Origin: Paraburkholderia caffeinilytica
GTDB taxonomy: Bacteria > Pseudomonadota > Gammaproteobacteria > Burkholderiales > Burkholderiaceae
Reading direction: 5' to 3'
DNA length: 64,000 nt
Assembly (NCBI RefSeq): GCF_003368325.1
Contig: NZ_CP031466.1
Span: 3,286,001 to 3,350,000, forward strand
Position numbers and translations under genes: made by a program. Positions 1-64,000 of this stretch are shown here, piece after piece. The notes below the pieces were generated by a model that did no database searches, had not been told where the DNA came from, and saw only the letters and a list, made by a program, of their open reading frames with translations. Positions within the stretch are counted from its first letter, which is position 1. Each line of letters opens with the position of its first letter.

Positions 1-885
1 CGCGTCCAGGCGGCCGTCCGGCAAACCGGGTATACGCCCGATCTCATCGCCGGTTCGCTGGCGTCGACTCGCAGCTATCTCATCGTCGCCTTGATTCCCG
101 CGATGGCCGGGAGCGTGTTTCAGGAAACCGTCGGCGCCCTGACGACCGAGCTTGCCGCGTCGGGCTACCAATTGCTGATCGGGCAAAGCGGATACGACGA
201 ATCGCGCGAGGACGCCCTGCTCGATGCGGTGATCGGCCGCCGGCCCGCCGGCATCGTACTGACCGGCGTCGTTCATTCCCAGAGCGCGAGGCAAAAGCTG
301 CGCGCGTGCGGCATTCCCGTTGTCGAAACCTGGGACCTGACACGCGAGCCCATCGACATGCTGGTCGGGTTTTCTCACGAGCACGTTGGGAAGGCCGCTG
401 CGGATTTTCTGAAGACGCGTGGCGTGCGGCGGCCCGCGGTCGTCACACCGAGCGACCGGCGCGCGCAGGCCCGCACCAAGGCGTTCCTCAAAGCGTTCGG
501 AAACGGCAAGACAATCTCCACCGTCCCCGTCGTGACGGTCGAGTCACCCGCGAATCTGGGTGACGGGCGACGGGCGCTGAAAGGCTTGCTCGACACACAC
601 GCCGATATCGACGCCGTTTTTTGCGGCGCGGATATTCTGGCGCTGGGCGTGTTGATGGAAGCGGAGTACCGGGATATCGCCGTGCCGGAGCAGTTGCGGG
701 TGATTGGCTACGGCGATCAGAATTTTGCGAAAGACACCACACCGCCGTTGTCGACCATGAGAGTCGACGGCACGAGAATCGGAACGCTTGCGGCGACCAT
801 GCTGGTCGACCGCATTGAAAACCGCGCTAGCGGCGAACAGATTGTCGATGTCGGGTTCAGTCTGATCGAGCGGGAAAGCACGTAG
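1..885 (+). CDS. LacI/GalR-family transcriptional regulator, 5'-truncated by window edge
   Basis: The reading frame is open from base 1, so the N-terminal helix-turn-helix lies outside the window. The visible part starts in the hinge region (GYTPDLIAGSLASTRS, typical of the LacI family just before the core) and continues through a complete sugar-binding-type core that ends in DVGFSLIEREST. The segments RPAGIVLTGV, VRVIGYGDQ-like and DTTPPLSTMRVDG are those of the GntR-like (gluconate-type) branch of LacI regulators. It should bind an operator as a dimer and respond to a small sugar or sugar acid; the ligand cannot be told. The downstream neighbour is convergent, with an iteron-like repeat cluster in the gap, so target genes probably lie upstream of the window. 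Confidence 0.85.
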   Translation, partial: RVQAAVRQTGYTPDLIAGSLASTRSYLIVALIPAMAGSVFQETVGALTTELAASGYQLLIGQSGYDESREDALLDAVIGRRPAGIVLTGVVHSQSARQKLRACGIPVVETWDLTREPIDMLVGFSHEHVGKAAADFLKTRGVRRPAVVTPSDRRAQARTKAFLKAFGNGKTISTVPVVTVESPANLGDGRRALKGLLDTHADIDAVFCGADILALGVLMEAEYRDIAVPEQLRVIGYGDQNFAKDTTPPLSTMRVDGTRIGTLAATMLVDRIENRASGEQIVDVGFSLIEREST

Positions 886-956
886 CGTCGTCGTGCTCTG
901 TTAGCTCTGTCGGCGCAACGGAATAATCCGCTGCGATTCCGCCGTTCGAACCGTCG

Positions 957-1082
957 GCGGCCGTGACGAAGACTCCCTGGAAATCCTCACCTTGTTTCAG
1001 GTGCGGACTCAATGCGGCGATTGCTCACCTCCTGGAATCGCTCACCTTTGGCGAACGCTCTCCTGGAACACCTCACCTCTCG
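957..1082. repeat. Iteron-like repeat cluster A (three units)
   Basis: Three full units of a motif whose reverse complement reads AAGGTGAG, about six bases, then CCAGGGAG or CCAGGAG occur at about 973-994, 1030-1051 and 1060-1080. The motif matches in length and layout the iterons of the replication origin at 16.4-17.9 kb, but lies on the other strand. The whole block is about 90 percent identical by eye to 6976-7101. It sits between two convergent genes. Two short ORFs through it look alike in the two copies only because the DNA is repeated. Confidence 0.75.
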
Positions 1083-1119
1083 ATGCGAATCAACATCGAC
1101 AGCGCGTCGTGGCCCGCGG

Positions 1120-2349
1120 TCAGATTCGAGACGCGCATTCCTCACGCAGGTGCTCAATGAACGCCTGCTGGACGGCGGTGCCGAGCCAGTCGGTACGCAA
1201 TGTATACCCGACGGCCCGGCTTGCCTCAGGGGTCTCCAGTTCCAACGCGACCATCTCGCTGCCCGGATAGGCCTCGCGAATCTGCGCACGCGACAGGAGC
1301 GTGATGCAATCGCTTTCTACCAGCATCGCTAACATCATCGCGAGCGAACTGGTCTCGACCACCAGCGGCGGCTTGACCGGCAGCCGCGCGAAGATCGCAT
1401 CGATCACCGAGCGTCGCGGCACGTTGCGCTGTGGCATGACCCAGTCGTAACCGGCGAGGTCGCGGGCCGCGACGGTTTTCTGCCCCGCCAGCCGATGCCC
1501 CTTGCGCACGGCAACCACGTAAGGGTCGGCGAACAGCTCCGTCTCCTGCACGGACCCCGTGAGGCGGGGCTCGCGCAGCCCGCCGACGATGATATCGATA
1601 GCGCCGACACGTAGTTCGCGCAAGAGATGCGCGTGGGAGCCTTCATCGACTGTCACGCGCGCAGCAGGATAGCGGCTGCGCAGTCGCTGAATAGCGCGCG
1701 CGACGAGGCGTGGCGGCAGCAACGGCAAGACGCCGATCGCCACTTTCCCTGTGAGCTGCCCGCGCGCGTAGGCCAGATCCTCACTCGCCTGTGCGATTTC
1801 GTAGAGCGCCAGACTCAGACAGCGCGCGAATTCGATGCCTGCGGGGTTGGCCGACACGCTGTGCACACGCCGGCGGTAAAGCGACACGCCGACATTCTGC
1901 TCGATCTGCCGCGCCGCCCGATGCACGGCCGGCTGCGAGATGCCCAGCAACTGCGCGGCCTCTGCCGCCGATCCCGCATTGGCAATCGCGATGTGGCAGC
2001 GCACCTGCGTGTCGGTGAGACGGCGGCAAATCTTACCCGCGCTCGCCGCCGCAGCCTGGCCAGTCAGGTTTGCAACGGCGCGCTCCATCTGATCGAGCAT
2101 GCGACGCACGCGCCGCTGCAGGATCACGCCCTCCTCCGTCAGTTCGCTGCCGCCAAAGCCGCGATCGAATAGCTGACCGCCAAAGCTCGCTTCCAGCTTG
2201 CTAACGGCGAGGCTCACCGCAGGTTGCGTGCGCCCCGCGCGGGCGGCCGCCTGTCCGATTCCACCTGCCTCGCATACCGCATCGAACAGGAAAAGCCGCC
2301 TTAATCGCGTCAGATCGTCATCCGATGGCGTGCGCTCGACGACACCCAT
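1120..2349 (-). CDS. LysR-family regulator with two tandem N-terminal winged-helix domains
   Basis: This 409-residue protein is about 100 residues longer than a usual LysR regulator (about 300). The extra length is a second DNA-binding domain. HTH 1 spans roughly residues 13-90 (AAARAGRTQPAVSLAVSKLE), HTH 2 roughly 108-195 (AAQLLGISQPAVHRAARQIE), and a LysR substrate-binding domain follows from about 200 (GKVAIGVLPLLPPRL) to the end. Start ATG at 2349. It is divergent from the hydrolase/decarboxylase/dctA/porin genes at 2.5-6.9 kb with a 143-bp gap, so it most likely controls them. LysR-type regulators usually bind a pathway intermediate as co-inducer; which one is unknown. Confidence 0.88.
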   Translation of the reverse strand: MGVVERTPSDDDLTRLRRLFLFDAVCEAGGIGQAAARAGRTQPAVSLAVSKLEASFGGQLFDRGFGGSELTEEGVILQRRVRRMLDQMERAVANLTGQAAAASAGKICRRLTDTQVRCHIAIANAGSAAEAAQLLGISQPAVHRAARQIEQNVGVSLYRRRVHSVSANPAGIEFARCLSLALYEIAQASEDLAYARGQLTGKVAIGVLPLLPPRLVARAIQRLRSRYPAARVTVDEGSHAHLLRELRVGAIDIIVGGLREPRLTGSVQETELFADPYVVAVRKGHRLAGQKTVAARDLAGYDWVMPQRNVPRRSVIDAIFARLPVKPPLVVETSSLAMMLAMLVESDCITLLSRAQIREAYPGSEMVALELETPEASRAVGYTLRTDWLGTAVQQAFIEHLREECASRI

Positions 2350-2492
2350 CGATTCTCCAGAATTGCTATGTGAAAACCCTTAGCTTAACCAGAATTTATG
2401 CCTTGCGGCTCACTTCATATTGGGGCCTTCGACTACATCCCACTTACAGTAATGTCCATCCGATCAAAAAGTTTCCAGTCAGGAGCACGTTC

Positions 2493-3344
2493 ATGTCTGT
2501 CGTCATCGACACGCACACTCACGCAATTTCCCCAGATAAACAACGCTATCCGCTCGCACCGGTCGGCGGTCACCAGTCGGAATGGTCGGCGAAGCGTCCC
2601 GTTAGTTTTGAAGGCCTGCTCGCCTTGATGGACGAAGCCGGCATCGGTCGTGCGGTGGTCGTTCAAGCTTCGACAGTGTACGGTAACGACAATAGTTATG
2701 TGGTCGACGCGGTGCGGAGCCATCCTGATCGCTTCGCAGGGGTATTCTCGATCGACGTGCTAGCGAGCGACGCGGTCACGCAGTTGCAGCGCTGGCTCGA
2801 CGCGGGACTCTCCGGGCTGCGCCTTTTCACGACCGGCAGCACGATGCCTGGCCAGGCGGGCTGGCTCGACGACGAGCGCTCGTTTCCGGTATGGGAATAC
2901 GCGCAGCGCCACGACGTCTCGATCTGCCTGCAGATGACCGCGCAAGGGATTCCCGCACTCCTGAACATGCTCGCACGCTTTCCGGACATCCGGGTGTTGC
3001 TCGATCACCTCGCACGCCCCGAACTCGCCGGCGGCCCGCCGTACGAAGCGGCCGCGCCGCTCTTCGGCCTCGCGTCGCATCAGGGTGTGTATCTGAAGCT
3101 CACGAACCGCACGATCGCCGAAGCCGCGCGTGGTGACTCGACGCCCGCCGCCTTCTTCCCCCGCGTGCTCGACGCATTTGGCGCGCATCGCATCGCGTGG
3201 GGTTCGAATTTCCCGGCTGCCGAAGGCGCGCTGCCGCAACTGCTCGCCGATGCCCGCGAGAGTCTGTCGATGCTGCCCGCCGACGCGCGCGCAGCAATCT
3301 TCGGCGGCACCGCGCGCACGATTTATCCAGCGCTCGCCGCTTGA
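2493..3344 (+). CDS. Amidohydrolase-family (TIM-barrel) metal-dependent hydrolase
   Basis: The protein has 283 residues with the start ATG at 2493, preceded by AGGAG at 2481; an upstream in-frame extension lacks a ribosome site and is not convincing. Family signs are the N-terminal IDTHTHA (HxH metal motif), LDHLARPEL, and IAWGSNFPAAEG near the C terminus, as in the amidohydrolase 2 group (COG3618), which includes 2-pyrone-4,6-dicarboxylate lactonase and sugar lactonases. The Asp of lactonase WGSDWP is Asn here, so lactonase activity is uncertain. It is first in an apparent operon with a 4,5-dihydroxyphthalate decarboxylase-like gene 35 bp downstream, suggesting hydrolysis of a lactone or ester in an aromatic-acid pathway (inference). 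Confidence 0.85.
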   Translation: MSVVIDTHTHAISPDKQRYPLAPVGGHQSEWSAKRPVSFEGLLALMDEAGIGRAVVVQASTVYGNDNSYVVDAVRSHPDRFAGVFSIDVLASDAVTQLQRWLDAGLSGLRLFTTGSTMPGQAGWLDDERSFPVWEYAQRHDVSICLQMTAQGIPALLNMLARFPDIRVLLDHLARPELAGGPPYEAAAPLFGLASHQGVYLKLTNRTIAEAARGDSTPAAFFPRVLDAFGAHRIAWGSNFPAAEGALPQLLADARESLSMLPADARAAIFGGTARTIYPALAA

Positions 3345-3379
3345 TACGTACGCCTCGAACGAAACAGGAAGACAAGACC

Positions 3380-4291
3380 GTGAGCATCTCTACACAACCG
3401 CTGCGCCTGAAGACTGCGTTGAAAACCTATCCGCACACGCAGGCGCTGAAAGCGGGCGAACTGACCGACCCCGCCGTCGAACTCGTGTTTGAGGACGTCG
3501 AACCGATTCACCGCGCGTTCGCACCGATGGCGCGCCGTCAGGCGTACGACGTCAGCGAAATGGCAATCGTCACGTATCTGCAGGCGAAGGCCTACGGCAA
3601 GCCGGTCGTGCTGCTGCCCACGGTCGTGGCAGCGCGCTTCCAGCAGGGCTGCATTATCTACAATGCGCAGCGTGGCAAACTCGATGCGGGCCGTCTCCCG
3701 GGAAAGAAAGTCGGCGTGCGCGCCTACTCGCAGACCACCGGCATGTGGGTGCGCGCCATTCTGAAGCAGACCTATGGCGTGCCGCTCGATCAGATCGAAT
3801 GGGTCACGATCGAAGGCGCGCATCTGGAGGAGTATCGCGATCCGCCTTTCGTGCACCGCGCCGAACCCGGCAAGCAACTGTTGCCGATGCTTCGCGCGGG
3901 CGAACTCGATGCCGCCATCCTCGGCAACGATCTACCCGACGAGCCGGGGCTCGAACCGCTGATCGACGACGCGGCCGCCGCCGACCGTGCGTGGTACGCC
4001 CTCCATCGATACGTTCCGATCAATCACGTCGTCGTGGTCACGAAGGCGCTGGCCGATACGCATCCGCAAGCCGTGCGTGCTGTGTATGACCTGCTGTGCC
4101 GCGGTAAGGCATCGGCCGCCGCGGGACACGCTGGCAAGCCGGACAAGCTGCTGTTCGGCTACGACGCGCTGCGCGGTCCGCTTGAGGAAACGCTTGCGTT
4201 CTGCGAGCAGCAGCAACTGCTGCCACGCAAGCTGAGTGTCGACGAAATCTTCGCCGACAGTCTTGGCATTCTGGGCGACGCCGCGCACTAA
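3380..4291 (+). CDS. 4,5-dihydroxyphthalate decarboxylase-like protein (Pht5 / periplasmic-binding fold)
   Basis: GTG start at 3380, with AGGAAG about 12 bases before; 303 residues. The opening LKTALKTYPHTQALKAGEL and the segments FEDVEPIHRAFAPMAR, FDVSEMA-like (YDVSEMAIVTYLQA) and GCIIYNAQRG are characteristic of the Pht5 family, annotated as 4,5-dihydroxyphthalate decarboxylases and built on the ABC-transporter binding-protein fold. No signal peptide is visible, so the protein is cytoplasmic, which argues against a transporter role. Its place between a lactonase-like hydrolase and a dicarboxylate symporter fits decarboxylation of an aromatic acid. The true substrate is not known for many family members. 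Confidence 0.8.
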   Translation: MSISTQPLRLKTALKTYPHTQALKAGELTDPAVELVFEDVEPIHRAFAPMARRQAYDVSEMAIVTYLQAKAYGKPVVLLPTVVAARFQQGCIIYNAQRGKLDAGRLPGKKVGVRAYSQTTGMWVRAILKQTYGVPLDQIEWVTIEGAHLEEYRDPPFVHRAEPGKQLLPMLRAGELDAAILGNDLPDEPGLEPLIDDAAAADRAWYALHRYVPINHVVVVTKALADTHPQAVRAVYDLLCRGKASAAAGHAGKPDKLLFGYDALRGPLEETLAFCEQQQLLPRKLSVDEIFADSLGILGDAAH

Positions 4292-4358
4292 CGTCGCGGC
4301 CGTTCATTTCCCCATTTTCGAGCGAACCCGAGTTCGCCGTCTTGACCAAGGAGACACC

Positions 4359-5717
4359 ATGAGCTTGCCCGGCAAGTCCGCCGCCACGAAACCCAGGGCG
4401 CGTCAGCCGTTCTACCGCGACCTGTCTTTTCAGGTGTTGGCCGGTATGGCACTGGGCGTCGCCACGGGTTACTTCTTCCCGAAGTTCGGCATCAATCTGC
4501 AGCCCGTCGGCGACGCCTTCATCCGCATCATCCAGATGCTGATTGGACCGATCATCTTCTGCACCGTGTGCAGCGGCATCGCGGGCGTCAACGACTTCAA
4601 GAAGGTTGGCCGCGTGGCGATCAAGGCGCTTTTCTATTTTGAAGTGGTGACCTCGCTCGCACTGGTGCTGGGCCTCGTCGTCATCAACCTGCTCAAGCCC
4701 GGTGTCGGCATGAACGTGGATATGCACAGCGTGCACTCCGCCACCGTCGACGTGTACATCGCGCAAGCCCATCACGTCGTCACGACGAGCGAATTCCTGC
4801 TGAATGTGATTCCGCACACGGCGATCAGCGCGTTCGCCGGCGGCGACGTGCTGCAGGTGCTGTTCTTCTCGGTGCTGTTTGCATTCGGCCTCGCCGCAAT
4901 CGGCGAGCGCGCACAGCCGGTGTTGAACCTGATCGATGCGACGTCGGGCTCGCTCTTCTGGATCATCGGCCTGACGATGAAAATCGCGCCTCTCGCCGCG
5001 TTCGGCGCGATCGCCTTCACGGTCAGCAAGTTCGGCTTCGGTACGCTGATCTCGCTCGGCAAACTCGTACTCGAGTTCTATCTGACCTGCGCGCTCTTCA
5101 TCATGCTGATTCTCTGGCCGATCGCGAAGGCCAACGGTTTCAGCCTGCTGCGCCTGATGCGCTATATCGGCGCGGAGTTGCTGCTCGTGATCGGCACGAG
5201 TTCGTCGGAGACCGTTTTCCCGCAACTGATCGACAAGCTCGAACGGCTCGGCTGCGAGAAATCGGTGGTGGGCCTGGTGCTGCCGACCGCGTACACGTTC
5301 AATCACGACGGCACGTGCCTGTACTTCGCCGCAGCCGCCGTGTTTCTCGCTCAGGCCACCAACACGCCGATGAACTGGCACGACCAGTTGGTGCTGCTGG
5401 CCGTGTTGCTGCTCACGTCGAAGGGCGCGGCAGGCGTGTCCGGCGCGGCGATCGCCGTGCTGGCAGCGACGCTCGCCGCATCGAACACGATTCCGGTCGA
5501 ATCGATCGCCCTGATTCTCGGCATTCACAAGGCGATGTCCAGCGCGTTCGTGTTCACCAACATTGTCGGCAATAGTGTGGCGACTATCGTGGTCGCGAAC
5601 TGGGAAAAGGCACTCGACCGCGTCGCGCTACGCCATGAACTGAAAACCGGCTTCAAGCCGGCCGACCCGCCGCCCGCCCGCCTCAACCAGGCGAGGAGCG
5701 GTCACGCAGGCAACTAG
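4359..5717 (+). CDS. dctA: C4-dicarboxylate / proton symporter, DctA type
   Basis: 452 residues from ATG 4359, with AAGGAG directly upstream. It belongs to the dicarboxylate/amino acid:cation symporter (SDF) family: multiple hydrophobic spans, the serine-rich hairpin GTSSSETVFPQL, the conserved NHDGTCLYFAAAAVFLAQATN-like stretch and SKGAAGVSGAA. Length matches DctA (about 430-450). The classic NLDGT is NHDGT here, a small change next to the substrate/cation site. It should import succinate, fumarate, malate or another (possibly aromatic) acid with protons. It follows the decarboxylase-like gene and precedes a porin, so the cluster can bring a substrate across both membranes. Confidence 0.88.
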   Translation: MSLPGKSAATKPRARQPFYRDLSFQVLAGMALGVATGYFFPKFGINLQPVGDAFIRIIQMLIGPIIFCTVCSGIAGVNDFKKVGRVAIKALFYFEVVTSLALVLGLVVINLLKPGVGMNVDMHSVHSATVDVYIAQAHHVVTTSEFLLNVIPHTAISAFAGGDVLQVLFFSVLFAFGLAAIGERAQPVLNLIDATSGSLFWIIGLTMKIAPLAAFGAIAFTVSKFGFGTLISLGKLVLEFYLTCALFIMLILWPIAKANGFSLLRLMRYIGAELLLVIGTSSSETVFPQLIDKLERLGCEKSVVGLVLPTAYTFNHDGTCLYFAAAAVFLAQATNTPMNWHDQLVLLAVLLLTSKGAAGVSGAAIAVLAATLAASNTIPVESIALILGIHKAMSSAFVFTNIVGNSVATIVVANWEKALDRVALRHELKTGFKPADPPPARLNQARSGHAGN

Positions 5718-5732
5718 CAACGCATGCCACAC

Positions 5733-5766
5733 GGCCGGCGGCGTGGATGAAAGTCTGCCGCCGGCC
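5733..5766 (+). terminator. GC-rich hairpin after dctA
   Basis: Perfect 10-bp stem GGCCGGCGGC / GCCGCCGGCC with a 14-base loop, 15 bp after the dctA stop. No T run follows, so it may be a weak terminator or an mRNA-end stabiliser rather than a classical intrinsic terminator. Confidence 0.45.
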
Positions 5767-5813
5767 CAGCCGGAAACCGACAAACGGAGTTGGAATTATC
5801 GAGTTTAATTAGT

Positions 5814-5828
5814 CATACGAATCGTATG
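5814..5828. promoter_or_regulatory. Perfect palindrome upstream of porin, candidate operator
   Basis: CATACGA-A-TCGTATG is a perfect 7+1+7 palindrome 60 bp before the porin start codon. It looks like a dimeric regulator site. The spacing is not the usual LysR T-N11-A, so the binding protein is unknown; the LacI-type or LysR-type regulators nearby are candidates. Confidence 0.45.
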
Positions 5829-5887
5829 GCAAAGCTATGCCATCGCCAGCCGTTTCACAAAATACGACATTAGATTGGAGACATGCT

Positions 5888-6928
5888 ATGAAAAAAAAGG
5901 TTTGGAGAACCATTGGTTTTGGACTGTCGGCCGCAGCCGGCACGCTGGGCGCAATGCCCGCCTATGCGCAGTCGAGCGTTCAGCTATACGGTACGGCAGA
6001 CGGCGGCGTCCGTTATCAAACGAATGCGGTAAAAGGCGGTGGCACGGTGGTGACGATGAATTCGAACGGTTACTACAGTTCGAACAAACTCGGCTTCCTT
6101 GGGAAGGAAGACCTGGGTGGCGGCTGGAACGCGCACTTCCAGTTGGAGAGCGGCTTCAACCTCGGCAACGGGCAGTTCGACAATACCACTGGCGTTGAAT
6201 TCAACCGGCAGGCTTTCGTCGGCATCGGAAATGAAAAGTATGGATCGCTCGACCTTGGCCGCCAGTACACGATCTCGCACGACATCATCAGCATCTACGA
6301 CCCGTTCGGCTTCCACTTCACGCCGATCCTTCCGTTGACCGTTGCCTCAGACGGCACGCGCAACAACAACGACGTCAAGTACAAGAACGTTTTCGGTCCG
6401 TTGCTGTTCGAAGTGGACAATTCGTTCGGCGGCGTCGCCGGCGATTTCAGCAGCGGAGCAACGCGCTCAGTCGGCGTGAGTTATAGCGCGGGTCCGGTTA
6501 GCGTCGGTGGCGTGTATGGGCATCGCAACATACTGACCGGCACGGCCTACATCGGCGACAGTTATTACATGGCCGGCGCCGCCTACAAGATCGGTCCGGT
6601 ACGACTGTCGGGCGGTTTCATGTCCGAGGATCTGCAGAATCCGGCCGCACCGCACCAGGTGACAAACAACGCCTTTGGCGGTCTTTCGTGGACCATCACG
6701 CCGGACGTGATTTTCGACGGCGGCTATTACCAGACCACCGTGTCGAACGACAAGGCCAGCCGCCGCGGCCTCTCGGTGATTTCGCTCGCGTATCTGCTGT
6801 CCAAGCGCACCACGCTCTACGGCGAAGTCGACTACACGTCGTACAAGCACGCGGTGGTCAGTACGCTCAACCCGGCCGGGGCGTCCAGTCAGACAGCGGT
6901 CACCGTCGGCATCGACGTCCTGTTCTAG
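5888..6928 (+). CDS. Outer-membrane porin (OmpC-like, Burkholderia type)
   Basis: 346 residues from ATG 5888, with TTGGAG upstream. A signal peptide ends near AYAQSS, followed by the family-typical SSVQLYGTADGGVRY start. Internal signs are NKLGFLGKEDLGGGWNAHFQLESGF, EFNRQAFVGIGNEKYGSLDLGRQ (porin loop region) and the terminal aromatic VTVGIDVLF, the beta-barrel assembly signal. It forms a trimeric 16-stranded barrel for small solutes. It follows dctA by 170 bp with its own palindromic upstream site, so it probably serves uptake of the same substrate. Confidence 0.92.
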   Translation: MKKKVWRTIGFGLSAAAGTLGAMPAYAQSSVQLYGTADGGVRYQTNAVKGGGTVVTMNSNGYYSSNKLGFLGKEDLGGGWNAHFQLESGFNLGNGQFDNTTGVEFNRQAFVGIGNEKYGSLDLGRQYTISHDIISIYDPFGFHFTPILPLTVASDGTRNNNDVKYKNVFGPLLFEVDNSFGGVAGDFSSGATRSVGVSYSAGPVSVGGVYGHRNILTGTAYIGDSYYMAGAAYKIGPVRLSGGFMSEDLQNPAAPHQVTNNAFGGLSWTITPDVIFDGGYYQTTVSNDKASRRGLSVISLAYLLSKRTTLYGEVDYTSYKHAVVSTLNPAGASSQTAVTVGIDVLF

Positions 6929-6975
6929 TGACGCCGATCGAACAATCCTCGCCGACCCAGCTCTTCGAAGCGTCT

Positions 6976-7271
6976 GCGGCCATGACGAAGACTCCCTGGA
7001 AATCCTCACCTTATTTCAGGTGCGTGCTCGACGCGGCAATTGCTCACCTCCTGGAATCGCTCACCTTTGGCGAGCGATCTCCTGGAATTCCTCACCTTTG
7101 GCATATCTTTGCTTGCTTCCACGATGCAGTTCGATTCCTGGTATGACTCACCTCTTGCTGATAAGGTGACATCTCCTCGAACGGCTCACCTTTCGTCGAG
7201 GTGGTTGCGTCTCCTGGAATTCCTCACCTTTGGCCGTGGTGACGTCATTTCCTGGTGTTCCTCACCTTTGA
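6976..7271. repeat. Iteron-like repeat cluster B (about seven units)
   Basis: Copies lie at about 6991-7012, 7049-7070, 7079-7101, 7135-7155, 7171-7195, 7210-7232 and 7246-7271. On the minus strand each reads (A)AAGGTGAG, a six-base variable middle, then CCAGGAG or a close variant. The first 126 bp repeat cluster A at 957-1082. The block fills the gap between the convergent porin and outer-membrane protein genes, and its units share the GGTGAG...GGGAG layout of the origin iterons. Confidence 0.75.
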
Positions 7272-7304
7272 TCACGATGACGCCATGTATTCGCCAGAAT
7301 CCGT

Positions 7305-7823
7305 CTAGAACTTCACCTTCACCTGAAACCCGATCGTGAACGGAAGATTGTCCGAGGGGATCGGCGGAATCACAATGAAGTTAGCCCCGACGCGCTTGTA
7401 GTCGACCATCACGATCGGTGCGACCACCGGTCCGATCGTATGGTTGCGGCCCAGGCCCCAGTTGCCATAGTTATAGCCCGAGATGATTCCGCCGATCGCC
7501 GCAATCCGCACGATGCCCCAGTGCGCGAACTCGGGCGCCCAGACGCCACCGCCATAGTAAGAAGGGCGCCGCAGCGAATTGCGAAAGCCTCCGGCCGTCA
7601 CCGCCCATTGATTGTTGATCCAGCATTCCACGCCGAGGCCTGGATTGAATTGCTCGAAATGGGTGTTCGGGTCGGGATTGATGTGATACGAGCCGAGCAT
7701 TGCGTCGATCCATACGCCGCCATCGCACCAATTACCCGCATGCGCACCGGACGCCGCGGCCAGGCTCGCGACAAGCGCCGCGGCCGCGTGCCGAATCTGC
7801 TTTTTTGTCTGACGAAAATGCAT
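7305..7823 (-). CDS. Small outer-membrane beta-barrel-like secreted protein, unknown function
   Basis: 172 residues with a clear signal peptide (AALVASLAAASGAHA, cleavage before GNWCDGG). The mature part is rich in aromatic residues and glycine, with alternating strands (SYHINPDP, FNPGLGVECWINNQWAVTAGGF, GFQVKVKF) and ends in Phe, as outer-membrane barrels do. Similar small proteins occur in Burkholderia and in phage genomes, but I do not recognise a characterised family; a PagL-like or eight-stranded barrel is possible. It stands alone, convergent to the porin. Confidence 0.7.
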   Translation of the reverse strand: MHFRQTKKQIRHAAAALVASLAAASGAHAGNWCDGGVWIDAMLGSYHINPDPNTHFEQFNPGLGVECWINNQWAVTAGGFRNSLRRPSYYGGGVWAPEFAHWGIVRIAAIGGIISGYNYGNWGLGRNHTIGPVVAPIVMVDYKRVGANFIVIPPIPSDNLPFTIGFQVKVKF

Positions 7824-8044
7824 GTATTCTCCGCCACCGATCGAGCGCCGGTGTCATCTATGTTCTAGGCATTCTTACTTGTGGTCCGTCGCGCACTGTA
7901 CCTCAACCCGCACTGGCGATGTGGAGGGCACGCTCGGACGCGCGGGCACAGGACGTGCCCCGCAGCGCCGACGCAACGATAACGGAGAACCGATGGCAGA
8001 GCGGTGAACACCAGGCAGGTGTCCACCTTCAATCTCCAGGAGGC

Positions 8045-8524
8045 CTAGAGGCCGAGGTCGGACAGGCCTGGATGGTCGTCGGGACGGCGGCCCAGCGGCC
8101 AATGATAGAGACGATCGGCCTCGCGGATCGGCAGGTCGTTGATGCTGGCATGACGGCGCGCCATCAGCCCATGCTCATCGAACTCCCAATTCTCGTTGCC
8201 GTATGAACGAAACCAGTTGTTCGAGTCGTCGTGCCATTCGTAGGCAAAGCGCACGGCGATGCGGTTATCCGTGAATGCCCATAATTCCTTGATCAGGCGG
8301 TAGTCGAGTTCCTTTGCCCATTTGCGGCGCAACAGGCCGACGATCTCCGCGCGGCCATGCGTGAACTCGGCGCGGTTGCGCCACACGCTATCCGGTGTGT
8401 ACGCGAGCGACACGCGCTCGGGATCGCGGGTATTCCAGCCGTCTTCCGCGGCGCGCACTTTCTGGATCGCGGTCTCGCGTGTGAACGGCGGTAGTGGAGG
8501 GCGGGTTTCAATCGGCTCGGCCAT
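8045..8524 (-). CDS. NTF2-like protein of the DUF1348 family
   Basis: 159 residues. The sequence follows the DUF1348 pattern closely: [87 protein letters not shown] and [11 protein letters not shown]. The fold is the SnoaL/NTF2 cone used for isomerases, hydratases and unknown enzymes, and no substrate is assigned. Start ATG at 8524 lies 13 bp after the stop of the upstream TetR gene on the same strand, so the two are probably cotranscribed and the regulator may control this enzyme. Confidence 0.85.
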
Positions 8525-8537
8525 AGTGTTTCCTCAG

Positions 8538-9227
8538 TCAGGTTGCGGTGCGCCGGGATGGCGGTCGTTTGCTTGGGGATTGACTCGCGGACCGGCCTGC
8601 GATCGGGTTCGATTCGCTGGCGGACTCAGTATTGAGCAAGGCTTCAGCGGCGGCTCGCGCGTCGAGCGCGGCGTCGGTCTCGCCGCTGACCAGCGCCACG
8701 GCGATGGCGCCGTCGAGCAGGATCAGCCATTGGCGCGACAAGCGCGCGGCGCGGCGAGCGTCCATACCGGATTCGACCGCGTAGTCATCGCACTGGGTTC
8801 GCACGAACGCGAGCAGGCGTTCCTTGTGTTCACGCGCGACGATCCGGATCGGATCCTCCGCGGAGGCGATTTCGCCGGCGGCATTCAGAAACGCGCAACC
8901 ATGAAAATCCTCCGACGCAAACCATTCGCGCAGTACGTAGAACATGCCGAGCAGGTGCGCGCGCGCCGTCTTGCCGTGCTGCAACGCGCCCGCGATAAAC
9001 CAGTTCATCCAGCGCTCGTCGCGCCGCTCCAACGCGGCGGCGACGAGCGCGTCTTTCGATTCGAAGTGCGTGTAAAAGCTTTTGCGCGCGGTGCCGGACT
9101 GCTTGACGATCGCGTCGACACCGGTGGCATGGATGCCGCCTGCGTAGATCAACGCCTCCGCGGCATCGAGCAACCGTTCACGCGCGCTGCCCGACGCAGC
9201 CGATTCAGTTGGGTTTTGAGTAGCCAT
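8538..9227 (-). CDS. TetR/AcrR-family transcriptional regulator
   Basis: 229 residues. The N-terminal TetR helix-turn-helix spans about residues 15-65: SARERLLDAAEALIYAGGIHATGVDAIVKQSGTARKSFYTHF is the usual pattern (quoted here only to locate it at 14-55). The C-terminal ligand domain is alpha-helical. It is upstream of, and likely cotranscribed with, the DUF1348 gene and divergent from yceI (109-bp gap), so it may repress both. The inducer is unknown. Confidence 0.88.
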   Translation of the reverse strand: MATQNPTESAASGSARERLLDAAEALIYAGGIHATGVDAIVKQSGTARKSFYTHFESKDALVAAALERRDERWMNWFIAGALQHGKTARAHLLGMFYVLREWFASEDFHGCAFLNAAGEIASAEDPIRIVAREHKERLLAFVRTQCDDYAVESGMDARRAARLSRQWLILLDGAIAVALVSGETDAALDARAAAEALLNTESASESNPIAGRSASQSPSKRPPSRRTAT

Positions 9228-9336
9228 GTGCGAAGGTTAGAACGATCATTCTCCTTCGTCAAGTTTTTGCTCGCTTCGGCGCGTTGGGCGCGCTTACTGC
9301 TATTGTGATGACGATCGATCAACTGGAACGAAAATC

Positions 9337-9987
9337 ATGAGCCGCTCTATTGTCCGCGCGTCGTTGGTGCGTGCGCTACTCAGCGCAGCACTGCTGACTT
9401 CGATGGCCTGCACGCCCGTGCGAGTCCTCACGCATACGGTCAGCCAGAACGAAGCACGCGTGCCGGCCGGTCGCTACGATCTCGATCGGGACCATTGCAG
9501 CATTACCTTCGACATCGATCACTTCAAGTACTCGCGCTTTACGATGCGCTTCGATCGCAAGCAGGGGCAACTCGACTGGAACGAAGGCGGAATGGACAAG
9601 AGTAGCGTGGCGATTACGATCGACGCCGCGAGCATCGACACGAATGTGCCGCTACTCGACAAGATGGTGAAAAGCGACAGCATGCTCGATGTGTCGCGCT
9701 TTCCAGAGGTGCGCTTCGCCAGCACGCGGTTTGAGCGAACCGGCGAATCGCGCGGCACGTTGAGTGGCGATCTGACGATTCACGGCGTCGCGCAACCGGT
9801 CACGCTCGACGTCACCTTCAACGGTTTCGCCCCCGATCCGCTCACGAAAAAAGACACGCTCGGCTTTTCCGCGGACGGTCACTTCAGCCGCGCGAAGTTC
9901 GGTTTGTCGACGTGGTACCCGGCTGTCGGCGACGATATTCATGTGCGTATTCAGGCCGAGTTCGTCAAAACGCCCGCAGGCGCGTGA
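9337..9987 (+). CDS. YceI-family protein, probable lipoprotein
   Basis: 216 residues. An N-terminal hydrophobic segment ends in LLTSMAC, a weak lipobox, so the protein is exported and perhaps lipid-anchored. The YceI domain follows: RYDLDRDHCSITFDIDHFKYSRF, IDTNVPLLDKMVKSDSMLDVSRFPEVRFAST, GDLTIHGVAQPVTLDVTFNG and FSADGHFSRAKFGLS. This lipocalin-like fold binds isoprenoid-type lipids in characterised members. It is divergent from a TetR regulator that may control it. Confidence 0.88.
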   Translation: MSRSIVRASLVRALLSAALLTSMACTPVRVLTHTVSQNEARVPAGRYDLDRDHCSITFDIDHFKYSRFTMRFDRKQGQLDWNEGGMDKSSVAITIDAASIDTNVPLLDKMVKSDSMLDVSRFPEVRFASTRFERTGESRGTLSGDLTIHGVAQPVTLDVTFNGFAPDPLTKKDTLGFSADGHFSRAKFGLSTWYPAVGDDIHVRIQAEFVKTPAGA

Positions 9988-10071
9988 GCGCGGTGCGGGC
10001 GTTCTGGTTCAGGCGTCGTCGGTCAGACTTTTCGTTTCAGGCGCTGCGCATGAGTGCGTTGTCGTTTTGGC

Positions 10072-11103
10072 TCACGCAGCGGTCCAGTCGAGAATCACCT
10101 TGCCGCTCTCGCCTGAGAGCATCGTGGCAAACGCTTCCTGATAGTCGTCGACCTTGAAGTGGTGCGTGAGGATCGGCGACAGATCCAGACCGCTTTGCAG
10201 CATCGCGACCATCTTGTACCAGGTCTCGAACATCTCGCGGCCATAAATACCCTTGATTTCGAGGCCTTTGAAGATCACCTGGGTCCAGTCGATCGCGGTC
10301 TGCGCGGGCGGAATGCCGAGCAGCGCGATCTTGCCGCCGTGGTTCATCGCTTCGAGCATGCCGGTGAATGCGCTCGGCACACCTGACATTTCGAGCCCGA
10401 CGTCGAAACCTTCGGCCATGTGCAGATCGGCCATCACGTCGCGCAACGATTCACGCGAGACGTTCACCGCACGCGTTGCGCCCATCTTGCGCGCGAGTTC
10501 GAGGCGATAGTCGTTGACGTCGGTAATCACCACATTGCGTGCGCCAACATGCTTCGCAATCGCCACCGCCATGATGCCGATCGGCCCGGCGCCGGTGATC
10601 AGCACGTCTTCGCCGACCAGGTTGAACGACAGTGCCGTGTGCGTGGCGTTGCCGAACGGATCGAAGATCGCAGCGAGATCGTCGGAGATTTCAGGCGGAA
10701 TCTTGAATGCGTTGAAGGCCGGAATCACGAGGTATTCGGCGAACGCACCTTCGCGATTCACGCCGACGCCCACCGTATTGCGGCACAGGTGCCGGCGTCC
10801 CGCACGACAGTTGCGACAGAAACCGCAGGTGATATGCCCTTCGCCCGACACGCGATCGCCGATTGCAAAGCCGCGCACTTCCTGCCCCATCTCGACGATT
10901 TCGCCGACGTATTCGTGACCGACATGCATCGGTACCGGAATCGTCTTTTGCGCCCAATTGTCCCATTTCCAGATGTGGATATCGGTGCCGCAGATCGCGG
11001 TGCGCGTGATGCGGATCATCACGTCGTTGTGACCGACTTCGGGCTTCTTCACATCCGTCAGCGTGAGGCCCGGTGCGCGTTCGAGTTTTGCCAATGCTTT
11101 CAT
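10072..11103 (-). CDS. tdh: L-threonine 3-dehydrogenase
   Basis: 343 residues from ATG 11103 (an 18-residue upstream extension is rejected because MKALAKLE is the family start). It is a zinc medium-chain dehydrogenase: catalytic zinc region [30 protein letters not shown], structural zinc cysteines [15 protein letters not shown], and the NAD-binding [18 protein letters not shown]. It oxidises L-threonine to 2-amino-3-ketobutyrate with NAD. It lies 13 bp downstream of kbl, whose product consumes that compound; together they convert threonine to glycine and acetyl-CoA. Confidence 0.97.
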
Positions 11104-11116
11104 GTGCGCCTCCGCT

Positions 11117-12316
11117 TCAGATGATGCCGAGTTGACGGCCGACGCGCGCAAATGCATCGACGGCTCGATCGATTTGTTCCGGCGTGTGCGCGGCGCTCAT
11201 TTGCGTGCGGATTCGCGCACGGCCTTTGGGCACGACGGGGAACGAAAAGCCGATTACGTACACGCCTTCCTTCAACAACGCGTCGGCCATCTTCGATGCG
11301 AGCTGCGCGTCGCCGAGCATGACTGGAATGATCGGGTGTTCGCCGGGCACGAGCGTGAAACCGAGCGCGCTCATTGCGCGGCGGAAATGCGCGCCGTTTT
11401 CGCGTACGCGCTCACGCAGTTGCGCGCCTTCGTCGCTCGCGAGCAATTCGAGTACTTTCAGCGACGCGGCGGCAATGCTCGGTGTCAGCGTGTTCGAGAA
11501 CAGATAGGGGCGTGAGCGTTGACGCAGCAAATCGATGACTTCCTGACGCGCGGCGACATAGCCGCCGGATGCGCCGCCGAGTGCTTTGCCGAGCGTGCCG
11601 GTAATGATGTCGACGCGCGACAGCACACCGCAATGTTCCGGCGTGCCGCGCCCATGCTCGCCGACGAAGCCGACCGCGTGCGAATCGTCGACCATCACCA
11701 GTGCGCCGTAGCGGTCGGCGAGATCGCAAATACCGGCGAGGTCGGCGATGATGCCGTCCATCGAAAACACGCCGTCGGTGGCGATCAGCTTGAAGCGCGC
11801 GCCGGCGGCATCCGCTTCTTTCAGCCTGGCTTCGAGATCGGCGAGGTCATTGTTCTTGTAGCGAAAGCGCTTCGCCTTCGAAAGCCGCACGCCGTCGATG
11901 ATGCTCGCGTGGTTCAGCTCGTCGCTGATGATGGCATCGTTATCGTCGAGCAGGGTTTCGAACAAACCGCCGTTCGCATCGAAACAGCTGGAGTAGAGGA
12001 TGCAATCGTCGGTTTGCAGGAATGCGGCCAGCGCTTTTTCAAGGTCTTTGTGCACGGTTTGCGTACCGCAAATGAAACGCACCGACGCCATGCCGAAGCC
12101 GTCGTTGTCCAGGCCAAGCTTGGCGGCCTCGATCAGCCGTTCGTCGTTGGCCAGACCCAGATAGTTGTTCGCGCAAAAATTCAGCACTTCCGTGCCGTTC
12201 TCGAGACGCACGTCAGCCGATTGCGGGCTGGCGATCACGCGCTCGCTCTTGTAAAAACCGTCAGCGCGGATCTGCTCGAGAGTGCCGCGCAGATGGGCGA
12301 GGTAAAGGTCACGCAT
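11117..12316 (-). CDS. kbl: 2-amino-3-ketobutyrate coenzyme A ligase (glycine C-acetyltransferase)
   Basis: 399 residues, the usual Kbl length. It is a PLP-dependent alpha-oxoamine synthase: [26 protein letters not shown], the substrate-site [31 protein letters not shown] and the PLP lysine in [16 protein letters not shown]. It cleaves 2-amino-3-ketobutyrate with CoA to glycine and acetyl-CoA. It is first in the kbl-tdh operon and divergent from an XRE-cupin regulator, 169 bp away, that probably controls it. Confidence 0.97.
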
Positions 12317-12416
12317 GAACCAGGCTCCTGAAAGGGTAGTGCGCCCGTGGGCGACATGCCCGGCACGTGCGGCATGTTCGACGTCGAGGCGGGCTGTTAT
12401 AGTCGGCTGTCAGTTT

Positions 12417-12456
12417 TATCGGATATTTTCGTTTTTCCGAACTAAAATCCGGTATG
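12417..12456. promoter_or_regulatory. Imperfect inverted repeat between kbl and the XRE-cupin gene
   Basis: TATCGGATATTTT at 12417 and AAAATCCGGTA at about 12444 form an imperfect inverted repeat in an AT-rich stretch between divergent genes. It is a candidate operator for the HTH-cupin regulator and may overlap both promoters. Confidence 0.35.
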
Positions 12457-12485
12457 TCGAACAACTCTAAACGATAGGTCAGTAA

Positions 12486-13112
12486 ATGGCAAGTTCGGGA
12501 ATCCGCCGCGCAGCCGCCAGCGCGGCCCCCACTTCAGGCACGAGTCCGGTTCCGGCGATCGCTGCGCCGCCTCGCGTCGGCGAGCAGATTCAGCGTCTGC
12601 GCGCCGAACGGCGCATGACGCTCGACGACCTGTCGCGTGCGGCCGGCGTGTCGAAATCGATGCTCTCGGAAATCGAGCGCGACAAGGCCAATCCGACGAT
12701 CGCGGTTGCGTGGCGTCTGACGAACGCGCTCGGCGTCAGTCTCGATTCGCTGTTCGCGCCGCAGAAGGCGCCGGAGGCAATTGCGGTCTCCGGTCCGCAC
12801 GACATCCCCACCTTGAGCGGGCACGAGGCCAAGTATCAGTTGCGTGTCTGGGGCCCGATCGAATTGGCCGGCAAGTTCGAGTGGTATGAGCTGACGCTGC
12901 AGCCAGGCGGGGCGCTGGTGTCGAACGCGCATGAGCCCGGCACGCGTGAGCATCTGACCGTGCTGTTGGGATCGATCGAGATCGAGGCGGCCGGCACGAC
13001 AAAGCGGCTCAAGGCCGCGGACACCGCGCGCTACGTCGCCGACGAGCCGCATGCGATTCGCAACGTCGGAAAGGGCGAGGCGAAAGCGCTGCTGGTGGTG
13101 ATTCACGGCTGA
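12486..13112 (+). CDS. XRE-type HTH regulator with C-terminal cupin domain
   Basis: 208 residues. After a low-complexity N terminus, an XRE helix-turn-helix spans about residues 33-88 (IQRLRAERRMTLDDLSRAAG, SKSMLSEIERDKANPTIAVAWRLTNALG). A cupin domain follows at about 125-205 (LQPGGALVSNAHEPGTREHLTVL, DTARYVADEPHAIRNVG). This architecture is common for regulators of amino-acid catabolism (SutR/PuuR-like). It is divergent from kbl-tdh, so control of threonine breakdown is the simplest reading. Confidence 0.88.
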   Translation: MASSGIRRAAASAAPTSGTSPVPAIAAPPRVGEQIQRLRAERRMTLDDLSRAAGVSKSMLSEIERDKANPTIAVAWRLTNALGVSLDSLFAPQKAPEAIAVSGPHDIPTLSGHEAKYQLRVWGPIELAGKFEWYELTLQPGGALVSNAHEPGTREHLTVLLGSIEIEAAGTTKRLKAADTARYVADEPHAIRNVGKGEAKALLVVIHG

Positions 13113-13185
13113 GGGGCGGGCGCACCGCGGCTGGTTGATGTCGGAATCGGACTGAATTGTCGTTTGGCCGAGGTTGCGCGAGACA

Positions 13186-13201
13186 CTGTATATTTGCACA
13201 G
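13186..13201. promoter_or_regulatory. LexA (SOS) box
   Basis: CTGTATATTTGCACAG fits the CTGT-N8-ACAG LexA consensus of gamma- and betaproteobacteria exactly, with flanking A and TA that also match the extended TACTGT...ACAGTA form. It ends 25 bp before the start codon of the small gene at 13227, where a repressor would block transcription. Confidence 0.75.
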
Positions 13202-13226
13202 TACAGGGTGTCGACTGGAGCCGATA

Positions 13227-13625
13227 ATGAACGACCTGACCACCGAACAAGCCGAGCATGCTCTGGCCGCGCTGCGCTATCAAACCGCGGCGCGCGATCT
13301 TGAACACATCGTGCGCAACATCGCCGCACGCTACATCGTCCAGCAGGTGCCGCTCTCGTGGCGGCTGCTGCATGCAATCGAAGCCGAAGCGCTGGCGGAT
13401 CTCGGATTCGCCAGTCGGCACGACGCGATCATGCTCGGCCTGTTCCAACGGCCGTCCGAGCTGCCTTATCCGGAAACGGACGAGGCAGTGGATTTCGGCA
13501 CATCCACTGCTTTGCCGGCGGTGTTCGCGTTTGCCGTCTCGGCCTATGAAGAGGCGGCACGCCGCGCCGCGCAACCTGCATCGAAAGGCGCGCCGCTTAA
13601 GCACGCGCGGGCGTGGGGCGACTGA
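13227..13625 (+). CDS. Small conserved-looking protein of unknown function, LexA box upstream
   Basis: 132 residues from ATG 13227, preceded by CTGGAG at 13215. The protein is helical and alanine-rich, without signal peptide or membrane span; LEHIVRNIAARYIVQQVPLSWRLLHAIEAEALADLGFAS is located at about residues 25-63. No family is recognised. It lies between a perfect LexA box and, 63 bp downstream, a tyrosine-recombinase gene on the same strand, so the pair may be an SOS-responsive operon beside the replication origin (inference). Confidence 0.7.
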   Translation: MNDLTTEQAEHALAALRYQTAARDLEHIVRNIAARYIVQQVPLSWRLLHAIEAEALADLGFASRHDAIMLGLFQRPSELPYPETDEAVDFGTSTALPAVFAFAVSAYEEAARRAAQPASKGAPLKHARAWGD

Positions 13626-13688
13626 CCCACGCGCTGTGTTTTCATCGGTTGCCACCTACAATATGCGCAACTAACGGAAAGATAGCCC

Positions 13689-14756
13689 ATGTCACCTCCT
13701 CATCTGTCCGACCTGGTCTCGCGCCCTGCACCGTCAACCGATCTCTTCGATCAGGAACGCGAAGACTGGCGCCGCGATCCGCAAATCGCATTCGATGCGT
13801 GGCTTGCCAAACAGCATTTCAGGCGCTCTTCCGCTGAAGTCTATCAAGCACAGTGGGGGCTTTTCCTCGACTGGCTTGCGGTCCGCCAAAAGAGTCTGGC
13901 CACGGTCGATACGCAAACCATCGCTGAATTCGTGGGTGGTCTCGCGATCCGAAAACCGCAACGCGTCAGGTATTTGCGGCTCATCGAACGGGTGCTGGAT
14001 CACGTCCGCGAGATCGAATCCGCGTCGACCAACCCTGCGCGTTTTATTGCTCAGGATGGCGAAGCAGCATGGCGAAACGCACGCGATAACGAACCGACCG
14101 GGTTTCTTAACCATGCCGAACGCGCCGCGCTCATTGCCCAACTGTTTTCGCCCTTGCCGGCCTTATCTGTCGCGCAGCGCTGGAGGGAGCGACGCGACCG
14201 TGCATTGATTGCGGTGTTTCTCGGCGGTGGCATCAAGACCGGCGAGGCTGCAGCGCTTACAGTTAGTTGCGTCAGTGTCGGCTCACCGTGGATCACGATC
14301 GAGTCCGCGAATCCGATGCTGACGCGGCGTACCCGGCTCGCGCCCTTCGCGGCCGCCGTTCTCGATGCATGGCTTGCCGAACGGCGCCTTTCCGAACTAA
14401 CCGGTAATCTGGTCTTTCCCGCTTCGCCTTCAGGTCGTCCAATGCACAAGGCGACCATGTTGCGCGCAGTCGATGCGTTGATCGACGCGGCAGGCATTGC
14501 CGCGTCGCGAGCCTCGCGCGCCAGTCCGCAGACTTTGCGCAACACCTTCGCGGCGGATCTGTTCGAAAGCGGGGTTGAAGCGGAACTGGTCGGGCAATGG
14601 CTGGGATTTGTCCAGGCCGTATCGGCCAACCGTTTGTATCGGGCGTGGCAAAGGTGGATGGATCAGCAGGATTCGCCAGTTGTCGATGTGCCGGATCCTG
14701 CCGCTCCTCCATTGCCCGCGCCTAGACTGGATGGGCGTTTGACGAGGAAAGGGTGA
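13689..14756 (+). CDS. Tyrosine-recombinase (phage integrase/Xer family) with degenerate catalytic residues
   Basis: 355 residues. An N-terminal SAM-like core-binding domain spans about 25-115 (FRRSSAEVYQAQWGLFLDWL) and a catalytic domain about 140-330. Aligned by eye to XerD, the first Arg (GLRVSE) is Lys in GIKTGE, the HxxR motif is SPQTLRNTF (His to Gln, Arg kept), the LGH motif is LGF, and the nucleophile Tyr is kept in NRLYRAW. Only Arg II and Tyr of the R-H-R-H/W-Y set remain. It may be an impaired or DNA-binding-only recombinase, or a divergent active one. Its position near rep/par suggests a replicon-maintenance role such as dimer resolution. Confidence 0.8.
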   Translation: MSPPHLSDLVSRPAPSTDLFDQEREDWRRDPQIAFDAWLAKQHFRRSSAEVYQAQWGLFLDWLAVRQKSLATVDTQTIAEFVGGLAIRKPQRVRYLRLIERVLDHVREIESASTNPARFIAQDGEAAWRNARDNEPTGFLNHAERAALIAQLFSPLPALSVAQRWRERRDRALIAVFLGGGIKTGEAAALTVSCVSVGSPWITIESANPMLTRRTRLAPFAAAVLDAWLAERRLSELTGNLVFPASPSGRPMHKATMLRAVDALIDAAGIAASRASRASPQTLRNTFAADLFESGVEAELVGQWLGFVQAVSANRLYRAWQRWMDQQDSPVVDVPDPAAPPLPAPRLDGRLTRKG

Positions 14757-14763
14757 TCGGGCG

Positions 14764-14811
14764 AGCCCTGAAAATACTCACCCTTAAGGTCCCGAATTTC
14801 CTCACCTTTGG
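14764..14811. repeat. Iteron-like pair (cluster C)
   Basis: Two units lie between the convergent recombinase and KfrA-like genes. On the minus strand they read AAAGGTGAGGAAATTCGGGAC (at about 14790-14810) and AAGGGTGAGTATTTTCAGGG (at about 14765-14785). The first is nearly identical to origin iterons and links the CCAGGAG-type units of clusters A and B with the TTCGGGA-type units of the origin. Confidence 0.75.
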
Positions 14812-14844
14812 CAATTTATCCGCTATGACGCCCGCGTCGTGCGG

Positions 14845-16050
14845 TCATGCCGACGCCGCAATCGACCCGTTCGACAAAAATCGGCTGACCGCCTCCAGCC
14901 TTGATTCTCCGAGGCCGGACGAGTGATCGCATTCCGGACACTGCAACTCGAAGCGGTGATCCACTTGCGACAACTCGGGCTCACCTTGCTCACATTTTGG
15001 GCAGCGCAGTGGCAGCGTGACATGGCCGTCCGCCGCGGTGCCGATCACGGCCAGCTCGTCGGTTGTGAGCCTGCCTGCTTCGACCAGCGCACACAGCAGG
15101 TTTGCGATCGCGGGATCGATGTCCTGTTGGCCGCGCAGTGCCGCAACTTCTTTCGTCAACGCATCGACTTCGTCCGATTGCTCGCGCAGTTGCGTGTCGA
15201 GCCGGTCGCCGCGGGCCTTGGCTGCGGCGAGCTGCTGAATAAACTCGAATTCCTTGCGGCTTGCGTCACGTACCCCAGACTGGTAGGTGGCCGCCATGCT
15301 CCGCAAAGAATCGAGTTCGACCAGCATCGGCTTCACACGGCGCTCGGCTTCGGCGACAGCGTCCTTGATCTGTTGCGCATAGTGCTCGGTGCTTTGGCGC
15401 AATTCGACATGCAGGGCATCGATCCGGTCGCGGAGCGCCGCGTTAGTCGCCTGTTCGGTATCGACGCGTTGGCGCAACATTTCGTTTTCGCCGTCGAGTC
15501 GACGCACCGTGGACTGCAAGCCTTCCTGGTGAGCGGTCCCATGCGTGGTGGCGCTGGATAGTTCGGTTTCGAGCGCGCGAACGCGTTCCCATGCGGCTTC
15601 GGCTCTGAGTTCGCTGCGCCTGATCGCGTCTTCCGACACGTCGCGGCGAATTTCCGCTTCTCGCGCACGTTGGTCGGCGACGGTGATTTGGGCGCGAATT
15701 TCGTCGCGTTCGCTGTCGAGGGTCGAACGGGCATGCACTACCGCTTCTTCGAAAAGGGCGCCCAACAATTCTCCGGCGCGATCTTCCAGTGCTTTCGGGA
15801 TAGCGCCGGCGCCGACTTTGACGCGCGACACCGTTCGGATGCGTTCCCAAAAATGATCGATGTCCTTTGGGATGTCGCTCGCGCTGCCTGTTTGGGTCAG
15901 GTCGCGGACGGCCGCCATGGACGGGCGAATTCCCAAATCGAAAAAAAGTCGCTTGCACGCGTGCAGTGACAGTTCTTGCCGTCTTGCCCCGTTAGCCCGT
16001 AACGATTCAAGCTCGTCGCGGATGGTTTGTCGTTCCTGGTCCAGATTCAT
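14845..16050 (-). CDS. KfrA-like DNA-binding coiled-coil protein with C-terminal zinc ribbon
   Basis: 401 residues. The N-terminal third resembles the KfrA DNA-binding domain (about 1-120; LFFDLGIRPSMAAVRDLTQTGSASDIPKDI). A long heptad-rich coiled coil covers about 120-320, and a CPKC...CPEC zinc-ribbon-like ending lies at about 355-385. KfrA proteins of IncP-type plasmids are autorepressors whose long alpha-helical tail forms filaments that assist plasmid stability. Here it faces the origin, and direct repeats overlap its upstream region. The zinc-ribbon end is not part of classical KfrA. It probably acts as an origin-linked nucleoid or partition-accessory protein (inference). Confidence 0.75.
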   Translation of the reverse strand: MNLDQERQTIRDELESLRANGARRQELSLHACKRLFFDLGIRPSMAAVRDLTQTGSASDIPKDIDHFWERIRTVSRVKVGAGAIPKALEDRAGELLGALFEEAVVHARSTLDSERDEIRAQITVADQRAREAEIRRDVSEDAIRRSELRAEAAWERVRALETELSSATTHGTAHQEGLQSTVRRLDGENEMLRQRVDTEQATNAALRDRIDALHVELRQSTEHYAQQIKDAVAEAERRVKPMLVELDSLRSMAATYQSGVRDASRKEFEFIQQLAAAKARGDRLDTQLREQSDEVDALTKEVAALRGQQDIDPAIANLLCALVEAGRLTTDELAVIGTAADGHVTLPLRCPKCEQGEPELSQVDHRFELQCPECDHSSGLGESRLEAVSRFLSNGSIAASA

Positions 16051-16092
16051 GTATGCCTCGATGTCGCTCGAATTGGATGAATCATAACAATT

Positions 16093-16120
16093 TACGTATT
16101 GTTTGCTACGTATTTGTTTG
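16093..16120. promoter_or_regulatory. Direct repeats upstream of the kfrA-like gene, candidate autorepressor site
   Basis: TACGTATTGTTTG (16093-16105) and TACGTATTTGTTTG (16107-16120) are tandem direct repeats 43-70 bp before the start codon, next to a possible -10 hexamer TATGAT (minus strand, 16086-16081). KfrA proteins bind repeats in their own promoter, so this is a natural operator candidate. Confidence 0.55.
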
Positions 16121-16179
16121 AGGCGAGTGTTATTTGGCCAATTGGCGTGTTTTGAGGGTGCTGGTCGCTTAGAAGATCG

Positions 16180-16275
16180 GAGCCAGTGAAATTTTTCCGT
16201 GAAACAAAACGAAGATTAGCCAACAAGCCATTGTAAATAAAGAGATTTTGGCAGTTTCTTTTTGATCGCTCACTG
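16180..16275. other. AT-rich stretch beside the iteron array, possible DNA-unwinding element
   Basis: Within an otherwise GC-rich window, about 16180-16275 is rich in A/T runs (AAATTTTTCC, GTAAATAAAGAG, TTTCTTTTTGATC). It lies just before the iterons. Origins of this class melt at an AT-rich block next to the initiator sites. No DnaA box was seen between 16.05 and 18.0 kb. Confidence 0.4.
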
Positions 16276-16432
16276 TTTCACGAAGACGTCACGGGAGGTT
16301 TAGGGGTGGAAAGGTTTTGTCCGAAGGACACGCGGGGAAAGTCTAGAGAGTAATAAAAGTAAACACCTTTGAACCCATGTTAAAAACGTTAACGCCATGG
16401 CAAACCCTTACCAGGCAAGGGTTCCAGCCCGA

Positions 16433-17929
16433 CAAGGTGAAGCTTTACGGGAATGGTGGTGAGGTCTTGCGGGAGAGTTGAGTGATGAGGTTCGGGGGAC
16501 TCGGTGAGCAGCTCCGGGACAGAACGTGAGCGGGTTCAGGAGCGACCTCGAAAGTGCGGTTTGGCTAAAGGTGAGATTTTGCGGGACCTGCGCGCCCGGG
16601 ATCGCCCGGCAGCGCTCAAAAGTGGGTGCGGAGCGAGATCGACCTGAAGGTGAGAGATTTCGGGACCCTCGCCGACCCCGGATTTTGATCTTATTTGGGC
16701 CTCGTTAACCCCATTGGTGAGTCGAGACAGGAGAAAACGCGAACTGAAGGTGAGACTTTCCGGGGCTGAGGTGTCATTTTTGCCTCAAATTTGTGCAATC
16801 TGGCGCTTAAGGTGAGTGTTTGCGGGAGCTGAACCGGATTTCGACCAAAATTCGGTCCGCTACGTCGATTGGCTCCTCGCTCGCCTTTGTGCAAAGGTGA
16901 GCGAATTCGGGAGACGTGGATCGAGGCGATGGCCGGCTCGCCAAAATGCCTGTTTTGGGCCTGAGGTGAGATTTTTCGGGAGCCTTTTAGGGCGCTTGCG
17001 ATCGCTAAGGTGAGGAAATACAGGACCAAAATCGCCGCAACGGGCCGGAAAAGCCCTACAGACGCTGTCAGCGCCATTCCGGTTTCGTGACTGCCGAAAT
17101 CGTAAGGTGAGATTTTTCGGGACTCTTTGGGTTGCGGCAGGAAAGGTCAGATTTCATCGAAACGCTGCCAAAGGTGAGGATATACGGGAGGGCGTATCCA
17201 TAGCCCGGTCAATCGTGACTTCATAACCCAATGAAATCATTGAGTATTTTTTGTGCATTGCGCAAAGGTGAGGTTTTTCGGGGGCGTTTTTCCATGACCC
17301 ATGCAAGCCTGCTCCGGGCTCATAGGTGAGGCTTTCCGGGAGGATTTAACGGTGTTTTTCCAGGGCCCCAGGTCTGGAGGCCGCGCCGTTTCGAGCGTTC
17401 GGTTAGCGTTAAGGTGAGCTTTTTCGGGGGAGGTTGTCGCGACTCGACTCGGATTTCACACTCGCGTGAATGAAGTGTCTTGCTGCCAGGTTCGGCGGCC
17501 TCTGTTCAAATGGACGTCGCGGCGGTTGCCGTATCCCTCTGCGCGGCGTAGACCATGTGCTCGTCATCGACACGTGGGCGCGCCGGCGAGCTTCGTTGCG
17601 CCGCCCGCCTGGTTAGGGCGGCTTGATGCGCTTGCTGCGCGGGTGACGAAGGCGACCGCCGCGATCGCAGCAAGTTTTCCTCGAGTCGCCCTCCCCTATC
17701 CGCTGAAATCGGCCGAAGCGCACCCGCGCCGACGACGGAGTGCGAGTGCGGGCCGCTCGCAACGTGCGTGCGGGCAAAATTCACGAAAATTTTTTGAGGT
17801 GAGAAGATTCGGGATCGAGTGGCGCCGGTTCGTGACGGGTCGGGAATCGGTCAGTTTTTCGGGAGGCCGTGATCTGTAAGGATGCCCTGAACCTGGCGCG
17901 AAACGGGTGAGGTGAGGGTTTTCGGGAAC
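16433..17929 (+). repeat. Replication origin iteron array (about 20 units)
   Basis: About twenty copies of a roughly 20-bp motif, consensus AAGGTGAGNNTTTNCGGGA, all in the same direction. They begin near 16433, 16457, 16482, 16501, 16522, 16566, 16644, 16713, 16744, 16806, 16892, 16961, 17004, 17101, 17169, 17262, 17321, 17409, 17795 and 17908. Spacing is irregular, tighter on the left. There is no convincing gene between 16051 and 18046. The array lies directly upstream of a Rep_3 initiator, as in iteron plasmids and betaproteobacterial second chromosomes, and is taken as its binding sites and the origin. Confidence 0.9.
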
Positions 17930-17936
17930 CGCTCGA

Positions 17937-17992
17937 GGTGAGTTGTGCTTCGTAAACTCACTTCACCGGGAACGGTGAGACCCATGCTATAG
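17937..17992 (+). promoter_or_regulatory. Initiator gene promoter with half-iteron inverted repeat (operator)
   Basis: GGTGAGTT at 17937-17944 and AAACTCAC at 17954-17961 form an inverted repeat of iteron half-sites. A promoter-like TTCACC (17962) and TATAG (17988) lie at about 18-bp spacing next to it. Iteron initiators typically repress their own gene by binding such inverted repeats as dimers while activating the origin as monomers on direct repeats. Confidence 0.55.
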
Positions 17993-18046
17993 ACGTGTAT
18001 CACCACAGCCGGTATGCTCTCGCCAAATCCCTCCTCGACCAGAAGC

Positions 18047-19396
18047 ATGGCCACGAAGCGCGCGAAGAAGACAGATGTAGTCAGCCCGAGCTCGGCCGAA
18101 CTACGCAAGGCCGTCGAGGCGATCGCCATCCAGCCTAAGAGCGGCAAGATCACGCTCCTCACCCGCAAGCTGTTCAACGTTCTCCTTGCCGTCGCTCAGC
18201 AAGCGGATGAGTCCGGCGACACTTATCGCGCCTTGCTGTCCGACATCGTCGCCAATTCGGCATTCGATTCGAACGACACAGCGCTCGTGAAAGAGCATCT
18301 GCGGCGCATGGTGTCGGTGCAGGTTGAGTGGAGCACGGGCACGTCCAGCCAGAAGCCGGGCCGGAAATGGGGTATTTCCACGCTGATTGCCGATGCGGAA
18401 ATTCTCGAAGATCCCACCACCCGCCGCGTGTGGGTGGAGTTCTCGTTCGCACCTAAGATCAAGAAGAAGCTGCTCGACCCGGTCCAGTATGCGCGGCTGA
18501 GTCTGCAGTTTCAGAGCCAGCTGCGCAGCAGCGCGGGGCTCGCACTGTATGAGATTTGTGTTCGCTACCTGACCAACCCTAGCCATCTGACGATGCGCGA
18601 ATCATGGGAATGGTGGCGCCCCATTCTCTCCGGCACACCCGACACCGAAGCAGGCGACGAAGCAAAGCGCGAGTACAAGTACTTCAAGCGCGATTATCTG
18701 CGCCCTGCTATCGCCGAAGTGAATGCGGTCACCAACATCTTTGTCGAACTGATCGAACACCGGGAAGGACGGCGTGTCGCCGAGATCCAGTTCCGCGTGA
18801 CCGAGCGCAAGCAGCCCATGCTTGCACTCGACGAACACCCGAATGTGTTCGACAGCACCTTGGTCGACCGGATGGTGAAAATCGGCATTCCGCTGAAAGA
18901 AGCGCAAACACTGTACGCCGATAGCGAAGAGAACCGGATTCGCGCGGCACTGCAGATGACCGAGCAACGCATGCGCAGCACGTCGCTGCCCGCTGTGCGT
19001 AGCGCACCGGCTCTGTTCAAGGATGCGTTGAAGAAAGGCTATGCGCCGCCGGTCGAAGCACTGCCGTCCGGTAGCGGCGGCAAAGCCGCGGTGGCAGCGC
19101 CGGCGGACGACCTGAAAGCGCGTCTGCTTGGCGAGTACTCGGCGGTTCGTCGCAAGGAAGCGCGCGAGCTCTACGACGAGCAAGGTGAGTCCGAACGGGA
19201 GATCGCGCGGAAATCGTTTGAGGAAGACGAGTTGCCGGGTCTCGGTACTCACATGCGGGACGACTGGCGCCGTCGTGGGCTGGATTCGAAAATCGTCGAA
19301 ACGGCGTTCTTCGATTGGCTGGCCCGTAAAACGTGGGGTGAACCCACCGATGGCGATCTGCTCGCCTTCACGCTGAGTCAATCGCGCGCGGCGTAG
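18047..19396 (+). CDS. Replication initiator protein, Rep_3 (RepB/RepA) family
   Basis: 449 residues from ATG 18047 (MATKRAKK); an in-frame ATG at 18014 would add 11 residues, and neither start has a strong ribosome site. The first winged helix is around residues 25-120 (KITLLTRKLFNVLLAVAQ, LRRMVSVQVEW), and FQSQLRSSAGLALYEICVRY with PAIAEVNAVTNIFVELIEHREGRRVAEIQF (about 150-250) is typical of Rep_3 winged-helix initiators. It should bind the upstream iterons and open the origin. A C-terminal 180-residue extension is beyond the plasmid Rep_3 norm but usual for large secondary replicons. Confidence 0.92.
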   Translation: MATKRAKKTDVVSPSSAELRKAVEAIAIQPKSGKITLLTRKLFNVLLAVAQQADESGDTYRALLSDIVANSAFDSNDTALVKEHLRRMVSVQVEWSTGTSSQKPGRKWGISTLIADAEILEDPTTRRVWVEFSFAPKIKKKLLDPVQYARLSLQFQSQLRSSAGLALYEICVRYLTNPSHLTMRESWEWWRPILSGTPDTEAGDEAKREYKYFKRDYLRPAIAEVNAVTNIFVELIEHREGRRVAEIQFRVTERKQPMLALDEHPNVFDSTLVDRMVKIGIPLKEAQTLYADSEENRIRAALQMTEQRMRSTSLPAVRSAPALFKDALKKGYAPPVEALPSGSGGKAAVAAPADDLKARLLGEYSAVRRKEARELYDEQGESEREIARKSFEEDELPGLGTHMRDDWRRRGLDSKIVETAFFDWLARKTWGEPTDGDLLAFTLSQSRAA

Positions 19397-19415
19397 CCAT
19401 CAATATCGCATCAAG

Positions 19416-19453
19416 AAAAACGGCGGCCACTCTCGTGGGCCGCCGTTTCTTTT
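19416..19453. terminator. Bidirectional terminator between rep and parB
   Basis: Perfect 11-bp stem AAACGGCGGCC / GGCCGCCGTTT (19418-19428, 19438-19448) with a T-rich tail on the + strand and A-rich start, so it can stop transcripts from both convergent genes. Confidence 0.85.
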
Positions 19454-19475
19454 CCTGCTGATACTTTCCGCTCTG

Positions 19476-20531
19476 TTACTTCAGCATCTTTTCAATCTGA
19501 CGAAGAATGTCGTCACGCTTCTCACGCGTAAGGCCCTTCAGACGCAGTTCGATTCGGTCGTCCCCATACGATTTCAGATCGCCGACCGAGACGCCTCCGA
19601 GCTTGATTTCCAGACGCTGCGCATAGCGCTGCCGCCCGGCCGGCTTGGCGCTTTCCTGCGCGCTTGCCCTGCCCTTTACGATGTCCGCGACTTGTCGCGT
19701 GCTCAGGTCGTCCGACAGAATTTTGTTGATCAGGCGCAGCGTGGCGTCGGCGCCGCGGGCAGTGTGATAGCGGCCCACCTGATACGCCATGTTCGAACCA
19801 AAGCGGTCCGGCCTTGCGACCATCTCATGCATCACCACTTCGGGTAGCTTCGCAATCGACAGGGCGACCGCGACCGTCGACTCGTCTAGTCCGAGGTGTT
19901 CGGCGAGCTCCTTCTGACTCTGGAAATGCCGATCGTCGAGAAAGCGTTTCCAGACGACGGCGTTGTCGAACACAGTCTGCGAATCGCGCTGAACGTTGAG
20001 GTCATAGCCAAGCTTATAGCTCTGGATGCCGATCGGCAGATCGATGACGATGGCCTTTACCGATTCCTTGTTCGCTTCTTTAAGCGCGCGCACACGCCGG
20101 CCGCCGTCGCTGACGAAGTAGGTGCCGGGATTGTCGTAATCGGGAATGACGTGAATCGCCTGCTGCTGGCCCTGCTTCGCCAGGTTGACGGCAAGCTCGG
20201 CAATCGACGCCTTGAGGTAGAAATGACGTGGATTGAACGGGCTCGGCTTGATCGTTTTGAGCGCTAGCTCGATGACCTGGCCCGGCCGGTAGGCGTGCTC
20301 GATCCGCCAGGCACGGTAGGCCGCCGACTCATTGGCGATATCTGCGGCTTCGACTTCCGCGATGTCCAGGGACATGACCGGCTGGATGGTGCGGCTCGGG
20401 ACATCGCCAGTCGTGGCGCCATTCTTGACCAAACCGTCGATCGCGTTCAGGCGGTCGAGGGCGGTTCGCTTTTCGCTGCTGGTCGTATCAGGACGTGCTT
20501 GAAAGCCTTTGGCGAATTGGGAGGGTTTCAT
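19476..20531 (-). CDS. parB: Chromosome partitioning protein ParB
   Basis: 351 residues. The ParB/Sulfiredoxin N-terminal domain includes KPSPFNPRHFYLK, LAKQGQQQAIHV and the CTP-binding arginine motif DGGRRVRALKEA. The parS-binding helix-turn-helix is at about 200-240 (SQKELAEHLGLDESTVAVALSIAKLPE), and a C-terminal dimer segment (LTREKRDDILRQIEKML) ends the protein. It binds parS (TTTATGCGCATAAA; one copy just upstream of its own start) and works with ParA to segregate the replicon. Cotranscribed with parA. Confidence 0.96.
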   Translation of the reverse strand: MKPSQFAKGFQARPDTTSSEKRTALDRLNAIDGLVKNGATTGDVPSRTIQPVMSLDIAEVEAADIANESAAYRAWRIEHAYRPGQVIELALKTIKPSPFNPRHFYLKASIAELAVNLAKQGQQQAIHVIPDYDNPGTYFVSDGGRRVRALKEANKESVKAIVIDLPIGIQSYKLGYDLNVQRDSQTVFDNAVVWKRFLDDRHFQSQKELAEHLGLDESTVAVALSIAKLPEVVMHEMVARPDRFGSNMAYQVGRYHTARGADATLRLINKILSDDLSTRQVADIVKGRASAQESAKPAGRQRYAQRLEIKLGGVSVGDLKSYGDDRIELRLKGLTREKRDDILRQIEKMLK

Positions 20532-20540
20532 TCAGGGTCC

Positions 20541-20554
20541 TTTATGCGCATAAA
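20541..20554. promoter_or_regulatory. parS site 1 (between parA and parB)
   Basis: TTTATGCGCATAAA, a perfect 14-bp palindrome in the 24-bp gap between the parA stop and the parB start. It matches what I recall as the parS class of Burkholderia second chromosomes. It lies over the parB leader, so ParB binding here could also affect its own expression. Confidence 0.9.
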
Positions 20555-20555
20555 T

Positions 20556-21218
20556 TCAGGGGAGCAGGGCTGCGATCTCGTTGGCACACGCCCGCACTTC
20601 GATGGCGGCGAGCTTGGCGCCGCGATCGTTCATCTGAAGCACTGTCTGCCCTAACGCCATTGCCTGCTTATAGGCTTCCCGTGTCGGGATCTGGGTCTTG
20701 AGCAGTGGGAAACCGAGCTCTTCCAACGCGCGCTTCAGTTCGCGCGTCAGCATCCGTTTCTCTTCGGTCTTATTCAGCAGAAAGACTGCGCGCAGGTCCT
20801 CGTTCATGACCTGAGCTTGCTGGACGAGTTTCACCAGTCCGACGCTCGACCAATAGTCGGCGGGCGATGACGACGTCGGCATGATCGCGACGCTCGCCGC
20901 GAGCAACACGACGCCGGACACTTTCTCGGTGATGGAGGGCGGGCAGTCGACGACGATGATGTCGTAGTCAGCCACGAATTTCTTGATCTCGCGATGGATC
21001 TGGCTGCCGGCTTCGGAGAGGTTGACGACTGGGAAGGGAATGCCGGTTTCGCCGTCTGATGATGCACTGGCCCAATGGACCAGGGTGTTTTGACCATCTG
21101 CGTCTACGACGAGGACGCGTTTGCCTTTTTCATGGAACGCAGCCCCGAGGTGCATCGCGATTGTGCTCTTCCCGACCCCACCCTTCTGCTGAGTTACCGC
21201 GATGATTTCTGCTGCCAA
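20556..21218 (-). CDS. parA: Chromosome partitioning ATPase ParA
   Basis: 220 residues, a short ParA without an N-terminal DNA-binding domain (type Ib length). Walker A is QQKGGVGKSTIA near the N terminus, followed by VLVVDADGQ (A') and IIVVDCPPS (Walker B). The start codon is TTG at 21218, chosen because a strong AGGAGGTG lies just upstream at 21223-21230. The ATPase forms a dynamic gradient on the nucleoid that moves ParB-parS complexes. First gene of the parAB operon. Confidence 0.96.
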   Translation of the reverse strand: MAAEIIAVTQQKGGVGKSTIAMHLGAAFHEKGKRVLVVDADGQNTLVHWASASSDGETGIPFPVVNLSEAGSQIHREIKKFVADYDIIVVDCPPSITEKVSGVVLLAASVAIMPTSSSPADYWSSVGLVKLVQQAQVMNEDLRAVFLLNKTEEKRMLTRELKRALEELGFPLLKTQIPTREAYKQAMALGQTVLQMNDRGAKLAAIEVRACANEIAALLP

Positions 21219-21319
21219 TCTTCACCTCCTCTTTTTAGACGCAAAAGGATTTTACCTGGATGAATTCGCATTTCAATCGTTTTTGTGTAAACGCGAGAAG
21301 AATTAGCCGATCGGGATAG

Positions 21320-21335
21320 GTTTATGCGCATAAAG
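21320..21335. promoter_or_regulatory. parS site 2
   Basis: TTTATGCGCATAAA core at 21321-21334, about 100 bp upstream of parA, in its promoter region. Perfect palindrome. Confidence 0.88.
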
Positions 21336-21647
21336 GATGTGGCAAGACGCGGTTGAGCTGAAGCGCAGCGGTTGCGAGACGCTTATCGGCAGAGAGAGGT
21401 GCGGGGCGTCTGAGGGATGTCAGGCGTGATGAGGTATCGAAGGAGGGAGGCGGCTATACGATCCTGCTCGACGTGCGGCTACGCCCTCGGGTACAGCTTG
21501 TGGGGCGTCAGCCATCTTCGAGTTCGACGCTGCCCCGCTTGATCAGATCTGGCCGTGCTGAGCCGCGTTGCTTTTGGAAGTCCGGCTGTTGGCTGCAATA
21601 AGGCGAATCAGTGCCACGAGCGTGAGCCGCGAGTCATTTGCGCGGAT

Positions 21648-21663
21648 CTTTATGCGCATAAAC
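21648..21663. promoter_or_regulatory. parS site 3
   Basis: TTTATGCGCATAAA core at 21649-21662, followed by C, left of the CGGCA pentanucleotide repeat. Confidence 0.88.
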
Positions 21664-21738
21664 CCCTCGAGCATTCCTCACGCGTCGAGTCGTCGCTGCG
21701 GTTGTCGTCGGGCCGCTTGGATCGACGCATGATCCTGT

Positions 21739-21858
21739 CGGCACGGCACGGCACGGCACGGCACGGCACGGCACGGCACGGCACGGCACGGCACGGCACG
21801 GCACGGCACGGCACGGCACGGCACGGCACGGCACGGCACGGCACGGCACGGCACGGCA
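21739..21858. repeat. Perfect 24-copy CGGCA microsatellite
   Basis: 120 bp of uninterrupted CGGCA units (24 copies) between parS sites 3 and 4. All reading frames through it give short repetitive peptides (RHGTA and similar) with no family resemblance and no ribosome site, so it is treated as non-coding. The stretch 21219-22153 holds no convincing gene; only three parS sites and this repeat are seen. Confidence 0.97.
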
Positions 21859-21974
21859 TCTGGGACTGGGGGCCTCGTTCATTCATACAGAGGCCGGCAA
21901 ACAATATGAGTCGAAGCACCCAGCCGCGCGACCCAGTCCGTTCCAACGCACGTGACAACAACTTCCTGCCAGCA

Positions 21975-21990
21975 CTTTATGCGCATAAAC
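21975..21990. promoter_or_regulatory. parS site 4
   Basis: TTTATGCGCATAAA core at 21976-21989, same flanks (C...C) as site 3. It is the outermost of four sites in about 1.45 kb. Confidence 0.88.
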
Positions 21991-22153
21991 CGAACGGCGC
22001 GATCACCAACAGTCAACGCCCTTTCACGACGCAGCGAAACCCCGACCGTCTCGCCTGCCCGTGCCGCGTGCCCCTCCCACTCCCAGCACCCGCTAGAATC
22101 CCTCACGAAAACCGCCCTGCAACCCAACACGTGCAACACCTATTCAACTATCC

Positions 22154-22513
22154 ATGATCACCATCTACCACAACCCCCGCTGCTCAAAATCACGAGCGGC
22201 GTGCGATCTGATCACCACCACCTACAATCGCGCCAACGAGCCTACGGAAATTGTCGAATACCTGAAGCAGCCGCTCACCGTCGCGCAGTTAAAGGAACTC
22301 AACGCGCAACTAGGTTGCTCAGTCCGCGAAATGATCCGCGACACCGAGCCCGAATACAAAGCGCTCGACCTCTCCGACAGCACGCTGAGCGACGCTCAGT
22401 TATACGAAGCATTGGCAAAGCACCCCATCCTCCTGCAACGACCGATCGTCGTGCGAAACGGGCGAGCCGTGATTGGCCGCCCGCCGGAAAATGTCGAAGT
22501 GCTATTCGCCTAG
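22154..22513 (+). CDS. arsC: Arsenate reductase, glutaredoxin-dependent (ArsC)
   Basis: 119 residues, normal for the glutaredoxin-linked ArsC family. The N terminus MITIYHNPRCSKSRAACDL carries the CxxS-type active-site Cys of this family, and LLQRPIVVRNGRAVIGRPPENV holds the conserved RP and GRP motifs. It reduces arsenate to arsenite using glutathione and glutaredoxin. No arsB or arsR is next to it, so it is an orphan; some family members (YffB-like) have no arsenate role. Confidence 0.9.
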   Translation: MITIYHNPRCSKSRAACDLITTTYNRANEPTEIVEYLKQPLTVAQLKELNAQLGCSVREMIRDTEPEYKALDLSDSTLSDAQLYEALAKHPILLQRPIVVRNGRAVIGRPPENVEVLFA

Positions 22514-22540
22514 GCGTCGAAACGTCATGGTCCAGGTGAC

Positions 22541-23524
22541 CTAGGCTTTGGCGGGCAAGGCAGCATCCTTCGTCACGATCTTTGTCGGGATGATGCGCAG
22601 TTCGCTGAACGTGTCGGCAATACGTTGTTGTTCTGCAAGCACGTTCGCGTCGACGGGTTTGTAGATGTGCGCATAGTGCCGCAAGCCCGCCTCGATCACA
22701 CCAGCGTCAAGGCCCTGAATCGGCGCAAGCTGAGCGGCGGCTTCACTGTAGTGGCCGCGTACCCACGCCCCCTCTTTGCTGACTTCGTCCATTACGATCG
22801 TGAGCACGTCGCCGTTTTGCTGCGCAAACGGCCGCGCGCTCAGGAAGAACTGATGGTGACTCACGATGCCTTCGCCGTCGGCGAGCAAACGGGCATTCGA
22901 CTGGCGTTTTGCCGCCTCGAGGAACGGGTCCCAGATCGCCCATGCGTCGATCGCACCGCGTTCGAAGGCCGCACGCGCATCGGCGGGCGCCAGAAAAACG
23001 GGTTGGATGTCGCTGTACTTCACGCCGCTCTTCTGCAATGCGGCGACCAGAAACCAGTGAACGTCCGAGCCTTTATTGAGGGCGATCTTTTTGCCCTTCA
23101 GATCGGCCAGCGTTTTGATCGGCGCGTCCTGATGGACGAGGATGCCTTCGGCGTGCGGCGTCGGGATTTCATACGCGGTATAGACGAAGTTCGCGCCGGC
23201 CGCTTGCGCGAACACGGGTGGCGCCTCGCCGACATAGCCGAAGTCGATCGCGCCGACATTCAAGCCTTCGAGCAACTGCGGCCCGGCGGGAAACTCAGTC
23301 CATTTGACCGTGATGCCAAGCGGTGCGAGCTGCTTTTCGAGCGTACCGTGCGCCTTCAGCAACACGAGCGTATTGGCCGCTTTCTGATAACCGATGCGAA
23401 ATTCCTTCGCATGCGCATCCGCTGCGAAGACTGACGTGGAGACAACGGGCAGGGCCGCGGCGGCCAGCGAGGCGCCCACACCAGCGATAAACGCGCGGCG
23501 GGTCAGCAACGGATGACGGGACAT
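22541..23524 (-). CDS. Aliphatic sulfonate ABC transporter substrate-binding protein (SsuA-like), Tat-type signal
   Basis: 327 residues from ATG 23524 (MSRHPLLTRRAFIAG...); a longer in-frame extension is rejected because the export signal starts here. The signal has twin arginines (TRRAFIAGVGAS) and a hydrophobic core ending near VFAADA. The mature part has the SsuA pattern: FRIGYQKAANTLVLLKA, VKWTEFPAGPQLLEGLNVGAIDFGYVGEAPPVFAQAAGA, DLKGKKIALNKGSDVHWFLVAAL. It should bind sulfonates or a similar sulfur compound in the periplasm. No permease or ATPase gene is adjacent. Confidence 0.9.
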   Translation of the reverse strand: MSRHPLLTRRAFIAGVGASLAAAALPVVSTSVFAADAHAKEFRIGYQKAANTLVLLKAHGTLEKQLAPLGITVKWTEFPAGPQLLEGLNVGAIDFGYVGEAPPVFAQAAGANFVYTAYEIPTPHAEGILVHQDAPIKTLADLKGKKIALNKGSDVHWFLVAALQKSGVKYSDIQPVFLAPADARAAFERGAIDAWAIWDPFLEAAKRQSNARLLADGEGIVSHHQFFLSARPFAQQNGDVLTIVMDEVSKEGAWVRGHYSEAAAQLAPIQGLDAGVIEAGLRHYAHIYKPVDANVLAEQQRIADTFSELRIIPTKIVTKDAALPAKA

Positions 23525-23831
23525 AAAAGTGCTCGATAAAAAGACGGACGCAAAACGGACCGATTGACCCCGACGATAATTCGTCTGCAAGCCTGGATGA
23601 ACCGATAAATTCGCATAAGCAAATCACGCCGGAGGGTGCGGAACGCACCTGCGGTCCCGATCTGCGTGCCTGACTGCGCCAAGCAGTGTGCTTCGCTAGC
23701 AGGGATCGCAAACGGTGGCAGGAATTGACGCCTGGCTGTCAATTGCGCATGGTCCAGTCCGCTTACACTGCCTCGACACAGCAGACGAGGTGCAGTCCCG
23801 CGCCTCGCTGCTCTGCCGAAGCGGAGCCACC

Positions 23832-24122
23832 ATGCTTGAACTGAGACCGTCCTGCGAAGGATGTGGCAAATCACTGCCGCCGAACGCCCCCGACGCGATG
23901 ATCTGCACGTACGAATGCACCTTCTGCGAAGTGTGTGCGCTCAGCGCGCTGCGCAACGTGTGTCCGAACTGCGGGGGCAATTTCCAGCATCGGCCGATTC
24001 GCACGCGCGCGCAGCTGGCCAAACATCCGGCCCGTACCGAAGCGCATCCCGTTTCCATCGACGAAGCGTCGCACGCGAGCTTTTTCGAGCGCTATCGGAA
24101 CACGCCACCCGGCGAGCGCTAA
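23832..24122 (+). CDS. DUF1272 zinc-binding protein
   Basis: 96 residues from ATG 23832 with GCGGAG upstream; a longer start at 23715 lacks family similarity. The sequence MLELRPSCEGCGKSLPP, ICTYECTFCEVCA and NVCPNCGGNFQHRPIR is the DUF1272 signature, with four CxxC-type pairs able to bind zinc. Function is unknown. It stands alone between ssuA-like and the anti-sigma gene. Confidence 0.88.
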   Translation: MLELRPSCEGCGKSLPPNAPDAMICTYECTFCEVCALSALRNVCPNCGGNFQHRPIRTRAQLAKHPARTEAHPVSIDEASHASFFERYRNTPPGER

Positions 24123-24233
24123 GCAAGGTTGCCGGCACAAGGCGGCGTTCAGGCCAACCGTCATCCATTGCGGCTGCAGCCCGCAAGGCCTCCGTGCGAT
24201 GCGCAGCCCAAGGCCGGATGCCCATAAGCCACG

Positions 24234-24443
24234 TCAATCGTCACTGCCGCCTGCACCCGGCGCCGCAATCCCGCTTGCCGTACGCGCCGCCACGCGCAGC
24301 AGACGAATCTGTTTGCGGTAATTGCGGCAGCCGCTGCAGGTCGGCAGATGCAGCCGGATTGCGACCCATTCGCCGGTCGTCAAACGGCGGTCGAGCGCGT
24401 CCGATAACAGACGCGTGATGTGCTTACACTTCCCCATTCGCAT
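24234..24443 (-). CDS. Zinc-finger anti-sigma factor (zf-HC2 type), no membrane span
   Basis: 69 residues. The HLPTCSGC segment is the H-x3-C-x2-C zinc anti-sigma (ZAS) signature, preceded by KCKHITRLLSDALDRRLTTGE typical of zf-HC2 proteins. There is no transmembrane helix, so it is a short soluble form. It overlaps the end of the sigma gene by 20 bp, so the two are translationally coupled. It should hold the sigma factor inactive until a redox or other signal releases it. Confidence 0.85.
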   Translation of the reverse strand: MRMGKCKHITRLLSDALDRRLTTGEWVAIRLHLPTCSGCRNYRKQIRLLRVAARTASGIAAPGAGGSDD

Positions 24444-25032
24444 CCTCTCTGGATAGGCCCTTTTCGCTCAGGCAAGTGCGCAAGCGCAGCCGTGCGCGAT
24501 AGATCAGCACGCTGCAGTGATTGGCGGTCATCTGCAGTTCGGCGCAGATCGCTTCGGTTTCGAGATCGAGGAATTCGCGCATCATGAACACGCGCCCGAT
24601 GTGCTCGGGCAGGTGTTCCAGACACATCTCGAACAAGGTCCAGAATTGCTGCTGACGCAGCGCGGTTTCCGGCGTCGGCCATGGTTGCGGCTTGCTCTCG
24701 CGCGACCAGTGGCCGTTGTCCTTGAAGAGTTCGCGATCGAGCAGCGTTTCACCGTCGATTTCGGATTCGAGCGCCGACAGGTTCACCGTGCGCTGCCGGG
24801 CGCGCAAGGTGTCGACCAGCTTGTGCCGCAGGATGCCGAACACCCAGGTCTTGTGCTCCGATTGCGCGGCAAACCGGTCGGCTTGTGTCCAGGCGGCGGC
24901 CAGCGCCTCCTGGACGGCGTCTTCGGCGGCAGCGGCGTCGCGCAGTTGCAAGCGGGCGAAGCGCAACAGGTCGCGCCGCAGTTGCGTCAGATAAACGGGA
25001 TCGTCGAGCGCCGGCCCGCTTACTTGCGCCAT
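24424..25032 (-). CDS. ECF-type RNA polymerase sigma factor
   Basis: 202 residues from ATG 25032 (MAQVSGPAL); an ATG four codons earlier is equally possible, and longer extensions do not look like the family. Sigma region 2 is at about 18-85 (LRRDLLRFARLQLRDAAAAEDAVQEALAAAW; KTWVFGILRHKLVDTLR) and region 4 at about 140-195 (HIGRVFMMREFLDLETEAICAELQMTANHCSVLIYRARLRLR). It is paired with the ZAS anti-sigma downstream. Its regulon is unknown; the small secreted peptide gene at 25481 is one candidate. Confidence 0.9.
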   Translation of the reverse strand: MAQVSGPALDDPVYLTQLRRDLLRFARLQLRDAAAAEDAVQEALAAAWTQADRFAAQSEHKTWVFGILRHKLVDTLRARQRTVNLSALESEIDGETLLDRELFKDNGHWSRESKPQPWPTPETALRQQQFWTLFEMCLEHLPEHIGRVFMMREFLDLETEAICAELQMTANHCSVLIYRARLRLRTCLSEKGLSREDANGEV

Positions 25033-25480
25033 GGCAGGCTCCATCGCCGCGCTCGCGGTTGCCGCGCGTTTTCTTCTGAATCGTTGTGGTTCATAGGCGG
25101 GTGGCTTTCCTCGCGCGGTTCCCTGACATGTGCGCCATTCTCGCGCACGTTCCAGCGCAAGCGAATCGGTATTGAACATGTGTCCGCCGGCAAGCGATGA
25201 CCTGATGACCTTAGTCGTGCCGTAACGGGCTTTATGACAGCAAAAAATATTATTGCGCAAAATGAAATCAAGGCCGCAGCGTGCAATCGTAATTTCAAGT
25301 GTATCGGCGAGACGTGCTGAGAGGCACGCCTCAAGCTCGCCATAAACACGCGTCCGGATTATTTCAGTATCTGAAAAAATCTCTTCTTGTCTTCGGTGTT
25401 TTTAAGGGGACACTGAATCGCTATTCTCCACTCCATCGATCGCCCAGATCGCGAACCAATCGCTGAAGAGGAGTCGCACC

Positions 25481-25612
25481 ATGAAACGCATTCTTACCGC
25501 CCTGATCGCTTCCGTTGCTCTGTTTGCTGCTGCTTCGGGCGCCGCTCAAGCTGCCGCACCGGCCCAATGCGGCGGCCCGGCATCGTACTGCAACGTGTTC
25601 TTCGGCAACTGA
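25481..25612 (+). CDS. 43-residue secreted two-cysteine peptide
   Basis: ATG 25481 is preceded by GAAGAGGAG. The peptide has a signal sequence (MKRILTALIASVALFAAASG) ending near AQAA, leaving a mature tail of about 17 residues with two cysteines eight apart (CGGPASYC) followed by NVFFGN. A hairpin terminator follows. Good ribosome site, signal and terminator support a real gene. The disulfide-capable tail and neighbouring ECF/anti-sigma pair are notable, but the function is unknown. Confidence 0.75.
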   Translation: MKRILTALIASVALFAAASGAAQAAAPAQCGGPASYCNVFFGN

Positions 25613-25675
25613 GCTGGCGGACGCAGCCGGACACCCCCCGACACCAGTCTGCTGACGAGGCGGGTTCTCGAAATC

Positions 25676-25705
25676 AAAAAGGGCGCCGACGAAGGCGCCC
25701 TTTTT
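25676..25705 (+). terminator. Intrinsic terminator after the small peptide gene
   Basis: AAAAAGGGCGCC / GGCGCCCTTTTT stem of 12 bp with a six-base loop, a strong bidirectional rho-independent terminator. Confidence 0.9.
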
Positions 25706-25824
25706 GCGTCTAATCTGCCGGCGCGGCACCGAAATCAGGTTGCCGTGCGATCGCGAAGAACGCCCATTTGCCTCAAATCGTCCTAGGCCGAAAGCATGCT
25801 TGATTGACAAGGCAAAAGTACCAG

Positions 25825-25885
25825 TTATCCACAAGGTTATTCAGTGAATCTGTGGATAACTTTGGTCGCTACCGGGTTATCCACC
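25825..25885. promoter_or_regulatory. DnaA-box cluster (two perfect, one near match)
   Basis: TTATCCACA at 25825-25833, its inverse TGTGGATAA at 25851-25859, and TTATCCACC at 25877-25885. The first two are perfect consensus DnaA boxes in head-to-head orientation. The block lies in the 324-bp gap between the peptide-gene terminator and the FMN reductase, whose start is about 145 bp away. Possible roles are a DnaA-regulated promoter, a DnaA titration site, or an origin-linked control site. Confidence 0.75.
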
Positions 25886-26029
25886 GGTCGCAACTTTTGA
25901 GGCCTGGTCCAGCGCCGCCCGAAACCGGCGTTTTTTGAATGCGTCACCGCCAGGCGGCGCGGCTATTGCCTATGATGGACAGTTCGTACCCTTTTGCGCG
26001 TCAAGCGCTCTATCTCAAGGAAGCGAACC

Positions 26030-26584
26030 ATGGCCCATCACATCGCAGTGGTCGTCGGCAGCCTGCGCCGCGAGTCGTTTAACCGTCAATTGGCGCAAGC
26101 CGTGATTTCACTCGCGCCGGCGGACTTCACCTTTGAATTCATCGAGATCGGCTCCTTGCCGCTCTACAGCCAGGACTACGATGCCGACTATCCCGAGGTT
26201 GCCAGGCACCTGAAGCAGCGCATTGAAGCCGCCGGCGGCCTGCTGTTCGTCACGCCCGAGTACAACCGCTCCATGCCGGGCGTCCTGAAGAATGCGCTCG
26301 ACTGGGGTTCGCGGCCGTGGGGCACCAATTCGTGGGCCAACAAGCCCGGCGCGGTGATCGGCACCTCGCTCGGTGCGACCGGCACGGCGCTGGCGCAACA
26401 GCATCTGCGCAACGTGTTGGCGTACCTCGATGTCGCCACGCTTGGCCAACCTGAAGTGTTCATCAAGCACGACCCGGCGACCATCAACGAGAAAGGCGAG
26501 ATCGTGAACGACGGCACGCGCAAGTTCCTGCAGACGTTCGTCGACCGCTACGTCGCGTGGGTTAAACGTCAGACTGCTGCCTGA
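26030..26584 (+). CDS. NADPH-dependent FMN reductase / chromate-quinone reductase family
   Basis: 184 residues from ATG 26030, with AAGGAAG upstream. The flavodoxin-like NAD(P)H:FMN reductase pattern is clear: VVVGSLRRESFNRQLA (FMN phosphate loop), LLFVTPEYNRSMPGVLKNALDW and PGAVIGTSLGATGTALAQQHLR. It reduces FMN, quinones or chromate with NADPH, often for oxidative-stress defence. A DnaA-box cluster lies upstream; downstream is the convergent stress-type gene. Confidence 0.92.
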   Translation: MAHHIAVVVGSLRRESFNRQLAQAVISLAPADFTFEFIEIGSLPLYSQDYDADYPEVARHLKQRIEAAGGLLFVTPEYNRSMPGVLKNALDWGSRPWGTNSWANKPGAVIGTSLGATGTALAQQHLRNVLAYLDVATLGQPEVFIKHDPATINEKGEIVNDGTRKFLQTFVDRYVAWVKRQTAA

Positions 26585-26699
26585 CGGCCAATCCAGGCCA
26601 GTTCGCGCCAACTCAGGCAGCTCTGCACGCGTCTGCCCGAACCGAAAACGCCGACGTAGCCGCAACTGCACGGCACGTCGGCGCAGCCGCTGAGTCCGC

Positions 26700-27719
26700 C
26701 TAGACGTGGTGGTGCCCCGTCACCCGTTCCCAGCCATGGCGCACAGCGAGCTTGAAGCGCTCCCACGTGCTCTCGGGCGAAGTGTTTTCCCAATGGCGCC
26801 GGGCTTCCGGCTCGACGTCGTCCCATGGCCGGTCGCGATATCGCGCGTCCTGACCGATCTCCGCGCCGTAGCGGTAGGCCGGCACGTAATCTTCATAGCG
26901 CGCGTTCTCTGACGCGTATTGCTCGTCGTAGTGCGTGCGGAAATCCTCTTCGTATTCCAGGTACTCGTTCGGAATCTGGTCGCCGGAACCCGCAGTCGGT
27001 TGCCCCGTTTCGGAGACGATGTTCGGCGGCTGCAAGATCGCACCCGAGCCCGGCACCGAGCCGGCGGCGATCGCGGTACGGTCCGCGTCGCCGAACAGCG
27101 GATTGGCGACCGGCTCGTTGACCGGGTCGTGCACCGGCCGCTCAGCCAGCGGCGGCGGGACGAAGGGCTCGGCGTCGGTGCCCATGAGCGGTGGCGGATA
27201 GAGCGGATCGGCCGGGCTTGCAGGCCGCGTGGTTGAAGCCGGCGTCGCTATGCCGGGCGTCGTCACGCTCGATGTGTGCGGCGTGCCGGGCGTCACCGCG
27301 CCAATGCCGAGTTCGTCGAGGATCGAGTGATCGCGGCTCGATTCCGCCGGCGTGTCCCAATCGGGCGAGCGCTCGCCGACGTCGGTCGCGCCCAGCCTCC
27401 TCAAGGTATTGCGCGCGAGTTCCGCGTGGGATTCGCTTGCCGCGTTCACGCAGACCAGCACGGCGCCGCGGCGCACGGCGTCAGCGTAGCGAGCTGTGTC
27501 CGACGCGCGGGGACCGGCCGCAAACAGGCTCGAGAGAAAGCGCTCGATGTTGGCGAGCACGCCGGAACTGGCGACCTCGTCGGTTGCGGAGCCGACGGAG
27601 GGTTCCGGATTCGCCTGCAACTCGATCGTTTCGCGTGCGAAACCAGTCTGCACAAGCGTGTCGCGTGCGGCCTCGGCTTGAGAGTAGGTGTCGAATAAAC
27701 CAATCACGGTATGTCGCAT
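26700..27719 (-). CDS. Stress-type protein with YflT-like N-terminal domain and acidic Tyr-rich C terminus
   Basis: 339 residues. The N-terminal 110 residues (MRHTVIGLFDTYSQAEAARDTLVQTGF; GAVLVCVNAASESHAELARNTLRRLGA) resemble the general-stress-protein 17M/YflT domain. A proline-rich linker follows. The last 80 residues (RYEDYVPAYRYGAEIGQDARY, WDDVEPEARRHWE, STWERFKLAVRHGWERVTG) match a C-terminal motif repeated in many bacterial stress proteins. Cytoplasmic, no enzyme motif. Role unknown; the pattern points to envelope or osmotic stress. Confidence 0.8.
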   Translation of the reverse strand: MRHTVIGLFDTYSQAEAARDTLVQTGFARETIELQANPEPSVGSATDEVASSGVLANIERFLSSLFAAGPRASDTARYADAVRRGAVLVCVNAASESHAELARNTLRRLGATDVGERSPDWDTPAESSRDHSILDELGIGAVTPGTPHTSSVTTPGIATPASTTRPASPADPLYPPPLMGTDAEPFVPPPLAERPVHDPVNEPVANPLFGDADRTAIAAGSVPGSGAILQPPNIVSETGQPTAGSGDQIPNEYLEYEEDFRTHYDEQYASENARYEDYVPAYRYGAEIGQDARYRDRPWDDVEPEARRHWENTSPESTWERFKLAVRHGWERVTGHHHV

Positions 27720-27956
27720 GGCTGTCTCCCGACGGTTTTAGGTGGATCGAACGGCGCAAGAACGCGTCGGCCTGCCTCCCCAAAACACTGCAACGATCAT
27801 GCCGGGGCGGCACGATGCGTCCGCGCAGGCCGCCGCCGCCCGCTGCAGGCCGCTGGCGCCGATCTGGTTACCCAGAAACCGCGGCATACCGCTGCCGCGC
27901 TTTTACAACCACCGGTAAATGGCGGCGGATGCTGACGAGGCCGGCATGGGCCGGCT

Positions 27957-30245
27957 TCAGCCGGCTGGATGCGCTGCCGCAGCGGGATCCGCGCCGGTCT
28001 GCGCCAGGTCCCGCTGGATCGTTTGCAGGAGCGCTTCGAGCAACGCGATATCAAAGGGTTTGGACAGCACCCGCACGTTCACATGCCGCGCACGGTCGAG
28101 TTCTTCCGCGTAGCCGGTGACCAGAATGACGGGCAGTCTGGTGTCGAAAGCCTGCACGGCTTCGGCCAGGTCGATACCGTTCATCGTGCCGGGCATATGG
28201 ATGTCCGACAGCACGAGGTCGAACGGCAGCGGCTCGCCGGTGCGCGCCTGCCTCGCGTGGGCGTCGTCGAACAGGCAGAGCGCGGTATCCGCGTTGAACA
28301 CACAGGTGACTTGGTGGCCCATCATCTGCAGCAGGGCCTCGGTGCCGGCGGCGACGTCGTCGTTGTCCTCGACCAGCAGGATGCGCAAGCCGTGCGGCGT
28401 GCCGCTTTCCTCGACGCCCGTCTCAGCGGGCAGTTCGGCCTCGGGCGCGGCGGCGGCGCGCGGCAGATAGAGGCGCACCGAGGTGCCCGCGCCGATTGCG
28501 CTGTCGATCGCGGCAAGGCCGCCGGAGCGCTCACAGAAAGCGAAAACCTGCGGTAGCCCGAGACCGGTGCCCATGCCTTTCGGCTTCGTGGTGAAAAGCG
28601 GTTCGAAGGCGCGCGCGAGCACGTCAGGCGGCATGCCGGCGCCGGTGTCTTCGAGTGAGAGTTGCACGAAGTCGCCAGTCAGCGGAAAGCCGTCCTGGTG
28701 ACGGAAGTTGATGTTGGCGGCGCGAACCGTGAAGCGGCCGCCGTTCGGCATGGCGTCGCGCGCGTTCACCGCGACGTTGATCAACGCCAGTTCGAGCTCG
28801 GCGACGTCGACACGCATGGGCCAGATATCGACGCCGATGTCCATTACCAGCGAAACCTTCGCGCCGAGCGAGGCACGCAGCAGTTCGCGGCAGGCCGGCA
28901 GCCAGCGCTCGAGCGCCAGCGTCTCGTTGCGCAACGGCTGCTTGCGCGCGACGCCGAGCAACTGCCGGGTGAGCGACTGGCCGCCCTTGAGCGCCCGCTC
29001 CATCGCCGACAATTCGCGGTCGAGCCCCGGCGCGCCGTGCCGCCGGGCGATCTGTACGTTGGCCGAGACGATCATCAGCAGGTTGTTGAAATCGTGCGCC
29101 ACACTGCCGACCAGATTGCCAAGCGCCTCCATCTTGCGCGACTGGCGATACGCGGATTCGATCGAGCGGCGCATCGAGGCTTCGGCCTGCCAGCGCTCCC
29201 ACGCCTCTTCCTCGGCGCCGAGGCGCCGCAGCGACAGCCAGATCACGCACCACAGCACGATGGATGGCGTGAACATCGACAGGATCAGCACGCTCAGATG
29301 CCGGTACCACGCAGCCCAGATCGCCGAGGTGCGATAGCCGCACAGCGCGTACACCGGATAGGCGCCGATGCGCCGGAAGGCGAGGATCACGTTGTCGTCG
29401 TCGAGGTCGGAATGCATGCGCACGACGCCGGCTCGCCGCCCTTGCGCGAGCGCTTCGGCCAGTGGCGAATTCGACGCCATCGCCAGCGGCTCGCGTGGGC
29501 GGCGCGGATAGTGCGCGAGGATCGCGCCGTCGGTGCGGACGAGACTCATGATCATCGGCGTGCTGTCGCTGCCGCCGAGCAGTTCCCGGTAGAACGCATC
29601 GAAATAGCTGGGCCGCAGTGCGACCGAGACGACCCCGGCAAACGAGCCGTTGGCGTCGAGCCGCTCCACGCCCGTGTTGAACACCTGTTCGCCCACGACA
29701 TGTCCCGTCATGATCCTCGAGACATGCTCGAGACCCTTGCCGTCGCGAATACCGATGAAATCTTCCCGATCGGCAATCGACAACACCGGCGCGGGATAGA
29801 AACGGCTGGTGGCGAGCAGATCGCCCTCGGGGCCGAAGATCGAGACGGCCGCCACCTGGGGATAGCCACCGCCCATGGTGCGCAGCTTCTCGTGAATTTC
29901 GCCTTCCTTGGCGCGAATGCCGTTGTCGTCCAGACCTTGCGTCAGATCGACGATGCGCGCGTCCAGCGTCTCGTTCATGTCGAACACCTTCAGCGCGTGT
30001 TCTTCCGCCACGCGCACCGTGCGCAGCGTCACGTCGGTCGCGTCGGCCATGCGCCCGCGCAGGTCGCCGAACGCCATCGCCGCGACGTACACGCACGGCA
30101 GCACGATGGCTGCGATCAGCAGCGCGATCAGCGTGATGCGCCGGACGTGGAAATTCTGTTCCGGCACGGCGGGGAACCGCGCCTCGTCCTGATGGCTAGC
30201 GGGAGGGCGGCTCGCTTCGGGCGGGTCGAACCGGTCTGATGTCAT
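27957..30245 (-). CDS. Hybrid sensor histidine kinase with C-terminal receiver domain
   Basis: 762 residues. A transmembrane helix at about 36-58 and another at about 320-342 enclose a roughly 260-residue periplasmic sensor region (a dCache-like layout: VSRIMTGHVVGEQVFNTGVERL, FAGVVSVALRPSYFDAFYREL). The kinase core has the H-box SVAHDFNNLLMIV, N-box NVAVNARDAMPNGG, G-boxes DTGAGMPP and GMGTGLGLPQV, then a receiver at about 630-750 with VLSDIHMPG phospho-acceptor Asp. The HDFNNLL type of H-box usually pairs with LuxR- or CheY-like targets. It is divergent from the receiver/CheC/diguanylate cyclase operon. Confidence 0.93.
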   Translation of the reverse strand: MTSDRFDPPEASRPPASHQDEARFPAVPEQNFHVRRITLIALLIAAIVLPCVYVAAMAFGDLRGRMADATDVTLRTVRVAEEHALKVFDMNETLDARIVDLTQGLDDNGIRAKEGEIHEKLRTMGGGYPQVAAVSIFGPEGDLLATSRFYPAPVLSIADREDFIGIRDGKGLEHVSRIMTGHVVGEQVFNTGVERLDANGSFAGVVSVALRPSYFDAFYRELLGGSDSTPMIMSLVRTDGAILAHYPRRPREPLAMASNSPLAEALAQGRRAGVVRMHSDLDDDNVILAFRRIGAYPVYALCGYRTSAIWAAWYRHLSVLILSMFTPSIVLWCVIWLSLRRLGAEEEAWERWQAEASMRRSIESAYRQSRKMEALGNLVGSVAHDFNNLLMIVSANVQIARRHGAPGLDRELSAMERALKGGQSLTRQLLGVARKQPLRNETLALERWLPACRELLRASLGAKVSLVMDIGVDIWPMRVDVAELELALINVAVNARDAMPNGGRFTVRAANINFRHQDGFPLTGDFVQLSLEDTGAGMPPDVLARAFEPLFTTKPKGMGTGLGLPQVFAFCERSGGLAAIDSAIGAGTSVRLYLPRAAAAPEAELPAETGVEESGTPHGLRILLVEDNDDVAAGTEALLQMMGHQVTCVFNADTALCLFDDAHARQARTGEPLPFDLVLSDIHMPGTMNGIDLAEAVQAFDTRLPVILVTGYAEELDRARHVNVRVLSKPFDIALLEALLQTIQRDLAQTGADPAAAAHPAG

Positions 30246-30919
30246 GGTCGATAACGCTAAGGTCGTTCTGGACGAAGGGGCCGGGAGTCGGTGTCATACA
30301 AAAAGCATAGACACGTAGTAGCGGTACTGGTTACTGTGACAAATGGTCGACCCCTGATTTGTCGGCCGTTTGAATCAGTGACAAATCGAGAAGCGCAAAC
30401 GTACACAAAAGTATAAATGTAAAAGAAAGCCTTCGAAATCTACCGAAACATTTTCAAGAATTGTATTTAATGGGAGAATCTCTTTAATCAGGGTGAAATT
30501 GGCGAGTTGCCTTTCCGCCAATTTGCTTCGAAAATCGATGCGATCACAAAAAATGCGTCCGCCACGTTCGGATGCATCTGCCGCGAGGCCCGCCAGACAA
30601 CGCGCACAACGCGTGACCGAAGGCGCTCGCGGAAACAGGCGCGCGGCAAGGGGACCAACCCGATCCGTGAAGCGCGGATTCATCTACGGGGTAGGCTCGA
30701 ACATGCCGGTCATAGCCGTCGTCCACCGTGCTCGCACGCATCCATGCGCGCCCACGGCTTCCGTCACAAGCGCCTCGCTGCGCGCGCTCCCCGCTCGTTT
30801 GCAAGCTCCATTCTCGCAAGCTTCAGCCCGCTTCAGCGCTGGTCGACAGACCGCACGCTAAAGAAACCACTCTACCCGCCGTTAACGCGCAAGAGCTAAT
30901 TTCGCTTACCGACCTGCCC
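30246..30919. other. 674-bp divergent intergenic region, no gene supported
   Basis: Overlapping short ORFs exist but lack ribosome sites, domain patterns or agreement in frame use. An AT-rich stretch at about 30390-30500 probably holds the promoters of the kinase (leftward) and the receiver operon (rightward). Confidence 0.5.
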
Positions 30920-31288
30920 ATGCCTTTGCCCATTGTGATCGCCGACGATTCGTTGCTTGCCCGCAAGGTGCTCACCAAGGCATTGCCGCCGGACTGGAAG
31001 GTGGACGTGTCCTACGCGACGAACGGGCGCGAAGCGCTCGGCCTGTATCGCGAAGGCAAAGCGTCGGTGATGTTCCTCGACCTGACGATGCCGGACATGA
31101 CCGGCTATCAGGTGCTGGAAGCCTTGCAGCACGAGGATCTGAACACCTTCGTCATTGTCGTCTCCGCCGATGTTCAGCCGATGGCCCAGTCGCGCGTGCG
31201 CGCGCTCGGCGCCGCTGCATTCATCGCCAAGCCCGTGACGCCCGAGGCGGTACTACCTATCCTCAAGGAGTACGGGTTGTATGTCTGA
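30920..31288 (+). CDS. Single-domain response regulator (CheY-like)
   Basis: 122 residues from ATG 30920 (MPLPIVIADDSLLARK); a longer frame reaching to 30728 is rejected. It is a stand-alone receiver: acidic pair ADD, phospho-acceptor in VMFLDLTMPDMTG, switch VSAD and lysine in FIAKPVTPE. It has no output domain. It overlaps the CheC-like gene by 8 bp, so the partner is probably CheC acting as its phosphatase or target. Confidence 0.92.
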   Translation: MPLPIVIADDSLLARKVLTKALPPDWKVDVSYATNGREALGLYREGKASVMFLDLTMPDMTGYQVLEALQHEDLNTFVIVVSADVQPMAQSRVRALGAAAFIAKPVTPEAVLPILKEYGLYV

Positions 31289-31904
31289 GCCAGTCCTCAC
31301 CGAAGACCGGCGCGACGCGCTGCAGGAAGTCGCCAATCTGGCGATGGGCCAGGCCGCGACGCGTCTTGCGAGTCTGCTCGATGCGTTCATCGAATTGTCG
31401 GTGCCGCGCGTGAAGGTGGTGGCGGTGAGCGAGGCGGCCAAGGCGCTGCGCGAGATGACCGGGATCGAGGACACGGTGAGCGCGGTGCGCCAGGGCTTTC
31501 GTTCCGACATCAAGGGCGAAGCGCTGGTAATTTGCCGCAGCGACAGCGTCGACCAGTTGTGTTCGCTCGTGAGCGATCCGTACTCGCGCTCGAGCTACGA
31601 AGCGGTGAGCCAGCAAGAACTCGTGTTCGACGTCGCGAACGTGCTGACGGGCGCGTGCGTCTCGTGCATTCTCGACCAGCTCGGCCGCACGCCGGTATTC
31701 TCCGCGCCGGGCCTGCTCGGCGAAGCGATGACGCTCGACGAAGTGTTCCAGCCCGGCGTGCTGCAATGGGAAGTCGCGCTGCTGGTCGAAGTCAATTTCG
31801 CGCTCGAGGATCAGAGTTTCCGCGCGCACCTTGTGATGCTGATGGCCGAAGAGTCGATTCGTCACATGAACGAGGCGCTCGACGAGCTGTTGTCCAGCCT
31901 ATGA
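31281..31904 (+). CDS. CheC-family chemotaxis phosphatase-like protein
   Basis: 207 residues from ATG 31281. It has two copies of the CheC/CheX active-site theme: LQEVANLAMGQAATRLASLLD near the N terminus and VFDVANVLTGACVSCILDQLG at about 115-135 (E-x3-N pattern). CheC dephosphorylates CheY-P. It is encoded between its likely partner receiver and a diguanylate cyclase with 8-bp and 4-bp overlaps, so the three are translationally coupled. A role linking phosphorylation state to cyclic-di-GMP output is inferred. Confidence 0.85.
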   Translation: MSEPVLTEDRRDALQEVANLAMGQAATRLASLLDAFIELSVPRVKVVAVSEAAKALREMTGIEDTVSAVRQGFRSDIKGEALVICRSDSVDQLCSLVSDPYSRSSYEAVSQQELVFDVANVLTGACVSCILDQLGRTPVFSAPGLLGEAMTLDEVFQPGVLQWEVALLVEVNFALEDQSFRAHLVMLMAEESIRHMNEALDELLSSL

Positions 31905-32839
31905 ATGTGTCCGTGGAGTCGTTGAGCGATCTGGTGGTCGAACGTGTCGGTTTCGGCATCTTCGTGCTCGATCGCAACATGACGGTGCTGATGTGGAATC
32001 GCTTCATGCAGGACCACAGTGGGTTGTCGCCGGATCAGGTGGTCGGCAAATCGCTCTTTGCGCACTTTCCGGAATTGCCGCGCGTGTGGCTGTCGCGCAA
32101 GATCGAAAGCGTGTTTCAGCTCGGCAGTTTCGCGTTCAGTTCGTGGGAACAGCGCCCGTACCTCTTCAAGTTCGATCACGACCGGCCGATTACCGGCGGC
32201 GTCGATTTCATGCAGCAGGACTGCACGTTCATGCCGCTCACGCGCGATCGCGAAGTGGTGGCGGTGTGCGTGACCATCTCCGACGTCACGCATGTCAGCA
32301 TCGTGCAGCGCGAGCGCGAAGAAGCGGTCGCCAAGTTGCAGGAATACGCGGACCGCGACGGTTTGACGGGCATCGCCAACCGGCGTTACTTCGAAGCGCG
32401 CCTGCGCGACGAGTACACGCGCTGGCAGCGCTACGGCGGCGAGATGTCCGTGCTGCTGTTCGATCTCGATCACTTCAAGAAAATCAACGACCAGTTTGGC
32501 CACGGCGTCGGCGATACGGTGTTGCGCGTGATGGCGCAGCGGGTCGCCGGGGTAGTGCGGGCACAGGATACGTTCGGGCGTTTCGGCGGCGAGGAGTTTG
32601 CCTTGTTGTTGCCGTGCACGCCGCTCGAAGACGCCATGCGGGTCGCGGAAAAGATCCGCTGCACGATCGCCGACACGCCGGTCGAAGTGCAGGGCACGAG
32701 CGTGCCGGTGACTGCCAGCGTCGGCGGTGCGGCGGCGCGCGTGGGCGTGCCGGCGTACGACGTGCTCATCAACGAAGCCGACGCGGCGCTATATAGCGCG
32801 AAGCGGCAAGGACGCAACCGTTCGGTGGCGTTCACCTGA
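31901..32839 (+). CDS. Diguanylate cyclase with N-terminal PAS domain
   Basis: 312 residues from ATG 31901 (ATGA overlap with the CheC stop). PAS domain at about 10-125 (VERVGFGIFVLDRNMTVLMWNRFMQD; ITISDVTHVS-like). GGDEF domain at about 148-310: DGLTGIANRRYFEARL, FDLDHFKKINDQFGHGVGD, the active-site GGEEF in RFGGEEFALLLP, and an RxxD inhibitory I-site (RAQD) five residues before it. It makes cyclic-di-GMP from GTP and can be product-inhibited. The PAS domain may sense a ligand or the CheC/receiver partner. Confidence 0.94.
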   Translation: MNVSVESLSDLVVERVGFGIFVLDRNMTVLMWNRFMQDHSGLSPDQVVGKSLFAHFPELPRVWLSRKIESVFQLGSFAFSSWEQRPYLFKFDHDRPITGGVDFMQQDCTFMPLTRDREVVAVCVTISDVTHVSIVQREREEAVAKLQEYADRDGLTGIANRRYFEARLRDEYTRWQRYGGEMSVLLFDLDHFKKINDQFGHGVGDTVLRVMAQRVAGVVRAQDTFGRFGGEEFALLLPCTPLEDAMRVAEKIRCTIADTPVEVQGTSVPVTASVGGAAARVGVPAYDVLINEADAALYSAKRQGRNRSVAFT

Positions 32840-33048
32840 GCGTTTCTCGCGAGGCGCTACGCTCCTTCTTCCGGCCCCTTATTCACCCCTAAACTGCGGC
32901 ATCTCACAAAGGTTGTTATACTTTTCGCCGTTTCCGGCCTCCCAGCCGGGTGTTTCGCGCGTGTCCGCGCGCGCGGGCCGCTTGCCCTGCGGGTAGGCAT
33001 TAAACCTTCTTGAACGCCTTTCAGCGGGCGCCTCCAGCGGAGATCGTC

Positions 33049-33897
33049 TTGGCTGTTTCCAATCTTGTCGTGGACGATACAGAAATCGACGCCGCTGCCG
33101 CCACGTCCGGCAGCTCGTTCTATCTTGCGATGCGCATCCTGCCGGCCGCGCAGCGCGACGCGATGTATCAGGTCTACGCCTTCTGCCGCGCTGTCGACGA
33201 TATCGCCGACAGCGACATGCCGCGCGCCGAACGCGCCGCCGCGCTCGAGCGCTGGCGCGCCGACATCGACGCGTGCTATGCCGGCGCACCGCGCGCTTCC
33301 TTGCGCGCGCTGACGCGGCACATTCATACGTTTCACCTGCAACGCGAAGATTTTCACGCAATGATCGACGGCATGGCGATGGACGCCGCCGCCGACATCT
33401 GCGCGCCCGACGAAGCCACGCTCGACCTGTACTGCGACCGTGTCGCGAGCGCGGCGGGCCGTCTATCGGTGAGGATATTCGGGATGCAGGAGGAGCCGGG
33501 CCGTTTGCTCGCGCACCATCTGGGCCGCGCGCTGCAACTGACCAACATCCTGCGCGATATCGACGAAGACGCCGGCATCAACCGTTGCTATCTGCCGCAC
33601 GAATTGCTGGCGCGCGAGGGCATCGCCGTGACGAGCCCGGTGCAGATCGCCGACGACCCGTCGCTGCCGCACGTCTGCGCCACGCTTGCCGAGCGCGCCA
33701 AACAGCATTTCGCCGCCTCCGACGCGATCATGGACCGCGAGCCGCGCAGCCATGTGCGTGCGCCGCGCATCATGTCGGGCGTCTATCGTTTGCTGCTCGA
33801 CCGCACGCTCGAGCGCGGTTTCGACATTCCGCGTACGAAGGTCAGCAAGCCGAAACTGCGCATGCTGTGGGTCGTCGCGCGCTACGCGCTCTTCTGA
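33049..33897 (+). CDS. hpnD: Presqualene diphosphate synthase HpnD
   Basis: 282 residues from TTG 33049, preceded by GCGGAG; a TTG at 33010 would give a longer form. Trans-isoprenyl synthase motifs: YAFCRAVDDIADSDMP (first Asp-rich site), LQLTNILRDIDEDAGINRCYLP (second). This is the HpnD branch that condenses two farnesyl diphosphates to presqualene diphosphate. It starts the hpnD-hpnE-shc-hpnG operon. Squalene via this route also needs HpnC, of which only a remnant is seen at 45.5 kb. Confidence 0.93.
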   Translation: MAVSNLVVDDTEIDAAAATSGSSFYLAMRILPAAQRDAMYQVYAFCRAVDDIADSDMPRAERAAALERWRADIDACYAGAPRASLRALTRHIHTFHLQREDFHAMIDGMAMDAAADICAPDEATLDLYCDRVASAAGRLSVRIFGMQEEPGRLLAHHLGRALQLTNILRDIDEDAGINRCYLPHELLAREGIAVTSPVQIADDPSLPHVCATLAERAKQHFAASDAIMDREPRSHVRAPRIMSGVYRLLLDRTLERGFDIPRTKVSKPKLRMLWVVARYALF

Positions 33898-33901
33898 GCT
33901 G

Positions 33902-35173
33902 ATGCCGAAGCTCATCCATGTGATCGGCGCGGGCTTGGCCGGCCTGGCCGCTGCGGTGCAATTGCAGCGGCGCGGCGCACAGGTTGTGCTTCATGAGGCC
34001 GCGCCGCAGGCGGGTGGCCGTTGCCGGTCGTATTACGACCCCAAGCTCGGCTCGACTATCGACAGCGGCAATCACATGGTGCTGTCCGGCAACTTCGCCA
34101 CGCTCAACTACGTGCGCGCGATTGGCGCCGCCGACGAGCTGGCCGGCCTGGCCCAGCCCGAGTACCCATTCGTGGATCTGGCGACGCGGGCGCGCTGGAC
34201 TGTGCGCCTGTCCCCCGGGCGCTTGCCCTGGTGGATCTTCGACCCGAACGCACGCGTGCCGAACACCGGGCCTAGCGACTATCTGGCGCTCGTGCCGTTG
34301 CTGTTCGCCAAACCCGGGCGCAGCGTGGCGCAAACCATGCGCTGCAATGGTCCGCTGTGGGACCGCCTGCTGCGGCCGCTGTTTCTCGCGATGCTCAATG
34401 TCGAGCCGCGTGAAGCGTCGGCCGAGCTCACGGCCGCGATGGTCAGGGAGACGCTCGTTGCCGGTGGCCTCGCGTGCCGCCCGCTGGTGGCGAAGAACGG
34501 CTTGGGCAGCGCTTTTGTCGACCCGGCGCTGCGTCTGTTGCAGCATGGCGGCGCGGCAATCCGGCTTGGGTCGCGCCTGACGAACATGGTGTTTGCCGAC
34601 ACCGGCCCCGCCAGGGTTTCAGCACTGAATTTCGTGGACGAAAGCATCGCGATCGAAGCCAACCAGGCGGTGGTGCTTGCGGTGCCGCCGGACATTGCGC
34701 AGACGCTCGTGCCCGGTTTGCGCTCGCCGAATCGTTTCGCGGCGACCCTCAACGTGCATTTCGCGGTCGAGCCGCCGTTCGGCATGGCGCCGATCACGGG
34801 GCTGCTGAATGCGACGGCCGATTGGTTGTTCGCCTTCGAGGGCCGCGTATCGGTGACGGTCAACGCCGCCGAGCGCCTGCTCGACACATCGCATGCAGCG
34901 CTGGCGAAAACCATCTGGGCCGAAGTGGCTCAGGCTGTTAATTTGCCGCCCGAACCGGTGCCGGCCTGGCAGGTGGTGGTGGAAGAACGCGCGACGTTTG
35001 CCGCGTTGCCGGATCAGGAAACGCTGCGCCCCGGCACGCGCACTCGCTGGAACAACTTGATGCTCGCGGGCGACTGGACGGCCACCGGCCTGCCCGCGAC
35101 GATTGAAGGGGCGATCCGCTCCGGCCAGAAGGCCGCGGACACGCTGCTGAATCAACCGATGGAACGCCGATGA
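33902..35173 (+). CDS. hpnE: Hydroxysqualene dehydroxylase / squalene-associated FAD desaturase HpnE
   Basis: 423 residues from ATG 33902, 4 bp after the hpnD stop. FAD-binding start is LIHVIGAGLAGLAAAVQLQRRGAQVVLHEAA (dinucleotide motif GAGLAGL near residue 8), and a C-terminal AGDWTATGLPATIEGAIRSGQ flavin motif closes the Rossmann fold. HpnE reduces hydroxysqualene to squalene after HpnC. It overlaps shc by 4 bp (ATGA), so the genes are translated together. Confidence 0.93.
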   Translation: MPKLIHVIGAGLAGLAAAVQLQRRGAQVVLHEAAPQAGGRCRSYYDPKLGSTIDSGNHMVLSGNFATLNYVRAIGAADELAGLAQPEYPFVDLATRARWTVRLSPGRLPWWIFDPNARVPNTGPSDYLALVPLLFAKPGRSVAQTMRCNGPLWDRLLRPLFLAMLNVEPREASAELTAAMVRETLVAGGLACRPLVAKNGLGSAFVDPALRLLQHGGAAIRLGSRLTNMVFADTGPARVSALNFVDESIAIEANQAVVLAVPPDIAQTLVPGLRSPNRFAATLNVHFAVEPPFGMAPITGLLNATADWLFAFEGRVSVTVNAAERLLDTSHAALAKTIWAEVAQAVNLPPEPVPAWQVVVEERATFAALPDQETLRPGTRTRWNNLMLAGDWTATGLPATIEGAIRSGQKAADTLLNQPMERR

Positions 35174-37218
35174 ACGACTTATCTCAAGCCCAGCCGCTGG
35201 ACGCCGTCCTGCCTGAATTCGCCGAAGCGGCGCCGACTGTGCCAAACGCGGTGCCGGACACCGCGCCTGTTGCCGCGCCGCAAGCGTCGGCAACGCCGCT
35301 CGACGCCGCGATCACGCGCGCCACCGACGCGATCCTCGGCGCGCAGAAGCCGGACGGCCACTGGGTCTACGAACTCGAAGCCGACGCGACGATTCCCGCC
35401 GAATACGTGCTACTGGTCCACTATCTCGGCGAAACGCCGAACGTGGAACTGGAGCAGAAGATCGCCCGCTATCTGCGCCGCATCCAGTTGGCGGACGGCG
35501 GCTGGCCGCTCTTCACCGACGGCGCGATGGACATCAGCGCCAGCGTGAAGGCGTATTTCGCACTGAAGATGATCGGCGACTCGCCGGATGCCGAGCACAT
35601 GGTCCGCGCGCGCGAAGCGATTCTGGCGGACGGCGGCGCGGAAACGGTGAACGTGTTCACGCGGATTCTGCTCGCGCTGTTCGGCGTGGTGTCGTGGCGC
35701 GCCGTGCCGATGATGCCCGTGGAAATCATGCTGCTGCCGCAGTGGTTCCCGTTCCATCTGTCGAAGGTGTCGTACTGGGCGCGTACCGTGATCGTGCCGC
35801 TGCTGGTGCTGAACGCGAAGCGGCCGGTGGCGCGCAATCCGCGCCGTGTGCGGATCGACGAGCTGTTCCGCGGCGCGCCGGTCAACACCGGCATGCGCGA
35901 TCGGGCGCCGCATCAGCACCTCGGCTGGTTCCGCTTCTTCCGCGGCGTGGACGTGATGCTGCGCATGGTCGACGGCCTGTTCCCGAAGGCGACGCGCGAG
36001 CGTTCGGTGCGCGAGGCGGTGCGCTTTGTCGACGAGCGGCTGAATGGCGAAGATGGCCTCGGCGCGATTTTCCCGGCGATGGCCAACTCGGTGATGATGT
36101 ACGACGTGCTCGGTTATCCGGCCGATCATCCGAATCGTGCCATCGCTCGTCAGTCGATCGACAAGCTGCTCGTCGTCAAGGACGACGAAGCCTATTGCCA
36201 GCCGTGCCTGTCGCCGGTGTGGGATACCTCGCTGGCGGCGCACGCATTGCTTGAAACCGGCGAAGCGCATGCCGAGCAGGCGGCTGAACGCGGGCTCGCC
36301 TGGCTGCGTCCGCTGCAGATTCTCGACGTGCGCGGCGACTGGATCTCGCGCCGTCCGGACGTGCGTCCTGGCGGCTGGGCGTTCCAGTACAACAACGCGC
36401 ACTATCCCGACGTCGACGATACGGCGGTGGTGGCGATGGCGATGCAACGCTCGGCGGCGCTGACGCAATCGGATGTCGATCGCGAGGCCATTGCGCGGGC
36501 GCGCGAATGGGTGGTCGGCATGCAGAGCAGCGACGGCGGCTGGGGCGCGTTCGAACCGGAAAACACCCAGTACTACCTGAACAACATTCCGTTCTCCGAT
36601 CACGGCGCACTGCTCGATCCGCCGACCGCGGACGTATCGGGCCGCTGTCTGTCGATGCTCGCGCAACTCGGCGAATTCCCGCAGGGCAGCGAGCCGGCGC
36701 AGCGCGCATTCGACTACATGCTGAAGGAACAGGAATCGGACGGCAGCTGGTACGGCCGCTGGGGCCTGAACTACATCTACGGCACGTGGACCGCGCTGTG
36801 TTCGCTGAACGCCGCAGGCCTGCCGCACGACGACCCGCGCATGAAGCGCGCGGCGCAGTGGCTCCTGTCGATCCAGAATGAAGACGGCGGCTGGGGCGAG
36901 GGCGGCGAGAGCTACAAGCTCGACTATCGTGGCTACGAGCGCGCGCCGAGCACGGCTTCGCAAACCGCGTGGGCGCTGATGGGCCTGATGGCGGCGGGCG
37001 AGGTGAATCATGAGGCAGTGGCGCGCGGCGTCGAGTATTTGCAGCGCGAACAGCGCGAGCACGGCCTGTGGGACGAAACGCGCTTCACGGCGACCGGTTT
37101 CCCGCGCGTGTTCTATCTGCGTTACCACGGCTATCGCAAGTTCTTCCCGTTGTGGGCGCTGGCGCGCTTCCGTCATTTGAAGCGCAACGGGCTGACGCGC
37201 GTCGCGGTCGGGATGTAA
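35170..37218 (+). CDS. shc: Squalene-hopene cyclase
   Basis: 682 residues with the family length. Several QW repeats are visible (DGHWVYELEAD, DGSWYGRWGLNYIYGTW, DGGWGEGGESYK, EHGLWDETRFTATGFP) and the catalytic DVDDTAVVAMAM motif (DXDD). It converts squalene to hopene/hopanol on the membrane. Start ATG 35170 in an ATGA overlap with hpnE. Central enzyme of the hopanoid locus. Confidence 0.97.
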   Translation: MNDLSQAQPLDAVLPEFAEAAPTVPNAVPDTAPVAAPQASATPLDAAITRATDAILGAQKPDGHWVYELEADATIPAEYVLLVHYLGETPNVELEQKIARYLRRIQLADGGWPLFTDGAMDISASVKAYFALKMIGDSPDAEHMVRAREAILADGGAETVNVFTRILLALFGVVSWRAVPMMPVEIMLLPQWFPFHLSKVSYWARTVIVPLLVLNAKRPVARNPRRVRIDELFRGAPVNTGMRDRAPHQHLGWFRFFRGVDVMLRMVDGLFPKATRERSVREAVRFVDERLNGEDGLGAIFPAMANSVMMYDVLGYPADHPNRAIARQSIDKLLVVKDDEAYCQPCLSPVWDTSLAAHALLETGEAHAEQAAERGLAWLRPLQILDVRGDWISRRPDVRPGGWAFQYNNAHYPDVDDTAVVAMAMQRSAALTQSDVDREAIARAREWVVGMQSSDGGWGAFEPENTQYYLNNIPFSDHGALLDPPTADVSGRCLSMLAQLGEFPQGSEPAQRAFDYMLKEQESDGSWYGRWGLNYIYGTWTALCSLNAAGLPHDDPRMKRAAQWLLSIQNEDGGWGEGGESYKLDYRGYERAPSTASQTAWALMGLMAAGEVNHEAVARGVEYLQREQREHGLWDETRFTATGFPRVFYLRYHGYRKFFPLWALARFRHLKRNGLTRVAVGM

Positions 37219-37221
37219 CAG

Positions 37222-37953
37222 ATGTCGCTTTCGACAACGGCGTCAGCCGACGCTGGCCGCGGCCCCTTGCCGGTGATCGTGGTGACGGGCATGGCGTTCG
37301 AAGCGCGCATCGCGCGCGGTCAGGGTGTCGAGGTGGTCTACGCGGCGCGCGCCGATCTGTTGGAGCGGGCGTTGAGCGCGGCAGTCGCACGCGGCTGCTC
37401 GGGGATCGTCAGCTTCGGCACGGCGGGGGGATTGGCGCCCGACCTGGAGCCCGGCGCGGTGATCGTCGGGGAGGCCGTCGAGGGGCCGTTTGGGCGGCTT
37501 GAGACCGATCGGCCATGGGCTGACAGATTTGCCGCTGCGCTTTCGATGGGGCCGCTGGCGGCGCGTTTGCGGCGTGGGGTGACGGCGGCTGTGACCGCGC
37601 CTTTGGTCACCGCTGACGACAAGCGTTTGTTGCACCGCTCGACGGGGGCTTTGGCGGTCGATATGGAATCGCATATTGCCGGTGCGACGGCGGCTGCGCA
37701 TGGGGTGCCGTTTGCGGTGTGCCGGGCGGTTGTTGATCCGGCCTGGCGGACGTTGCCTTCTGCTGCAACCGCTGGCTTGCAGGATGATGGCACTACGGCG
37801 TTAGGGCCGATTTTGCGGGAGTTGCTGCGGCAGCCTTCGCAGTTGGGGGCGCTGATTCAGGTGGCCGTGGATGCGCGGGCGGCGCGGACTTCGCTTGTGC
37901 AGGCGCGGCATGCGATGGGGGTGGGTGGGGTTTTCAGGATGGCTGTTGCCTGA
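37222..37953 (+). CDS. hpnG: Hopanoid-associated phosphorylase HpnG
   Basis: 243 residues, start ATG 37222, 3 bp after shc. It is a nucleoside-phosphorylase-like protein (PNP/MTAN fold): VVTGMAFEARIARG, IVSFGTAGGLAPDLEPGAVIVG, and VDMESHIAGATAAAHGVPFAVCRAVVDPA. HpnG removes adenine from adenosylhopane made by HpnH, giving ribosylhopane. Last gene of the hpnD-E-shc-G operon. Confidence 0.92.
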   Translation: MSLSTTASADAGRGPLPVIVVTGMAFEARIARGQGVEVVYAARADLLERALSAAVARGCSGIVSFGTAGGLAPDLEPGAVIVGEAVEGPFGRLETDRPWADRFAAALSMGPLAARLRRGVTAAVTAPLVTADDKRLLHRSTGALAVDMESHIAGATAAAHGVPFAVCRAVVDPAWRTLPSAATAGLQDDGTTALGPILRELLRQPSQLGALIQVAVDARAARTSLVQARHAMGVGGVFRMAVA

Positions 37954-38040
37954 AGGTGTTGTTTGTCGGAATGCCTACGGTGTTGGCCTTTTCTTGATCT
38001 GGTTTTTTGTGCCTTTCCTTGATTTGTTCGTGGTCTATTA

Positions 38041-38340
38041 GCGTCGCCCCTGTGCGGGGCAGGCACCTACTTTTCTTTGCCGGCTGCAAAGAAAAGTAGG
38101 CAAAAGAAAGCAGCTCAAACCACGCCTGCTAAGTGGGCACCGTAGCCCGCACACGGTAGTGGTGCTTCTGGAATCCGTGCTCGCGCCCCTGCCTGCGCTT
38201 GTGACAAGGGCGTCATTCTTCCGGCGGCGCTGCGCGCGCCGAAGAGCACTTCATAAACCCCCTCGGTTGGTTCGGCACGTTGTTCGTGCGTTCTTCGCTG
38301 CTCGGCGCGCCTCGCCTCGCGCGCGCCGAGTCATCTTGCT
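38041..38340. repeat. Long Burkholderia-type intergenic repeat with strong hairpins
   Basis: Starts with a small hairpin GCCCC-tgtgc-GGGGC and continues with a perfect 15-bp stem (38066-38080 with 38086-38100, loop CGGCT). Sequence of this kind (CTACTTTTCTTTGC...) is, as I recall, scattered in many Burkholderia intergenic regions. The rest of 37954-38348 contains no supported gene. It probably folds as mRNA-end or replicon-scattered repeat; function unknown. Confidence 0.7.
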
Positions 38341-38348
38341 CACATCCT

Positions 38349-39335
38349 TTATTGGACTGCCGGTGCTGCTTCCTGCGGATTCTTGTCCGTTGGCGTGGTT
38401 TGCGGTGCCGGTGTCATTGCGCCCGACGCCGCAGCAGGCGCCGCTGCTGCGGCGTTTGGCGTCTCGCCTGGGTCGGTGTAGTTCGGGACGCCCGCCGGGG
38501 CGCCTGTGGCGCTTCCGGATGCTGCGTTTGGGGCCTCTGGGGCGTCGCCTGGGTCGGTGTAGTTCGGGACGCCTGCCGCCGCTCCTGAGGCGCCCTTGGC
38601 GGGTGCGGCGGCGCCGGAGTCGTCCTGGTCGTCGTAGTTCGGGAGCGGCGCGGCGTTGTCGCCGGCGCCGCGCAGGCGCGCCTTACGCTGCTGCGTGTAG
38701 GCGTCGCGAACAAATGAATATTTGTCGAGCGCGGCCTGCTCCAGCAGGTTGGATGCACCCAGCAGGTCGGAACGCACGCTCACGAACTGCAGTACGTACA
38801 GCGGATTGCGGACCGCCGGCTCAATGTAGTTCAGCGGGTTGAACTTCACGTCCACCACGAGGCCCATGCTGTCGCGTACCGTGCTTGGGCCGAATAGCGG
38901 CAAGACCAGGTACGGGCCCGACGGAACGCCCCAGTGGCCCAGCGTCAGACCGAAGTCCTGGTGGTGCTTCGGCAGGCCAGCCGGCGTCGCCCAGTCAAGC
39001 AGGCCGCCAAGTCCAAAGGTCGAGTTGAAGGCGAAGCGCACAAGGTCTTCGGTTGCGTCGGTGATCTTCAGTTGCAACAGGTTGTTGGCGGCGTTGGTCA
39101 GGTCGCCCAGATTCGAGAAGAAGTTACTCACGGCCGTACGCAGCGGCTGCGGTGTCACCTTCTGGTAACCCTTGGCGACGGGGACGGCGATGAAGCGGTC
39201 CACACCGTCGTTGATTTTGAAAATCACGCGGTTCGCCGGCTCGAACGGGTCGCCAGGCTTGCGGTCGGGGCCGGTCGCGCAGCCAGAGATCAGACCGGTG
39301 GCGGCCAGTGCCAGCACGGTGGTTCGCAGCTTCAT
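38349..39335 (-). CDS. MlaA/VacJ family outer-membrane lipoprotein with repeated C-terminal tail
   Basis: 328 residues from ATG 39335. Lipoprotein signal (ATGLISGC lipobox), then the MlaA domain: DPFEPANRVIFKINDGVDRF, DLTNAANNLLQL, DFGLTLGHWGVPSGPYLVLPLFGPSTVRDSMG. The last 80 residues are an Ala/Pro-rich tail containing two copies of GVPNYTDPG plus a related LPNYDDQ. MlaA extracts phospholipids from the outer leaflet. It lies 2 bp downstream of hpnN, so it is coupled to hopanoid transport here. It is probably not the housekeeping mla-operon copy. Confidence 0.9.
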   Translation of the reverse strand: MKLRTTVLALAATGLISGCATGPDRKPGDPFEPANRVIFKINDGVDRFIAVPVAKGYQKVTPQPLRTAVSNFFSNLGDLTNAANNLLQLKITDATEDLVRFAFNSTFGLGGLLDWATPAGLPKHHQDFGLTLGHWGVPSGPYLVLPLFGPSTVRDSMGLVVDVKFNPLNYIEPAVRNPLYVLQFVSVRSDLLGASNLLEQAALDKYSFVRDAYTQQRKARLRGAGDNAAPLPNYDDQDDSGAAAPAKGASGAAAGVPNYTDPGDAPEAPNAASGSATGAPAGVPNYTDPGETPNAAAAAPAAASGAMTPAPQTTPTDKNPQEAAPAVQ

Positions 39336-39337
39336 GC

Positions 39338-41953
39338 TTATATTCCTTTGTGCTTCGCGCGACGTTGGCGCGGCTTGCCCATCAGTACGGGTTGGAACAC
39401 CACCGCGCCAATCAGCGTGCAAAACAATGAGAGTGCCAGCAAGCGTCCCATACTCGACGTCCCCGGATGGTGCGACAGCCAGAGGCTGCCGAACGCCGTC
39501 GCCGTGGTTGCCGCGCTGAACAGCACGGCATGCGTGAGGCTTGACTGTAAAAGGCTGGTCTGGCCGTGGCGCCACGCCATGACGAAGTAAATCTTGAATG
39601 CTACGCCGACGCCCAGCATCAGGGGCAAGGCAATGATGTTCGCGAAGTTCAGCGGCATGCCGAACACCACGCACAACTCCAACGTTACCAGCGCCGACAC
39701 GAGCAGCGGAACCAGGGTGCGCAGCATATCGCTGAGCCGCCGCAGCGCAACCCACAAGAGGATTGCAATCGACAGCAAGGCCCAGCCGGCGGCCTGCAGG
39801 AACGCCTTGATGATCGTGTCCGCGGAATTCAGGATCGAAATCGGGCCGCCGATCGCGTCCGGCTCCGCTTTCTTCACCGCGTGGACGAAGCGGGCGAGCA
39901 TGGCGTCGTCGTTCGGATCGGTGCCGGGTTTGACCTTCGGCGCGATGTCGACGAGCGCGCGGCCGTCCTTGGAGACCCAGCTCGTGGCAATCTCCTTGGG
40001 CAGGTTGTCGCGCGTAATCTCGGTCGGCTGCAGCAGATCCGCCAGTTGCTTCAGCGCGATGCGCAGCGGCTCGGACATCGCGGTTTCGGCGCGGTCGCGC
40101 GTGGCGGCGTTGGCGGCAGCCAGCTTCTGCAGCGTCGCGGACAGGTGTTTGGCTTCGGCGGCGCCCGGGCCCGGGTGGTCGTCGGCGGCGAGCGAGAGCT
40201 GGTTCGACGCGCGCTTCAACGCGGCGACGCGTACTGCGTCGGTGGCTTGAGGCGCGGGCGGTTGCTGCAGGGCAGGCAACAGTTGCTGCGCGGCGCTTGC
40301 CACCAGCATCAGCTTTTGCTGCTGCTCCGTCGGAATGAAGGTGCTCAGCGTGGTCACGCGGCCCACTTCCGGAAGCGCGCGCAGACCTGCGGCCTTCTGG
40401 TCCGCACTGGCAAGCGTGGGCGCCAGCACATGCACGTTGTTGACTGCGGCTTCGGGCGAATCCTTCAGCGAGAGCAGCGTCGCCATCGATTCCGTATGCG
40501 GGTCCTTCAGATGCAGCGGGTTGAAGTCGAAGCGCAAATGCGTGAGCAAAGGCATCGCGCCGATCACGACGATGAGCGTGCCGATCAGCACCGGTTTGCG
40601 GTGACGATCGAGGAAATCGTCGACGGGCGCGAGCTGCTTGAAGCCAGGCGAAGCGGGCTCGCCTGGCGGGCTAAAGACCTTCAGCAGCGCCGGCAGCAGC
40701 GTCATGTTGGTGAAGTACGCGACGAACATGCCGACGCCGGCGATCTCGCCCAATTCCGACACGCCGCGGTAAGCCGTCGGCAGGAACGAGAAGAAGCTCA
40801 GCGCGACCGCCACGGCCGCGAGCGTCAGCGGCACGCCGATACTGTGCGCGGTATGCATGAGCGCGGCGGAAAGACGGTCGTCGCGATTACGCTCCTCACG
40901 ATATTTGACGCCGAACTGCACGCCGAAATCGACCCCCAGCCCGACGAACAGCACCATGAAGGCGACCGAAATCATGTTGAGCGCGCCGACCATCAGCAGG
41001 CCGAGCGCCGCCGTGATCGCGAGCCCGACGAACAGCGTGACGAACACAGCGAGGATCATGCGGCCCGAGCGCAGCGCCAGCCACAGAATGACCAGCACGA
41101 CGATGAAGGTGCCGATGCCGTTGAGCACGGCGCCGTCCTGGACCGACGCGAACTCTTCGTCCGCGAGAGGCTGTTCGCCGGTCAGGCGGATCGTGGCGCC
41201 ATAGCGCGCATCGAGGTGCAGCGAGGCGGCGGTGTCGCGGATCGCTTTCGACGCGGTTGCGCCCGGCTCCAGTGCGTCGTAGTTCACGACCGGCTGCACC
41301 GTGACGAAGGCGCGCGCCGGATCCGTTGCGGCGCTGTTGTCGACCAGCGCACGCCATGAGAACGCCGCCGGCTGGCCGGCCAGCACGCGATCGAGCGTGG
41401 TTGCGCTTTGCGACAGCAAATGGCTCATGTCGGCCAGCTTCACCTGACCCAGTTGCAGCGGCAGCAGCAGGCTCGTGGTGAGCGTGCCGGCGAGGCCGGT
41501 CAGGCTCGGATCGTGCGCGAGCGCATTGACGAGCGGGCGGGACTGGACGAGCTGCGAGGTGGTCGACAGCACTTCATCGGTCGATGGGAACAACAGGCCA
41601 TTGTGTTCGAAGAACGGACCGCCGGCAGGCTGCGAGACCGCGACGAATTCCTTCGGATCGGCTTTGAGCGCGGCGGTCAGGGCGTTGGCGGCGGCGTCGG
41701 CGAACTCCGGGGCACGGGCTTCGACCACCACCAGCACGGTTTGACCGCGATCCGGGAAGGCCTCGTCCATGGCGTGTTCGAGCAACGACCATTGCTTGTC
41801 GGTCTCGACGAGCTTGCTGATGTCAGTGTTGATCCTGAAGTTATGGGCAACGTAGAAGCCGCTCAAAACGGCGAGCACGAGCGACAGAGCGATGATCCGA
41901 AACGGATGGCGCACCGAATAGGCGACGAGACGGACGATAGATGACTTCAGCAT
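39338..41953 (-). CDS. hpnN: Hopanoid transporter HpnN (RND superfamily)
   Basis: 871 residues from ATG 41953 ([16 protein letters not shown]). About twelve transmembrane helices in two sets with large periplasmic domains after TM1 and TM7, typical of HpnN/MmpL-like RND proteins: [35 protein letters not shown] segments, [31 protein letters not shown]. HpnN carries hopanoids from the inner to the outer membrane. First in the hpnN-mlaA operon and divergent from an mlaC-like gene. Confidence 0.94.
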
Positions 41954-42166
41954 GTAGGCGGAGGCGGCCTTATCACGGGTGGCGTTTTTTGACGAAAGTG
42001 CACAAGTATACAGAGCCGGAGCGACTCGGCTCCACTTCGGTAGCAAGGGCGACGCCCGGGCGGCGCGGCCGGGGTGGGAACGCAATATCGGTATACTGGT
42101 CTATCCTGCTTTCGCTGCGGGCTTGCGAGCCTGCCGGCGCTTACTTCTTGGGGTTTTGGCGAGCGT

Positions 42167-42772
42167 ATGAAACGTTATCTGTCTGCTTTTCTGGCCGCGG
42201 CCGTGGTGTCCACGGCCGCCTATGCGCAAAGCGCGCCTGATACGGTGGTGAAGAGTGCCGTCGAAGGCACGGTGGCCGCGATGAAGGCCGACCCGCAGGC
42301 GCGCGGCGGCGACATGGCGAAGATCACGGAGCTGGTTCAAACGCGATTTGTCCCGGCTACCGATTTCCAGCGGACCACGCGGATCGCGGTAGGGAAGGCA
42401 TGGAGCACGGCAACCCCTGAGCAGCAGAAGCAGCTGTACGATCAATTCACGCTGCTGCTGGTGCGCACGTATGCCGCTTCGTTGTCGCAGTTGCGGGATC
42501 AGGACGTGAAGTTCAAGTTCTTGCCCGTCAACGTGGCTGCCGGCTCCAAGGATCTGGTGGTGCAGTCGCACGTGATCAGCAACGGTGGCGACGATGCCAT
42601 CGATTACCGCATGACCAAGGGCGCCAACGGCTGGAAGATTTACGACATCAACATGATGGGCGCCTGGTTGATTCAGGTGTATCAGACGCAGTTTGCCGAT
42701 CAGATTTCCAAGGGCGGCGTCGACGGGCTGATCAAGTTTCTGATTGCGCATAACGCACGAAGCGCGGGCTAA
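42167..42772 (+). CDS. hpnM: MlaC/Ttg2D-family periplasmic lipid-binding protein (HpnM-type)
   Basis: 201 residues from ATG 42167, with a signal peptide ending at AYAQSA. The MlaC pattern is clear: ITELVQTRFVPATDFQRTTRIAVGKAWSTATPEQQKQLYDQFTLLLVRTYAASL is located at about 45-100, then VQSHVISNGGDDAIDYRMTKGANGWKIYDINMMGAWL. MlaC-like proteins ferry lipids across the periplasm. It is divergent from hpnN (213-bp gap), completing with HpnN and MlaA a lipid-transfer set; the symbol HpnM is by family context. Confidence 0.88.
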   Translation: MKRYLSAFLAAAVVSTAAYAQSAPDTVVKSAVEGTVAAMKADPQARGGDMAKITELVQTRFVPATDFQRTTRIAVGKAWSTATPEQQKQLYDQFTLLLVRTYAASLSQLRDQDVKFKFLPVNVAAGSKDLVVQSHVISNGGDDAIDYRMTKGANGWKIYDINMMGAWLIQVYQTQFADQISKGGVDGLIKFLIAHNARSAG

Positions 42773-42853
42773 GACTGTCTGCCGCCTGGCGGCGGCATGG
42801 CATGTTCTCCTGTGCGAGGCAAACGTATTGCGCAGGCCGATCATCCAAAGAAA

Positions 42854-42883
42854 AAGCGCGGTGGCAATCAAGCCACCGCGCTT
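42854..42883. terminator. Bidirectional terminator between hpnM and hpnH
   Basis: AAGCGCGGTGGC / GCCACCGCGCTT stem of 12 bp, six-base loop, A-rich before and T-containing after, between convergent genes. Confidence 0.85.
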
Positions 42884-42949
42884 CTAAAGCCTTCTAAAAG
42901 ATGCGCGACCAGGGGCGCGCAAAACGCCCCCAGAAAGTTTCAGCGAGTC

Positions 42950-44104
42950 TCAATGAGCGGACGCTGCCGTCTGCACCTTCTTGCCCGTACCCGCGCGCCC
43001 GATTTCTTCGAGCTTGATCTCGACGTGCCGCGAGAACACGTACTCAGCGGGACGCTGCTTGTCCAAAGCAATATCCTTGGTGAAGGCACCGGAAGTCTTC
43101 GGGCCGCGCAGGCTCACCTTCAACGCCTTCAACGGGTGCGCCACCGTATCCATCACGGCAGTCGCTTCGAAGCCGCAGTGCACCATGCAATCCGCGCACT
43201 TCTCATAGTTACCCGTGCCGTACTTCTCCCACTCCGTGGTTTCCATCAATTCCTTGAAGGTCTTCACGTAGCCTTCGCCGACCAGATAGCACGGCTTCTG
43301 CCAGCCGAACACGGTACGCGCCGGGTTGCCCCAAGGCGTGCACTCGTACGTTTGATTGCCGGCCAGGAAATCCAGGAACATGGCCGACTGGCTGAACGAC
43401 CAGTTCTTGCCATTGTTGCCGCGCTTGAAAATTTCGCGGAACAGATGCTTGGTCTTGTCGCGGTTCAGGAAGTGCTGCTGATCCGGCGCGCGTTCGTACG
43501 CATAACCCGGCGAGACGGTGATGCCGTCCACGCCCATCGGGCCCAGCGTGTCGAAGAATGCCGCAACGCGCTCCGGCACGGCGTCGTTGAACAGCGTGCA
43601 GTTGATGTTCACGCGGAAACCACGGCGCTTCGCTTCCTTGATGGCGGCGACAGCCTTCACGTACACGCCTTCCTGCGACACCGAGTGATCGTGCGCCTGC
43701 TCGTCGCCGTCCAGGTGAACCGACCAGACGAAGTACGGATTCGGCTCGTAGTCGTCCATCTTCTTTTCCATCAGCAGCGCATTCGTGCACAGGTACACGA
43801 ACTTCTTGCGCGCGATGATGCCCTTCACGATCTGCGGCATTTCCTTGTGCAGGAGCGGCTCGCCGCCTGCAATCGACACGACCGGTGCGCCGCATTCGTC
43901 GACTGCGCCAAGGCATTCTTCGAGCGACAGACGCTGATTCAGGATGGGATCCGGATAGTCGATCTTGCCGCAGCCGTTGCAGGCAAGATTGCAGCGGAAC
44001 AGTGGCTCCAGCATCAACGCGAGCGGGTAGCGCTTGTTGCGCGAAAGGTGCTGGCGCATGATGTATGCGCCGACCCGGACTTTCTGTAGCAGCGGAATAG
44101 ACAA
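42950..44104 (-). CDS. hpnH: Adenosyl-hopene transferase HpnH (radical SAM)
   Basis: 384 residues. The start is TTG at 44104, fixed by AAGGAGG five bases upstream. Radical-SAM cluster C-x3-C-x2-C is CNLACNGC near residue 38, followed by SIAGGEPLLH (SAM-binding GGE) and a C-terminal SPASM-like region with CADCMVHCGFEA. HpnH adds the adenosyl group to diploptene, first step of C35 hopanoid side-chain formation; HpnG acts next. It follows ispH by 10 bp in one operon. Confidence 0.95.
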   Translation of the reverse strand: MSIPLLQKVRVGAYIMRQHLSRNKRYPLALMLEPLFRCNLACNGCGKIDYPDPILNQRLSLEECLGAVDECGAPVVSIAGGEPLLHKEMPQIVKGIIARKKFVYLCTNALLMEKKMDDYEPNPYFVWSVHLDGDEQAHDHSVSQEGVYVKAVAAIKEAKRRGFRVNINCTLFNDAVPERVAAFFDTLGPMGVDGITVSPGYAYERAPDQQHFLNRDKTKHLFREIFKRGNNGKNWSFSQSAMFLDFLAGNQTYECTPWGNPARTVFGWQKPCYLVGEGYVKTFKELMETTEWEKYGTGNYEKCADCMVHCGFEATAVMDTVAHPLKALKVSLRGPKTSGAFTKDIALDKQRPAEYVFSRHVEIKLEEIGRAGTGKKVQTAASAH

Positions 44105-44114
44105 GACGTCCTCC

Positions 44115-45059
44115 TTAAACTTCGCGTGCAGCGAGTGGTTGCATCAGTTTCGATGGCAACTTGAATTCGACTTTCTCTTCACGGCCCGCCATCGTCGTGA
44201 CCTCGACGGGCCCCAATGCGCTCAGCGCATCGATTACGTTCTTCACCATCTCTTCCGGTGCTGAAGCACCGGCCGTGATGCCGACGGTCTGCACGTTCGC
44301 AAACCACTCCGGCTTCACTTCCGAACCGTCGGCGACGAGATAGCTCGCCACGCCGCTTTCGCTGCCGATCTCGCGCAGCCGGTTCGAGTTCGAACTGTTG
44401 GTTGCGCCCACCACCAGCAGCACCTCGACTTCTTTGCTCAGTTCGCGCACCGCCGCCTGACGGTTTTGCGTGGCGTAGCAGATGTCGCGCGTATCGGGAC
44501 CGACGATGTCGGTGAATCGGCGCAGCAGGGCATCGATGATGCCACGCGTGTCGTCGACCGATAGCGTGGTCTGCGTGACGTACGCAAGCGGCGTATCGGG
44601 CGGCAGGTCCAGATGCGCGACTTCGGCCTCGCTCTGCACCAGCAGCACCGTGCCGGGAATCTGGCCGATCGTGCCTTCGACTTCCGGATGGCCCGCGTGG
44701 CCGATCAGGATCAGGGTACGGCCGGCGGCCACATACTGGCGCCCTTGCACGTGGACCTTGGTCACGAGCGGGCAGGTCGCGTCGAGCACGTCGAGGCCGC
44801 GTTGTTCCGCGTCGCGCTCGACGGTCTGTGCGACACCGTGCGCGCTGAAAATCGCCACGGCGCCATGCGGCACCTCATCGAGTTCTTCGACAAAGCGCGC
44901 GCCTTTCTGGCGCAGGTTATCCACCACGTGGCGATTGTGAACAATCTCGTGGCGAACATACACGGGCGCGCCGTGTTGTTGTAACGCGCGATCGACGATC
45001 TCAATTGCACGTACAACACCCGCACAAAAGCCGCGGGGCTGAGCAAGGATGACTCGCAT
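44115..45059 (-). CDS. ispH: 4-hydroxy-3-methylbut-2-enyl diphosphate reductase IspH (LytB)
   Basis: 314 residues from ATG 45059; upstream extension rejected because [18 protein letters not shown] is the family start. The iron-sulfur cysteines are in FCAGV, DATCPLV and the ICYATQ region, and HEIVHN, GHPE and TQTTLS motifs are intact. It makes IPP and DMAPP from HMBPP in the MEP pathway. Located directly upstream of hpnH, so this is likely a hopanoid-dedicated second copy besides a housekeeping one elsewhere (inference). Confidence 0.95.
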
Positions 45060-45287
45060 AAATTGGCGAACTCCGACTGACGCGGGTTTCGAAGAAGCCG
45101 GTAACTCTGACTTTATCGCCGCGACCATCTAATTTAGTTGACGTCTTGAGCCCCGGCGACGAGCCGGTACAGCAAAACCAAACGCGCATTCTAACGCTAT
45201 CAGCCCGGCTTTGCTCTGGCCGGCCTGCCGGCGTTGCCGGGGCGCCGCCGCGCCTCGGCTTGCTGTCCGCGCCACCCCCATGGCGCG

Positions 45288-45367
45288 TGCGGCAATGCAC
45301 CGGTGGTAATGCGCAGGTGGCAATGCGCAGGTGGCAATGCGCAGATGGCAATGCGCAGATGGCAATG
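45288..45367. repeat. 14-bp tandem repeat (about five copies)
   Basis: Four units of GGTGGCAATGCGCA (with small changes) and a partial fifth at 45302-45367, preceded by a related partial at 45288. It lies between divergent ispH and the hpnC remnant, where 45060-45450 has no other gene. ORFs through it repeat MRRWQCADGN and are not believed. Confidence 0.9.
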
Positions 45368-45450
45368 ATTACACGCTGCACCGGTTTGACGGAACCCTTA
45401 AACTACGTGGTCCTGCGGCGCAAGTTTGCAGCCGCATTACAAAAAGGTTT

Positions 45451-45711
45451 CGACGCTCGCTGGACGCGTTAGCGGAGCGGCTCGCGGCACCGGTGCGGCG
45501 ATTCCTGTCCGGCAAGCTCGCCAGCGTGATCGCGCAGTATAAACTGCCGCTCGCGTTGCGTATTCCCGGGCGCTCGGGTATCGAGCTATGCGGCGCCATC
45601 CACGGCGGCTCGCGCATCTCCGAGCAGATCGAAAAGGCCGGCTACGACGTGTTTCGCGAACGGCCGGTGCTCGCACAGTTGACTGGTGCGTCGTCGCGGT
45701 ACGCACTGTAG
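45451..45711 (+). pseudogene. hpnC: C-terminal remnant of an HpnC-like squalene synthase
   Basis: About 85 codons ending at TAG 45711. The segment LPLALRIPGRSGIELCGAI, GGSRISEQIEKAGYDVF, RERPVL matches the C terminus of HpnC-type squalene synthases, where a GG-RILE-IE--GYDVFR-RPVL ending is usual. The catalytic Asp-rich motifs expected in the first two thirds are absent; the sequence upstream in all frames is repeats and unrelated. HpnC makes hydroxysqualene in the HpnD-HpnC-HpnE pathway, so an intact copy must be elsewhere if squalene is made by this route. It could instead be a genuine short protein, which is less likely. Confidence 0.6.
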
Positions 45712-45712
45712 T

Positions 45713-45734
45713 GATGCGCCTGTCGCGGCGCATC
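45713..45734 (+). other. Hairpin after the hpnC remnant
   Basis: GATGCGCC / GGCGCATC, 8-bp stem, just after the stop codon; no T run. It could be an old transcript-end structure. Confidence 0.4.
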
Positions 45735-45769
45735 GGCGTAGAAGCGGGTTCACTCGAGGGTAATGCTTA

Positions 45770-46942
45770 ATGGCTGTGGTTCTGTTTCTTCTTTCCTGTC
45801 TTTCCCTGCTGATCTGGTGCGTGTTGCTGTTTGCCCGTGGCGGTTTCTGGCGGGCTCGTCCCGCCGCGCCGCTCACGCTGGAACCGCGCGAAAGCTGGCC
45901 GGCGGTCGCCGCCGTGGTGCCGGCACGCAATGAAGTCGATGTGATCGCGCAAGCGGTCACCACCTTGCTCGAGCAGGACTATCCCGGCGATTTCCACGTG
46001 ATCGTCGTCGACGATCACAGCACCGACGGCACCGCCGACGCCGCCCGCGCAGCCGCATTGCAACTGCAGTGCCCCGGTCGCCTGACGGTCCTGAGCGCGA
46101 AGCCGCTGCCGCCGGGCTGGTCCGGCAAGGTGTGGGCACAGTCGCAAGGTATCGAGGCGGTGCGCACACTCGGCCTTCCGGCCGATTTCCTGCTGTTGAC
46201 CGATGCCGACATCGGCCATCCCGCCGACGCCGTTGCGCAGCTCGTCGCCCGTGCGGACGCGGAAAAGCGCGACCTCGTCTCGCTGATGGTCCGTTTGCGC
46301 TGCGATTCGTTCTGGGAGAAGGCGCTGATCCCGGCCTTCGTGTTCTTCTTCGCCAAGCTGTATCCGTTCTCCTGGGTCAACAACCCGCGCAACCGCACGG
46401 CCGCGGCGGCGGGCGGCTGCATGCTGGTGCGGCGCAGCGCGCTCGAAGAAGCGGGCGGCATCGAGTCGATTCGCGCCGAACTGATCGACGATTGCAGCCT
46501 CGCCGCGCGTATCAAGCATCGCGGCACGGGGCGTCATCCGATCCGCCTGGATGTGGCGGCGCGCAGCGTGTCGCTGCGTCCTTACGATAGCTGGCGTGAG
46601 ATCTGGAACATGATCGCGCGTACGGCCTTCACACAGCTGCGCTACTCGCCGTTGTTGCTGGCCGGCACGCTGTTGGGCATGACGATCATCTACCTGGTGC
46701 CGCCGGCGGCCGCGCTGGTGCTCGGTCCCCAAGGCGCCCCCGCGTGGCTCGCCTGGGCGGCCATGTGCTGCGCGTATGCGCCGATGCTCGGCTACTACCG
46801 TCGCTCGCCGCTGTGGGCGCCGTTTCTGCCGCTCGTGGCGTTGTTCTACGTCGGCGCGACGTTTGCGTCGGCGGTGCGCTACTGGCGCGGCAAGGGCGGC
46901 CAATGGAAGGCCCGGGTGCAGGCGCCGGTGCAGGAGCGCTAA
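45770..46942 (+). CDS. hpnB: Hopanoid-associated glycosyltransferase HpnB
   Basis: 390 residues from ATG 45770, GAGGG upstream. GT-2 fold: AVVPARNEVDVIAQAVTTLL, VVDDHSTDGTAD, TDADIGH (DxD-like) and a distal ELIDDCSLAARIK acceptor motif, with an N-terminal membrane anchor and C-terminal hydrophobic helices. HpnB is the hopanoid-cluster glycosyltransferase that is thought to act on the C35 side chain. The gene follows the hpnC remnant in the same direction. Confidence 0.92.
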   Translation: MAVVLFLLSCLSLLIWCVLLFARGGFWRARPAAPLTLEPRESWPAVAAVVPARNEVDVIAQAVTTLLEQDYPGDFHVIVVDDHSTDGTADAARAAALQLQCPGRLTVLSAKPLPPGWSGKVWAQSQGIEAVRTLGLPADFLLLTDADIGHPADAVAQLVARADAEKRDLVSLMVRLRCDSFWEKALIPAFVFFFAKLYPFSWVNNPRNRTAAAAGGCMLVRRSALEEAGGIESIRAELIDDCSLAARIKHRGTGRHPIRLDVAARSVSLRPYDSWREIWNMIARTAFTQLRYSPLLLAGTLLGMTIIYLVPPAAALVLGPQGAPAWLAWAAMCCAYAPMLGYYRRSPLWAPFLPLVALFYVGATFASAVRYWRGKGGQWKARVQAPVQER

Positions 46943-46977
46943 GGCGCGCGTCCGGGGATTTGTCGGATGAAAAGAAA

Positions 46978-47007
46978 AGCGGCGCCCTCGGGCGCCGCTG
47001 CTTTTTT
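46978..47007. terminator. Terminator after hpnB
   Basis: AGCGGCGCCC / GGGCGCCGCT stem of 10 bp with a short loop and a following T run (TTTTTT), A-rich before; bidirectional between hpnB and the convergent unknown gene. Confidence 0.88.
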
Positions 47008-47022
47008 ACCTCGGCCTGGACA

Positions 47023-47568
47023 TCAGCCCTTGGTGAGCATCATGTACATCTGGATCACCATGTCGGGCGAGAACGTGAACGGCACCCAGCCGTGACCGGT
47101 GTGGCGCATGATCAGCAGACGGTCGCCATTCGACTGTTTCTGCACGGCCATGACGGGATTCTTCGTCGACACGAAACGCCAGCCCGGCGGAATGCCCGGT
47201 GGCGGCTCCGGCGTCATCGAGGCGCGCGCGTTCGACAATTCCTCGATCAGTTGCCCGATCTGCTCGGCACGCAGCGCGACCGTCTGGCCGCCGATCGTCA
47301 TGGTGATTTCGTTCTGCGCGGGGCGATTGATTTCGAGCGTGGGCTGCAACGGGGCGGCCGGCTCCGCAGCTTCTGCCGGTGCGGCCGCTGCTTCGGATGC
47401 AACGTCTTGCGCTTTCGATTCGGACGCGACACGATTCGCCTCCGGCGCTGCCTGCGCGGCGGCTACTGCGGGTGTCTCGGGAATGTTTTCGGCCTGCGGG
47501 GCCACGACAGCCTGGATGAGCTGATCGACGCCCATTTCCAGCGCGCCGAGCTGTTCATGAAGATTCAT
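47023..47568 (-). CDS. Conserved-looking protein of unknown function
   Basis: 181 residues from ATG 47568, no signal peptide. An N-terminal helix (MNLHEQLGALEMGVDQLIQAVV), an Ala/Glu-rich linker to about 85, and a C-terminal part from about 90 with a mixed strand-helix look (EITMTIGGQTVALRAEQIGQLIEELSNARAS, PPGIPPGWRFVSTKNPVMAVQ, GDRLLIMRHTGHGWVPFTFSP). I do not recognise the family. It lies between hpnB and hpnA, separated from both, and has its own terminator (shared). Confidence 0.75.
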   Translation of the reverse strand: MNLHEQLGALEMGVDQLIQAVVAPQAENIPETPAVAAAQAAPEANRVASESKAQDVASEAAAAPAEAAEPAAPLQPTLEINRPAQNEITMTIGGQTVALRAEQIGQLIEELSNARASMTPEPPPGIPPGWRFVSTKNPVMAVQKQSNGDRLLIMRHTGHGWVPFTFSPDMVIQMYMMLTKG

Positions 47569-47811
47569 GCGAGGTTTCTCTGGTAAGACCTACGATTTTA
47601 CCTGCTGCGCGTAGGCTTTTACCTGTCGCAAACACAGTGACGTTGTAACAAAGTGCGTGCAGGCGACACGGGATCGCCCGGAGCAGTGCGACCTGCGCGA
47701 CGTGCGTGATGCCGCTTTCGCGGGCCGGTGCGCCGCTGCCTGGCGCGATTTGACTCATGCCCACCCTACGCAAGGCCAGCGCCGCCTATACCGCCCGCCT
47801 CAGCGCTTTTA

Positions 47812-48822
47812 TCAGGGCTTCAAATACCCGGCTTGCCTGAACCATTCGAGCGCGTCGCTCAAGCCTTCGCGATACGGCCTCGCGCGATAGCCGAGTTCGC
47901 GTTCCGCCTTCGCCGAGGTGAAGTACATCTTGTTCTTCGACATCTTCAGACCGTCGACGGTGAGGAACGGTTCACGTTTAGTGATCTTGGCCACGGCTTC
48001 CGCGCCCGCGGCGAGCGGATAGAGCGGCCAGCGCGGCAAGCTCAGCGTCGGCGCCTTGCGGCCGGTCAGCGCGGCGATATCCGCGAGCATTTGTTGCAGC
48101 GGCAGATTTTCGCCGCCGAGAATGTAGCGCTCGCCGATCTTGCCGCGTTCGAGCGCGAGAAAATGGCCGGCGGCCACGTCGTCCACATGCACGAGGTTAA
48201 GCCCCGTGTCGACGAACGCGGGTATCTTGCCGAGCGCTGCTTCGACGATGATGCGCCCGGTCGGTGTCGGCTTGACGTCGCGCGGACCGATCGGCGTGGA
48301 CGGATTGACGATTACGGCCGGCAGGCCGTCTTCGGCGATCATGCGCTCCACTGCGCGTTCGGCCAGCACCTTGCTGCGCTTGTACACGCCGATCGCCTGG
48401 TCGGCTTTGAGCGGCGAGGTTTCGTCCGCGGACTGGCCGGAACTGGTGACCTTCAGCGTGGCCACGCTGCTCGTGTAGACGATGCGCTCGACGCCTTCCT
48501 TCAACGCCGCGCGCATGGTCGCCTCGGTGCCTTCGAGATTCGAGCGTTCGATTTCGCTCGGGTCCGGCGCCCACAGGCGATAGTCGGCCGCCACGTGCAG
48601 CAGATAGCGCACGCCGCGCAGCGCGTTGCGCATCGACGCTTCGTCGCGCATATCGCCGACGACGATTTCCGCGTCCAGCGCCTCGACGTTTTTGCGCGGA
48701 CTGGTGGCGCGCACCAGCACGCGCACCTTGAAACCCTTCTGCTGCGCGATGCGCGCCACCGACGAGCCGACGAAGCCGGATGCGCCGGTCACGAGCACGA
48801 GATCGCGATTCTGTTCGGTCAT
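47812..48822 (-). CDS. hpnA: Hopanoid-associated sugar epimerase HpnA
   Basis: 336 residues, start ATG 48822. Extended short-chain dehydrogenase fold: LVTGASGFVGSSVARI near the N terminus (GxxGxxG), YLLHVAADYRLWA, catalytic VYTSSVATL with GVYKRSKVLAE (YxxxK), PSTPIGPRDVKPTPTG. HpnA is the family of NAD-epimerase-like proteins found with hopanoid genes and is assigned to nucleotide-sugar or hopanoid side-chain modification. Alone in orientation here. Confidence 0.93.
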   Translation of the reverse strand: MTEQNRDLVLVTGASGFVGSSVARIAQQKGFKVRVLVRATSPRKNVEALDAEIVVGDMRDEASMRNALRGVRYLLHVAADYRLWAPDPSEIERSNLEGTEATMRAALKEGVERIVYTSSVATLKVTSSGQSADETSPLKADQAIGVYKRSKVLAERAVERMIAEDGLPAVIVNPSTPIGPRDVKPTPTGRIIVEAALGKIPAFVDTGLNLVHVDDVAAGHFLALERGKIGERYILGGENLPLQQMLADIAALTGRKAPTLSLPRWPLYPLAAGAEAVAKITKREPFLTVDGLKMSKNKMYFTSAKAERELGYRARPYREGLSDALEWFRQAGYLKP

Positions 48823-48984
48823 TCTCTTTCTTTCCCTGCGTGACAGTCGACGGATTGTACGTGTCGCGCGTGCCGCGTGTCGCGCCGGGTGGCGTAAGCG
48901 TGCAGGCGGGCTCGGAGACTGCCGAGCATTCTCGCCGCGACGCGACTAGAATGCCGGCTTGAAAGAATTGTGCTGCATGGACTC

Positions 48985-49010
48985 GGAGTAAGCGCTAAAG
49001 CGCTAACTCC
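48985..49010. promoter_or_regulatory. Long imperfect palindrome upstream of acyP
   Basis: Arms GGAGTAAGCGCT and AGCGCTAACTCC around an AA centre form a 12-bp near-perfect dyad (one mismatch), 22 bp before the acyP start. It can be a regulator site, an mRNA hairpin close to the ribosome site, or a scattered Burkholderia repeat. Confidence 0.6.
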
Positions 49011-49032
49011 GGTCGACACAGGAGAGGATGGC

Positions 49033-49326
49033 ATGGCCCCGGATCTGGATCAGCGGATCGAAACGTATTACGTGCGGGTGCGCGGCACCGTGCAGGGCGT
49101 GGGCTTTCGCCACGCGACCGTGCGGCAGGCCCACGCGCTCGGTATCAAAGGATGGGTGGCGAATCTCGACGACGGTTCCGTCGAAGCCATGTTGCAGGGC
49201 TCGGCCAACCAGGTCGACCGGATGCTGTCGTGGTTGCGTCACGGCCCGCCGGCAGCGCGCGTGACCGAGGTGACCGGCGAAGAGCGCGCGACGGATAAGC
49301 GCTACGAACGGTTCGAGCAGCACTAA
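49033..49326 (+). CDS. acyP: Acylphosphatase
   Basis: 97 residues from ATG 49033, preceded by GGAGAGG. The family motifs are complete: VRVRGTVQGVGFRHATVRQA (active Arg in GFRHAT) and GIKGWVANLDDGSVEAMLQG (active Asn in WVANLDDGSVE). It hydrolyses acyl phosphates. It is convergent with the EgtD-like gene, sharing a strong terminator. Confidence 0.95.
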   Translation: MAPDLDQRIETYYVRVRGTVQGVGFRHATVRQAHALGIKGWVANLDDGSVEAMLQGSANQVDRMLSWLRHGPPAARVTEVTGEERATDKRYERFEQH

Positions 49327-49345
49327 GCGGCTTCACGCGAAAGAA

Positions 49346-49381
49346 AAGGCGGCGCGCCATCAAGCCATGGCGCGCCGCCTT
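49346..49381. terminator. Bidirectional terminator between acyP and the methyltransferase
   Basis: AAGGCGGCGCGCCAT / ATGGCGCGCCGCCTT perfect 15-bp stem, six-base loop, with AAAA before. Confidence 0.88.
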
Positions 49382-49422
49382 GCCGTGTTTGCCCCGCCGC
49401 TCCAGTCAGCAGCCGAGCGTGC

Positions 49423-50406
49423 TCAACGCGCTATCAGCAGGCTCTCCGCAAAGCCCCAGCCATCTTCGATCCATTGATGGCTGCACACGAAGCCCGCATC
49501 GTCGGCGATCGCGGGCACCTCGTCCGCGCGATATTTGTGGCTGCTCTCGGTCCAGATCGTTTCGCCTGCCTTGAGCGACACCGTCAATTGCGCGGCGCCC
49601 ACATGCGCGGTGAGATCGCGCTTTGCACGCAGATGCATCTCGATGCTGCGCGCATCCGGATTGAAGCGCGCGACGTGTTCGAACGCATCGAGCGGAAAAT
49701 CGCCGTCGAGTTCGCGATTGACGCGCGCCAGCAGATTCAGATTGAACGACGCGGTCACGCCGATCGCATCGTCGTAGGCGGCCACGAGCACCGGCGTCGG
49801 CTTGATCAGGTCCGTACCGAGCAGCAGCGCGTCGCCGGGCGCAAGCATGTTGCGGATATCGCGCAGAAAACGCGTCGCCGCGAGTCTGCCGAAATTGCCG
49901 ATCGTGCTGCCAAGAAACAGCACGAGTAAGCGCTCGTCCGCCGCGCGATCTTTGCTGACCTCGGCTAGTCCGGCGAGGTAATCGCGTTCATAACCGACAA
50001 TCGAAATCCGCTCGATGTCGCCGAGTTCACGCCTGCACAACTGCAGCGCGCTGCGCGAAATTTCAATCGGGAAGTAAGAAGTGGGGCGCTTTTTACACAG
50101 TGCTTCCAGAATGCGCCGCGTTTTACGGCCGCTGCCGCTACCGAGTTCGGCGACGGTCACGTCGTGCGGCAGATGCGCGACGATGTCCGCAGCGTGCTTC
50201 GTGAGCAGCCGTTCCTCGGCGCGCGTCACACCGTATTCGGGCAGTACGGTGATCACTTCGAACAGCGCCGAGCCTACTTCGTCATACAGATACTTCGACG
50301 GCAACTCCTTCTGCGGCGTGTGCGTGAGTCCCGCGCGTACCTCGGCGGCGAAGGTCGCGCGCAATAGATCGGGTGATGCATCGTGCGAGAGGGCTGGCTG
50401 GGTCAT
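49423..50406 (-). CDS. L-histidine N(alpha)-methyltransferase, EgtD-like
   Basis: 327 residues from ATG 50406; longer in-frame start rejected. DUF2260/EgtD pattern: PKELPSKYLYDEVGSALFEVITVLPEYG (about 34-58), SAM motif VAELGSGSGRKTRRIL, VLFLGSTIGNF, and FNLNLLARVNRELDGDFPL. EgtD makes hercynine, the first step of ergothioneine synthesis. The usual EgtB partner is not seen next to it, so it is an orphan and may methylate another substrate. Confidence 0.87.
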   Translation of the reverse strand: MTQPALSHDASPDLLRATFAAEVRAGLTHTPQKELPSKYLYDEVGSALFEVITVLPEYGVTRAEERLLTKHAADIVAHLPHDVTVAELGSGSGRKTRRILEALCKKRPTSYFPIEISRSALQLCRRELGDIERISIVGYERDYLAGLAEVSKDRAADERLLVLFLGSTIGNFGRLAATRFLRDIRNMLAPGDALLLGTDLIKPTPVLVAAYDDAIGVTASFNLNLLARVNRELDGDFPLDAFEHVARFNPDARSIEMHLRAKRDLTAHVGAAQLTVSLKAGETIWTESSHKYRADEVPAIADDAGFVCSHQWIEDGWGFAESLLIAR

Positions 50407-50933
50407 GCTGGCTCCAGTAGTCACATTCGATGAGCGGGATTGCTGGCCGGACGGCGGCATGCGTGGCGAAACGCAGTTGATGCATGCCGTGGAAAGAAGG
50501 GCTGGTTCGGTCCGCGTGGACTGCCTTGGCCGGCCCGGTTCGTTGATGCGGCAGATGACGGTTGCAAACGATGGCTGAGCGTTGCGACGGATATCCGGGA
50601 TGTCTCGAATGACGTCGCAAACGGTGTCGCCAGACTTCGAAGCAAGATTCACGCTTGAGCAGCTGCACGGGACATTGCCGGCGTTGCAACTGCGGATTCG
50701 CGTGTCGCGCGTGAAGTTATGTTCTAGTGCATCGGCGCACGATGCGCACGGGGAAAATTGCTGCTTATTGCAGGGAACGGGCGGGTACGTTGCGGGTACG
50801 TTGGTTGGGAACCCGTCTAGAATGCCCGCTTGATGCCCTCTTGATGCCCGCTCACCTCGCCAATCGAGGATAAAAACGCAGCGCTTGATTCACACTGCGA
50901 GCCGACCTGCCAATTTGTGAGACTTCACTTCCC
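50407..50933. other. 527-bp gap upstream of the methyltransferase gene, no gene supported
   Basis: Scattered short ORFs only. The region presumably holds the promoter for the leftward methyltransferase gene and, near 50.8-50.9 kb, one for the threonine-leader/permease unit. No strong hairpin or repeat is evident. Confidence 0.5.
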
Positions 50934-51068
50934 ATGACAACAACTACAACAACGACAACAACAACTCAAGGCGCGTTGCCGTGTGCTGCGCCGCACACAC
51001 CTGACGCCGCATCCGCTCGCACACCTGCACTGCACGCTAAAGGAATGGCGCCACGGGCCGCGCGATGA
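50934..51068 (+). CDS. Candidate leader peptide with ten consecutive Thr codons
   Basis: 44-codon ORF from ATG 50934. After Met it has ten Thr codons in a row (seven ACA, two ACT, one ACG), of which ACA is rare in GC-rich genomes, then Gln-Gly. It overlaps the permease start by 4 bp (ATGA), so the two are translationally coupled. The ribosome site is weak (GTGAG, 13 bp upstream). It may be a regulatory leader (Thr or rare-codon stalling) or a chance ORF; no clear attenuator hairpin was identified. Confidence 0.4.
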   Translation: MTTTTTTTTTTQGALPCAAPHTPDAASARTPALHAKGMAPRAAR

Positions 51069-51961
51069 ACCAGTATGACCCAAAGCGCGGAATTGCGTTG
51101 TCGGTCGGCGCGTCCGCGATGTTTGCTTTACTGTCTGCTTACGCCAAGCTGCTTGCGCCGCTGAGCGGTCTCGACATTTTCGCGTGGCGTGTCGTGTGGA
51201 CTGTGCCCGGGGCGCTAATGCTGATCGCGCTGCGCAAACGCCTGCCCATTCTTCGGCAACTTCTTTACCGCATGGTGACGGAGCCGAAGCTCGGCGCGGC
51301 GATGGTTGTCAGCGCGGTTTTGCTCGGCGCGCAGCTGTGGGTGTTTCTATGGGCGCCGCTACATGGACGCATGCTCGAAGTCTCGCTCGGCTATTTTCTG
51401 CTGCCGCTTGTGATGGTGCTGGTGGGCCGCTTCTACTATCGCGAGAGTCTCGACGGCCTGCAGTGGCTCGCTGTGGTCTGCGCCGCGTTGGGCGTCGCGC
51501 ATGAACTGTGGATGACGGGTGCCTTCTCCTGGCCCACCTTGCTGGTCGCGCTCGGCTATCCGCCGTATTTCGTGCTGCGCCGCAAAATCAATCAGGACTC
51601 GCTCGCCATGTTCACAGTGGAAATGGCGTTGCTGTTGCCGGCGGCAGCGCTGTTCATCGTCGGCGGCGGGTCGCTGGCGATGATCGGCGGCCGGATCGAC
51701 ATGTGGTGCCTGCTGTTGCCAGGACTCGGCGCGCTCAGCACCATTGCGCTCGCTTCGTATCTGAAGGCGAGCCGTTTATTGCCGGTCGCCCTGTTCGGCA
51801 TTCTCGGCTATGTCGAGCCCGTGTTGCTCGTGTTTGTCTCGATCACGCTGCTTGGCGAGACGCTCAGCGCGGCGCAGTTAGCCACCTATATTCCGATCTG
51901 GATGGCAGTTGCGCTGACGGCCTTGCATAGCGTGCGGCTCGTTCGGTTTGCGCCGCGCTAG
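51065..51961 (+). CDS. rarD: RarD-type EamA/DMT permease
   Basis: 298 residues from ATG 51065. Ten predicted membrane helices and the RarD/EamA pattern: RGIALSVGASAMFALLSAYAKLL, FAWRVVWTVPGALMLI, LGYFLLPLVMVLVGRFYYRE, LKASRLLPVALFGILGYVEPVLL. The family contains exporters of amino acids and other metabolites; the classical RarD is linked to chloramphenicol sensitivity. Translationally coupled to the Thr-rich leader, so amino-acid export is a testable idea. Confidence 0.88.
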   Translation: MNQYDPKRGIALSVGASAMFALLSAYAKLLAPLSGLDIFAWRVVWTVPGALMLIALRKRLPILRQLLYRMVTEPKLGAAMVVSAVLLGAQLWVFLWAPLHGRMLEVSLGYFLLPLVMVLVGRFYYRESLDGLQWLAVVCAALGVAHELWMTGAFSWPTLLVALGYPPYFVLRRKINQDSLAMFTVEMALLLPAAALFIVGGGSLAMIGGRIDMWCLLLPGLGALSTIALASYLKASRLLPVALFGILGYVEPVLLVFVSITLLGETLSAAQLATYIPIWMAVALTALHSVRLVRFAPR

Positions 51962-52479
51962 GCCGCATTGATACGCGTCGCGCCGACCTGCGCCTCAATC
52001 GCTTCGCGTAGCGCCGGCCGCCAGCCAAAACCGAACAACGCTTCAGCGAGGACGAATAGCGGCCCGATCAGCAGGCCGATCACGTCGTCGACGAATGCCG
52101 GCTTGCGATGTTCGTATGCCACGTGGCCGATGAACTGAAACACCCAGCCGACCACGAAGAGGCCGATGCCCGAGGCGAGCCAGGTGAGCGTGGTTTGCGC
52201 GGCGAGCCACTGTCCGCATGCGACGCACAGTACCGATACGACCGCCATCATCACGCCGAGCGGCACGTCGAGCACGAGGTAATAGACGGTCGCCGCGGCG
52301 AACAAGACCCACGCGGGCGATACGGCAAATGGCAGTACGCCGAAGCCGGAAGCCGGCCGGCTCAGCAACACCGCCAGCGCCAGCACGATCATCGGAATGC
52401 CGATGAAATGCGTGGCGATATTGCGCCGGTCGCGATGGTAGGCCGCGTATTGCGTAAGCTGTTGCGTCAGCGTTCTCAT
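51958..52479 (-). CDS. DUF962 / Mpo1-like membrane protein
   Basis: 173 residues from ATG 52479 (MRTLTQQLTQYAAYHRDRRNIATHFIG). The N-terminal HxxxxNxxTHxIG-type pattern plus four to five hydrophobic helices, and WVFQFIGHVAYEHRKPAFVDD, are typical of DUF962/Mpo1, proteins related to yeast 2-hydroxy fatty acid dioxygenase. Inner membrane. Ends overlap the permease gene by 4 bp in convergent fashion. Confidence 0.85.
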   Translation of the reverse strand: MRTLTQQLTQYAAYHRDRRNIATHFIGIPMIVLALAVLLSRPASGFGVLPFAVSPAWVLFAAATVYYLVLDVPLGVMMAVVSVLCVACGQWLAAQTTLTWLASGIGLFVVGWVFQFIGHVAYEHRKPAFVDDVIGLLIGPLFVLAEALFGFGWRPALREAIEAQVGATRINAA

Positions 52480-52568
52480 GGATGCCGCTCCTCGATCAAA
52501 GTCAGCATAATCGCGGGCAGCGCAATTTGAAACCATCGGGTAGCCGACAATCGGGCACGGACCGTTCC

Positions 52569-53282
52569 ATGACTGCGAGTTTTTCATCGAATGAGCTTGC
52601 CACGCGGCTGGAGCGCGGCGCGTGGTTTCGCTCGGCACCTGCCGCCATGCGGGCGCGGTTGATCGAAGCGGGGCGTATCGAGCGCCTTGCGGCGGGTGAA
52701 CGGCTCTTCACGCGCGGCGATTCCGACGACGGCCTCTATTGCGTGCTCGACGGTCTCGTGAGAATCGGCGCGGCCAGTTCGGCCGGGAAAGAGGCATTGC
52801 TCGCGGTCATCGAACCGGTCAACTGGTTCGGCGAGATCGCGTTGTTCGATAACCGTCCGCGAACCCACGACGCGTATGCCGAACGCGATTCCGAGCTGTT
52901 TCATGTGCCACGCGCGGCGCTTGTCGAACTGCTCGAGCGCACGCCCGAGTATTGGCATGTCTTCGGTTTGTTGCTGACGCAAAAGCTGCGCCTCGCTTTC
53001 GACGCCATCGAAGAAGCCGCGTTGCTGCCCGCCGCGCCGCGCGTTGCCCGCCGCTTGTTGTTGATGGCCGGCGGCTACGGCGAACCCGGCGCATTGCGGC
53101 GCGTACTCAAAGTGCCGCAGGAGGACCTGGCGATGATGCTGGCGTTGTCGCGGCAGACGATCAATCAGGTGCTCAAGCAGTTCGAAGCGCAGGGCGCGCT
53201 GAAGCTGGGCTATGCGGAAATCGAAATTGCCGATGTGCAAAAGCTTGGCGCGCTAGCGGATCTGAATCCGGCTGCGGACTGA
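52569..53282 (+). CDS. Crp/Fnr-family transcriptional regulator
   Basis: 237 residues from ATG 52569. Cyclic-nucleotide-binding fold at about 30-150 (RIERLAAGERLFTRGDSDDGLYCVLDGLVRIG, WFGEIALFDNRPRTHDAYAERD) and a C-terminal HTH (LKVPQEDLAMMLALSRQTINQVLKQFEAQGALKLGYAEIEI). No FNR cysteine set, so it is Crp-like; effector unknown. No target is visible nearby. Confidence 0.9.
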   Translation: MTASFSSNELATRLERGAWFRSAPAAMRARLIEAGRIERLAAGERLFTRGDSDDGLYCVLDGLVRIGAASSAGKEALLAVIEPVNWFGEIALFDNRPRTHDAYAERDSELFHVPRAALVELLERTPEYWHVFGLLLTQKLRLAFDAIEEAALLPAAPRVARRLLLMAGGYGEPGALRRVLKVPQEDLAMMLALSRQTINQVLKQFEAQGALKLGYAEIEIADVQKLGALADLNPAAD

Positions 53283-53292
53283 GCGCCTCGAT

Positions 53293-53679
53293 TTACTCGC
53301 AAAGCACGACGCGGTCTCCGCTATACGGCCTACTCGCGTGCTCCTGCATCTGATCGGCATGGCGGCGCTTCAATGGTCCAATCAGTGCTGCGGGGAGTGT
53401 CGAGATCAACGTATGCAAGGTGAAATCGAGATCGTCGAGCGCAATGTCGAGTTGCACGCGCACTTCTTCGCGTACGGCCTCGGTGCTGACCACATACACG
53501 CCGAGCGGCGAATGAAGCAGTGTGCGGAGTTGGGTGCCGGGAAGATCGTGCGGCGGATGAGGCAGGGTGACCTGCAAGCGGGCGCGGGCCGCGGGGAAGG
53601 GAAGGACATTGTTGCGCGGGACCGGCGGCGCGTTGCGTGGCTGCGTTTCGAAGTTGTCGATTGATTGCGTGAGTGCCAT
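53293..53679 (-). CDS. Unknown protein, 128 residues
   Basis: Start ATG 53679, no signal peptide. Proline-rich first half (QPRNAPPVPRNNVLPFPAARARLQVTLPHPPHDLP), then a helical C-terminal part (REEVRVQLDIALDDLDFTLHTLISTLPAALIGPLKRR). No family recognised, ribosome site weak, and two other frames overlap; this frame is chosen because it covers the region with the cleanest composition. Confidence 0.55.
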   Translation of the reverse strand: MALTQSIDNFETQPRNAPPVPRNNVLPFPAARARLQVTLPHPPHDLPGTQLRTLLHSPLGVYVVSTEAVREEVRVQLDIALDDLDFTLHTLISTLPAALIGPLKRRHADQMQEHASRPYSGDRVVLCE

Positions 53680-53771
53680 TCGATGCGGCGTTCGTTGACG
53701 CCATGGTTGATCAAGACAGTTCGAGATTAGACGGCTACAGGTAAACGCAGTGCAAAAATTGGGGTGTCCAA

Positions 53772-53800
53772 TGAAAAAAAGGCGAGTCGTGAGACTCGCC
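53772..53800 (-). terminator. Terminator of the 53.9-54.2 kb gene
   Basis: Stem GGCGAGTC / GACTCGCC (8 bp, GTGA loop) followed on the minus strand by a run of T, i.e. AAAAAAA on the plus strand at 53774-53780. Confidence 0.85.
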
Positions 53801-53874
53801 CTCCCTGAACGGCACAGTTCGGCTTCGATTAACTATGGATGCCTGGCCGGTGCGTGCCGAATGCCGATCACGTG

Positions 53875-54246
53875 TTATTGCGTCTTCGTCGTGTCGGTCT
53901 TTGCGCCGTCGGCTTTTGCCGGGGCATTGCTGGCCTCTTTCGCGCTCTCCGTCTTGGTCTTGCTTGCGCTTGTATCGACAGCAGTCTTCTTGGTGGCCTT
54001 ATGGGTCTTTGCCGTGTGGCTGGAGGTAGCCTTCTTCACGTGCGTCTTCGTCGCGGCCTTCGTCGGCGCTTTCGTTGCCGAAGTGGCTTCGTCGGTGGCG
54101 CCGGTTTGCACGGTGGTGCTCGCCTTCAGATTGGCTTGACCGGCGGGTTGCGTTTGTGCGGGTTGTGCGGCCGACGGCGCTGCGGTTTGTGCGAATGCGG
54201 TCGACACGACGAGAGCGGAAGCGAGAGCGGCGAAAAGCGTCTTCAT
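53875..54246 (-). CDS. Secreted Ala/Thr/Lys-rich low-complexity protein
   Basis: 123 residues from ATG 54246. Signal peptide MKTLFAALASALVVSTAFAQ, mature part composed of Ala, Thr, Lys and Ser repeats (KAATKTHVKKATSSHTAKTHKATK). Histone-H1-like periplasmic proteins of this kind are common in Burkholderia. No domain. A terminator follows at 53.78 kb. The opposite-strand ORF is a shadow. Confidence 0.75.
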   Translation of the reverse strand: MKTLFAALASALVVSTAFAQTAAPSAAQPAQTQPAGQANLKASTTVQTGATDEATSATKAPTKAATKTHVKKATSSHTAKTHKATKKTAVDTSASKTKTESAKEASNAPAKADGAKTDTTKTQ

Positions 54247-54511
54247 GATGTAACTCCTGGTTTAACCGGTTGTGTCTTTTGTCGCGGCTGAAATGTTCAG
54301 CGCTGCCGGTTTAACGTTGGCGGGAGGACAGCAGTTGACGGTGCTCTGGTGACAAAACGTAACGGCGGATACATATCGGGGTCCTGAATCAGCTTGAGGC
54401 TGTTTCTGTTTACCGATAGCTCAGACGGCGCAGTGGTCGCGATCGATCCCACGCAAATGCTGGGACCCTGCGTGAAGACGCAGGGTCTGCTGCCATCGTT
54501 CCAGATTCGCG

Positions 54512-54772
54512 CTATTGAAACGGATTCTGCACGACGCCCGGTTTCGCATCCGGCTCGTCCTTTACCTTCGCGGGCAAGTTGGCCTGCGCCTGCAGCGCGG
54601 TCACTACTGCATCGATCGCTTCCTTCAGCGCTAGAGCCGCCTTCAGCCCGCGCTGATCCTGAGTCAACTCCAGCGTTCCGTTCAGCACTACGCGCGTGGT
54701 GCCGTTGCTGAGGGTGAGGGCATCGCCCTGGATGTTGAGCACGTCGTCATCGTTCGAATAGGGTTTAAACAC
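54512..54772 (-). CDS. Unknown small protein, 86 residues
   Basis: Start GTG at 54772, chosen because GGGAGG lies just upstream (minus strand) and because it overlaps the nuclease gene end by 8 bp, so the two are coupled. Sequence MFKPYSNDDDVLNIQGDALTL, TRVVLNGTLELT, LKAALALKEAIDAVVTALQAQANLP; helical C terminus, no signal. No family recognised; could be an antitoxin- or inhibitor-like partner of the nuclease (speculative). Confidence 0.65.
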   Translation of the reverse strand: MFKPYSNDDDVLNIQGDALTLSNGTTRVVLNGTLELTQDQRGLKAALALKEAIDAVVTALQAQANLPAKVKDEPDAKPGVVQNPFQ

Positions 54773-55514
54773 CTTTCAGTCCTCCCGGTCGCTGATCTTT
54801 GAGGTTCTCCGGAATGCCCGGAAAACGGATGCCCGATGCCGTTTCGAGTTCGTGAATCGTCCTGATGTCGTAGCGGTTGGTCGAGACGTTGTCCACCACC
54901 ACCGCGAATGCCATCTGCCGGGACGGCACGTAGACCACCTTGAACAATTGCGTCGGCACGAAGACACGTGTCGGTCCGATGGTCTGCAATTGCTGCCCGC
55001 TGAAAATCGGTCCGGTGACGACATAAGTATCGTTGTACGACATTGCGATCTTACGCACCGACGTTTCGATACGCGCCCACAGGCGCTGATTGTTCTCGCG
55101 ATTCTGCGGCACCACGTTCGCCAGCGAAAACGATTGTGCCATCGCCTCCTGATTCCAGCGATTGCCTGCCGGACTCATATGACCGCGATCGAAGCCGCTG
55201 CGTTTATAGTCCGCGAGTGTTGCGCCTTCGCCGTCCGGCAAACGCGCGTCCTCGAAGAATTTGTTGGTGCGCACCATGTCTTTGGCGGCTTCGATATGAT
55301 CGCGCGTCAGATGCTCGGCGGACCACAGCGGACCGTGCGTGATACCCGAATGCAGCACCGCGAAATCGCTATAGCACAGCATGCGCGTTTTGGGCGCCAT
55401 CTTCTGATTGATCAGAACCGGCCATTGCGCATTCGGGGTGAACTGGGTGCAGGAAGGCGCCGCGCTCGCGTGAGCGGCAACGGCGAACAACAGACAGGCA
55501 AACCACTTCTTCAT
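54765..55514 (-). CDS. Secreted DNA/RNA non-specific endonuclease (NucA-type)
   Basis: 249 residues from ATG 55514. Signal peptide MKKWFACLLFAVAAHASAA. Active-site DRGH in YKRSGFDRGHMSPAGN, followed by NVVPQNRENNQRLWARIE with the metal Asn. This is the beta-beta-alpha-Me (NUC) superfamily of Mg-dependent sugar-nonspecific nucleases, exported to the periplasm or outside. Likely for nucleic-acid scavenging or phosphate supply. Confidence 0.93.
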   Translation of the reverse strand: MKKWFACLLFAVAAHASAAPSCTQFTPNAQWPVLINQKMAPKTRMLCYSDFAVLHSGITHGPLWSAEHLTRDHIEAAKDMVRTNKFFEDARLPDGEGATLADYKRSGFDRGHMSPAGNRWNQEAMAQSFSLANVVPQNRENNQRLWARIETSVRKIAMSYNDTYVVTGPIFSGQQLQTIGPTRVFVPTQLFKVVYVPSRQMAFAVVVDNVSTNRYDIRTIHELETASGIRFPGIPENLKDQRPGGLKGV

Positions 55515-55648
55515 ATGTCGGTCAGTCGAGGAATCGGGGGCGCAAGTATAGCGTCGTGAGCCGGTGTCGCGCGACGTGGAACGCAAAGAAACGCGTGGCA
55601 GGGAAGTCGCTTTTGCGCATCGCCCGCAGCGATGAAAATGCTGGGAGC

Positions 55649-55702
55649 GGAAGAAGCGGAAGAAGCGGAAGAAGCGGAAGAAGCGGAAGAAGCGAAAGAA
55701 GC
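55649..55702. repeat. 9-bp tandem repeat
   Basis: Five perfect copies of GGAAGAAGC plus a sixth with one change. It lies in the 55515-55933 gap. The repeated reading frames (RFF on the other strand, GRSGRS) are non-coding shadows; no gene is supported in the gap. Confidence 0.9.
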
Positions 55703-55933
55703 ACGCGGCGCAAAGCACAGAAAGCTCCGCACCAAAAAAAAACGGGCCGCTTTGCAGCGACCCTAATGCGTGGATTTCCAACTCTACGCACGCAAACTTA
55801 AGATGGACTTAAGCGCGCGCACCGGATGCAAAGTACGGCGTGTGTTGAACACCGAACTCGCGCACAAATCCCCCGCACATGTCGCTGCGGTTGGCGCGAG
55901 TAAAAATTTCGACCGGCAAAAAAGCGCTCGAAC

Positions 55934-56293
55934 CTAATTACCGAATACGCTGTGCTCGGCCTGTACGTTCTGGCGGTCGACGGCTTGCAAGCGCCAGAAA
56001 CCGCTGGTCGGTGCGTGCGTGGGCAAGGCCGTCCACGCTGCGGCGCCCTGCGCCGCGCTCACGCGTTGCTTGCGGTCGACGTGCAATCCGCGCAGCGTGC
56101 ACAACGGTGCGTCCGTGCTCGGCGCACAGAGGGTGGTCACGCCATTGTCGTCGTGTAACTCGCCCCACGGGGGCAGATCGATCCCTTGATGTGCTTCCCT
56201 CGACCACCGGTGTTCGTCGGTGTCGAGCCATAGCACGGCGTAATCGTGACTGACGGTCGGATCGGAACCGTTGATGAGGATGGTCAGACGCAT
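55934..56293 (-). CDS. Unknown protein, 119 residues
   Basis: Start ATG 56293 (MRLTILINGSDPTVSHDYAVLWLD), no signal peptide. Segments LDTDEHRWSREAHQGIDLPPWG and TLCAPSTDAPLCTLRGLHVDRK contain two cysteines. No family recognised. Probably cytoplasmic. Confidence 0.6.
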   Translation of the reverse strand: MRLTILINGSDPTVSHDYAVLWLDTDEHRWSREAHQGIDLPPWGELHDDNGVTTLCAPSTDAPLCTLRGLHVDRKQRVSAAQGAAAWTALPTHAPTSGFWRLQAVDRQNVQAEHSVFGN

Positions 56294-56454
56294 GGCAGTT
56301 CCGTACAAAGTGCGAAGTAATGCTTTATCAGTCTATGTCGCGACGCGTGTTATGCAAGGGCAAAAAGGGATGACGATCGGGCACGAAAAAACTCACGCGC
56401 GACGCACACGGCTGTACGATAGCCGCGTCCATAAGAGATTCGCGGAGGCGCGCC

Positions 56455-57129
56455 ATGCTGCGTCGATTGCTGCAATTCATGATGGTCGCGGGATGCCTGA
56501 GCTCGGTATCGACGCTCACTGCCGCTGCGGACAGTGTCCCCTTCGCCTCGCCCGCGCCGATCGTGTACGTGTCCGACTTCGATCTCGACGTGGCCGACAT
56601 AACGCCTGATAGCGGACCGGGACAACGTGTGCGCCGCCTGCGCGGTCTGCTGCCGAGTGGCCCAGGCCCGTTGGGCAAGGACAAGAATCCGGAGGACCAC
56701 GCCAAGGACATCGTGAACGAAATGGCGGACGCGCTGACTGCGGACCTGAAAAAAGGCGGCGTCGATGCGCGCCGTATTGCGCCAGGCCAGCCATTACCCG
56801 CTACGGGTTGGCAAGTGCGCGGCGTGTTTCTGAGTGTCGACGACGGCAATCGTCTAAGACGTGCGATGGTGGGTCTTGGTGCGGGTCAGAACAATATTCA
56901 AGTGGCGGTGTCGTGCGACAGCTTGGGGACGGTCGATTTGCCGCCGCTCTATCAGGCCGTCGAAGACACCGACAGCACGGGCAAGCCAGGCGCGGTGATC
57001 AAACTCAATCCATACGTGATCGCGGCGAAGTTCGTCATGGCGAGCGGCGACGAGAAGAAGACGATCAAGAAGACCGCGCAGCAGATTTCAGATGCGGTGA
57101 TTGCGAGGCTGCACGGGGTGGCGCAGTGA
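56455..57129 (+). CDS. Secreted DUF4410 protein
   Basis: 224 residues from ATG 56455, CGGAGG upstream. Signal peptide MLRRLLQFMMVAGCLSS...AAADS. The DUF4410 pattern: IVYVSDFDLDVADI, MADALTADLKKGGVDARRIAPGQPLPATGWQVRGVFLSVDDGNRLRRAMVGLGAGQ (about 95-150), and a C-terminal KKTAQQISDAVIARL. Family function unknown, periplasmic. Convergent with the phosphoesterase. Confidence 0.82.
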   Translation: MLRRLLQFMMVAGCLSSVSTLTAAADSVPFASPAPIVYVSDFDLDVADITPDSGPGQRVRRLRGLLPSGPGPLGKDKNPEDHAKDIVNEMADALTADLKKGGVDARRIAPGQPLPATGWQVRGVFLSVDDGNRLRRAMVGLGAGQNNIQVAVSCDSLGTVDLPPLYQAVEDTDSTGKPGAVIKLNPYVIAAKFVMASGDEKKTIKKTAQQISDAVIARLHGVAQ

Positions 57130-57170
57130 TCGACGCCCTGCTGTCCACCCTCGTGCGATAGGCCGGCGGC

Positions 57171-58856
57171 TCAGGCCAGATCCAGCGTACCCGTCAAATC
57201 GCCCAGCGGCGCCAGGCCATTTTGCGCAAAAGCCCGATCTCGCGCGACAACCCCGTCGAGCGGCGCCAACCCATGTACCCGGCTAATCAGACGAAGAATC
57301 GAATTGGTGTCGTACACCGTATGATCGACATACCCCTTCTTCGCTAACGGTGAAATCACCAGCGCGGGAATCCGCGACCCCGGCCCCCAACGGTCGCCCT
57401 TCGGCGGTGAAACCGGGTCCCACCAGCCGCCGTTCTCATCGACTGTGACGACCACGACCGTATTGGCCCACTGCGGGCCGCGCTGAATATGTTCAATCAC
57501 GTTCGCGATGTGACGATCCCCTGACGCGACGTCCGCATACCCCGCGTGCATGTTCAGATCGCCCTGCGGTTTGTAGAACGTGACGGCCGGCAGGCGCCCC
57601 GCGTCGATATCGGCAATCAGACGATTGGTGGAGGCGTCGTCGCCGAGGCCTGCATCGCGCAGATATTTACGCCGCGCGGCGGTACCCGGCGCGTAATGGG
57701 CGAAGTAATTGAACGGCTGATGGTGGTACTGGAAATCCGGCACCGCACCCGTGTCCTGATGCTCCAGCGCGTACTGCCACGCACCGCTGTACCACGCCCA
57801 GTCCACGCCCTTGTCCGTCAGACGGTCGCCGATCGTCGCGAAGTTTTGCGGCGGCAGCACGCGCGGATTCGACAGGTCGGCGAACGCGGGATTGCCGCCT
57901 TCGGCCGGACGCACATTGCTCGGCTGGTAGGGCGGCGCCATCGTGTTGACGGCATAGCCGTCGGCGGTAAATGCGCCGTCGTTGACGAATTTCGGCGGAC
58001 CGTCGAGTGCGGACGCAGGCGAGTCCGGCGCCAGCTTGAGCCGCACGCCGGTCGGATCGTCGCCGTCGACCACCGAGACCATCTTCTTCGCCGGACTGTT
58101 GTGAATGTCGGGATAGAACGGCGCCTGCGCCGAGATCAGAAAGATATGGTTCAGCCACGAACCGCCGAAGGCCGCCATGAAGAAGTTGTCGCACAGCGTG
58201 TATTGCTGCGCGAGATTCCACAGACGCAGCGTGTCGGCGGAATTGCGGTAATGCCCCATCACCAGGCCGCCGGCGTCGCCCCATGCGGCGAACTGGTTGT
58301 TGCGCCCGGCGTTGATCTGCATCTGGTTCTGATAGAAGCGATGCACCAGATCGCGGGTGATCACACCGGTCGGCAGCGGGGCGCCGTGCGCGTCGGTGAT
58401 ACGGAACGGGCCGTTGCGCAGGTTGCCGATATCCTTCTGGCTGATCATGTAGCGCTTGCCGTCCACCTCCTGCGCTTGCGGCACGAGGCCGCCCCAGATT
58501 GCCGGCAGGCGCGGCAGCGGTGTTTTGCCGTCGCGGTCGAGTTGCAGGTAACGCTCGGCGCTCACCGCATCGAGTGGATGCTGGACGCCGGGAAAGTTGC
58601 CGTACAGATTCGCGAAGCTGCGGTTCTCGGCGTAGATCACCACGATCTGCCGGACCTGGTCGCGCAGCGCGGCGTCGAGCCGCAAGTCGGCGGCGCTGCG
58701 CGGCGCCGTGTCGCTCGCGGTGCCTTGTTCCGTCTTGCAACCGGTCAGTGCCAATCCGATGCCGACTGCCGCGAGCCCGGTCAGGACACGGCGGCGTTCG
58801 GGATCGTCGGGGGCGTCGTTGAGGTTCGGCGGCAGGGTCGAGTCATTGTCTGTCAT
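57171..58856 (-). CDS. AcpA-type acid phosphatase / phospholipase C-family phosphoesterase, Tat lipoprotein
   Basis: 561 residues from ATG 58856 (MTDNDSTLPPNL). RRRVLTGLAAVGIGLALTGC is both twin-arginine and lipobox. Phosphoesterase family PF04185: IYAENRSFANLYGNFPG near residue 75, GGSWLNHIFLISAQAPFYP, VVTVDENGGWWDPVSPPKGDRWGPGSRIPALVIS. Related to Francisella AcpA and bacterial phospholipases C; releases phosphate from organic phosphates or phospholipids in the periplasm. Confidence 0.9.
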   Translation of the reverse strand: MTDNDSTLPPNLNDAPDDPERRRVLTGLAAVGIGLALTGCKTEQGTASDTAPRSAADLRLDAALRDQVRQIVVIYAENRSFANLYGNFPGVQHPLDAVSAERYLQLDRDGKTPLPRLPAIWGGLVPQAQEVDGKRYMISQKDIGNLRNGPFRITDAHGAPLPTGVITRDLVHRFYQNQMQINAGRNNQFAAWGDAGGLVMGHYRNSADTLRLWNLAQQYTLCDNFFMAAFGGSWLNHIFLISAQAPFYPDIHNSPAKKMVSVVDGDDPTGVRLKLAPDSPASALDGPPKFVNDGAFTADGYAVNTMAPPYQPSNVRPAEGGNPAFADLSNPRVLPPQNFATIGDRLTDKGVDWAWYSGAWQYALEHQDTGAVPDFQYHHQPFNYFAHYAPGTAARRKYLRDAGLGDDASTNRLIADIDAGRLPAVTFYKPQGDLNMHAGYADVASGDRHIANVIEHIQRGPQWANTVVVVTVDENGGWWDPVSPPKGDRWGPGSRIPALVISPLAKKGYVDHTVYDTNSILRLISRVHGLAPLDGVVARDRAFAQNGLAPLGDLTGTLDLA

Positions 58857-58970
58857 CGGTCTCTCGCGAAGTGTGCGTGACGTGCGCTTCACAGCCAGAG
58901 AGCTGCTGCTCGGGGCGGCGTGCGCGCGGCACCGGGTTCAAATACGGGGTGGCCGAAGGTTCCGGCACAG

Positions 58971-59258
58971 CTAAGGCAAGCGCCGCTTCACGCGCCAACT
59001 GTTGTGCGTCGAGTCGACGGCGAGCAGAAGCCAATGTCTGGCGTCCACCGGATGACGCCGCCGCGTGGCGTAACCGTCAACGGTCAATTCGAGTTCGTCG
59101 AAAGTCCGCCGATGGCAGGTGGCATGCGCGCCGGAGCCGTCCGCGAATTCGACTATCGCCGCGGCCTCCCGGGCCGGCTCGGGCAGGTGCGCGATATGCA
59201 CTGCGCAGCCCGGGTAAAGATGTGAGTCGGCAACCTGGATCTGGACGGAATCGGACAT
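58971..59258 (-). CDS. Unknown protein, 95 residues
   Basis: Start ATG 59258 (MSDSVQIQVADSHLYPGCAVHIAHLPE). The sequence is compact, mixed beta-like (AAAIVEFADGSGAHATCHRRTFDELELTVDGYATRRRHPVDARHWLLLAVD). No signal peptide; two Cys. No family recognised. Longer in-frame starts to 59573 are rejected. Confidence 0.65.
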   Translation of the reverse strand: MSDSVQIQVADSHLYPGCAVHIAHLPEPAREAAAIVEFADGSGAHATCHRRTFDELELTVDGYATRRRHPVDARHWLLLAVDSTHNSWRVKRRLP

Positions 59259-59433
59259 GAGTGTGGCCTCCGGACGCCTGGCGGGAACCGACGCGCGGCA
59301 GCGAGACCCCGCGCGTTGGACCGCATCAAAGGATAGCACCGCGCGAAACGAAAATGACCGCCGTGTGCTTCGCGCTATCATGTTGATCTGTACCCGATGA
59401 ACAGTAGAGACAACGGCAAAGACGGCAGCCAAG

Positions 59434-60405
59434 ATGGCAAAAGAAGAGCAGACAGGAGCGGGACGCAAGCACGTGAGGCCACGCGGCGCGACAGTGTCGA
59501 CTGCGCAAAACGATGCGGCGCGGTCCCTGGCGGACGGCACCGATTCCCCCGATTCCATCGATGAAGAGAGCACCGGCGGATCGACTTATCTCGTGCCAGG
59601 GCTGGAGCGCGGCCTGCGCATCCTCGCCGAATTCAGCGCACGCGAGCCGATTCTGGGCGCGCCCGAATTGTCGAAGCGCATCGGCATTCCGCGCACCACT
59701 ACATTTCGTCTGCTGCAAACGCTCGAAGCTCTAGGGTTTCTCGAACGCGTGAACGGCGATCGCTATTTCCGCTTGAGCGTCGCGGTGCTGCGGCTCGGTT
59801 TCGAATACCTGAGTTCGCTCGAACTCACCGACGTCGGCACGCCGATTCTCGAACGTTTGCGCGACGCGACCGGCCTCAGCACGCATTTGCTGATCCGCGA
59901 CCAGCGCGACGTGGTGTTTGTCGCCAAGGCGCAAACGCACGAGCCGATGTTCAGTTCGGTGAAGGTGCATGTCGGGACACGTCTGCCCGCGCATGCCACC
60001 GTCCATGGCCAGGTGCTGATGGGCGATTTGAGTTTCGAAGCATTGCGTCAGTTGTACCCCGAGCCGCAGCTCGAACGTTTCACCGAACGCACGCCGGCGA
60101 CCGTCGAGGAACTGTATGGCAGGGTGCGCGAAAGCGCGGCGCTCGGCTACGCGTTGAGCGAGGCGTCTTTTGAAAGGGGGATTTCGGTGGTGAGCGCGCC
60201 GGTGCGCGATCAAAGCGGCAAGATCGTGGCCGCGTTGACGGTCACCATTCCGCGCTCGGATATCGGCGAAGCGGAAGAACGCGAACCGCTCATCATCGCG
60301 GTTTGCCAGGCGGCGCTCGAATTGTCCGAACGCCTCAGCTATCGTCCGCGGCCGGATGATCCGACTGCGGCTCAAGCGCGTCGCAGACCGGTTACGGCGA
60401 ACTGA
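59434..60405 (+). CDS. IclR-family transcriptional regulator
   Basis: 323 residues from ATG 59434. A 50-residue hydrophilic N-terminal extension precedes the HTH at about 55-115 (VPGLERGLRILAEFSAREPILGAPELSKRIGIPRTTTFRLLQTLEALGFLER). The IclR effector domain follows (GTRLPAHATVHGQVLMGDL, GYALSEASFERGISVVSAPVRD). IclR regulators often control aromatic catabolism with a pathway intermediate as ligand. It precedes the porin and Rieske-oxygenase genes, whose upstream region has candidate repeated sites. Confidence 0.92.
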   Translation: MAKEEQTGAGRKHVRPRGATVSTAQNDAARSLADGTDSPDSIDEESTGGSTYLVPGLERGLRILAEFSAREPILGAPELSKRIGIPRTTTFRLLQTLEALGFLERVNGDRYFRLSVAVLRLGFEYLSSLELTDVGTPILERLRDATGLSTHLLIRDQRDVVFVAKAQTHEPMFSSVKVHVGTRLPAHATVHGQVLMGDLSFEALRQLYPEPQLERFTERTPATVEELYGRVRESAALGYALSEASFERGISVVSAPVRDQSGKIVAALTVTIPRSDIGEAEEREPLIIAVCQAALELSERLSYRPRPDDPTAAQARRRPVTAN

Positions 60406-60430
60406 TTCCGGTTTTGCTTCTGCTCATGGC

Positions 60431-60466
60431 AAACGGCCCGGCTGCTTTCGCACCCGGGCCGTTTGC
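60431..60466. terminator. Bidirectional terminator between iclR and the porin
   Basis: AAACGGCCCGG / CCGGGCCGTTT perfect 11-bp stem with a 12-base loop, between convergent genes. Confidence 0.85.
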
Positions 60467-60496
60467 TTTACATCAGCGGCATCGTCGTCGTTGACA

Positions 60497-61573
60497 TCAG
60501 AACGAGTGGTGGATACCCGTCAGGAAAATCGTCTGGTTCCGGCCGCTCGACACGCCCGCCGTAAAGAACGCGGCGTCCGTATTCGAACCCGCGCGTTCGT
60601 ACAGCGCATTCACGTACAACTGCGTCGACTTCGACAGCGCGTAGATATCGCCGATCTCGAATTGCGTCCAGCGGTGGCCGGCCAGCGTTGTCGTCGCGGC
60701 GCCGCCTGCAACGGTGTTGAACGGCGTGAACTGATAATTCGCGCCGACGTCGTAGCTCTGATACGTGTCCGAATGGCCGGACGATTCCAGCTTCACGCGC
60801 GTGTACAAACCATGCACCAGCAGCTTGCCGAACTGGTATGACGCGCCCGCGCCCATGTTCTCGACCTTGTCCGCGGTGTAGTTGGCCGCGGCGACGCCCT
60901 GGAAGTTGGCGATGCCCGTCGTCACGATCGACGGCGTGCGGTTGTGCTCGTTCGCGTAGGTCGCCCCGGCCTTGAGCGGGCCATTCGCGTAGCTCAGCGC
61001 AAAGCTCAGCGTCTTGCCGGTCGAGAAGTTGGTGGTGTTGCCGAGACCCATCATCGCGCCGACCGAGAAGCCGGCGAAACTTGCCGAGCGAAACTTCACC
61101 GAATTGTCGAACGGCACCACGCCCGTGTCGGCGAGTTCGTCGATGTTGCCCGGGTGAAATGCGTACCAGCTCGCGGCCTGGTAAGCCGTGCTCAACGGAC
61201 CCAACACGTCGAAGCTGAATGGCGTTTGATGGCCGAGCGTCACGGTGCCGAACTGGTCCGAACTCAGTCCGACAAAAGCCTGGCGGTTGAACAGGGTGCC
61301 GGCTTTGGCGAATGCCCCCGTGTTCGTATAGAAGCCGTTTTCCAGCTGGAAAACCGTCTTGAGACCGCCGCCCAAATCCTCGACGCCCTTCAGGCCCCAG
61401 CGGTCGGGCTGCATGTTGCCCTGTTCCTCGATCCACTTCGCATGGCCACCCGCATTGCTGATGTATGCAATGCCGGCATCCAGGCTGCCGTATAGCGTCA
61501 CGCTGCTTTGCGCCCATGCGCCAGTCGTTGCGCAGATTGCCGTCAAGCCGGCCGCCGCAATGATGTGCTTCAC
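60497..61573 (-). CDS. Outer-membrane porin (OmpC-like)
   Basis: 358 residues from GTG 61573, set by CAGGAGAACC directly upstream; a slightly longer ATG is rejected. Signal peptide ends at AWAQSS; mature SSVTLYGSLDAGIAYISNAGG, RWGLKGVEDLGGGLKTVFQLENGF, FNRQAFVGLSSDQFGTVTLGHQ, and terminal TGIHHSF. Trimeric 16-strand barrel. Divergent from the Rieske cluster, so it probably admits the aromatic substrate. Confidence 0.93.
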   Translation of the reverse strand: MKHIIAAAGLTAICATTGAWAQSSVTLYGSLDAGIAYISNAGGHAKWIEEQGNMQPDRWGLKGVEDLGGGLKTVFQLENGFYTNTGAFAKAGTLFNRQAFVGLSSDQFGTVTLGHQTPFSFDVLGPLSTAYQAASWYAFHPGNIDELADTGVVPFDNSVKFRSASFAGFSVGAMMGLGNTTNFSTGKTLSFALSYANGPLKAGATYANEHNRTPSIVTTGIANFQGVAAANYTADKVENMGAGASYQFGKLLVHGLYTRVKLESSGHSDTYQSYDVGANYQFTPFNTVAGGAATTTLAGHRWTQFEIGDIYALSKSTQLYVNALYERAGSNTDAAFFTAGVSSGRNQTIFLTGIHHSF

Positions 61574-62013
61574 CGTTGGTTCTCCTGATCGCACGACTCA
61601 CAGCTCGCGCTGATTTCGTCGTCCCTGATCCTTGCTTTGGGTTGAATGCAGCTTTGGGTTTATGCGCCAAAACTGCCACGCTTTATGTTCCACCTATGGG
61701 CTATTGTGTCGCCTATGGAAAAGTATAGTGAGTCTGGAAGTGGTCAAAATAAATTTTCGGACCCCGTACAAACCCGCATGAGGGTGTGCGAATTTGTCTG
61801 AAAATTATGGGGAAACCCAAGCCCAGAAAGGCTTTTGAGCAAACACGATCATTCCTGGCGGTTCACTCGAGGCCGTGTTGCGAACGCCACAGTCGGTGTT
61901 TTCCCCTACCGGCCCAGATTTTTATTTTCTCGACTCGAAGCCACTCCTATAATTATCCATACACGAACTGATGTTCCTTATATGGAACATAGGGCTTCAG
62001 GAGAAGGTGAGAA
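61574..62013. promoter_or_regulatory. Divergent control region between porin and Rieske cluster, candidate IclR sites
   Basis: ATGTTCC-TTATAT-GGAACAT (61971-61990) is a perfect 7+6+7 palindrome, 23 bp upstream of the Rieske ferredoxin start. A related ATGTTCCACCTATGGG lies at about 61685-61700 and CGCCTATGGAA at about 61711-61721, close to the porin promoter. The shared TTCC-NNN-TATGG core suggests one regulator, most simply the IclR protein at 59.4 kb. No gene fits in this 440-bp gap. Confidence 0.5.
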
Positions 62014-62328
62014 ATGACTGAACAATGGCGCTGCGCCGGCCATGCCGGCGACCTGTCCGACGACGCGCCGCTCGAGTTCAAACTCGACGGCACGGAGATC
62101 GGCATCTACAAGGTGGGCGATGCGCTGTACGCGCTGGAAAACGTCTGCCCTCATGCGTACGCGCTGCTGACGCAGGGCTTTGTCGACGGCGACACCGTCG
62201 AATGCCCGTTGCACGAAGCTGTGTTCCATATCCCGACCGGCAAATGCTTGAAAGAGCCCGGTGGCCGCGACCTGAAGATGTACTCGGTACGTCTCGCCGG
62301 CGAAGAAATCCAGATCAAGGTGGAATGA
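62014..62328 (+). CDS. Rieske-type [2Fe-2S] ferredoxin of a ring-hydroxylating oxygenase
   Basis: 104 residues. Rieske ligands: CPHAYALLTQG (Cys-x-His) and CPLHEAVFH (Cys-x2-His). Length and pattern match ferredoxins such as those of biphenyl/naphthalene dioxygenases and NirD-like carriers. It passes electrons to the oxygenase gene at 62691. It starts the cluster just after the candidate IclR site; the reductase is not seen. Confidence 0.93.
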   Translation: MTEQWRCAGHAGDLSDDAPLEFKLDGTEIGIYKVGDALYALENVCPHAYALLTQGFVDGDTVECPLHEAVFHIPTGKCLKEPGGRDLKMYSVRLAGEEIQIKVE

Positions 62329-62329
62329 C

Positions 62330-62641
62330 ATGCGAGAGCAAACCGTGAACTTCAATCCCTTCCTGAAGCCGTGGCTCGCGCCGCAGCCGAACAACGTCGC
62401 CGGCAAGGGCGTGATCGAAAAGCCGGGCGAGACCGAAAATTTCATCTGGCAGACGCGCAAGGCTGAGCCGACTCAGTACGAAAACGACTTCGGCGATGCA
62501 CTCGAAACCGTTTTCGAAGCCGGTGCGAATGAGTTACAGGAAGTCGTCGACGGTTTGAACCGCGGGGGCTTCCGCACGCCGGAAGGCAATGCGTGGGACG
62601 CCGACCGACTCGCCGCCGAATTCCGCTTGCTCGCCGAATAA
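62330..62641 (+). CDS. Small recombinase-like HTH domain protein in an oxygenase operon
   Basis: 103 residues, 1 bp after the ferredoxin stop (ATG 62330). The C-terminal half (DALETVFEAGANELQEVVDGLNRGGFRTPEGNAWDADRLAAEFRLLAE) resembles the recombinase-like HTH domain (RGGFRTPEGNAW is close to recombinase GIPTPRGGKWT). Such small proteins recur beside Rieske oxygenases, but their role is not known to me. Confidence 0.8.
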   Translation: MREQTVNFNPFLKPWLAPQPNNVAGKGVIEKPGETENFIWQTRKAEPTQYENDFGDALETVFEAGANELQEVVDGLNRGGFRTPEGNAWDADRLAAEFRLLAE

Positions 62642-62690
62642 GCGCGCTTTCCCGAACACGTCTCATCGCTTTCGTATCCGGAGTCTCCTC

Positions 62691-63788
62691 ATGACGTCCC
62701 CCAATACAACGACTCAAGGCGCGGCCGACCCGATTCAGTCCTATCTGAACCGTGGCCTGCGCAACTACTGGTATCCCGTCGCGCCGAGCTGGCAAGTCGG
62801 CGACGCGCCGGTCGGCGTCACGCGCCTCGGCGATCAGATCGTGCTGTGGCGCGACAAGGAAGGCAAAGTCCGCGCGCTCGAAGACCGCTGCCCGCACCGT
62901 GGCGCACGTCTGTCGCTCGGCTGGAACCTTGGTGGCAGCGTGGCGTGCTGGTATCACGGCATTGAAATCGACGGCGGCGGCACCGTTACCAAGGTCCCCG
63001 CTGTCTCGAACTGCCCGCTGGAAGGCCAGAAGTGCGTGAAGTCGTATCCGGTCGAAGAGCATGCCGGCGCGATCTTCCTGTGGTTCGGCGACGACGCTCA
63101 CAAAGAACCCACGCCACTCGTGCTGCCGGAAGAACTGGTGGGCGACGAATACGCGAATTTCCTGTGCATGTCGCACTGGAAATGCAACTACCAATACGCG
63201 ATCGACAACGTGATGGATCCGATGCACGGCGCGTATCTGCACGCGACCTCGCACTCGATGGCCGAAGGCGACAAGCAGGCCGACATGCGCGTGCGCAAGA
63301 CCGAAACCGGTCTGATGTTCGAGAAGGTCGGCCAGCGCGACGTGAATTTCGACTGGGTCGAGCTCGGCGAAACTGGCACGCTGTGGATGCGCCTCGCGAT
63401 TCCGTACAAGAAGAAGTTCGGCCCGGGCGGCAACTTCGGGATCATCGGCTTTGCCACGCCGGTCGACGAAAACAACTGCCAGGTTTACTTCTGGCGCACG
63501 CGCAAGGTGTCGGGCTGGCAGCGCGACGCCTGGCGCTTCATGTATCGCAACCGTCTGGAAGGGCTGCACTGGGCCGTGCTCGAACAGGATCGCTATGTTC
63601 TGGAAAGCATGGCGCCGAATGCGCGCGAGCACGAATTTCTCTATCAGCACGACGTCGGCATGACGCGGGTGCGCCGCATGTTCCGCCAGCGCGCGCAGCA
63701 ACATTTTGCCGAACTGGACGCTTACCACGCTCAAGCCGCTCAAGCCGGCACGGCGCAAACCGAAGCAGCAGGCCACAGCCATGCATAA
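62691..63788 (+). CDS. Aromatic ring-hydroxylating dioxygenase, alpha (Rieske) subunit
   Basis: 365 residues from ATG 62691, CGGAG upstream. Rieske centre: CPHRGARLSLGWNLGG, CWYHGIEID (C-x-H...C-x2-H). Mononuclear iron: DNVMDPMHGAYLH (Asp, His, His). This phthalate/vanillate-oxygenase-like type IA alpha chain hydroxylates or demethylates an aromatic acid. Overlaps the next SDR gene by 8 bp. Substrate not deducible. Confidence 0.93.
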   Translation: MTSPNTTTQGAADPIQSYLNRGLRNYWYPVAPSWQVGDAPVGVTRLGDQIVLWRDKEGKVRALEDRCPHRGARLSLGWNLGGSVACWYHGIEIDGGGTVTKVPAVSNCPLEGQKCVKSYPVEEHAGAIFLWFGDDAHKEPTPLVLPEELVGDEYANFLCMSHWKCNYQYAIDNVMDPMHGAYLHATSHSMAEGDKQADMRVRKTETGLMFEKVGQRDVNFDWVELGETGTLWMRLAIPYKKKFGPGGNFGIIGFATPVDENNCQVYFWRTRKVSGWQRDAWRFMYRNRLEGLHWAVLEQDRYVLESMAPNAREHEFLYQHDVGMTRVRRMFRQRAQQHFAELDAYHAQAAQAGTAQTEAAGHSHA

Positions 63789-64000
63789 CGAAGCGCTTCC
63801 GGCATCGGCTGCGCTCGAAGGGCGGCGCGTCCTCGTAACGGGCGGCGCGCGTGGTCTCGGCGCGGCGTTCGTTCGCTCGCTGGTGCAAGCCGGTGCGCAA
63901 GTCGTGTTCGGCGACGTGCTGCATGACGAAGGCCGCGCGCTCGCTGCGTCGCTGGTCGAGCAAGGCCACGCGGTGACGTATCTGCCGCTCGATCTCGCCG
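63781..64000 (+). CDS. Short-chain dehydrogenase/reductase, 3'-truncated by window edge
   Basis: Start ATG 63781, overlapping the oxygenase end by 8 bp. Visible: LEGRRVLVTGGARGLGAAFVRSLVQAGAQVVFGDVL, the NAD(P)-binding TGGARGLG motif of classical SDRs, followed by the Asp that favours NAD. The catalytic Ser-Tyr-Lys lie outside. Probably oxidises the dihydrodiol or alcohol made by the oxygenase. Confidence 0.88.
   Translation, partial: MHNEALPASAALEGRRVLVTGGARGLGAAFVRSLVQAGAQVVFGDVLHDEGRALAASLVEQGHAVTYLPLDLA

Follow-up and report, generated by a model that had tools for sequence, protein, structure and literature searches.

In this analysis, we describe a set of initiator-type sites that is distributed outside the origin of a Paraburkholderia secondary chromosome, a layout that is well supported by sequence comparison. 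We show the units themselves, that they concentrate in the origin region and are conserved, that their bases are under constraint and that they co-occur with the initiator Rep. The scattered, largely conserved repeats suggest a brake on a double start of replication. The window, i.e., the whole stretch of 64 kb that was analyzed, is part of the 3.62-Mb secondary chromosome of an 8.32-Mb genome.

Origin and external units in the window

The product of rep carries the Rep_3 winged-helix domains (PF01051 and PF21205, both above cut-off); these two Rep3 families alone were matched at E 0.001, and the protein is hence read as not RctB. Directly repeated iterons adjoin rep. The exact unit GGTGAG-N4-TTCGGGA is the reverse complement of the B. 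cenocepacia c2 iteron consensus, given in a legend as ctCCCGAAAAacCTCACCTtt (PMC4948915), and the origin units match this published iteron. A loose expression (GGTGAG, 4-8 bases, [CT][CGA][AG]GG[AG]) recovers 24 units in the window: three in cluster A, seven in cluster B, two in cluster C, eleven in the origin array (16503-17927, + strand) and one at 33468. The features are:

974..1078, - strand: cluster A, three class II variant units GGTGAG-N3-TTCCAGGA (974-1077) in a convergent gap
6993..7267, - strand: cluster B, seven class II-like units (loose expression) with spacings of 31, 38 and 56 bp, in a convergent gap
14766..14807, - strand: cluster C, an exact origin-type unit (14790-14806, GGTGAGGAAATTCGGGA) and a CAGG-type unit TTTCAGGG 24 bp away
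14845..16050, - strand: KfrA-like gene (PF11740)
16458..17927, + strand: origin iteron array, units all on the + strand
17937..17967, no strand assigned: inverted GGTGAG / CTCACttCACC half-sites upstream of rep, a possible initiator operator
18014..19396, + strand: rep, Rep_3 replication initiator (PF01051, E 1.4e-11; PF21205, E 4.9e-10)
19476..20531, - strand: parB (PF02195)
20556..21218, - strand: parA (AAA_31 and CbiA/ParA-type families)
33010..33897, + strand: squalene/phytoene synthase family gene hosting an exact unit (PF00494, E 4e-69)
33468..33484, + strand: the exact origin-type unit in that gene, +15.5 kb from the rep start

The preliminary description had reported about twelve units in three clusters on the strand opposite to the origin array. 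Exactly 12 are recovered in clusters A to C, all on the - strand, and the array lies on the + strand; over 80 named relatives and the window, 1045 units of the origin array are on the array strand and none on the opposite one. The convergent placement also claimed for these clusters holds for all three when judged by the flanking ORFs, which are 91-885 (+) and 1120-2349 (-) for cluster A, 5837-6928 (+) and 7305-7823 (-) for cluster B, and 13689-14756 (+) and 14845-16050 (-) for cluster C. It does not hold as a general rule. Of 109 external class I units from 8 genomes, tandem gaps hold 71, convergent gaps 25 and divergent gaps 4, and 9 are within called genes, as classified by our codon-model gene calls, which miss some ORFs (e.g., 13689-14756 beside cluster C), so that single gap labels can be wrong. 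With tandem gaps the commonest, an 'always convergent' rule was rejected.

Clusters A and B belong to the variant class and differ from the exact origin-type unit. A third variant (class II) cluster lies 4 kb left of the window. Cluster A is 86% identical to cluster B over 158 bp, and all three variant clusters are mutually similar (78-86% identity over 128-158 bp). A search for parS, limited to perfect 16-mer palindromes, gave two in the window and none at 12-24 kb.

Distribution over the genome and conservation among relatives

Counted per replicon over the whole genome, as the preliminary description had suggested, the units are not random across replicons. Exact GGTGAG-N4-TTCGGGA occurs 19 times, of which 18 are on the secondary chromosome, none on the primary chromosome (4.53 Mb) and one on a plasmid (175 kb); random scatter was rejected on the strength of this concentration. 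Allowing up to one mismatch, there are 45 matches vs. 11 for the reversed pattern, and the primary chromosome has six one-mismatch matches. The variant pattern AAGGTGAG-N3-TTCCAGG matches 49 times at up to two mismatches (reversed pattern, 2) and 13 times at 0-1 mismatch, 11 of the latter in clusters A, B and the third cluster. Outside the array, 10 of the 13 exact units fall within 96 kb of the 8.32-Mb genome (binomial 1e-17), reaching about 80 kb to the left and 15 kb to the right of rep, well past the three clusters of the preliminary description. A set of patterns yields 24 units outside the array, dispersed from -80 to +15 kb without a single compact set beside rep. Nearly all of these sites belong to one arm, and the majority have the orientation opposite to that of the array.

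The exact unit on the plasmid (G000 C3:39429) is probably a chance match; it lies within a mechanical ORF, and the surrounding stretch aligns at 92% identity with a 262-kb OK233 contig. A far pair of units on C1 near 1.742 Mb also occurs in LB400 and P. fungorum; for the short loci of this pair the count is 3 of 15 same-genus genomes matching the query DNA (G006, G014 and G003), and G001 has a CAGG-type pair. A crtS-like locus, sought as an exact unit on the primary chromosome, was not found, a search that a sequence unlike this unit would escape. Two of the six primary-chromosome one-mismatch sites and the sites off the Rep replicon in four relatives were compared, and no locus among them was shared between genomes together with its unit.

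The external sites are conserved in several genera. An exact cluster C unit is found at 64 of 80 loci and a one-mismatch unit at 14 (81 loci were examined, one of which ends too early). The reversed pattern gives no unit at 0-1 mismatch, and on the array strand there are 16 one-mismatch units and no exact one. In orthologous gaps of 10 other genomes, a unit is present within 300 bp in 38 of 51 mapped gaps vs. 17 of 210 control gaps, 37 of the 38 being on the same relative strand. The ends of an insertion sequence, the alternative raised in the preliminary description, are an unlikely source as judged by position, since the units recur in orthologous gaps and not as element ends. The unit at 33468 is exact in all 19 orthologues of its host gene. 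Its Arg is encoded by the rare codons AGG or AGA in 19/19, compared to 28 of 599 Arg codons overall in these genes (the 19 included), and its free positions vary synonymously. At cluster C, in the orthologous gaps and within this gene, the external sites look selected, and from their conservation the external set appears to do something. At -59 kb, conservation is lacking (0/6 at 300 bp), the -31 kb pair is kept in only 2 of 5 cases and the variant arrays occur in only part of the genus. Caballeronia grimmiae shows a reversed strand bias of the units. In three Burkholderia-like genomes, a compact array lies at a distance of 148-162 kb from rep.

Of 150 family genomes, 64 encode a Rep orthologue, and the exact motif is present in 62 of these 64; it also occurs in 2 of the 86 genomes without the orthologue, as a single match each. 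Rep homologues at 39-41% identity pair with a shifted unit, GGTGAG-N6-CAGGGA. A stretch of 140 kb in the divergent relative G056 contains the array and just two further units. In G035, whose Rep is 36% identical, we recognized no origin repeat.

Candidate roles of the external units

In this study, we propose as the likely explanation an extra-origin iteron set for the Rep_3 initiator, restraining re-initiation by titration or handcuffing. The set would comprise isolated or grouped exact units and three compact variant arrays between -80 and +15 kb of rep. Rep most likely binds these external units, which would double within a few minutes of initiation because they are close to the origin. Once doubled, the units would act by titration, pulling Rep off the origin array, or by handcuffing, bridging to that array, and the origin would not fire twice per cycle. 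From the earlier proposal of a distributed copy-control or handcuffing system, the distributed initiator-type set is retained, given its non-random spread over the replicons and its conservation at orthologous gaps; copy control or handcuffing is what we infer from it. The left/right asymmetry of the sites is not accounted for by titration alone.

Instead of restraining initiation, Rep may bridge the dispersed sites and the origin into an origin domain, with replication control as a by-product or absent, just as MatP/matS shapes the terminus domain. Sites, single or grouped, that are distributed over about 100 kb and whose places are largely conserved agree with such an organizer, and the strictly kept lone unit within a gene suits a positional role. 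Yet, the sites are almost all on one arm, the compact arrays of the Burkholderia-like genomes fit titration better, and bridging and titration are indistinguishable on the present data; we regard a domain organizer as unlikely. Similarly unlikely is a more far-reaching version in which Rep would be a chromosome-scale architectural protein bridging some two dozen sites over 100 kb, the lone in-gene unit among them, into an origin domain, such that initiation control, sister-origin handcuffing and domain folding would be one mechanism that evolved independently of RctB at the transition from plasmid to chromosome.

The intergenic position of most units could also reflect transcription, with the units serving as terminators, roadblocks or gene regulators. 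Divergent gaps are indeed rare among gaps with class I units (2 of 59 vs. 144 of 579 gaps overall, 8 genomes), 48 of the 71 tandem-gap units in the same genomes are closer to the 3' end of the upstream gene, and folding is better than in shuffled sequences for five of six strands of clusters A and B (z of about -2 to -3). However, cluster C shows no folding advantage over its shuffles (z -0.58 and -0.54), the unit lacks palindromic symmetry, a coding sequence contains one of the units and the motif tracks Rep, which makes a link with transcription improbable. Stable hairpins as a common feature were rejected, being absent for cluster C and weak for A and B. Very improbable, in our view, are sites of another protein (KfrA, ParB or other) that share the motif by chance: the array and rep have KfrA and ParB genes on either side, and binding by Rep is something we infer, but the exact unit also builds the origin array beside rep, the motif follows Rep across the family and the 39-41% identical homologues come with their own shifted unit. 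The least credence is given to inert relics of iteron duplication without a current role. The three variant clusters, as copies of one another, and the unconserved -59 kb position would be in line with relics, but the constraint at cluster C and at the in-gene unit and the conservation at orthologous gaps speak against them. For the exact units as a set, this reading is largely refuted; single positions and each variant array lie outside this verdict.

Comparison with known systems

An extra-origin iteron set for Rep_3 has its closest plasmid parallels in P1 incA and similar sets, i.e., direct repeats of origin iterons outside the minimal origin that are thought to titrate or handcuff the initiator. 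The origin-type repeats outside the origin are the common element. P1 incA is one compact set beside rep, whereas the units here extend over about 95 kb and most of them have the opposite orientation to the array. In E. coli, re-initiation is likewise restrained by datA and chromosomal DnaA boxes, which are sites for the initiator beyond the origin (PMC3937223). That system differs in that datA is DnaA-based and promotes hydrolysis of DnaA-ATP. To our knowledge, Rep_3 has no such step.

The preliminary description had presented a system of this kind as not seen described. Its kind is known from V. cholerae chromosome II (PMC3937223). For B. cenocepacia J2315, whose iteron sequence is the same as here, a table legend mentions another cluster of c2 iterons at a distance of 140 kb from the origin; the passages concerned give no conservation, layout or function (PMC4948915). 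In V. cholerae, a 74-kb region of chromosome II, about 40 kb away from the origin, contains iterons and a 39-mer. The RctB sites in these 74 kb near ori2 are bound by RctB and reduce the copy number of an origin plasmid, and deletion of one of these sites, chrII-10, alone gave no growth phenotype (PMC3937223); external initiator sites are also treated in the review PMC6090056. Both chromosomes have initiator-type repeats outside a secondary origin, within about 115 kb and doubled early, and the 10 of 13 exact external units on the same replicon within 96 kb resemble the V. cholerae titration locus. The initiator there is RctB, for which binding and copy effects have been shown, and here Rep_3. 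The present set, described from sequence, has more sites (24 outside the array), two unit classes, an occurrence in several genera and an in-gene site kept at the codon level. Conserved initiator-type sites, located at base resolution in many species, provide a candidate for chromosome-like control of a plasmid-type origin. If true, this second case beside V. cholerae, with another initiator, would suggest that external sites are a general step from plasmid to chromosome.

External units around the secondary-chromosome origin

The window corresponds to bases 3,286,001-3,350,000 of C1, a 3,619,047-bp contig in an 8.32-Mb genome of three contigs, the other two measuring 4.53 Mb and 175 kb. Since it carries genes for a Rep_3 initiator (rep, 18014-19396, plus strand), parB, parA and a KfrA-like gene, and the closest named Rep proteins, 99% identical, come from Paraburkholderia spp. 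such as P. haematera, P. elongata and P. domus, we infer that it is the origin region of a Paraburkholderia secondary chromosome. Upstream of rep, inverted half-iterons (17937-17967) may serve as an operator through which Rep represses its own gene; 22 of 81 loci have a repeat of this kind by a strict expression. Outside the origin array (16458-17927, plus strand), units of two classes occur: class I, the origin type GGTGAG-N4-TTCGGGA, and class II, the variant of clusters A and B.

Units outside the origin array
974-1077, opposite to the array: cluster A, 3 units by a loose expression
6993-7266, opposite to the array: cluster B, 7 units by a loose expression
14766-14806, opposite to the array: cluster C, 2 units by a loose expression
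C1:3281821-3281961, just left of the window: third variant cluster, a copy of A and B
33468-33484, plus strand: exact class I unit within a gene

The preliminary description had placed clusters A to C on the strand opposite to the array, which holds for every one of their units, and had proposed a genome-wide count per replicon. This count gives 19 exact class I units, of which C1 has 18, the plasmid one and the primary chromosome none; with up to one mismatch there are 45 matches versus 11 for the reversed pattern. Six of the 19 lie inside the array; 10 of the other 13 fall in a stretch of 96 kb out of 8.32 Mb (binomial 1e-17) that extends 80 kb leftward and 15.5 kb rightward of rep. A scan reaching 158 kb to the left and 162 kb to the right of rep found neither unit pattern beyond these limits; the clusters first noticed are thus the nearby portion of a more extensive set. 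The A/B-type pattern AAGGTGAG-N3-TTCCAGG gives 49 matches genome-wide with up to two mismatches (reversed pattern, 2), and 11 of the 13 with at most one mismatch lie within A, B and the third cluster.

Two one-mismatch class I units on the primary chromosome (C2:378910 and C2:4281907) lie in mechanical ORFs, and the stretches that hold them share 84% identity. A pair of origin-type units that face away from each other, about 260 bp apart, lies at C1:1741786-1742063 (bases 3786-4063 of fetched locus L176), at a distance of 1.56 Mb from the origin; orthologous pairs occur in chromosome 2 of P. xenovorans LB400, in P. fungorum and, among 15 same-genus genomes matching the query DNA, in 3.

Conservation, classes and context of the units

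In a set of 40 relatives, the exact class I pattern is present in 24/24 same-genus genomes (our own included) and 0/16 other-family genomes. With two positions relaxed, units reach 56-111 kb left of rep in our genome, six same-genus genomes and LB400, an outer limit that depends partly on the extent of the fetched DNA. Cluster C was compared in the window and in 80 named loci, the best of 223 (one contig stops short, leaving 80 scored): its unit is exact in 64, with one mismatch in 14 and with two and three mismatches in one each. Fixed bases are conserved at 86-100%, figures partly due to construction because the register was picked by best pattern match, the free N4 at 56-64% and most flanking bases at 30-80%. 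The fair test is a control search of these stretches, in which the reversed pattern always has more than one mismatch and the array strand gives no exact and 16 one-mismatch units.

Eight class I positions, one per group, were placed by flanking sequence in 10 other genomes. Within 300 bp, 38 of 51 mappable gaps hold a class I unit (37/38 on the same relative strand) against 17/210 for 32 other intergenic midpoints, counts that are not independent trials because the genomes are kin; at 900 bp the figures are 39/51 and 24/210, and random positions give 33/956.

Class I unit kept within 300 bp, by distance from rep
-80 kb: 5/5
-59 kb: 0/6
-45 kb: 6/7
-39 kb: 5/5
-37 kb: 4/5
-31 kb: 2/5
-3 kb (cluster C): 8/10
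+15 kb (in-gene unit): 8/8

The +15-kb unit lies inside a squalene/phytoene synthase family gene (33010-33897, plus strand) and is exact in 19/19 matching genomes (31 searched), where it is translated as S-V-R-I-F-G-M. Its Arg codon is AGR throughout (13 AGG, 6 AGA), a type that accounts for just 28 of the 599 Arg codons across these genes, the 19 in-unit ones included. The Arg and Ile codons, which cover free bases, show synonymous variation; the Ser, Val, Phe and Gly codons, which cover fixed bases, are invariant. Against constraint, the complete site comes just 38th of 237 windows by mean codon identity, the rank being lowered by the varying free positions. Five further mapped genomes retain the unit, and in Caballeronia grimmiae it is placed at -61 kb on the other strand.

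Class I is, by sequence, the published c2 iteron of B. cenocepacia, as the consensus in a figure legend (PMC4948915) is the reverse complement of our unit. Class II (TTCCAGGA) composes A, B and the third cluster, which are mutual copies (78-86% identity over 128-158 bp). CAGG-type units stand within the origin arrays of 73/81 loci (window counted), and LB400, P. fungorum and genome G022 each have one class II array directly after a class I pair with 66-bp spacing. In a scripted examination of two Rep homologues (G056, 41% identity; G055, 39%), the origin arrays include GGTGAG-N6-CAGGGA units. Class II is thus most likely an iteron variant. AGGTGAG-N3-TTCCAGGA is exact in 19 of the 40 relatives, all among the 24 same-genus genomes, some matches being single ones on other contigs.

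Across 11 genomes, the left arm has 111 class I units on the minus strand and 24 on the plus strand, and the right arm has 8, all plus; in C. grimmiae the bias is inverted (3 minus, 6 plus). This bias may be partly compositional, given the high G content of the unit and a slight skew of the left arm. The convergent setting noted at first is confirmed by ORFs for A, B and C and fails as a rule: in eight genomes, 59 gaps with class I units comprise 40 tandem, 17 convergent and 2 divergent ones, against 328, 107 and 144 overall (Fisher 9e-6, from our own gene calls and with orthologous gaps that are not independent). Divergent gaps are thus avoided, and convergence is not a requirement.

Co-occurrence with Rep and other layouts

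Cross-tabulating two genome surveys by hand, we found a Rep orthologue (at least 78% identity) in 64 of 150 family genomes and exact AGGTGAG-N4-TTCGGGA in 62 of these, the other two being genomes of 1.1-1.2 Mb; only 2 of the 86 genomes lacking the orthologue have a match, a single one each. Five of the 86 encode a homologue of 37-41% identity, and all four searched contain 7 to 16 exact GGTGAG-N6-CAGGGA units (reversed pattern, 0). Among genomes with such homologues, G076 (about 39%; contig C14) carries exact units of this type up to about 30 kb from the array, and a loose pattern finds nine opposite-strand units in G055 (loci L263-L265) at +5.7 to +7.1 kb, of which the strict pattern keeps only one. 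By contrast, G056 has just two units besides the array in 140 kb scanned, and in G035 a search for an origin repeat recognised none. P. phenoliruptrix LMG 22037 has a second Rep gene (92% identical) on a 44-kb contig (L105), where the class I expression finds no unit upstream.

Three genomes of genus g28, presumably Burkholderia-like, carry two same-strand units 145-158 kb from rep and, 3 kb further, a compact array with a period of mostly 23 bp, located between converging genes in both genomes with ORFs read.

Compact arrays in genus g28 (148-162 kb from rep; 10 to 11 units, looser pattern)
L194:10317-10587
L196:12561-12853
L212:12259-12528

This arrangement agrees with a one-line mention, for B. 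cenocepacia, of an additional c2 cluster lying 140 kb away from the origin (PMC4948915).

Proposed role and known systems

We infer that Rep binds the external units. With replication proceeding at roughly 33 kb per minute, the rate stated in the B. cenocepacia text (PMC4948915), sites within 110 kb would all be copied by some three to four minutes after initiation, so that their number would double while origins are still new. Such early doubling suits titration or handcuffing, by which the sites would restrain re-initiation. That Rep, by bridging dispersed sites, may organise an origin domain is a less likely reading.

Titration or handcuffing has its closest parallel in Vibrio cholerae. There, according to one report (PMC3937223), comparable sites are bound by RctB in vitro and lower origin-plasmid copy number, an effect relieved by extra RctB except for chrII-10, whose deletion alone is described there as giving no growth phenotype; further 39-mer-like sites outside ori2 are reportedly bound by RctB (PMC11711613). 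Titles and abstract openings of open-licence literature yielded no description of dispersed initiator sites in Paraburkholderia, the nearest published matters being the V. cholerae work (PMC3937223) and the B. cenocepacia legend (PMC4948915). The preliminary description knew of no earlier account of such a system. Its kind, initiator sites outside the origin, is already known from these two species, and it is the Paraburkholderia variant, widely conserved, with units of two classes and one site inside a gene, that appears undescribed in the open-licence literature searched. Whereas RctB binding and a copy-number effect were assayed for the V. cholerae sites, the Paraburkholderia units are known from their sequence, place, conservation and co-occurrence with Rep.
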